Program-made: the position numbers and the translations under genes | Source of the DNA: Antedon mediterranea | Lineage: Eukaryota > Echinodermata > Crinoidea > Comatulida > Antedonidae | DNA length: 64,000 bases | Direction: 5' to 3' | NCBI RefSeq assembly: GCF_964355755.1 | Contig: NC_092672.1 | Location: 32,360,501-32,424,500 of the forward strand | The notes under the pieces: generated by a model | The model's input: the letters and a program-made list of their open reading frames with translations, nothing else | Database searches by the model: none | What the model was told of the DNA's origin: nothing | Shown: positions 1 through 64,000 of the stretch, in pieces | Position numbering within the stretch: the stretch's first letter is position 1 | Layout: each line of letters opens with the position of its first letter

Positions 1-208
1 GCAGAAAAATTTGCATTCAAACACATAATTGTTTAGTTCAAACATCTTTGAAAACTTGATGAACTAACATGTATATCAAAAGTGGACGTGTTGGCCGCTT
101 GTGGAATGTGAGCCGAACGTCCCTGATTCAGGCCTGTATGTATGCCATTTATGTGTGGGCATGTGTTGCGTGAAAAATGAATCAAAACAGAAAGGAGGAT
201 TGCCATTT

Positions 209-330
209 ATTTGGCCTAGGCCTGCGCCTAACTAGGCCTAGGCCTTGGCTAGGCTTAAGTATTGATTATTAAAAACCCTACTAGCTAGGCGTCCCTAGCT
301 AGGCCTAGCCTAGGCCTAGTCCCTAGTAAG
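209..330. repeat. Cluster of AGGCCTAG palindromic words
   Basis: CCTAGGCCT, AGGCCTAG and GCTAGGC words follow each other for about 120 bp. Other clusters lie at 21900-22140, 36600-36730 and 55880-55955. The rest of 1-1170 shows nothing else. Confidence 0.6.
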
Positions 331-1174
331 TTAGTATCAGCTACAACTATACCTCTATCTGGATCTGGCAGATCTGAAAACAAATCCATTTCTGCAAAGC
401 TTTTATTCTTTTTCAATATAAATACAGTAGTAGTAGACCAGTCGTATTTGAGGTATAGGTGTCACTTTTTGCAGAATTTACTTCATCTATTTTAGACAGA
501 TTATTACAGTTTGTATCACATTTTCAACAGAGCATGGATGCCCGCCCTCACACGAGCGGATAAGACACACATGTCACCAATCAAATAGAATTACTGTATG
601 AATCATGATTGATAAAATATTTTGCAATTGTAAAAGATAATTTATACAGAAAGGCTTAACAGCAACAACACCATTTTTGTTATTACCTATTGCCGAGTAG
701 GCTGACGCTCAGTAATGTTTTTATGATATAATTAAATTACTATAATTTGAAATACATGTTATATAGGCTAAAATATTAAATTCAATGTTTCTACCAGAAA
801 CAAGTTAAATAATACAGTATTGAAATATTAGTATCCTTCGTCATCAACAACGCGCTCGCTAGCGTCCGGTACGTGGAGGCGGAATGTCTAGTCTGCAGTT
901 TTTTACTAAAAATAAATTGCATCAAACAATTAAATATTAAAATAGTATTTAACATGATGTTAACGTGTATAGTTTATAACAAAATGATAAAAACTCTACC
1001 GGTCGTCCAGGCTTATATGTGAATGCTGATCGAGTCGTAGCATATATAGGCCTACTTAATTAAGAAGCAATCACCTTCATCTGATAGTTTAAGAACAGTT
1101 TTTTTCTCTGTTTAAGAATAGTAACATAATTTCTGTCTTCATTAAACTCCTCAATTATCTTTATTTTTTAATTA

Positions 1175-1485
1175 TTACAAAGAAAATAAGTATAGGCCTA
1201 ATTGTCTCGGACCTTGAACACAAAATTCGAGATGTGGGCGTACATAATGCTTGTAGATGACGTTAAAACAATCCTTATCCATATATACGAAAGTCCTTCT
1301 GATGCTTCTTAAACAGTTCATGGCCCGCTGAGATACTTTGGCGAAGTGTTGGCTTGGTTTACAGTCATTAGTAATTAGTACTCCTAGGTCCTTTATTTTC
1401 TCAACTGTTTCCAGTTCAACTTCATCTATTTGGTATTTAAAATGAACATTTGAATGTCCGAAGTGCATCAATCAATATTCCTTTC
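1175..1485 (-). mobile_element. Non-LTR reverse transcriptase fragment
   Basis: About 95 residues are open. They contain KIKDLGVLITNDCKPSQHF, then CLRSIRRTFVYMD and NVIYKHYVRPHLEFCVQ. This is the end of the palm/thumb region of a non-LTR retrotransposon reverse transcriptase (the 'LGV...HYVRPHLEY..Q.W' region). Neither the active-site motifs nor a 3' tail are present. It is a dead fragment of an unassigned clade. Confidence 0.7.
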
Positions 1486-1489
1486 TTAT

Positions 1490-4049
1490 TAATATCGTAT
1501 CTTCTCTTATTATTTTTAAAACTTCTTTCAATTTACATATTTCATATTTTCATCTAAAAGGCAAATGTAAATTCTTATCTAATAATGAGTTCATTTAAAA
1601 CATATTCGTACGTACTACATCTGTTCAGCTTGTTTCATTCAAGTTGCTGGAAAGTCGATAAGGGTCCGTGCACTTACTTTCAGTTGAGTTACATTCAGTT
1701 CATGGTCGACATAAGCCTATACGGTTACTTTATGATGTTGGTGTTGGTAAAGATAAATCCGCCTCTATTTGTGTAATTAACTAAAACATTTATTTTGTTT
1801 TAATCTTACAGGAAAAAGAGAGCCATGGTAAAGGAAAAGTCTCAGTATATTTTATTTGTATTTTAATATTAATTTACTAAATATATTTACATACTATCGA
1901 TCAATCATTAATAATTTACGTTTGCATCATAATCTACGTACTAGTAGTGAACCTTTATATCTCATTTACGTACTATTTAATATTTATATCTCTCTCTCTT
2001 TTAAAAAAAAATATATTGGTTGAACTGACCCGTCGTTTCTCGAGCACTCTCCTATCGAATGTTTATACAGTATTGCATTAATAATTTACGTACGGTATTG
2101 CCGAATCTTTATATCTCATTTACCTGCTATCGAATCTTTATACAGTATTGCATTAATAATAATAATTTACGAACGGTATTGCCGAATCTTTATATCTCGT
2201 TTACTTTACTATCGAATCTTTATACAGTATTGCATTAATAATTTACGTGCGGTATTGCCGAATCTTTATATCTCATTTACATATTATCGAATCTTTAAAC
2301 AGTATTGCGTTGATAATTTACGTAGTACGGTATTGCCGAATCTTTATATCTTGTTAACATACTATCGAATCTTCATACAGTAATTGCATTAATAATTTAC
2401 GTACGGTATTTTGCCGAATCTTTATATCTCATAAATTACATATACTATCGAATCTTTTTTTTTTTTTATTGATTAGTAATAGAAGGGTGTGTTATACATG
2501 TGTTACAAGTGTTATTTCATTGTAATACATTGTTTGTGTTTTCAATAAAACAACGTGGGGACGAAAACGCGACCTTTTACAGCACTATTCTTGGCCGGCC
2601 GGCCGCCAGTCGAGTTATTAGCAGAAATTCGCGTAATTAATTACCGTACCGTACTTGCATCTTATTTTAGTATTTAAAACTCATTTTAAATTGATCAATA
2701 TTTATATATCTGAAGGTATCCAATTTGGACAACACTCACCAACACCTCTCTTAATTGAATGCAATAAAAGATGTTGAATCTTGGGCATTTGTGTTGCTTT
2801 TGTGGGAAAATGTCTCTTTAGGGTTGAATCAACCATTTGGCAGTCAAACGAGTCTCTGTCTATTTAATAGGGCCCGGAGTGTCTGGTGTCCCCGGAGTAG
2901 TGTGTGTACACATGGATAAAATAAGTAAATCTATGGTGTGTCAGATATATATGTGTCAAGCTACGCCCAGAGACCAAAATGCGATTTACTTTTCAGGCAG
3001 TATCCTCCCTTTGAAGTGTTATTTTTCGTTGGGTTGCTTACAACTCCAACACCTAAAACGAAAAGCTTTACTAATAGTTTTGAGCCCGCTCATACAACAT
3101 TTATATCATTAACGAATTTTTATACGTATACGAATAGCTTTGCATCTTGGCCCGTGAGGTACGTTTTACTACGTTCGACTTTCGTACAATTTATCCTTTG
3201 AACTCTTTAAGCTATATTTAGATGGACTAAATCGTCTTTATTAGTGAACACTAATGTTTTGGCATTATTGACACGCGTATGTTACATACTATTGGGTATA
3301 ACCTGGCCTATACATATTCAAATATAAAATTAGATGAAAACAAAATATTTATGCTAATGAGGTCACTTTTTTTTATAAAACATTGAGGCCTAACTTTAAG
3401 AAGGGTACAGTATGGGCCAATAAGGTTTTCCACAATCTGCATAAAATTCCAATATAGTCACATTTGATACAGTGCATACAATCTCGATGCGTTTTAAAAG
3501 AAACCAACTAAAAGAGTACGTACGTCATTATAACTGTGCAACCACCAATGATCACTAAAAAACAATGGTTGGTCATTATGATAATTCACATATCTTATAA
3601 TGATATATAGTACCGTAACTATGTTACCAAAGAAAAAATATAAGAAACAAAAGAAAACTAACTCAGTAAACAATGCTGATATTGTTTATCGATTATTGCA
3701 CAATAATTCAATAAATCTTAGTACCTTATTAAATGATTGTTGTGAAAGAAAAAGTAATCTGTGAAAGCTTGATCAACGATAAATATGTATAATAATTTCC
3801 GTTTTAAAAGTTTACTTTTAAAAAGCGTTCAGTTTTATTTTGATAATTATAATAATTATAATAATAATAAATGTATTGGTAAATATTTATATTTTGCTTA
3901 TTATTGCTTAAACATATTTATATTCATTCCTGAATCAGATGTCTTTTGTGTTATGTGTCATACAGATCAGTTGTGCTTTATCATGAATCGACTCTGTTAT
4001 CTTATCTTTTTCTTTACAAATGAAATCAACGTCATAATTAACACAAATT
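1490..4049. other. Gene-free DNA upstream of the PARP locus
   Basis: Apart from the 78-bp array at 1905-2460 I see no gene. Short frames near 1585, 2837 and 3785 have no recognisable domain and no splice context. Confidence 0.5.
1905..2460. repeat. 78-bp tandem array
   Basis: GCCGAATCTTTATATCT recurs at about 2100, 2179, 2256, 2335 and 2413, separated by ACTATCGAATCTTTATACAG and TGCATTAATAATTTACG. There are about five to seven units, the first ones more diverged. It ends at a run of T (2456-2467). Confidence 0.85.
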
Positions 4050-5224
4050 GTTCATGAATTGTTTTCCGAGAACCAAATTGGTACGGTTTGTGGGCAAAAG
4101 TAAACACTTGAAAACCTGCTGACTGTATGTGAGGCCATTATAGCCATTAAATTATCATTATATTGTGATACAAAGAACAAATCTGCAAAAAACGAACCGT
4201 GAACTTAAACTAAAAGAGGAAAAAACATATTATACAAATAGTAAGTAAAATAGAAGAGAAAAACGGTTTTCGTAATAAGACAATTTGGTAAATCAAAAGA
4301 CATGCCAAACCATAAAAGGGATCCCGAGCGATTTATATTTTAGTTGGAATAGTAGACATACATAACAGAACAATGCCGACAATAGTTTTACATAAGTCAG
4401 AATAGGATTTTAGTAAACGATACTAAAGTTATGAATGACGAATAACAAACAAAAAACAAAACACCAATATAAATCCAAAAGCAAATTCCTGAAATATAAC
4501 AATGCTTTTTCGATCTCAAATGATAAATCAAAGAAAAAAGAAAAAGAGGAAAATTGCCAGCATTCCTCCAGGTTAATGAAAGAGTACTGAAGAAAAATTA
4601 GAAATACTGTATATAAAACCAGTCGAGAGCTGTATGAGTGGTGGACTGGAACAACACCGATAACTTTACTGTATATAAAGCCAGTCGAGAGCTGTATGAG
4701 TGGTGGACTGGAACAACACCAATAACTTTACGGTATATAAAGCCAGTCGAGAGCTGTATGAGTGGTGGACTGGAACAACACCAATAACTTTACTGTATAT
4801 AAAGCCAGTCGAGAGCTGTATGAGTGGTGGACTGGAACAACACCAATAACTTTACTGTATATAAAGCCAGTCGAGAGCTGTATGAGTGGTGGACTGGAAC
4901 AACACCAATAACTTTACTGTATATAAAGCCAGTCGAGAGCTGTATGAGTGGTGGACTGGAACAGCACCAATAACTTTTTCGCATTGTTTTTTTCAATATT
5001 ATTATTATTATTGCATCTTCTACGATTGTTTGATTTAATAATCTCGTTCAATTTGTTCAGTTGTTTATATAGACATAATAATAATAACTAACAGCTACAG
5101 ATTGTCATTGGACCAATGAAGTGTCTCAAATATAATAAACAAATAATGCTCAGTAGAAGGAAAGATAATGATTGGTTGATTACTCAGATTCAGTTAAGAT
5201 CTCACAAAACTAAACACCACCCCT
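4050..5224 (+). promoter_or_regulatory. Upstream region of the PARP gene, duplicated with it
   Basis: A block with TTTTCCGAGAACCAAATTGG and CTTGAAAACCTGCTGAC recurs at about 14500 and 16200. ATTGG/CCAAT words lie near 5107-5180 (CATTGGACCAATG), with equivalents at 14650 and 16382. The block therefore travelled with the gene in both duplications and probably contains the promoter. A 62-bp tandem array interrupts it. No clear TATA box could be assigned. Confidence 0.35.
4608..4980. repeat. 62-bp tandem array upstream of the PARP gene
   Basis: Six units with GAGCTGTATGAGTGGTGGAC at 4626, 4688, 4750, 4812, 4874 and 4936. They are nearly identical, differing at a few bases. Each contains TGTATATAAAGCCAGTCG, a TATA-like word. 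It lies about 250 bp before the putative first exon. Confidence 0.95.
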
Positions 5225-5266
5225 AACCCTTTTTATTAATATGACAAGTGAAAGCTGCTGAGGAAG
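5225..5266 (+). other. Candidate 5' noncoding exon of the PARP gene
   Basis: A segment containing AAGTGAAAGC ends at a GTAGGT donor. Related sequence lies at about 14708 and 16456, at the same place in both decayed copies. In the 14.7 kb copy this block is directly followed by sequence from the middle of the CCCH exon. The frame that would join the next exon (acceptor at 6182) has a stop here, so the exon looks untranslated. The 5' end of the exon cannot be seen. Confidence 0.35.
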
Positions 5267-6209
5267 GTAGGTTTAATCTTTATATTTCACCATCACATTA
5301 AACCAAGCTCGATTATGTTTGTCATTCATTGTTGCGCATCCGCGCAAAAACAGGAATAATGATCACATAATGATGAGTCATTTTTGAAAGAAAGCTGAAG
5401 TTCACATTCGCCTTTTCCCTATTGGATCTAAAACTAAGGCATCATAATGAGAAGATAGCCTGCTTATTTAGAATAAATAACAGCATAAAATATTAACCAT
5501 TTTTTAATAATTGTTTGCATTTGTGTAGCCATGGAGGAATTGTAACTAGGAATTGTAACTTCTCCATGGTTTAACTACCGTACTCTACCGACAACTATGT
5601 CGACATCACAATCCAGACTCACTTTATCCTATGGCAGAATCTGGATTTTTTTTTTCATTTTACCACAACAGTGTAAACGAATTTCAAATAACTTAATTTA
5701 TCCAATACTGATGTTCTTAATATTTGGTCCATTATTTTAGTTTGCAATATTTCTGACACACATCCGTTATATTTAATCAGTACATTTGATAGCCACCTGA
5801 AACGTTTGTTAACAAATGCACTTTTTTTATTTTGTGGCGTAAACACCACTTGTATTCAGTTAACTTCTAATGCCATGTAGAAAATACTGAAAATCAAATT
5901 ACTGAATTAACTATACTTTAATCATATTTGCGATGCTTGGAAAAGACCAACAATGTCATCATACGTATAAGTTAGACAAGTGTTGTGAATATTTCTGTGA
6001 ACCTATGACCTAAAGAAAGATCTCCAAATAAAAAAAAGAAAATATTGATTACTAATGTAACAATAACATCAATCAACATGACATCATCATTATTATATTA
6101 CTATTTTAATAAAAATTTCTTTTTCTATAAAACAGTTGCGGCGATCTGCAGTCTGTATAGTTGAATCACAGTTTTTTTCAAGTGGCAAAAAAGGCAAGCA
6201 AAAGGTGCA

Positions 6210-9200
6210 ATGCAGGCACAAATAAGAGGCATTTGCAGGGATCATTTAAAAGGAAATTGCAGTAGTGGCAGTATGTGTCAGAGAATGCATTGTAATCTGC
6301 CTTATCAATGGCAATATAACGATGGCAGGCAGTGGCTTAAATTCAAAGACAGAATAAATTTGAAATTGGAAGGTAGATTCTGTGGTGACATCAATGATGC
6401 TAAGTCTTGGTCGTATTCTTGGCAGAACCGTCGTTCCACTGTGAATTCTACTGTGTAAGTTTTGGCCTCTTTGAGGTTGAGGTGCACAATAATATTATTG
6501 AAACAAAATTTAAATGCGTAATTACGAATTTACTTCATAAAGAAATTCATGTTTATTTCTAACCGGAATAACCGAATAGGCTAGGTAGGAAATTCAAGAA
6601 GTTCACCTCACGGTTTTCTTTCTCGGAGCCAAAACCTGATGATTGCAATACAGTCTGTAATGTGCAAATGAAATGTTGAAAGTTTAACATTCATTTAGAA
6701 ATGACCATAGTATAAAAAACACTTTTTAAGAAACCTTCTATTCTGTACCCATAGTTTGAATTTTATTCTAATGTTTATCATCAATACCTGTTTTAAACCT
6801 TTGTACAGATCTGTGACTTTTGATGACATGTGTAGATTTGATGGGCTAAACAAATTCTTAGTCCAACGCCTCGAGGTCGAAGGTGACGATGATAATTCGG
6901 ATGCTGATCTAATATCTCCTTGGATATGGTATTTCAATGGTGATGACCGGTGGATGGAATATAGTAAAGAGGTAAGTTGTAATCAGTAACCGAATACATG
7001 TTCGGCTGTTCTCAAATGTACTTTTTCATTTACGTCAGAGTAATTTCGACTGGATTCTGCCAACAACAATCATCACCTTGCTTTTATTATTATTTATTGT
7101 AATACAGAATTCAGACAAAGTAAACAACGCTTATGAAATTGGAATCACAACAGCTAACTTTGTAGCTGGTGATCAACACTACACTTTAAACTTCTTCGAT
7201 ATGTCCCAAACCAATCACGTATACGAAACTAAACGGTCTGTTTGTCGAAGACCAGTGAAACAGATAAAATCAGAAGATGTTGAGAAGTACAGAGAAGATA
7301 AACCTTGGTAAAAGACTATATTATTGTGTATTATTCCTTGTATTTTATTTATTTTGGTATTTCAAATCAGAATAACACTCTATAGGCTTCTAAATCATTA
7401 CAGTTAGCTATCATTATTAAACTGAAACGAATAAATATTATTTATTATGTAACCTTTAAAAACCAAGTAAACGGTAACTGTAATAGCCCACCTTCTAGCT
7501 CTGAATCGGAAGATTCTGAATGTGAATTGGAACTTACTTATGATCTGTGTTTTTCATCCTGTGTGGATATCGATGCTTTGTATGTATTTTGTTACCTTTG
7601 TACAGCAATTCTTTCTTTTAAATTGTTCACATTTTTTTTAGTACAGTATATATTAGTGTATAGCTACTGCACATTCAAAATATTTAGGATTCTGGGATAT
7701 TTTTAGTCGCGTGGGCGCGACTCTATAGTTCACTATGTCGGTCGGTCGGTCTGTCGGTCTGTCTGTCGGTCCGGTATCACTATGCGTTTTATCGCTTTTC
7801 TGTACTTTTTGAACTGTTTTGATGTCAACATGTGGGCATTTACGTGAAATTGTGCACCTCCTATTGTGAATGACGTTAGAGTTGCGCAACGTGATTTACG
7901 TGCGATTTAACGATTTTCTCGTATTTAACATAGGTCAAAAACCAAATAACATTTTAAATTGAAACTTTGCAGAAGTTTAATTTATATCAGGCGCTAACTT
8001 TCTGTTGAAAAAAAATGTGTGTTTTACACAAAGTTACGCGCGCATGCGCATTTAAAATTTTAAAATGCGCAAAATTAATTTTTAATAAACTTTCTACGCG
8101 TTTCTTGTCATTTTAAGCATGTCAAAAATTCCCATACGCGCGCAAATTTTTACGCGCGCGGTGCGCACGTAGCGTTAAATACATACTTTTTTCGCGTGAT
8201 TTATGTTTTTGCAGCCTTTTATAATAATTTTACCAACTTTTAAACAATTTCGACTTAAAATTACGTCGTACGAGCACGTCGAATTGGATAATTTGCGCAC
8301 GTTTTTGATGAAAAAGTTCAAAAATTCGTAAGACTCTATAGTTCACTATGTCGGTCGGTATGTCTGTCGGTCTGTCTGTCGGTCCGGTATCACTATGCAT
8401 TGTAGCACGCGACTTAATGGCTGTTGGCCTTGTTATTTGTAGACTGTACTGTACATTGGTTGTTTTTTCCTTCTAAAAATAAATTCTTTACCAGAATTTT
8501 AAACTAAATACTGTAGTATTACAAAAATTACATATTCCATTGAATATAGTGTACAAAGAATATAAGAATATTTTACAGACGTGTACATAATTCGAATGTT
8601 GATATTTCACCGGATTTTTAAATGGATAAAGGAAAAAAACTGTTCATTCCATACTGGAATATAATGTTGGAAATCTCATTTTCTTTGTAAATATCGACAT
8701 AATTTTTGTTAAGATCAGAGTTAGATCTACTGCCATAAATTCACAACGCTAGTTTATTTTCCATACTATATATACTTGACACTGCATGTAATCTTATTTT
8801 TCATTCAAACACATTTACGTACACCAGCGGTTCCGGGCCTACATTATAGATTGACCGTCCATACAGTACACCTGAGAACAACTCTTTTCATCGAATAATG
8901 TGCTCTGTTACAACCGCTAATGTAGAAAACGCCAGCTAATGTCGAAACAACCGCTAATGTAGAACAATCCACCGCTAATGTAGTAAAACCTCCAGCTAAT
9001 GTAGAAACACCAACTGCTTATGTAGGCCTAGTAAATACAAAGTCATGCTCCTATCTTTCCCATTAGGATTTCAATTACAATGAATATCAGTAATTTCAGA
9101 TGGTCGCAGCCTTTTTGATGATAACATAATATAAGTGTTAGGCCTAGAGATGGGAATACAGTGTGCAAATCATTGTGTTTATACTCCATCCAAGGCTTCT

Positions 9201-10439
9201 TCCGAATAGGAATACAGGCATTTGGCTCATTAATGTGTACAGTATACTCGCCTTTCAACAATATTACCTACTTTTATTGCAGGTTACACAGCCTTACAAA
9301 AACACATCGACTTGTAAGAGTTAGTAAGAAAACAGATAGCAAAGAACATAAAGAAATATTAGAATTGTTTACAGCAACTCTTCCAGATGGAGCAATAACT
9401 CAGCTTGAGCGGATTGAAAATGAGTGCTGTAGGGAGGCATTTGCAAGGTATATTTTTAATTTTGTGTTATCGCGCGAAAATATAATCCCTGTTGGAGAAA
9501 AATATAATTCCCTCGGAGGATCTTAAAATGTTATAAGCAGTCAATATCTGTATATAGGCTACTGTATAATATCTAATATCTACAGGTCAACTAGTATTGT
9601 GATTCAAAGACCTTTGACTTTTTTATTCTTCAACTTCAACTTCAACTTTATTTTCCAATGTTGTTTTACAATGATAAATAATATTAAATTTTAAAACATA
9701 AGGAAGGAGCTAGAAAATAGTGTAAACACTAATCAAGTCCAGCCCCTTTTACATAAATTATACTTAACTAAATTTTTACAACTATGGGCAATAATTTCTT
9801 TCAGGCCTACAAATAATAAAAACTTAATAAGTTAAAACAATCCCATTTATATATTTTAAAATTTAAATATTACTACACTTTTTCATAAATAAGATAAATA
9901 AAATAAATAATTATATAACTAAAGTAAGAATTGCTTTAATTTCCGTTTAAATATAATTTTAGAGTCATGTTTAATATTTTCTGGTATCTCGTTCCATGAA
10001 TTAGCACCAGAATATCGGACAGAAAATTGACCAACATTACTTTTGTATTTTGGAATAGCAAGATTTCCCCTTGCTTGAAATCTCGTTGAGTGACGATGCT
10101 GGGCATGTGAAAAATATTCTGGAATTCCCACGGGAAACCTGCCATTAATACTGTCATGAACAAATAAAACTAACTGAAATGTATGTTGCTTATAAATATT
10201 TAGTATCCCCAGTTCTGTAAATAATGATGATGTATGTGCTAATCTATCAGAGTGTGTTATAGTGCGTACAATTCGTTTTTGGTTAAGGTGTATAGGTTTT
10301 AAATTTGTTGAATATGTGTTCCCCCATGCCTCTAGAGCATAGGATATATGGGGTAGAATAAAACAATTGTATAAGAGTAATAAAATTGACTGAGGAACAA
10401 AATTTCTCAGTTTATAGAGCACACCTGCCTTGGAACTAA

Positions 10440-10473
<34 letters not shown>

Positions 10474-13280
10474 TCAAGTGTGACCCCTATATACACGGTT
10501 GATTCTACTTCGTCAATGTCTGTTCCTTTAACATGTATTGCTCCGTTAGTTTTAATAGCCGTGTGTTTACCATGGAAAATTATATACTCTGTCTTTTTTG
10601 TATTAATGGTTAATTTATTTAAATCACACCAGTCCACAATATTTTTAAATTTGCTATCTATATACTGCATGTCAATATCATCATGTGGATTAAAAGTATG
10701 GAACAAACTGGTATCGTCTGCAAACAAACGAATATCAAAGTAGTCAGTCACATGTGCAATGTCATTGATATATATATAAGGAACAATGTAGGCCCCAATA
10801 CTGACCCTTGGGGTACACCGCAACTTATGGAAAGTTCATTTGAATCGATACCGTTTATACTCACATATTGTTTTCTGTTATATAGGTAATTTTTTTAAAA
10901 AGCCAATGGTAACCTCCGAATCCCATATGAATATAATTTATTTATTAGAATGCTATGGTTCACCGTATCGAAGGCTTTTTTTAGATCCAAGAATATCCCC
11001 AAAACTACATTTCCCTTGTCAATTTCATCTGACAGTTTCTGTGTCAGGTCTGTGATAGCTAGTTTTGTACTATAATTCTCTCTGAAACCATATTGGTGAG
11101 AGTACAATAAATCAAAGCGGGATAAATAAGATGTAAGTTGTTTATTAAATATTTTTTCAAAAACTTTACTAAACTGCGGAAGTATAGATACCGGTCTATA
11201 GTTACTTGGATCAGACGGTAAACCTTTTTTAAAAATGGGTATCACTTTCGCCTTTTTTAACGCATCGGGGAAAGTCCCCTTAGAAAACGATAGATTTATT
11301 AAATATGCGAGGGGTTGACTAATGTAATTTGCTGCTAAAATAATTAATTTGGGGCTTATCTGATCTATTCCCCCACAGCCTTATTTTTATCTAATCTAAT
11401 TAAAATATCGTATACTTCATTTTCATTTGTACCTGTATGTTTTCGCAATATCTCAAAAAGAAAAAAAAAGTAAAATCTAAAGGAAGGTACATAAAGAATA
11501 TATTTTAGAATTGCTATGCAGTGGCATTTATGAATTTCTTTGCTTAAATAAACATTTAAAACCATAAGCATCATTTTATCAATTTGTTTAAACAATTATA
11601 TTAAAACAACTTTTATTATTGTTTGCTTGGGGTTAAATATCAAATGATTGAGTTACGATAATGTTGCAGTTTAAAGAATGTTTGATAGATCCAGATGTTA
11701 GTGACTCATAATAATTTTATATTCTTGTATCTTCACCTTGTTATTAAAATGTCTTCAATATATTGATTTCATAATGTAAATTATGATGAAGAAAAGTCTA
11801 ATAACGATTATTAACAACGAGTTCAATGTCGACATAATCGCTCACACACTACTGGTAATCTTTTCAGTTCCATTCAGTTACTGAAAATTCAACGTTAGTG
11901 CACTTCTGGTCGAATTGAGTTGCTTTCAGTTCCTGGTCGAGATAAGCCTACCTTAAGATGGATTTGTTTTTAGTCGCGTGCAACGCAACTCTGCAGCTCA
12001 CATGTCGGTCGGTTGGTCGGATGATCGGTGAGTCGGTCGGTAAACACTAACTCAAATTGGAGCACGCGACTGCAGCCATGTATGTGGCCTTGTTATTAAT
12101 ATTGCCTGTACAGTATCCTTCCTATTTTTACTTTAAAAAAACAACTGAATTGGGTTTTTTCTTTTTCACAAGGAAAAATGAAATCATGGTGAAGAAAAAC
12201 TCTAATAGAGAAGTTGAAGAGCTGCGACTGTTTCACGGAACAATGCATGATAAAGTTGATGATATCTGTTGTGATAATTTTGACTTCCGCTTGAGCGGTA
12301 CACGAGTTGGTCATGTTTATGGACAAGGAGCTTATTTTGCTACTTCAGCAAAGTACTCCAATGATTATGCTGAAGAAGATGGTGTTGGTATAAAGAGGAT
12401 GTTTGTTGTAAGAGTTCTTGTTGGTAGCTACACAGTTGGCACAAAAGAGATGCGCCGGCCACCACTTAAGTACCCTGAAAATAAGTCTAAGGGGTTCTAT
12501 GACTCTTGTGTTAATAATGTAGCTAGTCCGAGTATTTTTGTAGTGTTTGATAACGATCAGGTTTATCCAGAATATCTCATTACTTATACAATTCCACCGT
12601 ACAATGCCTACAGTAACCCATATTCAGCAAGCTACTCTTCAATCACTTCTTCAAATTCAAACCAACCCCCTTACAGTAACCCATATTTAACAAGAAGCCC
12701 ATCTACCAGTCGTTCTTTGACTACTTCACCAAATTCAAATCAACCATCTAACGATTTGGGAAGCGGGGGCATCAATAAAGATGACATCATGTTATACTTC
12801 TTTTATTTTATGCTTATTTGGGTTACCCCATTACTTATCTCATTATTCTTTGAGTTAATTAAATTTACTTTTTATTTGCCTTTTGATTTTATTCTGTCAT
12901 TATATAGATTTATTCTGGATACTTTTATTCTGCTTTTTTATCTTTCCTATCTGTTTCCATTATTAATCAAGGTCATTTTGGGTACTCTTATTATTTGTTT
13001 TCTTTCGATTGTACTTATTTCTTTATTCGAATTAAGCGATAATCCTGAATATCTTTTAGGTCTACATCTGTTTTTGTATTATTTTATCCTGCTTCTTGTT
13101 TTTAAGCCAATTGGTTTTGAGTGCATATTTTGTATTGTTATTCTTATCATGTTTCTTGTATATTATATCCATATTATCAAGTTTACCAAACTAGTCAGGT
13201 TGCAAGATTTCATTAAAAAAAGTAAGTTTCATGAAACCTGTCTAGATATCATCGATAAGTTAAAAGAACACCTAACCTAA
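6210..13280 (+). CDS. CCCH-WWE-PARP mono-ADP-ribosyltransferase with multi-pass membrane tail
   Basis: Coding exons read as 6210-6454, 6809-6971, 7108-7307, 9283-9447 and 12173-13280; all junctions are GT-AG and phases match, giving 626 residues. An extra in-frame exon at 7487-7579 would give 657. Residues 9-27 form a C-x7-C-x5-C-x3-H finger. A WWE-like segment (LPYQWQ) follows, then a WWE domain (WIWYFNGDDRWMEY, about 117-202). The PARP catalytic domain is about 205-400, with His279 in LFHGT, Tyr312 in GAYFA and Ile394 in EYLITY. This H-Y-I triad is that of mono-ADP-ribosyltransferases such as PARP12 and TIPARP. A Ser/Asn/Pro linker (400-460) leads to about five hydrophobic segments (462-604) and a short basic tail. 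PARP12, ZAP and TIPARP have no such tail; PARP16 has a single C-terminal anchor. The start is the first ATG in frame; a stop in the putative first exon lies upstream in that frame. Substrate unknown. Confidence 0.85.
7487..7579 (+). CDS. Probable cassette exon of the PARP gene (31 codons)
   Basis: A 93-base segment between the WWE exon and the first catalytic exon has an AG acceptor (taatag) and a GTATGT donor. Read in the phase left by the 7307 donor it has no stop, and it rejoins 9283 in frame. It encodes an acidic, serine-rich stretch (PPSSSESEDSECELELTYD). Skipping it also keeps the frame and gives Trp-Leu at the junction, which resembles family members. It may be alternatively spliced. 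Only transcripts can decide. Confidence 0.5.
7704..8434. mobile_element. TAGTCGCGTG-ended element, copy 1
   Basis: The left end reads TAGTCGCGTG; near the right end is CACGCGACTTA, its inverted complement, followed by a shared GGCTGTTGGCCTTGTT. Just inside each end lies the same module, CTATAGTTCACTATGTCGGTCGG with GTCTGTCGGTC repeats and CCGGTATCACTATGC, in direct orientation. The interior has many CGCGC words (about 8030-8170) and no coding frame. It is non-autonomous and sits in the PARP intron after 7307. Exact ends and target duplication are unclear. Confidence 0.65.
8905..9028. repeat. About 20-bp tandem repeat in PARP intron
   Basis: The unit CCGCTAATGTAGAA, with a variable spacer of A and C, recurs six or so times (CAACCGCTAATGTAG, CGCCAGCTAATGTCG, CTCCAGCTAATGTAG and so on). 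It lies about 250 bp before the first catalytic exon. Confidence 0.75.
9630..11460 (-). mobile_element. 5'-truncated CR1/L2/Jockey-group non-LTR retrotransposon
   Basis: On the minus strand the reverse transcriptase reads in broken frames. First comes NENEVYDILIRLDKNKAVG near 11440-11380, then a frameshift. Then come PIFKKGLPSDPSNYRPVS and FLDLKKAFDTVNH (motif A, about 11245-10960), FADDTSLF (motif C, about 10730) and the C-terminal domain ending RKLKQFLL at 9919. The 3' end, near 9630-9650, has a short (TTGAAG)n tail as in CR1-type elements. The endonuclease is missing, so the copy is dead. It lies in the PARP intron between the two catalytic exons. A run of 30 T (10443-10472) interrupts the reverse transcriptase. 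Confidence 0.88.
11971..12094. mobile_element. TAGTCGCGTG-ended element, short copy 2
   Basis: A 124-bp version has the same TAGTCGCGTG left end, one GTCGGTCGG module, and GCACGCGACTGC followed by GGCCTTGTT at the right. It lacks the long interior, so it is an internal-deletion derivative or a solo unit. It ends 78 bases before the acceptor of the last PARP exon. Confidence 0.6.
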
Positions 13281-14399
13281 GCTTTAGCTACATGGGGGTA
13301 TTTCATCACAAAATGGCCGCCAAAATATCAGGTTACAGGTTTCATTTAGTGTTAAAATTGTCGATGATTTATAATTATCAAATATTTGCTGTTGGTAAAA
13401 AAAATACGCTTGGACATGATTTTCTTACAGTATCCTCCATAGAAAAACACTGATGAAAGAAAGTGGTAACTAATAGAGTGGTCTCGGGACAATACAGATA
13501 GAAGTTTGAAATGTTTTATTAGAAATATAGATAGGCCTACGACGTAATGCTTGTATTGTGTATTGTTAGGCGCTCTGTTCTTTGTAGGACGCCATATAAA
13601 AAGCTTACATAGATATATGTTTACATATAGTGTGAATATTTCGATGTAATGGTTTTGTATAATTATGTCTATTAGATTAGTATACGATGAATTAGTTAAT
13701 TCATTAGAAATTGTATATACATTTAAATATCGTTTTATTATGAATATTTAAAAAAACAAAGATATGTGTATTGTATTATATTATATTATATTATAAGAGT
13801 ATAGATATAAGGAAGACCCCACTAAAAAAAATTACGATCATTCGGGAAAACACCTCACGTTTAAGAAATAATTTTTATTCAACGATCTTTATAGATATGT
13901 ATCTCAAAATATTTTTATTTACAGATGATACACTTAGTATCATTTGTAGACAAAAAATATTGAATATCAAGTCCGATGATTGATGAAATACCGGTATGTG
14001 ATATGTTGGCAAAAACTAAAAAAAAAGGGATTTAATGTTGACAGAGTTCTATTAGTTTATAAATAATAAGCGTTTGGTGCAGTTATTAATATTATGAATT
14101 CCTAAGGGAGTAAAACATTGTTTACCATCTACCTTAAAAAATGCTGTTTCTCAGACCTAATACAAAATATAATAATCATCAATTCGGTCTCAAAGAACCC
14201 AAGTAAGTTTTCTTTGAGTTTTCTTCTTCTACGCCTTCGTTAAGTTAGAGAAAACTTATTTACGTTCTTTAAAAGCTGAACTGGATTTAAAATGTTGACA
14301 GAATTGCAAGACATTCGACGTTTTTCCTAATTAAAACTAATAATTTAGTATTAAACATTATAGGCCTATTGTTTTGTAATCAATCTGCATTTTATTTCA
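13281..14399. other. 3' UTR and spacer after the PARP gene
   Basis: AT-rich DNA after the stop codon, with no further coding region. The first part should be 3' UTR. No canonical AATAAA could be assigned with confidence. Confidence 0.4.
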
Positions 14400-15770
14400 T
14401 TGTTGAAGTTAAGGAAGGCACCGTCACTGAGATTTATATCACTGTTATGAAAATATTTACAAAATAAATATCATTATTAAACAATACAATTGTTCATTAT
14501 TTCCGAGAAGCAAATTGATAGTAATTGGTACCGGGCAGATACTTGAAAAATTGCTGACACATCGGTACCTTAAGTCCTTCCAGATAGATGTACATTAAAT
14601 ATAAACAAATTAATAATTAATATATAATAAACAAACTAGAAAGAGACTCATTGGCTGATTGGGTGTCGCACAAAACTACAAAAACATGCTTTCCCAAATG
14701 TGTCTATATAGGTTAAATGTTTCAAGTGAAAGCAGAGAAAGTTGCAGTAGTGGCAGTACGTTAGACTTTGTGAACTTACTTAATAATATTAACGGTGGCG
14801 GTGGCGTAATTTCAAAGAGAGATTTGTTTGTTTCTTTGTTGAGATTAAATTAGAAATTGAAAGGTTTTGCCTTATTCACTATACATTCTATCTTTTGGTT
14901 AGGCGATTGTTTTAGATGTTTAAGTCTCAATATAATGTCGTGACTTCATAATATTTCTAATTAAACACAATATTTGTTATAATACTGTAGTGGAATTCAT
15001 GAATATGTTTTTAACAGACTGACTCAGGACATACGGAACTAAATCATGAAATCTTCAATAATATTCAATTAGTCTGGTTCATATTTTCTAGAAAGGATTT
15101 TGTAATAACTTTTAGGGAAAGATTTCTAGTCTTCATTTATAATATGTTGAATTAAATATGACTTATATTTTTCTCTCTTTTAATTATAATCGCTAACCCT
15201 GTATAACCTAACCTTAGTTGAGCGTCACAAGGTCAAAGGTGAAATTAATTATGATGCTTTCTTTGGTCATAGATACTTGATATTATTTGAATAAAGATTG
15301 GTTGAAAATATCAGAACTTTCCTCCATTTTGATTTTCCCTACCTTTCGACCGACTGAAGTTGAATATATGTCCAACTATATTCACTTAAATAATCTTTCT
15401 ATCAATCAGTATTTCAATTACAATTTAAAAACAGTTTTTATTTCCAGATAGTCACCGCCTTTTTCTGAGTGTAACCGCCTAAGGAGGCCTACACAATTTG
15501 AAATACAAACACATTCTGTACATCGTAAATACAGAGAAATGTTAATATTTGTTTTTTGCTTATCAAAGATACAATTCAGTTGTCGAGAAGTACGTGACAA
15601 CTCGGATGTTTTTATAGAGATTTCAGACTATTTCTGGTTTGTTTATTTCCTATTAAAAAAATATTTGCTATTGATACCATTTGGCGAAATGGCCTTTTAT
15701 CAATTGCATGGAATAATGATATCTGTGGAAAGGTACGGAATATATAATATAATAATATAACATTTCCGTA
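14400..15770 (+). pseudogene. Decayed tandem copy B of the PARP gene
   Basis: Parts line up with the intact gene in order: the upstream block (14490-14570), a first-exon-like GTGAAAGCAGAG joined straight to the CCCH-exon sequence GTTGCAGTAGTGGCAGTA (about 14741), an AACGGTGGCGG...TTTCAAAGAGAG block, a WWE-exon relic near 15215-15265, and the sequence before the first catalytic exon (about 15410-15500). The finger cysteines are lost and no catalytic histidine region is seen. It is a truncated, internally deleted relic. Confidence 0.55.
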
Positions 15771-16104
15771 ACAAATTTTCAATGTGAAGTTAAATTGTTA
15801 TTATTGTTAAACTGTTTTTATGTTAAGCAGTCTTGTCAACTGCTTTATTCTGTATAATTAAGACTCTTTAGGTAGTTCCAATATTAAAAATGTCAATAAT
15901 AAAGGAAAATAAATACTTTGATACAAAGATGGTTTAAATTGTTTACGTCCGTGACGGTCATACGGCAAAGGAGTTATGTCAGAGTCTATCTGAAAAGGTA
16001 CCGTATGGATCATAATACCTAAATTTATTTTTTTGTAAGTAAAAATAATTTAATATTAAAGTTATGCCTTTTGTATTTTTTTGTAATTATGTATGTTGCT
16101 TTTT

Positions 16105-19085
16105 TTTTTAAAGGAATGCATCATCAGTGAGATGCATATCGCTGTTTATGAAAATATGTTCTAAATCAATATTAAACTAAAAATACTTTGTAAACTTTCC
16201 GAGAAGCAAATTGATAATAATTACCACAAACTTAAGTGGTACCGGATGATTAAGGCACTTGAAAACCTGCTGACACATACCTTAACAGATATCTCCAAGA
16301 TCTGCTTTCAGAAAGATGTGCATTAAATATAAACACATTAATAATTAATATATAATAAACAATACGTTAACAGGAAAGAGATTGATTGGCCGATTGCTAT
16401 TGTGTATCTCACAAAACTACAAAACACATAGTTACTTTCCCAAATGTGTCTAGTCTTTTTCAAGTGAAAGCGAAGAAAGAAAGTACCGTGAACTACACAC
16501 CAGAAATAGGTAAGCCAGCTGTCTGAAAACAGTTTCAAGCTACATTCGGTAGTGAAATAAAGGCTTTTTTTTTTTACATTATCCAGTGGCAAACCAGCAA
16601 AAATATTACAAATTTGTCGCAACAACCTAAAAGGAACCTGCACGCTAGCAGTATGTCAGCAGAATTTGTGAACTTACTTAATGATAACGGTGGTGTTTTT
16701 TTTCTCTCTTTTGTGGGGGCAACCCACTTTTATTGCAATGATAAACAATATGGTGAAGGTTACAGTATATATGTCTATCTATCTATTTATCAATGACTAT
16801 TTAAGTGATATTACACAGACAGAAGTTAAAAGATTATATAAAATATTTTGATAATGTGTTGAAATCTAGATAAAAAACAAACATGTATACAGAGAAAATT
16901 TATATTACAGAGCTAAAACGATATAAAGATTAATAATCAGTATTAAAAAGAGATTCGATATAATATAAATATATATGATAAAATGGTATATTGCATTATA
17001 AGATTATGTTTTGTTTGAATACTTTTATAAAATTGTATAGTTTTACATTTTGAACATAATATTGCTTTTATTATTTATATGATAAAATAACAAACTAATA
17101 AATATTGCAAAGCTAAACCCAAACCGAAGATAACGGTGGTGTTAATGTAATTTCAAAGAGATATTTAATTTATAAAATAGATTTTGCAGCAGAATATCAA
17201 TGATTCTTTGTTTGGCCTTATTCAAATATAGCCTAATATAAATACTGCCATGTATGTGCTAGCCTCTTCGTCATTGTTTTAGATGTTGATGTCCCAATAT
17301 AATGAGAGAAACTTACAGTATTCAAATAATGTTGTTACTTCATAATATTTCTATTAATAATAATTATTATGATAATGTAGTGGAGTTCGCTTCGGGAGAA
17401 ATTGATGAACATTTTTCTAACGAACTGACTCGAAACGTAATTTTCATCAAATATCCAACTAAATTTATTTGTCTATGGTTCATATTGTTTAATATAATCA
17501 CTTTGAAGATGGATTTCTAGTCTGAATTCATATGTTGAATTATATAACCTTTAACCCTGTAAAATATTCTTAGTTAAGCGTCACGAGGCCAAAGTTAAAA
17601 CTAATTATGATGCTTTTTTTATCATATTTCTTTGGTCGTGGATATTTGATTTTTTTAATTATAAAAATTGGTTGAAAAATACTTTCTTCCATTTTGATTT
17701 GATCTACCATACGACCCACTGTATTCACTTAAATAATTTTTCTATCTATCAGTATTGCAATTACATTCAATCATCAGTTTTAATTCCAGATAGTCTGAGT
17801 GGAACGACGAAGGAGGCCTAAACAATTAATATTTAAAGTACAAATTCTGTTGACTCCACAGTGGTAACCCCACAATATGAGCTTCCTACCCTAATACCCA
17901 CTCTTAGACCATTAGTGTAGGCATCAGAATATACTTTCATATTACAGGTTCACAAACCTACTTGGAAAGCAAACTAAAAAAAGACATGATAACAATATTT
18001 ATTTGGAAAACACTTTCATACAGGACACTGCATCTATAAGTATTTGTATTTCAGATTAAACAAACCACATCAACTTGTAAGAGAAAACAGATAGCGAAGA
18101 TTACAGAAAAATATCTAAATTGTTTAACGAAACTTTTCCAGCTTAAGCCGATCGAAAATGAGACCTACAGGTAAACAGCTGCAAGGTATTCAACATGGTA
18201 AATAACTAATACTTACATTTACAAAAACTGGGGCAATTATAGAACTAAAACCTTAAGTTATTTTAATAAATTGTACATTTAATTGGTTGATCCGCTCTCT
18301 CCAAGCAGATCTCTTGTTGTAATTTGCTGTCATTTTCTTACTTCCTCCTCTATGTTGGCGCATCATCTCATAATTATAATATTACATTCCGAAAAACGTT
18401 CGTTAATTACACTTATACTTGCCTACCTAGTTGTATGCATTATGATTTTGTTTTTGTCTGGCACTAATTCACTGCTTCAATGAAGATATTTAACGTAAAT
18501 CCACGTGTTACATTTTACCAAAATTAGACAAGATGATGTTTTAGTTTAAAGAAAGTTCGGACTATAGTGACCACCAAATAGCCTGCAATATCTGTCTTTC
18601 CTTGTTTTAAAAATGAATTAATCAATTCTATCTTTTTATTTAAAAGGTAAAAGAACCTCTTCAATTACTTGGTCAAATACAAACCAACCATCTCACAGTA
18701 ACACAAACTCGACAAGTGAATATCGCCCACCTACCAGTCGCTTAAGTAACCAACAAAACAGGAGACATAATTTAGGAAGACAGAGGAAGAACATCAAGAA
18801 CAATGACTTTATGATTTATGTTATAGGCCTACTTATTTTTCTTGCAGTAGCAGTACAATTTTTCGTTTATAAGTACGCTTTGGTTGCATTTAAGGTAGTT
18901 TTGGGTATTATTTTAGTTTATTCTGTTTCCTTTGTATTTTACTTGGTATTCCATCCAACTCATGGTCCCGTCTCTATACATAAGCGGGTGAAATATTTTT
19001 TGGGGGGAGATGAGTAACTGAGCTGGGGGTTATTCGCTCCAGCGCTGTAGACAGCGTTTCAGATCAATTTAGCCTTAGGCCTATA
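16105..19085 (+). pseudogene. Decayed tandem copy C of the PARP gene, catalytic domain lost
   Basis: The order follows the intact gene: upstream block (16195-16290), a first-exon-like GTGAAAGCGAAG (16458), a CCCH-exon relic after the acceptor TTATCCAG (about 16587) with the finger cysteines lost, a WWE relic (about 17575-17610), a copy of the first catalytic exon (about 18052-18165, with stops), and the linker plus membrane tail (18649-19017). The segment carrying LFHGT, GAYFA and EYLITY is missing. Copy C is closer to copy B than to the intact gene in the promoter and WWE blocks. Probably a pseudogene, although its last exon is open. Confidence 0.6.
18647..19017 (+). CDS. Open terminal exon of PARP copy C: linker plus two membrane segments
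   Basis: After an AG acceptor (TTTAAAAG) the frame is open for about 123 codons and ends in TAA. The first part is a Ser/Asn/Thr/Arg-rich linker that matches the intact gene's linker (SNTNQPSHSN against SNSNQPPYSN, PPTSR against SPSTSR). Two hydrophobic segments follow. The second (FKVVLGIILVYS) resembles IKVILGTLIICF in the intact protein, so two or three membrane segments between them have been deleted. It ends in a basic tail. It could be a pseudogene remnant or a small membrane protein. Expression unknown. Confidence 0.35.
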
Positions 19086-20265
19086 CAGAAGTGTTAATGT
19101 AACTTTACAATTATTTATTGTCGTTGAACAGTATCTATATTTATTAAGAATTGGTACGTACCTTGAGAGAAGAAAAAAAGACCTGCAATCGAATATATAC
19201 AGATCAGCAAAAAAAATCCCATTAAATTGATTTATTGAATTTTTATTATTTATTTATTTAATCACAGTCTTGTGTAATACAAGACCAGCCAATTCTGATG
19301 AGTGAATGTATAAAATAACAATAAAATAGACACGGATACAATTTTTTTTTAAAAATAAATAACTGCTTTAAACAGACTTAAAACACCAAACCTAATTTGT
19401 TTTATTGGTTTTTTTTTTCTTTTATTGAATTAAGAAAAAACCTGCTAAAATTATGATATTAAATATGAAAATTCTATTCGGAAATGATTCTTAAAACACG
19501 AAAAAATGTATACATCAAATGCAATATTATAACCCTATCGGAAATTAAAATATGAAATGTTAAATTTATGCCTATGGAAAAAAAATTAATTAATTTAAAA
19601 AGAACTATACAAAGAGCAGCATTATAATGACAAAACAATGTGATGTGCACATTAATAATATGGACACAATGACGTCATATCACTACCATATTTAGGCATA
19701 TCACCAAGCACATCACACTTTTTGTCAAACTTGTTTGTTATAGTGTAGACAGAGCTTAAGAACGAATAAACATTGACGACTCGGATTGAAGAAGGTGAAC
19801 TTTGCAGAAACTACTTTTAAAATTTGAGTAAAAATACCGATTCTGTAGAGAGTAGTAGAGAATATTCTTACGGTATTAAGAAAATATTGAGAAAATGTAA
19901 TTTGTCGAAATTGAAAAATATGTAAATATAAGGAATGAGATAATATATAATAAAGAATATGAAAATTGTAAAAACAAATAATTGTAAATCGTCTGGTATG
20001 TGTTAAAATGAAAAAAACAAACTAATGATATTTGAAAGAAACAATAGAAATAGAACTGATGAATATAATATATCACAAGAATGAGTAATCCGCAATTTTT
20101 GCATTAGAAATTTATAACAGAGAGTGATCATAAATGATCTAATGTGTATTTTAAAAAATCGTATACTTTCTGCAAGGAGATTTAAAATGTTCTGTGCCAT
20201 TTTCATAACAGTTAGTTTTCTTTATGTTTGCGGGGTTTTGTGTGTGTGTGTTTATTTGGTGTTTT
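19086..20265. other. Spacer between PARP copy C and the next element
   Basis: Very AT-rich, with one worn MITE at 19635. No coding evidence. Confidence 0.4.
19635..19758. mobile_element. MITE family 1, copy with worn left end
   Basis: The right half is clear: ATATCACTACCATATTTAGG, CACATCACACTTTTTGTCAAAC and ATAGTGTAGACAGAGCTTAA. The left end is degraded. It lies between PARP copy C and ICMT. Confidence 0.5.
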
Positions 20266-21045
20266 TAGTCGCGTGGAAGCGACTCTATAGTTCACTATGT
20301 CGGTCGGTCGGTCTGTCTGTCGGTCTGTCTGTCGGTCTGTCTGTCTGTCTGTCGGTCCGGTATCACTATGCGTTTTATTGCTTTCTGACCTTATCTTGAT
20401 ATCAGTTTAATCTAGCTAGGTCAATTTTTCACAGTATATTCCTTATGGCCAGGAATCAATGTGGTTATGTTTTCACGGTGCGCAATAAAAAATTACGCGG
20501 TCTACGCACGATTTAACGAAATCACGTTTGTAATCATATCTTCACAACCATGAATCACAATTAAATAAAATTTGGTACTCATAAATTTCAGGGCATAAAT
20601 CATCATATGGCAATACAATTACGTGCGTAGCGCATGTAACGCATGCGTACGCGCGCTTAAAATTTTCAAAATTTATTTTCGATGAAATAAGAGTAGGCCT
20701 ACATTTCAGGCAATTTTAAGCGTTTAAAAAATTGCCATGAGTGCGCGTTAAATGTTATTACGCACTCTTTTTGCCCGATTTCTGTTTTCTTGACTTACTT
20801 TTCAACTCGAAATTACGTTATACAAGCACGTCGAAAGTGACAGGCTACGCACGTGTAAATTAAAAAAATATAAATGTTTTTAAACATTTCAACATTTTTA
20901 AACATGTTCAGTAATTTCGGTCAGTATAGTTCACTATGTCGGTCGGTCTGTCTGTCTGTCGGTCTGTCTGTCGGTCTATCGGTCTGTATGTCGGTCCGGT
21001 ATCACTATGCATTGTAGCACGCGACTTAATGGCTGTTGGCCTTGT
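20266..21045. mobile_element. TAGTCGCGTG-ended element, copy 3
   Basis: It is built like copy 1: TAGTCGCGTGGAAGCGACTC at the left, a GTCGGTCTGTC-type array (20300-20356), a CG-word-rich interior, a second GTCGGTC array (20938-20997), CCGGTATCACTATGC, then GCACGCGACTTAATGGCTGTTGGCCTTGTT. It lies between PARP copy C and ICMT. No protein is encoded. Confidence 0.65.
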
Positions 21046-21623
21046 TTTGTTTGTTATAGCCTTTGCTGTTCTGTGTGGTGAGTGTTGTGTTGTTTTGCTG
21101 TGTTAATATAATATAACTGTTATTGTTTTGCTGGTTTGGTAGTACAGTTTGGTTACAAATGACAGTAGGTTAGAATAATCGATCTACAAAACCACGTTAG
21201 TTTTATAAACATTGAGTTTCATGATAGAATTATGATTAATATGTAAAAAGTTAACTATTATAGATTTAAGTTTACGACTTATTTACGCCATAATTATAAC
21301 CAAACTACAGGCTAACGTTGTAGGCCTGCAATAAGGTATATGGCCTTACTATACAATATAGAGGTATACGACGAATATGTTACAAATGAATAAACGATAT
21401 CAAAATAAAGAGTTCTTACATTTCCAGCATTTGGTGTAGTCACTTTCACGTTAAATTCTTCTGAGCCTTCCTCAGCTCTCTCATTCAGTGTATATTTGTC
21501 ATGTTGCGTGTGTTGTTAGTGGGCCACGCTGTATTGGTACACAACATACCTTTACTACCACCTGTGTACTTTTTTTCTTACACATTTTATTATTTTTCAA
21601 AAATCCAGAGGGCAGTATTAGTA

Positions 21624-24215
21624 ATGGCGGTAATTGCAATGGAAGGAAGGGTGAGCCTCCGATGGTTTTGTCAGGGGGCTGGGACATTTCTCATACCGTT
21701 TGCTGTCGATTTAGTTAAACCAACGGAAAGTAAAATAAATAATTTATACAGTGAATACAAATTAATGGGCATATTACTTTATGTTGCAGTAAATTACGTG
21801 TTGATTTTTGTAACCCTAAAACGATATGCCAGCCAGGTAAGTTCATGATGGACCATTCCACGACAACGTACGTGTCTGTCGGGCGATCAAAATATATTTA
21901 GGCCTAGGCCTATACCTTACTTCACTTTCCGAGGTCGGCCTAGGAATAAACATTTCGGATTGCATTGCATTTACTACTACTACCACTAGGCTAGCCTCTC
22001 TAATCTAACTCACTCAGACCTAGTAAGTGGGCTACTGTTACTAGCCTAAAAAGTGCAGTATTATAAAAAAGATAGTGAGATTGAGTTGACCCAATACTGG
22101 AGGAAAAATAGGCCTACTAGGTCTAGGAGGCTAGGGTCTAAATAATCCCCAGCAAAAAGAAAATCAGAAAATGTATGTGTTTACCGTTAATTAAATTAAT
22201 TAAAATTTGATCAAATTAAATAAGATTTTTAACCAAATTTCCATCGTATGTAAATACAACTTAGGCCTAAACTGAAATCATTTCAAATTAATTAAATTAT
22301 TGATTAATTATTTCATCTTCAGATAGCCGTAAGAGCATGTATGCTCGGGGTGGTATTTGGCTTAGGCCTAACACTAGGCATTCAACCCACCTCATGGAGG
22401 ATATTTGGCTGGTACTGGTCTCTACTTAGCTTCTTCCACTTTTCAGAATATTTCTCAACATCTATTTATAACTTGGAGAGTTTAACGCTTGAGTCGTTTC
22501 TACTGAGTCAGAGCGTTGCATACTACTTAGCAGCCATGGCAAGCTGCTCAGAATTTATAATAGAAATATACTTTTTTCCTGGTAAGTTTATGGTAATCAA
22601 AGCATAAAAAAAACCAATCTCTATAGATTTTATAGTTATTTTTGTACATCATCATTTCAGCCAATGTCAGCTCACTGCAGGGCAAATGCCTCCTGAAGCT
22701 GAACCCATCCTTTTCTGTCCTGTACAATGCCATCCAGAGCAAATGCTACAATCTCAACAAATATAATAAAGAAAGGAATTCTAATTGGAGACCAATACTT
22801 TACATTATAGACAAAAAAAAACTTGGAGAAGATTGAAGCTATGTTGTGATTAAGAAAAAAGCACATGTGATTTGAACTCTGACCCTAACATTACCATCAA
22901 CCTATAACTATTAAATATATTTTCTTATTTCAGGTTTAAAAAATTACTGGTATATAAGTTATTTTGGTCTACTACTAAGTATTGTTGGTGAGGTCATGCG
23001 GAAAGCAGCCATGTTGACTGCCGGTAAAAGTTTTAATCATTATATTCAATTCGAGAAGGCCAACGACCATCATCTAGTAACGCACGGGCTGTATTCCTGG
23101 TCACGGCATCCAGCATACGTTGGTTGGTTTTACTGGAGTGTAGGGACGCAGGTATAAACAATTAATTTACTTTTAAATGATTTAATTTAAATAAATTTCA
23201 GATAAATTACAAGTTTAAATGCCGAAAGAACTGCAGCACAAACCTATAAACAAAAGTCTAGTTCAAAGGTGATCATTTAGCTTAATATTGGTAAAGAGAA
23301 AAATATTTGGCACACATGGAGTGTCATACCTATACTTGAGCTACAGTAGTTGAAAAAAACATCCACACATCCTCTGGTGGCGCTATTTAAAAAGGAACAA
23401 TAACTAGAGACTTCTAAGTTACCTATACGCACAGCCCATAAATAAATTTTAAAATAGTGGCACACATGGTGTGTCATACCTATACTTCAGCTAGTCCATC
23501 AAAACACCTTGTGGTGGTGGTGGCGGCTAGTGTATTTAAAGAGACTAGAGACTTCCAAGTTATCTAAGCAGCCTATAAAAACTGTCATACCCATATTTAA
23601 GCTAGTTATAAATATAAACAGAAACAATACATAGAGACATGTGGCAGGTCAGGGAAAAATTTCATTTAAAAATTTTGTTTAGCAAAATTGCTAATCAAAC
23701 TGATTGTTGAGTCGAGAAACATAGTTTTGTATTGCATTTTTTGCTACACAATTTGCGAAATGTGTAGCAATAAGGTTGTTTTGTATAGCTTTTTGCTATG
23801 CTACACTGGCGAAATTATTCCCTGCAGGTCTACTAAAGCTCTGTCTACACTATCATACTTGTCATATCACACCATATTTGGGCACATCACACTTTTTTTT
23901 TGTCAAACTAGTTTGATAGTGTAGACAGAATCAGAGAATCTCGCTTTTTCCTGGTCTACTAAACAAAAAGCTGAAAGAATATATAAATAAACTTATATTA
24001 ATATCCTATTTTCTCTGTATTTTTTTATTTAGATCACGCTATGTAATCCATTGTGTTCGATAGGCTTTGCGTACACATCTTGGAAGTTCTTCAAAGAACG
24101 TATAGAAGACGAAGAGATCACGTTATTAAACTTTTTCGGGGAGGAGTATCTTGAATATCAAAAAGAGGTACCAACTCGTCTCCCCTTCATATCGGGATAT
24201 AAACTACAATACTAG
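21624..24215 (+). CDS. ICMT: Protein-S-isoprenylcysteine O-methyltransferase
   Basis: Four coding exons: 21624-21836, 22323-22581, 22934-23151 and 24033-24215. All have GT-AG borders and matching phases, giving 290 residues (human ICMT has 284). The enzyme uses S-adenosylmethionine to methylate the C-terminal prenylcysteine of CAAX proteins such as Ras and Rho, in the ER membrane. The family signature is clear: IAVRACMLG, a stretch with HFSEYFSTSIYN, then GEVMRKAAMLTAGKSFNH, LVTHGLYSWSRHPAYVGWFYWSVGTQ-type sequence with the conserved RHP motif, and FFGEEYLEYQKEVPTRLPFI near the end. Several hydrophobic helices precede the catalytic part. The frame is open back to an ATG at 21501, but 21624 gives the usual family length. 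The TAG stop lies inside the first unit of a 60-bp tandem array. Confidence 0.93.
23646..23828. mobile_element. MITE family 3, forward copy in ICMT intron 3
   Basis: GTCAGGGAAAAATTTCATTT ... TTTTGTATTGCATTTTTTGC ... GCGAAATTATTCCCTGCAGG. The same sequence appears inverted at 45632-45810. The ends GGGAA and TTCCC are short inverted repeats. No frame of note. Confidence 0.6.
23834..23933. mobile_element. MITE family 1 (CTCTGTCTACACTATCA ends), ICMT intron copy
   Basis: CTCTGTCTACACTATCATAC at the left is answered by GTTTGATAGTGTAGACAGA at the right. The core has CATATTTGGGCACATCACAC. Related copies lie at 19635, 27505, 35976, 49803, 49982 and 61880. There is no coding capacity. Confidence 0.7.
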
Positions 24216-24730
24216 AACATAAAAGAAGTACCAACTCGGCTACAATTCATATTCGGATATAAACTACAATACTAGAACAGGAAAGAGGTACCATCTTGGC
24301 TACAATTCATATCGGGATATAAACTACAATACTAGAACATAAAAGAAGAAGTACCAACTCCGCTACAATTCATATCGGGATATAAACTACAATACTAGAA
24401 CAGGAAAGAGGTACCAACTTGGCTACAATTCATATCGGGATATAAACTACAATACTAGAACATAAAAGAAGTACCAATTCGGCTACAATACTAGAACAGA
24501 AAAGAGGTACCAATTCATATCGGGATATAAACTACAATACTAGAACATTAAAGAAGTACCAACTCGGCTACAATTCATATCGGGATTAAAACTACAATAC
24601 AAGAACAGAAAAAGAAGTACCAACTCCGGCTACCCTTATAGCAGGATACAAATTGCAATACTAGAACATAAAAGAGGTACCAACTCGGCTACCCTTCATA
24701 CCAGGATACAAATTGCACTACTAGAACACT
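24165..24730 (+). repeat. 60-bp tandem array derived from the last ICMT codons
   Basis: About ten units begin with GAGGTACC or GAAGTACC at 24165, 24225, 24285, 24348, 24408, 24468, 24504 (short unit), 24553, 24614 and 24674. The first unit is the true end of the ICMT coding sequence (EVPTRLPFISGYKLQY and TAG). The others are slightly diverged copies that keep the TAG. Most units are 60 bases, or 20 codons, so the repeats stay in the ICMT frame. The array lies in the 3' UTR. Confidence 0.9.
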
Positions 24731-26814
24731 TTTATATATGAACATTCGTGCAGCCATTCTACTGAACTATATTCCACTAATTTGTTTTTATACTTTATTC
24801 CAGAAATTCATTTTTGAATTTAAATTAAGATTAATTAACATTGCAAAATATTTTGTATATAGCTAAGTTTCTATTGTCAAGAACAAAAATTATGTAATAT
24901 TTGTTTAGTCAGGTTATTCATAAATTCTCTGTATCTGGACATAAAATAATTGTAAGTTATTTTTTTCTGATCTTCATTTTATTTCATTTCAATAAAGAAA
25001 ACTTAATGAGGAAAAAACATCAGAGAGGTATAAATAATATATGAATTATATAAAACACATATTAAAATTAATATATTGGATCATAGGATAATATAAAAAT
25101 AGTCATGTCCACATTTATGCAAGACCATAGCCAGGAAGGGTTTAAACTCATTTTCCTGAAGTGCCCATTTCAAACTAGAGATTAGCAGTGAAATTACTGT
25201 ATGATAAATACAGTATTATGCCTAACTAGCCTAGCTCATGAAGATTTCTGCCCCTTTTGTAGAAAAACCTGTAACAATCCTGGCTACAGACTTGATTTAT
25301 GGATAACTATGGCTGAAAATAAATAGGCCTACAATACACTTTTTTTAATTTAGTAACCAATGTATATTGTGTATAGCGCCATCTAGTCATAGCGCTCTCA
25401 AGTCCTTGGGAAGTTAGCAAACATTTTTTTTTCTAGAATATTAATGTAGAATTTAGTTTGATTGATTTCAATTGAGAACTATGTTATATAGTTTTTCCGT
25501 ATTTTTTTTATTTAGACTATTTTAAAAATTGAGTTGGTCATCACTCAATGACCAAGCATTCATTAAGTAACATTAATTCCAAGGGTTTCCTAATCGAATA
25601 CACCAAAGCATAGATCTGATCACATGCACAGATAATGTTGATGTTATACAGGTATACATTATTCAACATTCAGTCTTTTACAAGAATTTACATTAATCGC
25701 AAAAATAGGTGGACATAACAAAAGATTTTCTTAATGATTTTCTTAATTACATATAATATATAATGAAGAAATAAAACTATGTTATGTTTTGTGAATACTG
25801 TAATTTTAAAGAAAAAGTTGTTTTTAATATTTTTTTTCTTTGATCAGATTAAGTGAAGTTTACTTTTTCGATACTTGTTGTAAGGACCAAACATAATAAA
25901 AGATAAAGAGACCATTTGAAGTACAAAAACATTCAAATTTATTGTCTTAAATAGTGAAAAGAAATATATATACTTTATACATACATCAATGTATATATTT
26001 GGTTTTTGTAACATGACCATTGATTGGCTGGTTCTACAGAGTTGGTATATTTATGACCAATCATGAGAGGTAATTCATTTAATACACAAAACCTGATTTG
26101 CAAGTGAGTTGGCATTCATTCACACTAGTTAAAAATGAATTTAAATGTAGGTTGACATGACATAAGCACCCATTTACACTGGTGAAATGGACATTGTGCT
26201 ATAGCCATGTTATTACTGGCCAAAGGTCGCAAGTATTGGTCAGCTGTGAGCAGCCTGCCACACTATCCTCAATATGCTGACAAATAATACCAATTTACAT
26301 GGCTGAAGCTTAACTGTAGAACAAATTCATATATTTAAATTTACAGGTGGTTGGAATGGATTGTACATACAGGTGGTTGAAGCTATAGGCACAGTCAACC
26401 ATGGCACGGTCATCGTTTGGAAATCAAATGTTGCATATTGACAAGGTCAACCAAACTAACACTGGTTTTGTCTTTCAACACAACAAGGCAAATGGTCAAC
26501 TGTCCCGATAGAAAATAAAAGTATTTTTTACAGTTAACAAAAACATGGAATCATGTTCAATGCATTTACAAGAATCTACAGAAATTACAAAATGTATGGT
26601 AATGTGTTTCATGAAAGTAACAAACTGGCCAGCAGACAAAATTAAACTTATTAAATAAACAACATTTTTAATTACCAATTTATGTACAGCACAAAGTGTG
26701 AGAAATTGCTTCAAATGATTTATCACACATTCGGAAAAAAGTAATCAACCATTTAGTTCAAGGAAACGACGTAAAAAGCACCAAACACGGAGAAATTGTT
26801 ATACAGTAAAACCT
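24731..26814. other. ICMT 3' UTR and convergent spacer
   Basis: An AATAAA at 24992 (TTTCAATAAAGAAAAC) could end the ICMT transcript. The rest, to 26814, shows no gene. Confidence 0.4.
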
Positions 26815-27015
26815 TTAGGACCCAATAGAGTGTGCCCTCTATAGAGTGTCTCCTCAATAGAGTTCCCCTTAATAGAGTGTGCCCCTTTAATAGAGTGAGT
26901 GTGCCCTTAATAGAGTGAGTGTGCCCAGCCTTAATAGAGTGAGTGTGCCCAGCCTTAATAGAGTGAGTGTGCCCTTAATAGAGTTCCCCTTAGTGTCCCT
27001 TAATAGTCCCCAAAG
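26815..27015. repeat. TTAATAGAGTGAGTGTGCCC short tandem repeat
   Basis: Variants of CTTAATAGAGTGAGTGTGCC occur about eight times. The array begins after ACAGTAAAACCTTTAGGACC and ends before TTCTACTGCA, near-inverted ends. Words like CCTTAATAGGGGTGTC recur at 31150, 42625 and 62620, so it seems to have expanded inside a dispersed element. Confidence 0.7.
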
Positions 27016-28354
27016 AAAGTGTTCTACTGCAAATTATTGCAAATATATACTGTACAACAAAAAACAATGTTCAGTATATATTCAATAAGTTCCCTTTGCT
27101 GATCACAATTTTAAACCAGTTTACACTAGACGTAGACCAGCCTAGCATAAACATTATTGACAAATGTAACTTCATTAAATATAATTTAAATTGTTAAATG
27201 TTATATTTTAATTAGCACACTGTTAACTGTTGCCATGGTTTCCGTTTCTCAATCCTCGTTTCAAAAAATATTAATGTGATTTTTACATGCATGTAGAATA
27301 GTATTAACAACTAATAATATTAAATTAATTTCAACCTAATTTCAGTGTGTAAAATGGTTTTTCTAAGTATTCCATTATCTATTCTGTAGAATATTTAATA
27401 TTGGGTTAGTTTCTAATAACTTATAATATATATTATATTCTATTAATTTAACTGTGCATTTATACATTAGTTGACAAAATTAGGGAAATATTCGTATCAA
27501 AAAAATATGGGCACATCACATTTTTTTGTCACATAAAGTTTGATAGTGTTGACAGAGCTTAAACTGTTTTGAATTTTCTGAAGGTTTTGAAGACCTAAAA
27601 CTTTTTTGTACGTAAAGTGCATACTGAAATACCCTTAGCCTATGTCTATGTCTGGTGAATATGGCTGCTGCCAACTCTAAAAAAAAAAAAAAAAGAGGCA
27701 TTTTTGGACCAGTATATTTTTGTTGTTGTAGAAGATGTGACTGGCAAATATTTGTTTACGAACATTCAAAAAATGAAAACAAGCAATGCCATTTCACAGA
27801 AACTGTAAAAACTTTTATGAAAAACTAATCAAATATTTACAGTAGATTCTTGGCCTGTTGCTCGTTCGTTAAGCACTTGCTTAGCGACCTGGAATGAATG
27901 CTAGACAAAGTAATTACAGAAAAGTTACGTATGTACATATTATACTTTATAACAACTCACTCTCTTTACTTGCAATTGCTTTAAAAAACATGGGAAATTT
28001 GCAAGACGGGCAACAAAAATGTTTATTTTGGCCTATATTTAGAGTTAATTATACATTAGCGGCAAGAATTGTCGTAACTATTTATAAATTTAAAGTAAAA
28101 AAAAATTTATTTTTTAGTAAATCTGTCGATATAATTTCTGTTACAGATACAAAAAAACAGATTGCTTTATAGTGAATAAATTTACAACTCGCATTCATAT
28201 AATATGATGAGTTGTTTATTTTAGTAAAGTTGTTGAATTTATTATTAAATGAAATAAAAGGGGACTTGCAAAAAAATATGTTGCACTTGTTGCACTTGTT
28301 GCACTATGTTGTTTGACTCAATACTTGAGTAAAGCTGCAGTTTTCAAATCTTTG
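27016..28354. other. Gene-free convergent spacer between ICMT and RCC2
   Basis: AT-rich DNA with a half MITE at 27505 and a poly(A) run near 27680. Short frames here have no family features. Confidence 0.4.
27505..27565. mobile_element. MITE family 1, half copy
   Basis: Only the right half remains: GGGCACATCACATTTTTTTG, AAAGTTTGATAGTGTTGACA and GAGCTTAA. It lies between ICMT and RCC2. Confidence 0.5.
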
Positions 28355-28635
28355 TACACCACGAGAACCATAAACAATTATTCTCGCACCCTTGTGAGAT
28401 TGTCTTGCATACGCGAGAGTTACCTCATACACCGAGATTGTCTCGCACAGAAAGATTTGTCTAGTGAGGTATATAATATAACCCATGGCAAATATTGTAC
28501 ACCACGAGAACCATACAAAATTATTCTCGCATCCTTGTGAGATTGTCTTGCGTACGCGAGAATTACCTTATATACTGAGATTGTCTCGCACAAAAAGATT
28601 TGTCTTGCGAGTTATTTAATATAACCATTGACTTC
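28355..28635. repeat. 140-bp tandem duplication, GAGATTGTCTCGCA-rich
   Basis: TTGTACACCACGAGAACCAT starts at about 28354 and again at about 28496. Both halves continue with ATTATTCTCGCA, CTTGTGAGATTGTCTTGC and GAGATTGTCTCGCACA. Related GAGA/TCTC words continue to about 28800. It lies just past the RCC2 3' end. Confidence 0.8.
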
Positions 28636-28921
28636 TCACAATCAGTAAACATGATCGTGATGTTTGTTTCACATTTTCCATGTTTGATAATTAGAGATCA
28701 GTGAGATAGTCTCACAATGATTTTGTCTGACATGGCCTGTGAGATTTTCTCACAATATCAGTGCAAAATACTCACATACTCAGTTGAATTTGTCTCACAT
28801 AATCAATGAAACACCCGATGTTTTAAGAAGTTGCAGAGATAACACTCCCATTTACAATTGTGTTACAATACACAAATTGTATTTGTGAGAACACCGACCA
28901 TATCTGCGAGAACACCGTCCT

Positions 28922-31900
28922 CTATTGTGTTGGAGAGAACACTGGTAGCTTCTGTACCTTTTCTTTGTCCTCTTCTTTCTCATCGTCTCTAGCAATCATC
29001 ACAGTGTGACCGAACCCACAAGCCACGCTGTGTATGAAGATCCCCTCCACGGTCTTGACCTCCTTTGCGCAGGTGGAAGAGCGTGGTCCGTTCTCGCCGT
29101 AGCCCAATTCTCCGTATGTTGGTGATGGGCCCCAACTAATTAGGCTCTCATCTGCCGCTATTACGATAGAGCGATTGCTAAGGGAAGAAAAAATAGAAAA
29201 GTTAAAATTTATATGTATACAATTTTGCTTAATCATAAATTATTCTATATATAAATATTATTTAATATTATATTTAATAGTTTTTATACAATAGTCAGAA
29301 TCGGCGATTCAAATCCGACCTAGTCATGTGACTGGATAGTGGGTATCTAATCACAATCTAGTGTGCTACGTTGTGGGGTTAGATTTTCTTTTATTATCCA
29401 AAACACATCGACTACCCTCCAGGACAATCAACATACATGTGCAGTTCAAAACAGCGACTATGACCGCTGCTTGCCGGGTGTTCGTTTAAATTTTATACCA
29501 AATATTACGCATCAACGATTGAATCTATTTTACAGCACTAACGGCATGATAGTAAAGCTAGGCTAGATTATACTCTGGCCACAAGACAAACCTGCATCCT
29601 ATGCTCCTTATGTTCCAACCAATAAGATCTTGTACAGGCTTAGGGTACATGGTTGCTTCACCTGTTGTCTTGGCTTGACCCCAAAAGAACAGCATACCTT
29701 AGAGGAAAATAAAATGTACACTTTGAACAAATCAGCTGTCAATATCCCAAGTTTACTTGAGAATAAAGCGTGGTTCCCACTAGTGACGCAACACAACGAC
29801 GTAACTCAAAGCAAGTGAATTGACCAATCACAAGCAATGGCTTATTCGCTTATGATTGCTAACTGTCTATAACTTCGCTTGTCATTGGTTAAAACGCTTG
29901 CATTGCGTTTACGTCCTTGCGTTATGTTCTAGTGGGAACCAAGCTTAAAATTCATTAAGATCAATGCATTGTATATTTACAGCACCAATCTGCATCGAAA
30001 ATAGTCCTACACTAACTGTTCTGATAAGCATAACTTAGATGAAAATAAAATGTACACTTTAAACAAATCAGCTGTCAATATCCCAAGTTTACTTGAGAAT
30101 AAAGCGTGGTTCCCACTAGTGACGCAACACAACAACGTAACTTAGATGAAAATAAAATGTACACATTGACTGCCAATATCCAGAATAAATGATCAAAATC
30201 AGTGCATTGTACATTACACTGTACATTACACTGTACATTACACTGTAGCTTGTAAATAAGTCTACACTGCATTGGTGCTAATACACTGCAAACCCATTCT
30301 CTACAATCAATTTCCAGACTAAAGTAAATTCTGGGTTATGAGGCATAACTGATTGTGGGTCACAAGTGGCAAATTAGCCTATGTTATATATACCCACACC
30401 CAATAAGTTTCAAGGCACTATGGTGCAAGATCAGACATAAAATTTATGATCAAACTTCAACAAATAAAAACGTTGTTTGGTCACTATACCTTGCTGTCTA
30501 TGTTAGGTAGGCCTAGCATAGAGTTAAAAATGCTAATTCAAAGTTAATATTTCTTCTCGAATGTATATCACTTGTTAGTATTTTGTATCAATAAAAAAAT
30601 ATGAAAATACATTCAACTTTCCCAATACCGTCGGACACCTTTGGGCCAAATATGTCTGGTTTTCTGGGAAAGTCTGGTTTTTGGAATGTGTTTTTAATGA
30701 TAAAAATAATATATTGGTATTGGGAGAGTTTCTGGTATTGGGAACTGTATACAATGTTAGTACGATACTTACCCGTCTCTGTTATAGCCATTGAGTATGC
30801 TGACCCACTATGGATGCTTTTTACACCTCTATTTGGCATATCAAAAGGCTTTAATAAACGAGGTACTGGTTCATTCTTTGGTCCTTGATGGCCCAGGCGG
30901 CCATAGCCACCAAAACCCCATGTGAACACACGCTTCTGGATGTCTAGAGCAACCTACCAATTGCAAACAGTGTAAATAAATATCCTATCAAAAAATATGA
31001 TTTCTAAAAGATTGAAAAGACAGTTCTTCATGAAGAATCTGTATAAGGTATCCTCTTTAAAGATGGTGAATAAATATAATAAATGTTTAAATAAAATATA
31101 AATCATGCTATTATTAAGAGGACACATTCAGGACCAAAGAAAGTGTCTCCTTAATACTAATAGGGGTGTCCCTTATTAGTGGTTGGCCATAGTGAATGCC
31201 CCTCATAAGTTTCATTGGATCTGGATCTGGATGAATACTGGCGAAGGACCACATGGGTATATGCGCCAGGGGGTGCGTCTCTCGGTGTGCAAACATCATA
31301 CTTAACTGAATTTGGAAAGTGTCCTCTTAATAGGAGCATCCCCAGAATAAGGGAGTCCTAAAGGAGGAGTTTTTGTATACACACAATACTCTTAAAATTA
31401 CTAATAAGTGGAGACAAATATTCACTCACAGTATGGTTAACACCACATACAACATCCTTTATCAAAACCCCAGTCAGCGACTTCACTTGACCTTCACGAG
31501 TTCGTTCTATATACACCTGGATTCGTTTTGGAACTAGTTGGCAGTCAAAGGTCACTTTCTTGGACGTTACAAAGTATTGGCCATCATTATTGTGACCTGT
31601 AAAAATATAAAGAAAACAAGTTAAAGAAAAAAAGAGCACATCTCTGTATGGTTACAAACCAATCATCATTGTGATGGCTTCCAATATTTCAATTCTGAAT
31701 TTGGGGTTGTGACACATACTATCACAACGTTACTTTACCTAATTGACTGTATTCTGGATGGCCGAACGAGTAGAGGCGACCTTTGAGGTCAAGAACCATA
31801 CTGAAGTCACCGCCACATGCTACCTTTGTAATTGGCTGACCATCGTATAGAATCTGAAAACAACAACCAATGACAAACATGTTAAAATAAGCATGACTTC

Positions 31901-34900
31901 CAATACTCAATTGTAAATGTCTACGTAGGCCTGCCTTAAATTTACTATAAGACTTCAAAACATCCAATTGTAAATGCATACATAGACCTGACTAAATCCT
32001 TAGAAAACTCAAAACATTGAATTGAAATATTTTATTTATACTGGGCGACCTCTTCAGACTGATCTCCCAGAGGACCCAGTGGCTGTGACACCCTACTTGT
32101 CTTGAAAGATGTACTAGGTTCTTTAAAGTGCACATAAGCTAAATGTGTACACTGGATCTACGGTTTATAGTCCTTATCCGAGAAGATTCGTTCTACCACC
32201 AGAACCATGAGTGAGCCTCGATGTTATGGCTACGTAATTACTGTTCCACTGTATTAACCGCTCGGCTCGGTCTCCCAATACTCAATTGTAAATGTGTAGA
32301 TCTGACTAATTTTCTATAAGATTTCAAAACATTTTCCAATACTCAATTAAATTTGCCTATGTAGACCATGTAGTTATAATTTAGATCTAACATCAAAACA
32401 TTTCCAAATACTAAATTGTAAATTCATACACAGATCTGACAAAAAGAAGTTGAAACAAGACAATGCAGTTTTGACAAACCTTCTGCGGTACACCAATGGA
32501 CGTCTTGTCCTCTTTGTTTCCTTCACATTGGAATCCAAGACCAAGTTGGCCAAACTTATTCTCACCAAATGCAAATACTTCTCCTTCATCTGTTGGTTAT
32601 AATAGATCATTAAAAAAAATATAGTAATAATCATTTTAAAATACGATACGACGATAGGTTTGAGGATGCAGTAGCATTCAAAACAACCATATTAACTTCA
32701 TTTGCAGAAACTATTTTTAACTTTGTCGGTAGCCATCCTAGCTTCTGATAGAGGCCTACATCCATGGGACATCTGTAAGCAAAGCACCTGATGTACTCAC
32801 TTGTCAAACATAGAGTGTGATTACGTCCACACGCAGCTTCCACAATTGTGTAATCTTTTAGCGTTTCAATGACTGTGGGATTGTCTCTTCGTACCGCATC
32901 ACCGTGTCCTAGTTGCTCCTTATCATTCCGACCTAAAACCACAAAAGAATTTTTATTGCAGAACATAAAAATAAAAATATGTAATCAAGTATAAATGCAC
33001 AAAGAAATGCGACTTACCCCAACTCATAGCTAAGCCTTCTTCTGTGACCAGCAGAGTGTGACAAGCTACAGGGCCAGAAAACACTGCCTTAACGCGAATC
33101 CCTGAGAGTGCAGACAAGCGGTGAGGTGACCAAAGGTTGCGGCCACCGACTGGTGAGCTACCGGGCATTCTGGCATGCTTTGGTACCTGGCTACGCCCCG
33201 TCAAATCCCAATTGGTTCCACCACAAAAAAGTAGTTCTCCTGTAACTGTGGACCCCTTTAATCGCTGAAAATATAACAAAATAAATGTATTATTAAAACT
33301 ACTTAATTGAAATCTTATAACAACAACATTCATTTATTTATGAATCTAAGTCTATAGACATAAAATGTTAACTTAACAAATTGGGTCAAGCAATTTCAAG
33401 GGAGAAGTTTTAACACTATAAACAGCCTCTATTCAGAGGACACCTCTTATTATGGAACACTATGGTGTCCCCAAACAAGAATTGGTCTACTGCAACTTTC
33501 GTCATCATATTTTAGAGCTTTTATCCATTTTAGTAGAATGGAATATGTTAGTTTAGGCTGAGAGCAAACAGATCAAGTATTTTGTTTACATGCTTTGATT
33601 CATAGCAAACTTCTTTCACACAAATCTGAAAATGTTATTTTGATGACAAAAATTATTGTGTTGAAAAGACAATTACATTATTTATAACATTTAATCATTA
33701 TTAAATTAAGACACAAAACACATTTAATAATTATATACTAAAATTAGGGTGTTGAAAAGACAATTATATGATTTATAATCGTTATTATTATTATTATTAT
33801 TAAATTAACAGGCACAGAACACATTTTAAATTATAATTAATTAAGAAACAATAATTTAATTTACAGTAATAATGCATGTTTTAAAAGATGTACACATGAA
33901 ATTATTTTGATATTAATTCTCATTTTAACATTTCACTCGCTCTTACAGTGTTACCAAGTCATTATTTGTTAAACAGTTAAATTTAAGAATAATTTTTTTA
34001 CTATTTAAAATAAATGCTTGTCTGGTTATATCTACGGCCATGTTATTATCATAATGGCTTTGTTAAGTACATTTTCCATTAACTAGTCTTACTAGACCAT
34101 GATCAGATGTACAGGGTTCGCTCGCATGTCAATGCCCTACCAAGGTCACGTCTGTTAAAATTCATTAATCATTACCCATAAAACATTTGTCTTATGAATA
34201 ATTCGCAAGAAAATCTTTTTACTTCACACTCTACATGTTCATATTGAACAAATTTGTTTACATTGATTGAAGATTTTTAATTTTCAAATAAGTTTAACCC
34301 GAACATCACGGTGACGAGTTTATGTCTAGAATTTAAACTTGAAACGTGGTAAACAGAGGGTCTGCTAACAAGTTACGGTAGACCAGGATTTTTGTTACGA
34401 TTTAAGAAGATTAAAGGATATCTAACGAATTACAGTAGAGAGAAAAACTTTATGCTTCTGTACCTCGCGTTAATGTAGTGCTTTAGTTAAAATCATGTCG
34501 CTATTTTCATTAATATTACCGTAAACAAATTACAATAATTCTTTTTGTTCATAGAAGTATAACTTATTGTAATGCAAGAAATATATAACATTTATGATAT
34601 TTTGAGAAATGAAATCTTCTGGTCATGTACATTTTTGTCCATTTCTCATGGAAATGCCCTGAAGACAATTTTGGTGTGTACGAAGGGAGCCTCTAGCTTA
34701 CTAGCAAAGACTAACAGAGCCATGTTAAAGTCTCTGTGGTCTCTGCCCTAAAAACCCTGTTGATATTATTAGCATAGAAGGAAAAAGTTAAATTTCACTC
34801 TTCTCTGATAATATACAGATTACATTAAAATATTTGATCATAATGGCTTGTCTCACTTTTTTCTCACAGATACACAGGACTTATAATAAATAGCAATGCA

Positions 34901-37307
34901 TTCCCACAATGGGCAAGACTTATAAATCAAATTCAATAGTACTGTACAAATGGTATATAGACCAAGACACAGTGGTAGGGTCCAGATGGCAATTATGTTT
35001 GGATATGAACAATGGAGTCATATTACTGAATAGTGACGAAGGGCAATGATGAATGCAACTGTTCCTATATTCCACACAAAAACAGAACACCAACAAAAAG
35101 AAAAATAAACTCTGTATTGTCTGAAAAATTAATATCCTATAGAATTGAGGATAATGGAACATTGTACCAAATGAAACAGTATTTTTGTGTGTAGATTTAC
35201 AGTACAATATTGTTGGTAAAATATTTTAATTTATTCTGTTAATGTCATAAAATACACCAAAATAATCCAAGGGTTAAATTTAAAGAACATAAAAAGTCTT
35301 TAAAGTAACATTTATTAATGAACTACATAGGCAGATAAATTATTTAAGTGAAACTTAAAAATGTAAAAAAAAATAACTGAATAAAGTTCAGATCTGAAAA
35401 TGGTGGAAGGAGGCTGCTGGCCAATTGAGTTTTCTACAACATGGAGGTAAATTCTACAGTATGGGCATAATGCAGGGACCTGGGTAATAAACATATTTAT
35501 AATTCAGCTGAGTTCCAGCACATCAATAGATATACTATTATATATAGTAAAACACTGTAGGGCAGGTGGCTAAAGGTTATAGGTTAAAAAAAATAACAGT
35601 ACTTTAAGGTACTGTAGGTAGGAGCTAGTTGAAATTAGGCTGAATGGAAGACATTAAACTTAAGTGGTTGAAAGTTTAAAAGTGGGTATCCTTGCTAACA
35701 TCTACATAGACCTAGCACAATTAAATCTTGGTGTCGAATACATATTCTCCTTAAATCACAAATTGTCTACAATTATTTTATACAGCATAGGAGTTCCTTA
35801 GTGAAGCTGGATTCTGTAGTTATATTGATTTTGTCATTAATATACCCAGAGTCTTACCTTTGTCAAGATCAATACCATTTCCTTAATTAAATGCACCAAT
35901 ATTTTTATTGAGCACACTATAGTATATAGAATATGCTCAAGAAAGTATCAATGTAGACTTACAGACTTATGTGTTTTAAGGTCTGTCTACACTATCAATC
36001 TAGTTTGACAAAATGTGCCCAAATGTTGTAGTGATATACACAAACACACATGAAGTTTGTAGACAGAGCCTTATTTATACTGCACCTAGAAGTTAATAGA
36101 AGGGTATAGTGTTGATCATAGCAAATATGCTTAGCATCATCAGCCTTCAATTCAATAATATGGATGCATCGCTTTGGGGGAGGGGGTCTGGGTAGGGGAT
36201 GGGTGGATAGTGTACATTGGATGCAAGTTGGCTAAGGTTAGCATCTAGTTAGCAAATATGTACACAGCATGTGTTAAATTATTCCATGTGGCAATGTGAG
36301 ATACATTACTGTACTGACTGTGGTCTTTGGGTGTGGGTAAAAGAATGATGATATTATATTCGCCGCGTATTATATTATTATTCACATAATTATGGACCTT
36401 ATATGTCAGTCATCATAGCTGAAATCAAACCTTGTGTTAAAAATGTATTATCTAGTTGATGACAGTAGGCCTAGTACTGTTCATGTTATTATTTGCACTT
36501 CCTGGTTAAACCAATAAAATTGAGAACTAATTTCAGTGGTGGGTACTTAACTCTATATTAAAATATCATTAAACTTTTTTTTTTATTCAACTTAAGTGGA
36601 TAGGCCTACTACTAGTACTAGTAGGCCTATGATTATGATAGGTAGATACTTTGTTTTATCAATAATTTTAGTAGATATTCACTAATTTAATCATATACAC
36701 AGAGAGAGACTAGGCCTAGTGACAGTGTAGGCATGCCTAGCATTATTTGATTAATTAACTTAATCATAGGCATAAACTTCAACAATACTACACTGGACCA
36801 GCACAAATAAAACATGGTGTCATTTAATATTATTGAGAATACAGCTGTACGAATAAAACCGTTCAGCCGGCCAATGAATGATACGCGGCGGCGAGTACAT
36901 AGCTAGGTAAACGAAAAGTAAATCACTTTGTGTTTATGTCATTATTATAGTTCACGACAACACCATAAAATAAGTTTAAATTTGGAGGGATTTTTAAATT
37001 TCTTGAAGAAATAAGTATTATACCTGCTTATCCAAGTAATATTTGGATAAATAGTCGCTAGGTATGGGTGCATAAGGGGGTTTTAGACTTGGTGCAAAAA
37101 TAATCTCACACAGCATCCGGCCGATAATTGGTGACCCGATCAATGTGAACTCACGATTTTTTCCACTTCTTCCCCAGGGGTAAGATATGTCTCCATTTTG
37201 ACTTTCTTCCCATCTGAGACGCCATCCTCATTTTTCTTGTTGGGTTTTCTTCTTCTCTTTTTAGCTTCTGCCGTTTTCGGTACATCGTTGTTTGCTGCTT
37301 TAGGCAT
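28922..37307 (-). CDS. RCC2: RCC2 / TD-60, RCC1-repeat protein
   Basis: Nine coding exons on the minus strand: 37155-37307, 33018-33264, 32801-32932, 32480-32589, 31739-31853, 31430-31596, 30773-30953, 29592-29697 and 28922-29177. All have GT-AG borders with consistent phase. The product is 488 residues (human 522). RCC2 is a beta-propeller of RCC1 repeats. In vertebrates it binds the inner centromere and microtubules and acts on small GTPases such as Rac1, RalA and Arf6. Diagnostic segments are GTNWDLTGRSQVPK, AACGRNHTLCLT, VFAFGENKFGQLGLG, YDGQPITKVACGGDFSM, VFTWGFGGYGRLGH and ADESLISWGPSPTYGELGYG. The N-terminus is short, basic and lysine-rich (about residues 1-40), as expected for a nuclear signal. 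The start is the ATG in exon 1; an ATG 51 bases upstream in frame is also open. Confidence 0.95.
29690..30185. repeat. Duplicated block at the RCC2 exon 8 acceptor
   Basis: About 120 bp starting AGCATACCTTAGAGG (29692) recurs as AGCATAACTTAGATG (about 30027), with AAATCAGCTGTCAATATCCC and the left end of MITE family 2 in both. A third short piece starts near 30143. The first copy contains the true exon 8 splice acceptor; the second keeps the AG of that acceptor. Confidence 0.7.
29764..29946. mobile_element. MITE family 2 (TGGTTCCCACTAG ends) in RCC2 intron 7
   Basis: AAGCGTGGTTCCCACTAGTG at the left mirrors TCTAGTGGGAACCAAGCTT at the right. Inside are GACGCAACACAACGACGTAA and ACGTCCTTGCGTTATG, which also mirror each other. 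A diverged copy is at 46858-46983. No coding capacity. Confidence 0.65.
32035..32277 (-). mobile_element. Probable tRNA-derived SINE in RCC2 intron
   Basis: Read on the minus strand it begins GACCGAGCCGAGCGGTTAA, close to the A box of a tRNA (GCCGAGCGGTTAA). A block with GGTTCTGGTGGTAG and a body containing GCACTTTAAAGAACCTAGTA follow. The whole is about 240 bp with no coding frame. A-box similarity plus body suggests a SINE; the B box is weak. Confidence 0.5.
35976..36073. mobile_element. MITE family 1, copy in RCC2 intron 1
   Basis: It begins TTAAGGTCTGTCTACACTAT, has AATCTAGTTTGACAAAATGT inside, and ends GTTTGTAGACAGAGCCTTA. Both ends are present. Confidence 0.65.
36174..36210 (+). other. 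G-rich tract, possible G-quadruplex
   Basis: GGGGGAGGGGGTCTGGGTAG, then GGGATGGGTGG: five or more runs of three or more G on the plus strand. It lies in RCC2 intron 1, on the non-template strand for neither neighbour's mature transcript. Confidence 0.5.
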
Positions 37308-37868
37308 TCTGATGGTGGTTTTATTGGCACGAAATATTTTACTTTTCGTACCCTGCAACGTTACCGTATTGTAAAGATAGGCCTATAATGCACAAAGAAC
37401 ACGCTCCTGAAACAAAACATAAACGCGGGAAATGAGCCCTCTTTAGTTTTGTTAGAATCGTTTCATAACTGTTAGATTGTTAGAGTTCATTTTCATTTCG
37501 ATTTGATTGGATTTCTAAGAATCACGTGAGGAATTAAAGTACAAGTCAAAAAGAGGGCAGCAAATGAATTTTCCAGGATAAACAAAACTGTCTTATTCAG
37601 TGCCATTTCATGATGCAATAGTATGTAATAGGCCTATAGAATATTAACTAAATTGTTATATTTGTTATAAGTTCTTGCCTGTAAATTGTAAGTTTGTTCA
37701 CCTGCAGTAATAGGGGGTTGTATTCAATCCATCAGGATGTGTACGTATATATGCTGCCTCTAGTCTTGGACGTCCTTCCAGTAGTAGTAATAACTAGCCT
37801 ACTAGAAAATAGTAGCACCAGTCTACTAGTACTCTAAAAGTTTATTGTCACAAAATTTTTAAGAAATT
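37308..37868. promoter_or_regulatory. Shared head-to-head promoter of RCC2 and C7orf25 homologue
   Basis: The two start codons are 561 bases apart on opposite strands. The spacer holds an E2F-type site (GCGGGAAA, 37425-37432) close to RCC2, a CACGTG E-box (37523-37528) and a CCAAT box on the minus strand (ATTGG, 37506-37510). An E2F site suits a mitotic gene such as RCC2. The motifs are seen directly; their use is inferred. Confidence 0.5.
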
Positions 37869-40513
37869 ATGGAATCAATTCAACCACTTATTGATAAAGC
37901 TCATGAGCTGATACAACGAGCGGAGCAACTTCAATTGAAGGAACCCTCTGTACGAAGTGTTCCTAAACTGAGTAAAAGAATTAAAGCAGAACTCAACTTC
38001 CTACACACTGTAAGTCACATGGAATGGAGAAGAAGAGCTCTATAAGTTCTATTGATAGGCCTAAAAACTAAAGTTGTGGCACACCTTCTAAATTGTTTAA
38101 TTTCTTTCAGCTCCAAAGTGGAGATGTCGAGTTGAAAGAGAACCAGTTGCAAAGTACCAACCTCACCCATTTGGAGGCAGTGCTCTCTGCTGCTGAAAGT
38201 TTTCCAGGTGTCAGTGACATCTTCTCTGCTAAGCATGCCACAGATGAGAAGGGGAATCAGAAGACACTGGTCATTGATGTCATTGCCAATCATGGTGCCA
38301 TCTGGGTAAAGGTAACTGCCAGAAGAGGACATGCACTGTACAGAGTCTGGCAAGGTGCGATTATTTTTATATATTTGAACAAACCATAGTACCATGAAAC
38401 GGTGTTGGAAAAGAAGCATGCATTGCGCATGCATGTTTTAAATCTAGAGTACTACCTAGTATACAGTAATCAATAAGGTTATTTTGAAATAGTAATAAGC
38501 TTAAATCTAAATAATAACGAAAAAAATAAGTGTGCATACAAGATTATAAAAACAGTTTACATTCTCGAATACATAATGAGCTAATTAAAATAAAGTATGA
38601 ATAATTAATGTTTTGCAGGTGAGGGTGATTATGGCGATAAAGATATAGTTGAACAGGCGCTAGAATACAACAACTTTGCTTCCTCTAATCCAGTCAAGTT
38701 CATCGTCCCAAAAGTACATGTTATGTTTCTCAAGGGTTTACCTTCTGAGGTCAAAGGTTAGCATAAATAAGGTTGAATTCACAATGAACTTATTAATAAT
38801 TTCAATTTTATGAATGGAAAATGTGTATGGTGAAAAATGTTAAATTTAAAATCATATTCTCTGTAAAAATAGGTGAACTGGAATCAGTTGGCATAGCAAC
38901 ACACGGCCATGTCTTAAGCAATTCAGATGATCATAGAATTGATGTTCCCTGTTTTGATTGGTCAGTTTTAGAAGAGGTTAGTTACTGAGGTTAGTTACCA
39001 AACTGAGTATTGGAACATAACCTATAAGGAATTTAGTCGGTGTAAAATCATTTATATTTACTTCTCAGCTAAAGGTCATACATGCTGGTGACCCACGGCG
39101 AAATCGGGTGAATTTGGACGTATCAACCATGATAGCAATGACCAGCAACCTTACCCATAATGGATGTTGGTTTGATTACCCAGAATGCCTTTTGATAAAT
39201 GATCAGGCAATAGAGGAAAGGTGTCACCCTCAACTGACCGCACTTTATAACATTCTAAAAGGTATTGGTAAACACTGGCATAGTTACTTGGTGGGGGTCT
39301 TCTAATTCCACTCAATTTGTAAAGCATTGTCAATTGATGATCAATTATTGTTTGTGATGTCATTTCCTCTTTCTTCAGGTAAACAACTATTTGCCTGTTC
39401 AACAGCCATTACAATCTACAAAGGCATTGTCAGCAATGTTGCAGGTCCAATGGAACAAGCCAGAGCCAAGACACTGCTAACAAAAGTCACAATTGTTGAT
39501 GACTGTGTATCAAAAAGAACACAGGAGTTGGGATGGAGTAATAAGATCAAGGAAAGGCCAAAGGTTAATAATAAATTACATTTTGCCTTGACGGTTATTC
39601 ATGACATTATTGCATTGCTTTGTGGGATACTCTACTTTATCCATGATATAATATTGCATTGTGGGATACTCTACTTTATCCATGATATAATATTGCATTG
39701 TGAGATACTCTACTTTATCCATGATATAATATTGCATTGTGGGATACTCTACTTTATCCATGATATAATATTGCATTGTGGGATACTCTACTTTATCCAT
39801 GATATAATATTGCATTGTGAGATACTCTACTTTATCCATGATATAATATTGCATTGTGGGATACTCTACTTTATCCATGATATAATATTGCTTTGTGGGA
39901 TACTCTACTTTATCCATGATATAATATTGCATTGTGGGATACTCTACTTTATCCATGATATAATATTGCATTGTGGGATACTCTACTTTATCCATGATAT
40001 AATATTGCATTGTGGGATACTCTACTTTATCCATGATATAATATTGCATTGTGGGATACTCTACTTTATCCATGATATAATATTGCTTTGTGGGATACTC
40101 TATTTTATCCATGATATAATATTGCATTGTGAGATACTCTATTATTTTATCCATGACATATTGCATTGTGGGATACTCTACTTTATCCATAACATATTGC
40201 ATTGTGGAAACTCTTTGTATCAATCACATTGCATTGTGGGATATTCTACTGCATCCATGACATAATTCTATTTTTGATAACATTTTAGATCATTTTCGGT
40301 ACTGGAGATGCTTTGGAGATGGTCACGGTTTCTGCAAACGGATCGTTCATTCGTTCAGCTAGTAAGCATAACATAACGTATGCAGTTGATCTCCACCAAT
40401 CACGTACGTTTACTGAGAGGAAAGAAGCACAAGCTGTAACAATAAAGAAAGATGATTCATTTAAAAGGATTAACTTAGAACAGATATTAAAAGATTTACT
40501 TAATCCAAGCTGA
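37869..40513 (+). CDS. C7orf25: UPF0415 family protein, C7orf25 homologue
   Basis: Seven coding exons: 37869-38009, 38111-38354, 38619-38756, 38873-38976, 39069-39261, 39379-39563 and 40289-40513. Splice sites and phases agree throughout, giving 409 residues (human about 421). The match to the conserved but functionally uncharacterised C7orf25/DUF1308 family rests on LKAEL-like KAELNFL, LQSTNLTHLEAV, KTLVIDVIANHGAIWVKV, YGDKDIVEQA, RNRVNLDVSTMIA, FACSTAI, and IFGTGDALEMVTVSANGSFIRSA near the end. No signal peptide or membrane segment is seen. The acidic insert present in vertebrate orthologues is absent, which explains the shorter length. The last intron carries a 39-bp minisatellite. Confidence 0.92.
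39610..40262 (+). repeat. 39-bp minisatellite in the last C7orf25-homologue intron
   Basis: About 16 units of CATGATATAATATTGCATTG plus a 19-base remainder are nearly identical from 39610 to about 40130. Shortened and diverged units follow to about 40262. Because 39 is divisible by three and the unit has no stop in one frame on each strand, long open frames arise on both strands. They are by-products of the repeat. The high unit identity points to recent expansion or ongoing homogenisation. Confidence 0.95.
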
Positions 40514-41819
40514 GCTAAAAATCTAAAACCAGAGAGACATTTATTAAAGAAACGTTTATTTAAATGAGATAGTGTACAAGATTTACACAGGTCACTCAAT
40601 GACCTTTTACCGAAAGAAATCTCAGGTATTCAAAAATTTCATTTTATTTTCTATATACTTTTAATTTAATATATATATTTCATTTTTTAATCTACATAAA
40701 TATTAAAACATCTGGAAAGTCATTTGAACGTAGGTTATCAGTTGCAACAGAAATGGCAATACTATGATATGTAAAATATTAAGTCTAGCGCCCTCTATTG
40801 AAGAATATTTTGAGAAAAAGATCTTTAGAAAGATTAAGAAAAAAGGAAATATTATTTTATAAATAAAAAGAGAAGTATTAATTTGAAAAAAAATGAGTGA
40901 TCATGTATTTTCTTTTAAAAGTTACTTTCCAAATTGGTATCTGCTTTAAACCTCATCATACACCCTTAATTTGCATAGACATTAGAGGTGGCAGAATACA
41001 ACCCTCCATCAGCAGATTCATTTTAAATAGTTTGCTGTATAATAGAAATAAAAAATTTCACTTTGCACTACACTTTCTCGAATCTTTTAAGAAATGTGTG
41101 GTCAAAGAAAATCATGTTTGAAATTCTTGTTTGACCGTTTATCTCCATATTGGCATTAAAGGAAAAGGTGAGTCCCATTATTCTTTCTGAAAATAAGAAA
41201 TGAGATATTACTGTAGGCAGTTCTTTGATACTAAAGCCTCAGAATTATGTTGTAGGGTGGTCATGCCGCCTTATCCTCCCCAATATTTTTCAACCATTTA
41301 CTTAGTCATTTAGTTGTTCTTACTAATAATTGAACCTGGGCCTTTCTGTCAGTGGCTTAATGCAGGGGGAAAAGGGCCCTCCAACGTTGGGTAGTTGCAT
41401 TTCGGCTACTCATGCTCTGAGACCCCTTGAGCCTTTGGGCACCTGGGGGTTTAGCCAGTGAGCGCTTCTCATAGCTGCTTTCTGTATGATAATGGTGTCA
41501 GAATAACTACTCTACTATTATTTAACTGAAGTTATAAGTTGAACTCTTTGTAAACTGCGTGCTAGGTAAAGTGTGGTAAAGTTGTCGCTTAATAATAGCA
41601 AATGTCTCATACTTCTAAGAAAAGCCTTGGAACTTCAACCTACGCTTATCAATCCAGCGACGGCAATACTAGCCAATTAAAATGATTTTCTGTACAAATA
41701 ACATAAAACTATTACATCAAAGCTTTGAAATTGATCACTGTGGATACAATTTCCCAGAGGTGCCAACTTAAAGTTGCAATAAAAATGAGAATTCTAAATC
41801 GTAGCTTAAGATGAACAGA
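40514..41819. other. C7orf25 3' UTR and spacer
   Basis: AT-rich 3' region with AATAAA near 40861. The stretch 41330-41480 is less AT-rich and looks like old repeat sequence. No gene. Confidence 0.35.
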
Positions 41820-42125
41820 TAAATTGCATTCTACGGCTTAGTCATCATGCCGACTTGGATCAGATACATCGGAGACACAAGAATATATATATATCACTTA
41901 TATTGCATTCTACGGCTTAGTTATCATGCCGACTTGAATCAGATACATCGGAGACACATAGATATACATATATATCACTTATATTGCATTCTATGGCTTA
42001 GTCATCAAGACGACTTGAATCAGATACATCGGAGACACAAGAATATATATATATCACTTATATTGCATTCTATGGCTTAGTCATTATGTCGGCTTAGATT
42101 GGATACATCTGAGACACAAGAATAT
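41820..42125. repeat. About 80-bp tandem array
   Basis: TTGCATTCTACGGCTTAGTC (or TATGG) recurs at about 41825, 41903, 41985 and 42063, each followed by CAGATACATCGGAGACACA and an AT dinucleotide run. Four units. Confidence 0.9.
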
Positions 42126-42457
42126 ATAAAAATATATTCATTAGAGTCATATTCACTTACTACTATCAGGCATGTGTCAATTTCTGTTGTTTTTTTTTAA
42201 ACGTATTAATATTCTGGTAGGTATTCCCAATTTTCCACAACCTATCATTATTGAGTATTAAACAAAACCGATCAAAGCTGTACATTTGTTCTCCTCCGAA
42301 ATTGATAGTATAGACATAGGTTAAATAAAAAAAAACATCTGTATTATGACAATCATGTGAGGAACATTCATGAATTTAAGTATCAAATTTATGATCATGA
42401 GGTCATAAATTTATAAAATGCGTGTAGGCCCAATACATGAAGACAATTAATAACAGG

Positions 42458-42547
42458 CAGTGGCGTAACGACTATGAGCGCTAACTGGCTAAACGCTGGA
42501 GGGCCCCTTAGGAGTGCTAAAACAGTGGCCTATGCATTACGCCACTG
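42458..42547. mobile_element. hAT-like miniature element
   Basis: The 90-bp element starts CAGTGGCGTAA and ends TTACGCCACTG, perfect 11-bp inverted repeats. CAGTGGCG-type ends are common among hAT-derived MITEs. The flanks (ATAACAGG and TTAATAGG) are similar but not a perfect 8-bp duplication. It lies in the C7orf25-SKI spacer. Confidence 0.6.
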
Positions 42548-45500
42548 TTAATAGGGCTGCTTCCTTAATAGAGGTAGGGATTGGCCATATTATTAAGACA
42601 TTTTTTATTTTATGGACAAGTTTCCCCTTAATAGGGGTGTCTCAAAGGAAGGGGGTCCTCAAAGGACTTCTCTCAAAATTAAAAAAAAATACACCTTTTC
42701 GGTCATGTTTTCATCTGCAGAAACAGATTTTATTTTTTTCTGTTATTCATATTTTAGATTATGAAGTTTATTATTATTTTCTTCAATGCATTTCCTTTCT
42801 TTTTTATTTGTGTTTTTTTTTGTCGCGGCTCACCCAACTCAAAATGTTTCCCAACATCTTTCAGGGCTTTTGCCTTCATTTTCTGAAACATTTTTTTAAT
42901 TTATAATACTGTACCATATTGTTTCTTTGTTGTTACTCTATGTATTCAGATTTTGTAAATAAATGTTTATTGAATTGAATTGAGATCTTCTTTACATTAG
43001 ATACCTTAATAGAGGTTCGTAAAAAGAAAGACCAGAGTTATAATGGAGCAACAGTATTATTTGCTTATAAATATACAATATGTTGAAGGGAAAAAAAGGA
43101 ATATTGAGTATCTAGTCATGTATGTATAGTTCTTGTACATTATATTAATATTAATTTATTAAAAAAATATTATGTATGGTCATGATAAAACCTTAAATTC
43201 TAGGCCTATATTAATTTGATTAAAAGCAACATTTAAAACAGCACATCGACATTAAGTGTTCCAAAGAGTGGCAAAAGAGTTGGTGGATCTGTTGTCCACT
43301 ATCAAATGTCAACTGTACACTGTCAGATGTCCAATGTCCACCATAACTTGTGGCAATTCTTATTAAAATATAAGTACCGTATATTTTATAAAGACTATTT
43401 TCAGCCTATCTTTTCATATTCATAATCTATTTGCAAGAAGTCAAACACTTTTGTAAATTATAAAAACAAATAAAATATTATTGTGAATATTTATGTGACA
43501 AGAGAAACATTAATGACTTATAACAAAAAGAAGTACCAGGGAATATTTCTCCAGGTTGCAAATACTCTATTTCTTTTTTTTCTCTCCATTTTTTAAAAAA
43601 TGTTCCAAATTTTTTTCTATTAGTAGTATTGTATTGAAGGCGGTTTAATATGGTTATAATTATGCACCCTTACATCCTGTCTTTTTAATCTTTTTTTTAA
43701 TACAACATGGTTGTCGGCCATATGCTGTCACGGTTCAGTGAACATAATACCAGCTGCCCTTTCCTCCATTTATTCCACTCCCCTTCCAATGATTCACAAG
43801 TTGATTTAATTATCTACTATCTATACACAAATAAAAAGTTTTAAATTATTTTTAAATTATTTCAGTGTAAATTTGTTCCCTTGAAGTAAACCTATAATGC
43901 TGAATATATTTTGGATGAACTGGATGTAGGGTCAGGGAGGTCAATTTACCCCTGCAACATCAATAATAATATGAGACAACATTGACCTAGGCCTACCTTT
44001 GACCCCCAGATACTGTTGCATGTACTTCTGTTTATGAGTAGAGAATTTTAACTGTTATTGAACATTTACCTTGTTTCTGCTGTCAAGAAATTGGGTGAAC
44101 TAATTGATTCACATGGTTATCAAATGTTAATAATCTTTCTTTTTTCTTGCCAGAAACATTTCAGCCTTCCACCACTTGTGTTATCGCTTTTTAAAATTTA
44201 CTGTCAACCTTGACCCTTGACCCAATGCTTTGATTTGTAGCAATGGCATCCATTTTACAGCCTTCTGCTCCTTATTATACCGTACATGAATTATTTTACA
44301 GCCTACATTATTAATTTATGTATGTTCCTTCTGTTATACAGTACACTACAATGCCATTATGTTCATAAAATATACTATAACATATTACTGAATAATTTTT
44401 CTCGTTTGAGTGGTTTGCGTGTAATACACTGTACGACATTAGTCGTGATAATAGACAAATCGTGTTCTTTTACATTCCTCATTAACAGTCAACATTATTG
44501 CTTACTTATTTTAAATTATTCTTCGCAGTAAAGTGACTCTTGCGTCAATATCGTTAATCTCTTCATCTTTTTTACAAAAATTCATAAAAATTCATAAAAA
44601 AAAAACAATTGAAAACACTGTAATCATCTTTGTCAATAGAACGTTTATTTTGTCGTATATATATATATTTATATTTCTCAATAGTTCCCATTTAATAATG
44701 AGAAAACTTATATATAACGTCGGAATTCTGTACAACTACAAAAAGTGGATCAATTTATTAACTCATGAAACATTTGACGTTAACAAGTAAACCCGTGGTG
44801 ACGCAATGATCCCGTCAACTTAAACCAGCATATATGTCTCAATCGCATCGACAGCAGCAATCCATTCGTCACATAAAAGCAGTTTTTATCACGAAATGAT
44901 AAATTGACTACGCACTCAGTACATTAGCATTATAAGCCAATCATATTACAGCTTTCACCCAGGATATTTCTATTATCATCAGGATGAATACTTAATTACC
45001 AACTGCTTATTAGTACACACATAATATTGCATGTGTATTCAAGCTGCCAGGATAGTTATATTTTATTAAGCATTAGATTATATCGTAATCAGTTCAAATT
45101 CAACAAATTTGCTTATTATTATTATTACAACAACAATATGCCAATTGGATATTGGTGGATTGTGATGAACAATCAACTGCACCAATATAATAGCTCTATC
45201 AGACATATATGTCCAACTTGGCAAAAACACATGGCACACATCGTTATATGGGGACAAGTATTGTAATATTAAATGCATATTATACACATGTATGATATAT
45301 GTGAAGCACCAATTAGTTAAGTGAAAATATAACAACATAATAGAAAAACCACTTAATTGAATACGCGAGTAAAAAAATATTAATTCTTACAATAGAACCT
45401 TGTACGAATTCATAATAATGTTTTAAAATAAATCACCTTTAAGATAAAACAATTTTACACAATTCTTGAGCATTATAAAGCGATTTTAGTTTTTTTTTTA

Positions 45501-45631
45501 AATTGGTACGTTTTTTTTTGCGATCTTCTTTGTAAGTTACATCAAAAGTTAAATACCAACAATTTTACCGAGTGACCATGATGTTCGTAATATTTTATAT
45601 GTAGAAAAGTATTCCATCTGAACTTGCTCAT
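42548..45631. other. Gene-free spacer between C7orf25 and SKI homologues
   Basis: It starts with the dispersed CTTAATAGGGGTGTC repeat (about 42555-42660). Otherwise AT-rich DNA without codon-like structure. Confidence 0.4.
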
Positions 45632-45810
45632 GCAGGGAATAACTTCGTCAGTGTAGCAAAAAAAAGCTATACAAAACAACCTTTTTGCTACACATTTCTA
45701 CAATTGTGTAGCAAAAAATACAATACAAAACTATGTTTCTTGACTAAAAAATCAGTTTGATTCGCAATTTTGCTAAACAAAATTTTCAAATGAAATTTTT
45801 CCCTGTCATG
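45632..45810. mobile_element. MITE family 3, inverted copy
   Basis: GCAGGGAATAACTTCGTCAG ... AAAGCTATACAAAACAACC ... TGAAATTTTTCCCTGTCATG is the reverse complement of the 23646-23828 element with modest divergence. It abuts a palindromic 27-bp minisatellite. Confidence 0.6.
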
Positions 45811-45837
45811 GCATATACTGTATGGTATTAATAGCAA

Positions 45838-46085
45838 TACTTGCCATATATGGTACAGTAATACTTCATACCATATATGGTACAGTAATACTTCATATAC
45901 CATATATGGTACAGTAATACTTCATACCATATGGTACAGTAATACTTCATACCATATATGGTACAGTAATACTTCATACCATATATGGTACAGTAATACT
46001 TCATACCATATATGGTACAGTAATACTTCATACCGTAACCATATATGGTACAGTAATACTTCATACCATATATGGTATAATACAG
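45838..46085. repeat. 27-bp minisatellite of a palindromic unit
   Basis: The unit TACCATATATGGTACAGTAA plus TACTTCA occurs about nine times with small insertions. The core TACCATATATGGTA is a perfect palindrome, so single strands could form hairpins. Confidence 0.9.
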
Positions 46086-48775
46086 TATATGCCATTATAC
46101 ACTTCCTACTACAAAAAAAAACACATCAGTCTCCGCTAAAAATTAGATTATGGTTATCAGCTATTGATAATAATTTAAAGTATCTTATTAAATTAAAAAT
46201 ACATAAATACTTTATGTGTACTTTCTTATTAACCCGTATTATATATCTTACCTCCAAATATGGAAGGGGAAGAATTTATTAAAATCTACATCCTTAAAAA
46301 TTAAAATAGGTCTTTGTACTAACATTTCAGAAACATTGTAAAATCATATTTTTAAAATAATTAAAATGTTAATTTATAAATGTGTTCCTTTTACTAAACT
46401 AAAAATAGTGGGAAAAAAATCATTTTCATGTAAATAAACATAATTTGACACATGTGGCCTTTCATACTTAATAATATCCACATTATTGAAAATGAAAAAT
46501 GCAGAGTGTTACTGTTAAATACATTAATCATGTCAGATGGATTCAAGCCAATAGAGAACCAAGCGGAAAATCCATTCTTTGGGGCCTTGATTGTAAATTT
46601 TAAAAATCGCTGTTGACTGCTAAAAATCTGGATCAGATATTTTATTCATAATAAATTCAGAATGATTAAAAAAAAATAATTACAAAAATCAATCATTTAC
46701 AGATATTTCAGATATGGTATGATCAAAATATGATACAATTAGTAGGAAAGAATACAATTAATTATGTGTGTGAAATTTTATCAAAGAACTCACTCAGAAA
46801 TGTTCTTTGGTTTCTTTGTTTATTCTACACACAAATCTAAATATTCATGCGAGTTTTAAAGCTTGGCTCCTACTGTCTGCAACAACACAGGTGATTTAAC
46901 CAATCATAAGCGACAGTTGATCCATCGCGATTGGTCAAATTACTTGCGGTGCGGGTACGTCCTTGTGTTGCGTACCAAGCCGAAATTTCAAAGATTGAAG
47001 ATTCAAATTCGACACAAACTAATTGTATGCGTTGTTTATAAGCAGATGTTCTAGCACTGTATCATTATGCTAATAATATAAAATTCTTTTAATTTTATAT
47101 AAAATTTTAATTGGTTATTTTGCTTTATTATTGTATATCTAAAGATTCAAATACTATTCATTAAGAATTTAATTATTAATTAACAAGATAATGTACATTG
47201 TATTGCATATGGCAGTGAACAGAACAAAATTTAAAAATTATTAAGAAGGGTTTAGGAAAAAAAATTATTAGGAATAACTGGAGGAAAAATTATAGTTTAA
47301 ATCCTGGGTACTACAAACTAAATTGGTAACCTACAAAAGATCATGTGATATAATGGAGGATATGAAGCAATGCGTCATTTGACCAGTCCCTGTGGTTTTA
47401 TTGACCTTTGACCCTTTCAATAATCAATCAGAAGAAGGTAAACTTGTCACATGACTAAGTGCATGTGCCAAGTTCTGTTTTTCTCTTTTAAAAAAGTACC
47501 AAACATTTAAAAACCGGAACAGATGCTTCAGCTAATAAGTGCAGCTTTTGAACGCAATATTTGCCAAATTTATGATGCTTATTTCTTGTAATATTCAAAT
47601 TTTATGTGCTGATACATTTACCAGTTTCCTCAGAAATATGATAATTAAACTTTATTATAGTATAATTTCAACCTTGCTCATGGTAACAAATTTAAATGTA
47701 TTTGCTTGTTTGACCTCATTTGACCTCAAGGTTCTGATACCATTATATGATATAAAACGGACATTTTTCATATAATTTTGATCAAATAGCGAGTACAATA
47801 AATGCCTAGTTTGAGTGACTTTGAGTAAATATTAAGAGCAAAGAGATAATATCTCTATGATTAGAGGTATGATTCCAAGCATAGAGATGGTTCAAGGTTT
47901 TTGCCAAATTTTGGATATCTCTAACGCTATACTACATAACTTCTTATTTTAAATTAGTGTAAAATATGAATAAAATTAAAATTTGCATAAACATTAATGT
48001 TATGCAAACAATACACTTTGCAAAGGAGTTTTATATGAATAATATAATATATTCAAATTTTTATGCAAATTTGAATATTTAAATATTAAAAAGATTGTTT
48101 GCAACATTTATATGTAAATGATCCACTTTACATAAGTGTTTATGCTTAATGAGTTTATAGTCAAAATTATGTAAAATTAGACTATTTTTCAAAAAATACA
48201 GATGATTTTTACTAAAACTGGTAACTAGTAGTTTAATCAAAATATATTTACATTACCAATTGATTACTGTGGTGAATATACTGCTTTTAATTATAATATA
48301 TATCTACATCCATTTATAGGATAAAATCACATTTCTTTATAAGAATAATTTACCAAAAAAAATGATACATAAAATTAATAATAATCTCCAAATGAGTATA
48401 CAAATTAATCATATTTGTATTGAAAATCATTATTTGAAATAAACACAATATACAATAAATGACATATTTACATTTAACATACATTTGGCTGCTCATTCGA
48501 GCGCGATATACTCTTTGTACACAGAACATACAATCATTTACACATAGAATACAATACCCGTTTCATTATTATACTATAATTTTCTAGAGATCCACTGAAT
48601 CCTATGTAATCCACACACGTACATTTTCACTGGCCATCACGATTTCGTTCTTTTCTCATCATATAATTCCTTTATTTTATTTCAGTTTCAGATAAATGTC
48701 ACAATACTTTGTAGTATTTATCGTGCAAAGTCAGTTTAAATTCAAAAGTTTTTCTTGTGTTTTTCTTGTATTTTT
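46086..48775. other. Spacer and 3' UTR of the SKI homologue
   Basis: One MITE at 46858, otherwise AT-rich. The part near 48480-48775 should be the SKI 3' UTR (minus strand), with TTTATT, a reverse AATAAA, near 48671. Confidence 0.4.
46858..46983. mobile_element. MITE family 2, diverged copy
   Basis: AAAGCTTGGCTCCTACTGTC at the left, ACCAATCATAAGCGACAG and ACGTCCTTGTGTTGCG inside, and TACCAAGCC at the right. It lies in the spacer downstream of SKI. Confidence 0.5.
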
Positions 48776-50666
48776 TTATGATACTTCTGTCTTTATTTTG
48801 ATTATGTTTTCTATCGCTTTCCTTTTTGGCGGACTTCCTTCGTCGGGTGACGTAGACTTGTCACTTTCGGTATTGTACCTGTTTGGCATGATTGTTTTAA
48901 TGTTCTTCATTTCTTTCTCCAATTTTTCCAGTTTTCCTTGTAAATATTCATTTTCAGCACGAAGGCGTACATTTTCCAGTCTGAGGTCATCGTGACTTTC
49001 GAAGTGTTTTGATCGTAACAGTTCAATTTCTATTTTGCGTCGTTTTTCACATTCTGTCATCTCTGACACTTTACGTGCATGGTCGGCATTCATTTTCTCA
49101 ATTTCAGTTCTAAGTTTTCTCTTTATTTCTGCCGAGTCCCTCAGTTTGTCTCTCTTGGACTGCTTAACACTCTCTAGTTCCTAAATAATAATTCGGAATT
49201 TGTGAAATTAGTTTATTGTAAATTGTTTATTTGGTTATTAAGTTTTAAATTTAATTAAAATTACTGTAGTTTATTCAAACTCATACCCTTCCTCTTCTAC
49301 CATTATCTTCCAACCCTCTTAGGGGTCTATTTACATATTTACCTGTGAAGTATCTCTTAATCGATCTTCTTGCTTTTGATGTATTATTGACAAATCACGG
49401 AGAAGACTTTCTCGGGACTCCCGTGTATCTAGATGCCCTTTCATCAAAACACTTCGTACAGCCGCTATCTCAGAATCAAGGTTTGAGTCCATTCGCAAAC
49501 TTTTTGGGTCGTCTTTACCATGCACTTAAAAGAAAGAAACGATAAGTAAATTGTAACTAAATGATGAATGCTTATTTGATTTTTTTTATTCATTAACAGA
49601 AATATTAGAAAAGAAATTCAACAGTGTACTTACTTGGGCTATAGTGTTTGATACTGTCAAGACTATCCTTCTGTGGGATACTGCTTTTCGTACTATAATG
49701 TTGACCAAGTTGGGCAGAGAGGGGTGCTAAGGCTACATTCGGTGCCGCACTGCAGATGAGAAAACATTAATTATTTAAATTATCATCAAATAAGTTGAGT
49801 TAAGCTAAGTATACACTATCAAACTAGTTTGACAAAAAAAGGTGTGATGTGCTCAAATATGGTAGTGATATGACATCATCATGTCCATATTTGGGGGGTG
49901 GTGCGCTAAGGCTACATTCGGCGCCACACTGAAGATAAGAAAATATTAAGAATTTAAATTATCGTTAAATTAGTTGAGTTAAGCTATGTATACACTATCA
50001 AACTAGTTTGACAAAAAAAAGTGTTCTCAAATATGGTAGTGATGCTGTCATCTGGTCCATATATGGGCACATCACATTTTGTTGTCACATAAAGTTTGAT
50101 AGTGTGGACAAAGCTTTACTGTAAAAAGGTGAGTCACTGTATAAGCACAACTTTCTTTACCTCACTATTCTGATGGGATGTTAAGCTGTTGGTGATGCAA
50201 ATAAAATGATCACTTTCAACTCACCTTGAGGCTGATGCATTGTGGGCCGGTACAACTCGTTCCGGATTCAGGAGAACAGGGGGTCCAGTACTCAAAAATT
50301 TCGGAGCACCACGTCTAAGACAAAAAGATTACATATATTATCAACTTTAATCAATCAACATATTTTGTTATTATTATACCGTCACTTTTTTTATGTATTA
50401 CTGAAGTGAAAGGAATTTATTCAACACACAATTATTTGATAGAAGCAATTTGGGGAAAAAACTTACCCATCATGCACCAGTACTGCTCCTTGGTCTGGCA
50501 GAAGAGCTTTGATTTCAGACGGCGACCATGGTCGGAATGCTGACGGCCTTTCCACTTGACCAGGTGAATGACCCTCTGACCAAGCCGATGTCACCACTGC
50601 TTCTCGTTCATTGATATCTTTATTTTGTAATCGTGGTTTTTTGTTTCCATTTTCATCCGTCGTTCC
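48776..50666 (-). CDS. SKI: SKI/SnoN co-repressor homologue, C-terminal exons (5' partial)
   Basis: Five exons on the minus strand: 50467-50666, 50225-50314, 49634-49749, 49343-49524 and 48776-49180. Borders are GT-AG and in phase, with the stop at 48776. Two short blocks fix the identity: SAFRPWSP, and APNVALAP followed by Gln. Both are characteristic of the SKI linker. A C-terminal coiled coil follows (ELESVKQSKRDKLRDSAEIK... to about KEMKNIK), aligning with the human SKI coiled coil. The last residues are charged and Lys/Pro-rich. SKI proteins repress TGF-beta signalling by binding Smads and recruiting NCoR/HDAC. The N-terminal Ski/Sno DNA-binding-like domain and the Smad4-binding SAND-like domain are not in this window and should lie beyond 64000. 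Confidence 0.88.
49803..50117. repeat. MITE family 1 pair within a duplicated SKI intron block
   Basis: A half copy (about 49803-49898) and a full copy (about 49982-50117, ending AAAGTTTGATAGTGTGGACAAAGC) both begin AAGCTA-TGTATACACTATCA-type sequence. Between them is a copy of part of the neighbouring SKI exon, so exon edge and MITE were duplicated together with a shift of about 180 bp. Confidence 0.7.
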
Positions 50667-50747
50667 CTGAAATTAAAGAACAAGAATTTGTTACGACTCA
50701 AAACAAAAGAAGAATGTAAAGTATAATTTTAAACATTCTGTAAAGTA

Positions 50748-50803
50748 TCAGGGCCCTACGGTGCCATGTATAGTTTATGGCACCGTTGGGCCTTGATACA
50801 AAA
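50748..50803. repeat. Hairpin-forming inverted repeat
   Basis: TATCAGGGCCCTACGGTGCC and the inverse of GGCACCGTTGGGCCTTGATA form arms of about 22 bp with a few mismatches around a 9-base loop. It lies in the SKI intron, 80 bp before the exon acceptor. Confidence 0.65.
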
Positions 50804-51217
50804 TATTGGGTTCAATTCATACCTCAAACTACAAAGCACTTAACATAAGAAAGAAATAGTAATTTTTTCTCCTTAATAAAACTGAAATTATTTGCCACAA
50901 TTTTCTAATCCTTAAAATTACCATTACAAATTTAAAATCAATTTATAACTAAAATTCAAATTACTTTGAGATTTAACTTTAATATCATGGCGGATTTACA
51001 TGGTTGCACATCACTAACATAATTTATGTTATTAAACTTAAAATGAATTCCTATTCCCAAAACAAATTAATATCATATTTTGTTATTTTTAGACATTTGT
51101 GGACATACTGTACTGTAGCAGCAATAGTGATGATAGATAAATAATATTTTTTCTCTTCACTTTATTTCATATTTTTATCATTCCTTTATAAATATGAACT
51201 GCATTTTATAATCCCAA

Positions 51218-51303
51218 GGTCTGGGGTTCAATCCTGACCTAGTGCCGGGGTTTAATCCTGACCTAGTGCCGGGGTTCAATCCTGACCTAGTGCCAGGGTT
51301 GTA
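51218..51303. repeat. 28-bp triplicate with tRNA B-box-like words
   Basis: GGGGTTCAATCCTGACCTAG recurs three times at a spacing of about 28 bp. GGTTCAATCC resembles the tRNA B box GGTTCGANNCC. A related GATTCAAATCCGACCTAG lies near 29305. It may be the end of a SINE; no full tRNA-like fold is seen. Confidence 0.6.
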
Positions 51304-52144
51304 TAGTAACTCACGAGTCTTTCATTTCCACTCCCTAAGTCTCAAATGAGTTTATAAACACGATAAATTTAGATGCATATGAAATAAAAAATAATAAATT
51401 TATTGAATGAATAATGAATATTTTCCATGTAGTTCCAAGTGGCTCCATGTTTTTTCTTTTTTTTATATCTTACTCCCTGTAATTGCATGGCCTAACATTA
51501 CATTAACTTTCAGATAAAGTCAAATACAACTTATACAGTTAATTTTACATACATTATGCAGTTTTGTCCAACTATTCTGCAGTTTTCATCTAATAATATC
51601 CTCAAGCCAAAGGCAGTTTAACTCAAGCATAGATTAACTTAACTTTAAAGTGTCTTTCTTAATATCAACACAATATTACTACATACACTCTGGTCGATGC
51701 CCTGATTTAAAAGCCACCTATAAAAGTACAAAAGATTCCTAAGCTATGTGAATGAAATAGCCACTGAAAAAAAATACCCCTAGGTTACTTACTGTACATA
51801 AATAATATTTTAGTAATGGTCACCTAAGGGTCAACTGTACTGTTTTCCCGACCTTGTGAAAAGAAATCTATAATGGTCAGTATATCCAACTGATGTAGAA
51901 AATTATGTAAAAAGTGACCATACACTGAATGGTCAAGGTATTGACATTCCATGAATATTTTATAGTCTCCCACTTGGTTAGAAATAATTTAAATCTAAAT
52001 TTAATATTCTCAGAATGAAGTTGTAGTTTGAGTAGAAAAAAAATTAAAAACATCATTTTCATATCATAAGATGTTTCTTTAACTTCAGATATTAATATAA
52101 CTTTCTTTTTTTTCTCTCTCTCTCTCTTATTATTAACAAAATTC

Positions 52145-52530
52145 AACAACGTATTAAGTACAAACTTGCGTTGTTTGTATTCAAGATCCTAAATGACAGT
52201 GCTCCTGCTTATTTATCTGTCCTTGTGGATCATTACGAATCATCCCGCAGAGGCCTACGATCATTGTCACAAAACCTTCTTCAAGAGCGTAGAGCGAAAA
52301 ATCAGTGGGGTCAGAGATCTTTTTACGTTGCGGCCGCAAGTGTATGGAACAGCTTACCAGCAACAGTTAAATGCTCAACTAGTCTAAACAGTTTCAAGAC
52401 CAACCTAAAGACGTCGCTATTCGCTGATGTTCTCGCACGTTGTTAATGCACAAAGCGCCATGAGCGCCACATGGGTGGAGGATACCGGCGCTATATAAAT
52501 TTTCATTTATTATTATTATTATTATTATTA
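52145..52530 (+). mobile_element. 3' tail of a CR1/L2-like non-LTR retrotransposon
   Basis: The frame 52171-52446 encodes the usual C-terminal tail of such reverse transcriptases: FKILNDSAPAYLSVL, a SLRS-like SRRGLRSLSQ block, QRSFYVAAASVWNSLPATVK, and SFKTNLKTSLF. It is followed by GGCGCTATATAAAT and a (TTA)n microsatellite at 52507-52530, the typical 3' end. Everything upstream has been lost. It sits in the SKI intron, on the strand opposite to that gene. Confidence 0.8.
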
Positions 52531-55376
52531 AAATGTAAAACAGCTATAGTATAAATAGAAACTAAATGTATATACTAGTTAGAACATGGAAAAAGTGAAT
52601 TTATTTATTATGTAATAAAAAATATTGTTAGAACAAACAACTTATTTTATTATGTATTTGTGCAATGAAACTCACAATAAACTTATACACACATGTACAA
52701 ACATTTTTTTTAACAGGACAAAACTAACCTTGAAGGCTTTATTTTAAAGTTAATTGTACATGATTGATTATGCTGGTACAGTATATATGAATAGAATGTA
52801 AAAACACATTATTATTTATGATATCAGTTTTACAGTTTCAGTTAAAACTTTATAAATTACAAAATTCAACATTGTTTTTAACTAGTAGATATTTCTGCTA
52901 GTAGATTTCTTACTTTAATTTCAACATTACCATACTGTATATCCTCGGGTATAATCCCACCCCCTATTTTATGTCTGATTTCACAAACAGGCATATTGGT
53001 CGGGTTGTACAGTAGGCCTCTCTGTAACTAGTTGAGATCATAAGTTTATACAAGAAATGCTTACCAATAATGTAAAGTATTTAAAGGCTTCTGCCAATTT
53101 TTCAAAATGCAATTTTTTGTAGATTTAATTATTGTATCAAAAAAAAATATGCTTACTTGTTAGCTGCGTTGATTTTGCTATCAATGGTTTAATAATAGTG
53201 AATAAAAAAAGTCAATTTCTAGCACTGATTTACACATTATTTCAATCTTTAAAAAAGGCATTTTGTCTTCTCTACTTAAATTAAAAGATAACAGCACATG
53301 CTTCTAGGCCAAATTTTATCTCCTGAAGAACATGACTATAAGTATAATCTTGACAGAAGCAAAAATGATTAATATTCCAGATTTGCTTATTTTGAATCCT
53401 AAACATGATGCGTCCTCAAATTAAAAACAAGTCTTTAATCCATCCTTACTTTTACGATAACATGCAGCATTTTATAGAGATTGCTGTTGATTGAAGCTAT
53501 GTTTGTACTACAATAAGCCCGGATTCGGTGTGGTAACCGGATAAAACAACGGGATATGTTACGTTTTTTTTTATCATTATAATATTATGGCCAACTCAAC
53601 AGTAATAGGACTAGGAGAGTTTTATCTATACTGCAACCATAATTTAAATGACTTTTAATAGCCAAATTAATTTTTGTATTTAAAGGATAAACGTAGGATT
53701 GTTGAGGAAATATGCAGTTATTCAATACACCAAAATAAACAAAAGTCACATAAGAATAAAGATCAACTATTTATCATATCAATTCCAAAGGAAAAGGTGA
53801 CCTTGAAAGAAAAATGACAATTGGAACAAACAATAAGTTGTAAAATATACAACAATGACAAAGAAAATGAAGATATGTGACTAACTTTACCACACATTTC
53901 ACCGAGCGAATGACTGATGTGAATTAATATATTGTAATAGTTGTATAAAGAATCTTTAGAACTAAAAAACCAATCGACTGTTGAACAAATACAATAAAAT
54001 AAGAACAGGACTGACAAAAGTTTGATTTTTTATTTATCATTGCTGCATACAAACAAGACATGGAACACTTTATTTAATACACATTCATTTTTCTAGTTTG
54101 AAAACTAAAAACCTGTATGTATCCTTATTTGGTTATTATCCTAATATTATATCAAAATAATAATCTGTAGAAACTGACCATGTGCCAAATGTACATATTT
54201 AAGAGGTTACTGACCATTCCAATAACAATACAATATATTAATCTCAAGCTGAAAAGCAGGGAAAGTGATGAAATACTGGCAGTGGGCCAAACAGCATTAA
54301 TATCACTGGAGCCTCTGCCAGGCTCTTCCTATCCAGGTACCAGAGTGCTCTAACCAGGGGCCTAGCTAACTGCTGGTGTTAATGTCCCAGTAAACATTAC
54401 CATCTGTTAAAATGTGTTAATCTTTGGGTTTTCAGAGAGTACATTAAACAAAGTTATTAATCACATTTTTATTGTGAACATAAAAGATTGTGGTACCACA
54501 CAACATGAAGCTGGCTGTTTAACAAGAGTTTTCCTATTCCTAACCATTTAAACCTAATCTTTCATGATACAGGCATCACATGTGATGATACACATGAGAG
54601 ACTGTGTCACCAAGTTTGCCTATGATACATTGTATTACAGTAATTATGAAAATAGAGAGCGGCACACTAGAATATATTTTAATCTAATCGCCTTCCATTT
54701 AAAGTATGATAATATATTCCATTAGTTATCACGTACTGGCAATTTCTTCTTTTCTTAACAAAATGGAAATTGTATGGCATAAATCTCAATCATGTTCACC
54801 ATATAAAAGTTGTATACCATAATGAAATTCTGTAATGAAACATGTTAATACTGTATAGAGGGGCATCAAAAATAGAAAGTACCACAAAATAAAATCAAAG
54901 AACATAGTTATTGCTGCTAGATCAAAGGAATGAATCTTTCCCCCCCCCCCCCACTACTTTTCATTGTATTTACTGTGTATGCAATTGTATGTATTAACAA
55001 ACTATATTATTATGTTACTATTAGTTTATATATGTGTTATATTGTGCAAATATTGAAGTTAAAAGGCACCAAATGCTTGAGCAGATAGCTAGAGATGAGT
55101 GTTAAACATTTAGAGATCTAGGTATAAAAAAGGGTGGGCATAGGCGGATAGGTGCCAGCCAGCCTAGATTGCTCATCGGATATACAGTAGTTCTTAATAT
55201 TTGAGAAACACATTCAGGGTAGCTTCAACGAGCCGAATCACCTATCTCTACTAAATTTAAAACCTTTTCTGCTCCCTGTACATTTAGATAACAAACATAT
55301 GGCGTACAAGCTTAACAACCAATACTGTACCTGTGACAAATCCAGGTGCTTACATACTATCACTATGGTATATTAA

Positions 55377-56387
55377 CACTTTGACTGCCAAACACGAAGA
55401 TCTTCGTTTTTGGAAACACAACGCTTGACTGCCAAACACGAAGATCTTCGTTTTTCGCGTTTTTTTACGAAATCCGGTAGATAGGTTAATTATTGGTGTA
55501 TACTATAAATATGGACACTATATTCGGTCTGGACCGTAAATATTTTACTTTTTGAAAGTAACTAATCTGGTTACGAACGATTGTCAAAATGGTACCTGTC
55601 GAAATAACATACACCGCGCATCACAGTAGCGCGTACAGCGATGGTTTGGCGCAATGTGTATCGGTCGCGCGCTAGCTATGCCGACGAAGCATTACAAAGG
55701 TTTATGTGGATTGACATGTTTGTTTGTTATCTGAATAAAAAATAATGGATGAATTTTCAATATGAAGTCTTTAATTTTATTATTGTATGTATACCCTAAT
55801 TGTTTTGGTGTTTCACTGTAAGTGGCCGAGTTTAACGCAACAAACTTGTTTAGAAATGGTATGAACATTATCATCAGTTTACTAGCTAGGCTAGTACGTA
55901 GTACTAGGCTAGCCTAGGCCTAGTCGTAAAACGGCTCCGGACCAAATTTAGGCCTGGTTAACTAGGCCTGGTGTCTTTACTATGTGGATTTTGTTGAAAC
56001 ATTGATGTAAGATTTATGATTTATAAAATGTAATACATATTTCGATAGTGATAACTTTTTCGTTGTTTGTTGATCTCACCGGGCGATATTTTCATATTGT
56101 GATGTCTTGCACAAAATCGCGAATATCTCGACTTTCTTGCGCGAAACTACGAAAAACTAAACAAGTGGGTGTTACTTTCATTTTACTATTACGATTTACA
56201 TATTGCGATTTTAAAATCGTTCTTGGTACCATTGTAAAGCTAAAATCTTTTTGATTATTTTAGTCTAAATTACATGTAAATCAGATCACATACATAGTTT
56301 CAATCAGCTTTAATAAAAACATCGAATTGGGCTAAAAACGCTGGCGGTGGCAGTTTCTAACTGGAAAAACCTCTGGCAGTCAAAGTG
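55377..56387. mobile_element. Non-autonomous piggyBac-like element with TTAA duplication
   Basis: TTAA stands on both sides (55373-55376 and 56388-56391). The element starts CACTTTGACTGCCA and ends TGGCAGTCAAAGTG, perfect 14-bp inverted repeats. TTAA targets and such ends are typical of piggyBac-type transposons. Near the left end a block with the palindrome CGAAGATCTTCG is present twice. No transposase-length frame exists in the 1011 bp, so it must have been moved in trans. It lies in the SKI intron. Confidence 0.82.
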
Positions 56388-58504
56388 TTAATATACCATT
56401 ATTTCATATTTTACCATTACAAATGTAATAAATAATTCATTATATTAGAATAGGTTTAGATAATACAAGAATAAACAAAGCTTTTAAACTCAAATGAAAA
56501 GAAACCTACTCTTTCTAAAGTGGTGACTGAATATTAAATTTGAGATTCATAAAAACAACTATGATCAATTATCCATAGAGGGTGGGCTACCTAAAAATAC
56601 TATAGTATAATTAACAAGTGAAATGTAATATACTGTATTGTAAGTTCAATATACATACATACATTTTTTGCAATGTTTGGATGTGTTCTTATCTTACAAT
56701 TGTATAACAGCTAACTCTAAGCCACTCCTCCAATGACCTTCATCCACAAACCCCTACCCTGGAAGGTCCACTGATAGGAGCCTTTCTGATTGGTCGATTA
56801 CACCAATACCAGAAAACATAAACACCATACCAGTCAATGACCCTTATTATGTTTATAGTCCGGTCAGGAAGTTGGCTATTACACCAATAGGCATACCTCC
56901 CTCTGCAGTGTGAATTGCCACAAGAATTATTATGTAACAAAATAAATTTCGTTATTTTTCTCAAACTACCTTGGAAAGAGGGAAAAATATTATCCAGGAA
57001 ACAGTCAATAAAATAATGTTCACATGAATTATGGTACAGTACTATCATAATTTACAAAAAAAATAATAAAACTAAACAGTAAATTTAAAATTGATCTTCA
57101 AAGACATACTAGAATAGAACCATAGTAGGGCCTAAAGTATTAGACTTTGTTTATTTTTTTTTATCTATTCTAAAGTAATAAAATATAATTTTAATAAATT
57201 ATATTTCTTTACAATATAGACAAAATATTATTTTACTACTTTTTTAATATAATAATTTAAATTGTAATATTACAAATAAATTATAATCGTATTGTTAAAT
57301 GTACTTATCAACTCAAACGCATGATACTGAGCCTAATAAACAGCAACAAATTAACAACAATCGTAAAATTCTCTTCCTATTTATATTTGTCAAGCAAAAG
57401 CTGAAAGCGCTTTGCCAGACACTATCATGTATTACTATCGATCTTTCCTTTACAATGCCGCCAACAATACCACCCTGTAGTTCCAATGCCACGATATTGA
57501 CCAAGGATATTGACCAGTCCACTCGATTGGTGTGGTTAAGCAAAATGCATGTTCGACAAAAGGCTTTATGACGCCTATGTACACAAATTCTCTTCATATG
57601 CAAAATGGAAAACGAACATATGGAAAGCGTTCATTTACTCTAGACAAGTTGATTGTAGTAATTATTGTCAATGTCCAGCGGTTTACTGGACATTCATTAT
57701 CGTGTGACAATGAAGGTGTTAAAAACTAAACCTTTTCAATGGATCTGGGGCAAATATAGTTAATTGCTACACTATGAATACAACGTGGCTTATTGGGAAA
57801 AAAGATTTTTCTTTTTTTCTAGTTAATAATAATAATAATAATATTTTAAATAAAAAGAAAACCATTTAAAAAGAAATAATATAAATATAAACATTTACTA
57901 CATTATTTTAAAATTAAATTATTTAGTGTTTGGAAATTTAATTTGGGGGAAGGTCAAAGGTTAGCAAACAGTAGATACTGTATCCTACTTAACTAATAAA
58001 ACATGGTCAAAATGGTAGGCCCTACAGAGGACATGCACAATTTTAGTTTCAAAATATTATAATATACAAGACATCCTTGCTAGGTACCATGCAGTTTTGG
58101 CTAGTGTACAAACAACTGAAAAACAGAAACAAGCAGCAGTTGGTTGTTCCCTGGTAAAGTTGAATGGAACAGACAAAGTACCTGGGCATGAACTTAACCT
58201 AACCTCACCAACAGCTAAAGTTGTCTTTTATCCCAGGGCCTTTGCACAATCTTGATTTATCGACAGGCTCTCACCTTTTGGACTAAAACATTTGAAAGAT
58301 TCCAATTGCTGGTTAAAAATAGTATTTTAATGTTTTCAAACCTGAACTTAAAAGTTCTCAGGGAAATCAGGTGTGATTTGTGGTTTTTAAGAGGAAAGCA
58401 AGTTTGGATTGATTCCAATGAAAGCAATAAGTTGGAAGTTATTACTTGAAAACAAGGACTATGCTAATCACATCCTATCAATACTGTTCTGTTAAATCCA
58501 TATT

Positions 58505-58865
58505 ACAGATTCTCAGTCAACTCTGTCAGAAAAAACTGTCGAAAGAAACAATCTGAGAAGAAACAATCCCAGAACTAATTCTGTAAGAACAAACTCTGTC
58601 AGAAAAAACTATTAGTATCAGAACAAAACTCAATTGAAAAAAACAATCTCAGAACAAAATAATCCCAGAACAAATTCTGTAAGAACAAGCTCTATTAGAA
58701 AAACTTTACAAGAACAAACTCTATCAGAAAAAAACTATCAGAATAAAACTCTGTTGAAAGAAACAATCTCAGAATAAAACAATCCCAGAAAAAATTCTGT
58801 AGGAACAAACTGTATCAGAAAAACAGAACCAACTCTAACAGATCTCCTCTCAGAACAACCTTTCA
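58505..58865. repeat. Degenerate tandem array in SKI intron
   Basis: CAATCCCAGAACAAATTCTG, TAAGAACAAACTCTGTCAG and AGAAACAATCTCAGAAC alternate for about three long units of roughly 115-125 bp, each built from related AGAAC-containing subunits. Confidence 0.75.
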
Positions 58866-61800
58866 GAAAGTAGAAACTTCCCAAAAACAGATTTGGTACG
58901 ATTTTCTACTTTTTAATGTCAATAGTAGGCTTCATAAAGTATGTACAGAAGACATTTACATGTACTTTAGTACCCACAACCAAAGAAAGAACTTTGGAAT
59001 CTGGTAAAGCATTTTTCTATCATGGGTATAAAAACATTGAACTTAAATCTAAATTCAAGGGAATACCATAGTCTGATATTAATGTCTAGACTTAGAACAA
59101 CAAAAGAAATTAAACACATTAAACTGACCAGGATTAAAAAGGATTAAATCAATCTCTATTGTTGTCTTGTCTGGTAAGGTTTCATGTTGAAACTAATTGG
59201 AGATTCAACTTATCTCTTTAACAAGTCACATTTTGACCTATTCAGATTGGACAATTGAGTATTTGTGCTTTACTGTACTTTAAAAGTCTTACATTTAACT
59301 TGATAGACCAAGTATTGTACTGTACTGTATAGGTGAATTGTATGATGTCTGTGAAGTCAAGAAAGAGATTGTCTAAGGAAAGAATGGAACATCTTTGATA
59401 ATAAAAAAGAGGAAGCTTGTTCTTGTGAATAAAGCAAGTACATTCAACCTATTCTGAACAGAAAACCAAGTATTTGTTGTCTTCGACTAGAGAAAGAGAC
59501 TGTATCAGCAAACGAAGAATGGACAATCTTTGATGATGAAGGGCATTGTATTGCTTAAAGTAATAAAAAAAAAATGGTAGAAGTACTAAGACTAAAAGAA
59601 TGAAGTAACTGTCCAATTGGCAAAACTCTCTACTGCTAGTCTACTCGACATTACAATAAATAATCTTTCTCATCTGAATACTAATCAAAATTGTATCAAA
59701 ACTTCTGATTGCATTTATCTCTAAAGCAAACATATTTTTGTTGAATAAGTGTATATTGTAGCCACTGGGTCTTTATTTTATCTTCTTTGACCAGCGTTTA
59801 ATCAAGGCTTGAATTGAATTAGATTTCCACGGTAGCTAAATCAAGACCTAATATCTAGTTATACAAAAAAGATCAATAATGGAGTGTGATGCTATCTTCT
59901 GAAATATTACTGAACTAACAGTGGGTCGGCGAGTTTTAACAATGGGTCAGCGGTCATTCATTTTGGACACAAGATATTCATTCTTTTAATGAAAGAAAAT
60001 TATCAAGGCACAGTGATGCATACAGTGGTCATTCAGATAAAATACAAAAGGGGCGAACAACTATTGTTGGAACCTATACTACAATAAAAGATATTCTATT
60101 ATTAGAAGTTATCATTATTTTACTTGTTGCTAAATAAAATTTAGATAGTTGTTTGGATAGTGCAACAATTTTGATGATGCTAATGGTATGTATGAATCCC
60201 TATAATATAAAATGGAATAATCCATGTCCAATGTCCATACAGACTGACCGTTGACCCTGAATTATTCTATCAATGTACATAAGGAACCTTTGGCATAATG
60301 CTTGACCAAAGGGTATTTGGTTACTATGAATAATATCAAATACTGTAAGCCTAGAGCCGAATAAGCAATACTATGGGTAGCATGTGCAATATTATAACAT
60401 GGTATTATCGTAAGTATTTAATAGTTTGGTTTGCGGGGAAAAAAAAAATTAAAATAAACAATACAGTACTCAGAATAGACTTTTGAAGGCCACTTAACAT
60501 CATCCAAGTTTGACAGACAACAAAAGCGCCAGACAATTTAATTACAATCTTTTAATGACTCATTACTTGCTGGTTGTGTAATTAACACCTTAAAATATAA
60601 TTAATTAAAGTACATCATTCACAGAATATGCTAATTATAACTATTCAAATGCCTCATTAATTCGCTAATTGGTTTTTTTTTATATAACAAATTGCTTTTT
60701 CTAAAGCCAAAATTATTCTACTGGCACAGTTAATGTACTGTACTTTTTCTTTAATGTGTTTATGCATTTACTATATGGCAAGGCTTTTTGTAATCATACT
60801 GTATACTTACTAGAGTTTCTTTTTTAAACAAACTATAATACCTCAATACATTATAAGTACTGCAGTAACTGCAGTAGAATAATGATTCCTAACGACAACA
60901 AAAACATTCATGGTTAATTTACATTTTCAAATGTATTAGAATGGTATCTATAGATTTCCTTAATTATAATATTGTATGTTTGTAATACGATTAATATTTC
61001 TCATCCTATAATAAGTGAATTAAACATTCCTACAATATAATCCCTCCTTCCCCATCTCACCCTTGAATTGAATTACAACAAAGGACTTTAAAATTGTTAT
61101 ACATAATCAGTCTTCTTGTTCGCCATGCTTTAATATGTGGCAACGGTTTTATTTATCATTCACGACAGAGAAGGTCACTTCAGTATCATCATCAGTGAAC
61201 AGGCAGCTTAATCTAGCAATAGACACACGTCTTTGTCCGGAAACTCAATGGTCAATGAAACTAACTGACCAACACATTTGTCACTAAAAAAAACAACTAC
61301 AGCTCAGAATTTTTCATTTCACGCTTCACTAAATTAGAAAACTATATGTTCACGTCTGTTTCTACCATCCTTGGGGGCAAGCATTGTCATTGGTCAGTTG
61401 GAAGGGTCAATCGGTCAGTCTAAATGTAAATGACCACATATCGTTGTTTTCACACTAATTAAACACAAGTTTGCATACGTAATAAACTACACTATGATAA
61501 GAAAATCCAAATTTCGATATCGATTGATAATACTGCAAATTATTATGGCCAACGCTACAAGTATGGCACGCACAAATAATTTTGAGTATTAATATTCCAT
61601 TGCATAATATTTTAGCCTGATTAGTACAATATGATAAATCATACATACATCCTCCCACATTGTGTTATAACTAATATAGGATAACTCAAATCGATTTTAA
61701 GTTAATATTTTTTTCTCAAAGTAATAAAGTAAATATGTTACAGGGACAAAATCAAACAGAAAACAGCATGTTTTTAAGGTTATCTCGACTATAATAATAA

Positions 61801-61879
61801 AAAAACAAGACTATTTGTAAATATAAGCATAACGTAAATATTTATAGGAAGAGAGATAGACAAGTTGCTGGTATGATGT

Positions 61880-62013
61880 TGATCGAGTAATGTCATGTGC
61901 CCAAATATGGTAGCAATGGCCAAATATGGTTGTGATATAATGTCATCATGACCATATATGGACAGATTTTTTTTGTCACATAAAGTTTGATAGTGCAGAC
62001 AGAGTTTTATGCA
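61880..62013. mobile_element. MITE family 1, copy in SKI intron
   Basis: CAAATATGGTAGCAATGGCC, ATGTCATCATGACCATATAT and AAAGTTTGATAGTGCAGACA match the family core and right end. The left end is altered. Confidence 0.6.
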
Positions 62014-64000
62014 ATGTAGCTTAAAATTCTCCATTTAATATTCTTCCTTCCCTTATCTAGCCTTGAATCATTTAATTTTGTAATCAAACTTCCTGATTGG
62101 TCGTTGGTCTTGCACGCGGTCAGTTGTAGACACACCCTTGTGTAATTGAACATGGCGCTATTCATCGTGTTCGTGCAATTCCATTGAGAGTACTGGTTTA
62201 TCAACACCATTATAAACATAGGATTAGCTGGTCTCAGAGAACAGATGAACTATGCTTGACCATTCTCACTGACCATTCACTCTATTGTTTAATCTGTACA
62301 GTCTGCTGGTTGACATTACAAATCACCTTATCAACAGGCTAGTGCTTGTGTAATGTCCAGTAATGGCTGACACACTTGGACCATTCACTTAAGTATTGCA
62401 TACAAGGTTGTCTGTAATGTCCAAGGGTACAGTACTGTATGTCTGACCACTACATTCAATTGTTTAATTGACCAGACAGAAATAGACTAGAGGTCAAGAA
62501 GAAACTTCAATTAATACTTTTCTTTCGAACAGGAAAAAATGCAATACAGCTAGATCTACCAAAACAAGGCGCCCTGGTCCTTCAAATAGAAAAATACAAA
62601 AGAGCCCCTTGTTTTGGGACACCCCTATTAAGGAACATCCCTAATTTCCTGTGAAACTATATTTTTTACACTACAGCCAACCTCTATTCTCGGCACACCC
62701 TTTTTTTTTCCACAGTTGCTACTGTATCTAATATCAAGCAATGTATGTACAGTAATAAATAAATATATTTAATAAATAAATGTTGTACATTTGATACTTC
62801 AGTAACAAATATTTCTTTAAAATTAAATTTATTTTAAAAACTCAAATATGAATTCTCAATTATTTAATTTTTACAGTTGAACTTTTCAACTTTCACGGCA
62901 GCAACAAAGGCTTAGTGAAATCCAAAAGTGCCTAATATCACACCAAATGTCAACAGTGTTGATAATAAGGATCAGGACACCTTTTTAATTCCATGTTTTG
63001 GGTGATTTCCAAATTCATTGGGTATGTACAGTATGTACTGTCTGGTTTTTATCTGCTTAAAATCACATGCTACAAAAATCGATATCTGAACATTGTGTCA
63101 ACAAAGTCTAATGAACTGTCTGATAATTGGCTATATTTTTTTAACTGTAATATTCATAAGAATCAATAACAAAAATTCTATTATTTAAAAAAAAATCCAT
63201 TTCATTATTTTGGGCAAATTTTTAAGTGCATAACTTGCTTTGTATTGTGGTACAGTTGTACATATACTTTTCATTACAATGATAACATCCACAATTTTTT
63301 TGTTAATACAGTATCTCTTTAAATTACATTTTTTTACCTATTTATTTGCCAGCTAGCTATTCCAACAAACACATTGCTTTTTAGGAAAATTTATATTTAA
63401 AATTTGATGTTACAAAAGCTAAAAACTTGAGTCATCAATTTGGCCAAATTTTATTTAAAATAACATGCCCTACTGTATTAATTTATTTCACTCAGTTTCT
63501 TTGACATGAGGTTTGATATCCTTGTTTAACAATGGTGTTCCCGAGTGACCCAATAAAAAAAAAAACTATTATTACTTTTATTGTAACTTATATAGTATTT
63601 CTTATAATTCTAAATGGATGAAATAATCTTTCAATCATGTTACTTAATAAATTGCTTTTCTTTATGAAATATTTATAAATTATACATATTATTATATTAC
63701 ACTGCCATTACAGCATATTAAATTCAGGAGATATGCTGAATTCAGATGTCAGCTATAGTCTAATCAGTTGAGATAGCATATGATAATGCTCAGCTCTAGA
63801 TGAAAGTTGGGGCCATCTCTGAAGCAGCCATGCTCGTCTACATGCTACCAGCAGTGAAGCAAAGCCTCGGCACTATCATTAACCAGACAACACAGACACG
63901 ACGACGCCGCAAAATTAATCAGTCTCAGTCATAATCTCATGGCAGGCCAATTACTCAGGTCACATGACAAGTTGAGCACTTACTGTTCGATATTATGGAG

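Follow-up and report, generated by a model that had tools for sequence, protein, structure and literature searches.

A PARP12-like gene with a predicted multi-pass membrane tail and paralogues that end in CaaX motifs

Human ZAP-L carries a farnesylated CaaX end (CVIS) that is needed for both membrane association and antiviral activity, its ART domain is catalytically inactive, and the reason why a ZAP-type protein must be membrane-located is still debated (PMC8568172). Human PARP12 has no CaaX end (PMC8568172). PARPs with membrane segments are sporadic and include PARP16, a sponge PARP12-like protein, and rhizarian and rice examples (PMC4245714). PARP16 has a single transmembrane region, lacks CCCH and WWE domains and belongs to another clade, the segment of the sponge protein is N-terminal and that of a rice Clade 2 PARP is C-terminal, and neither of the latter two is described as multi-pass or as joining CCCH and WWE domains to a linker and tail (PMC4245714).

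The gene described here lies in a 64-kb window (C3:32360501-32424500), meaning the whole stretch of DNA that was analysed, and the sequence searched was one 354-Mb, 18-contig genome. Its CCCH-like, WWE and H-Y-I ART domains follow the order of human PARP12, which differs in having several CCCH fingers. To our knowledge, human PARP12 has no multi-pass tail. Like ZAP-L (PARP13, ZC3HAV1), the window gene encodes a related CCCH/WWE/ART protein predicted to be held at a membrane through its C-terminus, and the CaaX of ZAP-L is of the same kind as the CICM and CILA ends of the sister genes, whereas in the window gene hydrophobic helices replace the CaaX and the H-Y-I residues are intact. With PARP16 it shares an ART enzyme and a C-terminal membrane anchor. 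The membrane placement proposed in the earlier note is not new in itself for a ZAP/PARP12-like protein, given the CaaX of ZAP-L (PMC8568172), but the polytopic means is. Judged by its sequence, the window gene adds a new architecture to a known group.

The gene model consists of five exons on the plus strand with GT/AG splice sites and a predicted product of 626 aa. Exon 1 (6210..6454) holds the start codon, the CCCH-like zinc finger and the start of WWE-1, and it begins where the earlier note placed it, with an ATG at 6210 and an in-frame stop upstream; it ends in a GTAAGT donor and is 57-63% identical to exon 1 of the paralogues L032, L033, L034 and L036. Exon 2 (6809..6971) has an AG acceptor and a GTAAGT donor, is matched by paralogue exons, and encodes the end of WWE-1 and the start of WWE-2, which continues in exon 3 (7108..7307) with a WWE match over the cut-off. 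Three alternative splice combinations are also in frame and differ only at the exon 2/3 junction, for which the one with the GTAAGT donor was chosen. The ART domain starts in exon 4 (9283..9447), with a PARP match from residue 222 of the spliced protein. Exon 5 is a single open frame from the acceptor at 12172/12173 to the stop at 13278-13280, comprising the rest of the catalytic domain with the H-Y-I residues (12173..12596), a Ser/Asn/Pro-rich linker (12597..12785), and a hydrophobic tail with a basic, helical C-terminus (12786..13280). Intron 4 contains the remnant of a non-LTR retroelement reverse transcriptase on the minus strand (9919..11595), outside the gene product and recognized by eye from RT-like ORF motifs. 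Elsewhere in the window, minisatellite tandem arrays read as repetitive ORFs at 4598-5047 (minus strand), 39576-40265 and 45794-46282, and exons resembling RCC1-type repeats, as in a HERC-like gene, were judged by eye at 28922-33333 on the minus strand.

The assignment to a PARP12/ZAP-like family held up. The PARP domain scored 71.8 bits in Pfam (cut-off 26.7), the two WWE stretches ahead of it scored 52.3 bits (cut-off 21.1), and among solved structures the ART domain best matched human PARP12 (2pqf, E=2e-34), then PARP15/14/10/13. Residues H21, Y54 and I121 (exon 5 numbering), which we take to be the catalytic triad positions in PARP numbering, are invariant across alignment A1 and matched in PARP12, bearing out the H-Y-I claim. 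Because the AlphaFold model of exon 5, made from a shallow alignment, was poor (pLDDT 45), the ART fold was taken from the sequence matches. The presence of H-Y-I and a C-terminus reading KLKEHLT with no CaaX set the gene apart from a ZAP (PARP13) orthologue, and the WWE domains and 5-6 predicted transmembrane segments set it apart from PARP16. By its catalytic and WWE domains it most likely belongs to the PARP7/12/13 group (Clade 3). The RNA sensing suggested in the earlier note fared less well: it is weakly supported, and we would not at present describe the window gene as an RNA sensor. It has a single CCCH-like finger (C-x7-C-x5-C-x3-H spacing, conserved in paralogues) that scored 12.5 bits in Pfam, below the cut-off of 27, and its WWE domains are of a type known to bind PAR (PMC4245714) rather than RNA. 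The RNA-binding domain of ZAP/PARP12 has four CCCH fingers (PMC8568172).

Searching the genome with the ART domain identified five copies at C3 32.67-32.74 Mb, ~0.3 Mb from the window gene, as well as two on C1 and weaker matches elsewhere. All five exons were found in identical order in four of the five C3 copies, and the stretch examined for L035, the remaining one, yielded only exons 4 and 5. In the earlier note, relatives were said to terminate shortly past the catalytic domain; this is right for the C1 copies L002 and L003, which stop directly after it, and wrong for the close C3 paralogues, which continue through a linker to a CaaX end. L005 and L006, which are 99.7% identical over 1.5 kb and were counted as one observation, end in ...NNKCICM and L007 ends in ...PPEACILA, each in frame with the ART domain; in L011 an ...NNKCICM end lies beyond a single stop codon that closely follows the ART domain, and in L015 an ...NNTRCICM end lies beyond an insertion plus a frameshift. 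Every visible difference among the CICM codons is synonymous, with both Cys codons differing between L005 and L011 (TGT/TGC) and ATC in place of ATT in L015. The linker is mostly common to the C3 paralogues and the window gene, with DNA matches of 69-75% over 79-114 nt to the linkers of L005 and L006, and that of L007 differs. In L007 (1498-2790, C3:32742537) the linker has turned into an acidic repeat (FPDEGAMRASLDWG) and the CILA end is retained. CaaX is present in two clearly different C-terminal contexts, and from the motif we infer that the ends of the sister genes are prenylated. The tree groups all CaaX copies together and places the window gene as their sister (support 80-93), but its outgroup is very distant and it does not settle which anchor is the older.

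Exons of ICMT (protein-S-isoprenylcysteine O-methyltransferase) lie at 21465-22607 of the window, ~8 kb from the PARP gene (PDB 5v7p, E=4e-16). ICMT completes CaaX processing. A functional linkage was considered and set aside, as the proximity is probably a coincidence.

In the window gene, the catalytic domain, the linker (about 12597-12785) and the hydrophobic part share one stop-free frame, confirming the fusion that the earlier note described, and a multi-pass tail of about 145 residues agrees with the hydropathy scales. Between about 12786 and 13200, the Hessa scale gave five membrane segments and the Wimley-White scale six, with a concordant Kyte-Doolittle profile. Basic residues abound in the final ~30 positions (about 13200-13277), for which a helix is predicted. 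Single-sequence AlphaFold modeled the tail as all-helical (pLDDT 74), with a pTM of 0.39 that gives little information on packing. The tail had no Pfam match, no sequence match in the PDB, no convincing Foldseek match (best E 2.8) and no viral relative found.

Such a tail could instead be a recent, non-functional extension: loss of the original stop, which may have been a CaaX end, would have let the frame enter T-rich 3' DNA that by chance reads as hydrophobic residues. This is the strongest of the alternatives, but we regard it as unlikely. In its favour, T-rich DNA encodes Phe, Leu and Ile, the sister genes stop shortly past the linker, and no other homologue of the tail was found in its own genome. 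When the 492-nt tail was shuffled by mononucleotide, a fraction of only 5e-5 of trials was stop-free. T-matched windows from the rest of the 64 kb, 1,397 in number and overlapping, included none that was open, and the other two forward frames of the tail contain 8 and 12 stops. Base usage in the tail is asymmetric by codon position (p=0.003), with 59% T at the second position, whereas the next 3'UTR blocks show no such asymmetry (p=0.83 and 0.89). DNA comparison of the tail with the UTR of CaaX genes gave no match. Because the frame is open beyond chance and the bases are asymmetric by codon position, these results argue for, though they do not prove, a translated membrane segment.

Another copy that carries the linker of the window gene likewise reads on into a hydrophobic tail, which again speaks against a chance extension. 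Downstream of the intact gene are degenerate, partly repeated PARP gene copies (14640-15750 and 16100-19017), among them a decayed paralogue on the plus strand (16597..19017) with an exon 1 remnant at 16597-16662, an exon 4 remnant at about 18066-18180, and no remaining ART domain. Its ORF at 18622-19017 reads through a linker, 77% identical in DNA to that of the window gene over 84 nt, and then into two hydrophobic helices. The tail frame of this copy is also asymmetric by codon position (p=0.009), in contrast to the DNA after either tail (p=0.64-0.89). A KVxLG stretch is common to both tails, and the similarity between them is weak (score 59, equalled or beaten by 4 of 1000 shuffles), so the hydrophobic tails, which occur in these two members of the local array, probably but not demonstrably share an origin. 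A match of the decayed tail to TrbL (E 4e-4, under its cut-off) was rejected as low-complexity membrane similarity.

It is less probable that alternative polyadenylation or splicing cuts exon 5 to yield a working protein without the tail. An AATAAA does lie at 12774-12779, next to the first codons of the tail, but a transcript cleaved at that point would have no stop in frame, a downstream CaaX-like end was sought in the window and not found, and the paralogues read the same exon unbroken to their CaaX ends. Least probable of all, if by little, is a reading of the window gene as a young pseudogene inside a decaying array, as the degenerate copies at 14640-19017, the disruption of two of the five sister genes (a stop in L034, an insertion and frameshift in L036) and the retroelement in intron 4 might suggest, since its five exons are all open, its splice sites intact and its active-site residues conserved.

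The window gene therefore remains best read, with good probability, as encoding a membrane-integral mono-ADP-ribosyltransferase that faces the cytosol and is anchored by a polytopic tail, with sister enzymes tethered by a prenyl group. If the gene is expressed and its product active, the folded part, made up of the CCCH-like finger, two WWE domains and the H-Y-I ART domain, would lie on the cytosolic side and be joined by the disordered Ser/Asn/Pro linker to the membrane-inserted tail. The C-terminus of the tail, being strongly basic, would probably be cytosolic as well, in which case the chain would cross the membrane an even number of times (4 or 6). Through this tail the enzyme would stay permanently attached to an endomembrane, so that ADP-ribose reading by the WWE domains and writing by the ART domain would be aimed at proteins of that surface. 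The sister proteins would reach the membrane through prenylation of the CaaX end, which would be a looser attachment. An antiviral role of the window gene is plausible from what is known of the family.

Taken as a cluster, these genes tentatively suggest, at somewhat less than even odds, that a PARP12-like family gained two unrelated anchors, a CaaX end and a polytopic tail, on the same linker, in parallel to the CaaX of ZAP-L. The CaaX genes combine this motif with an intact H-Y-I on PARP12-like enzymes, a combination absent from both human PARP12 and ZAP-L. Sister genes that share a linker and carry either a prenyl or a multi-pass anchor would constitute a natural experiment in which one enzyme is given different tethers. 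If the two gains are real, membrane placement would be a repeatedly selected property of the PARP12-like enzyme group.
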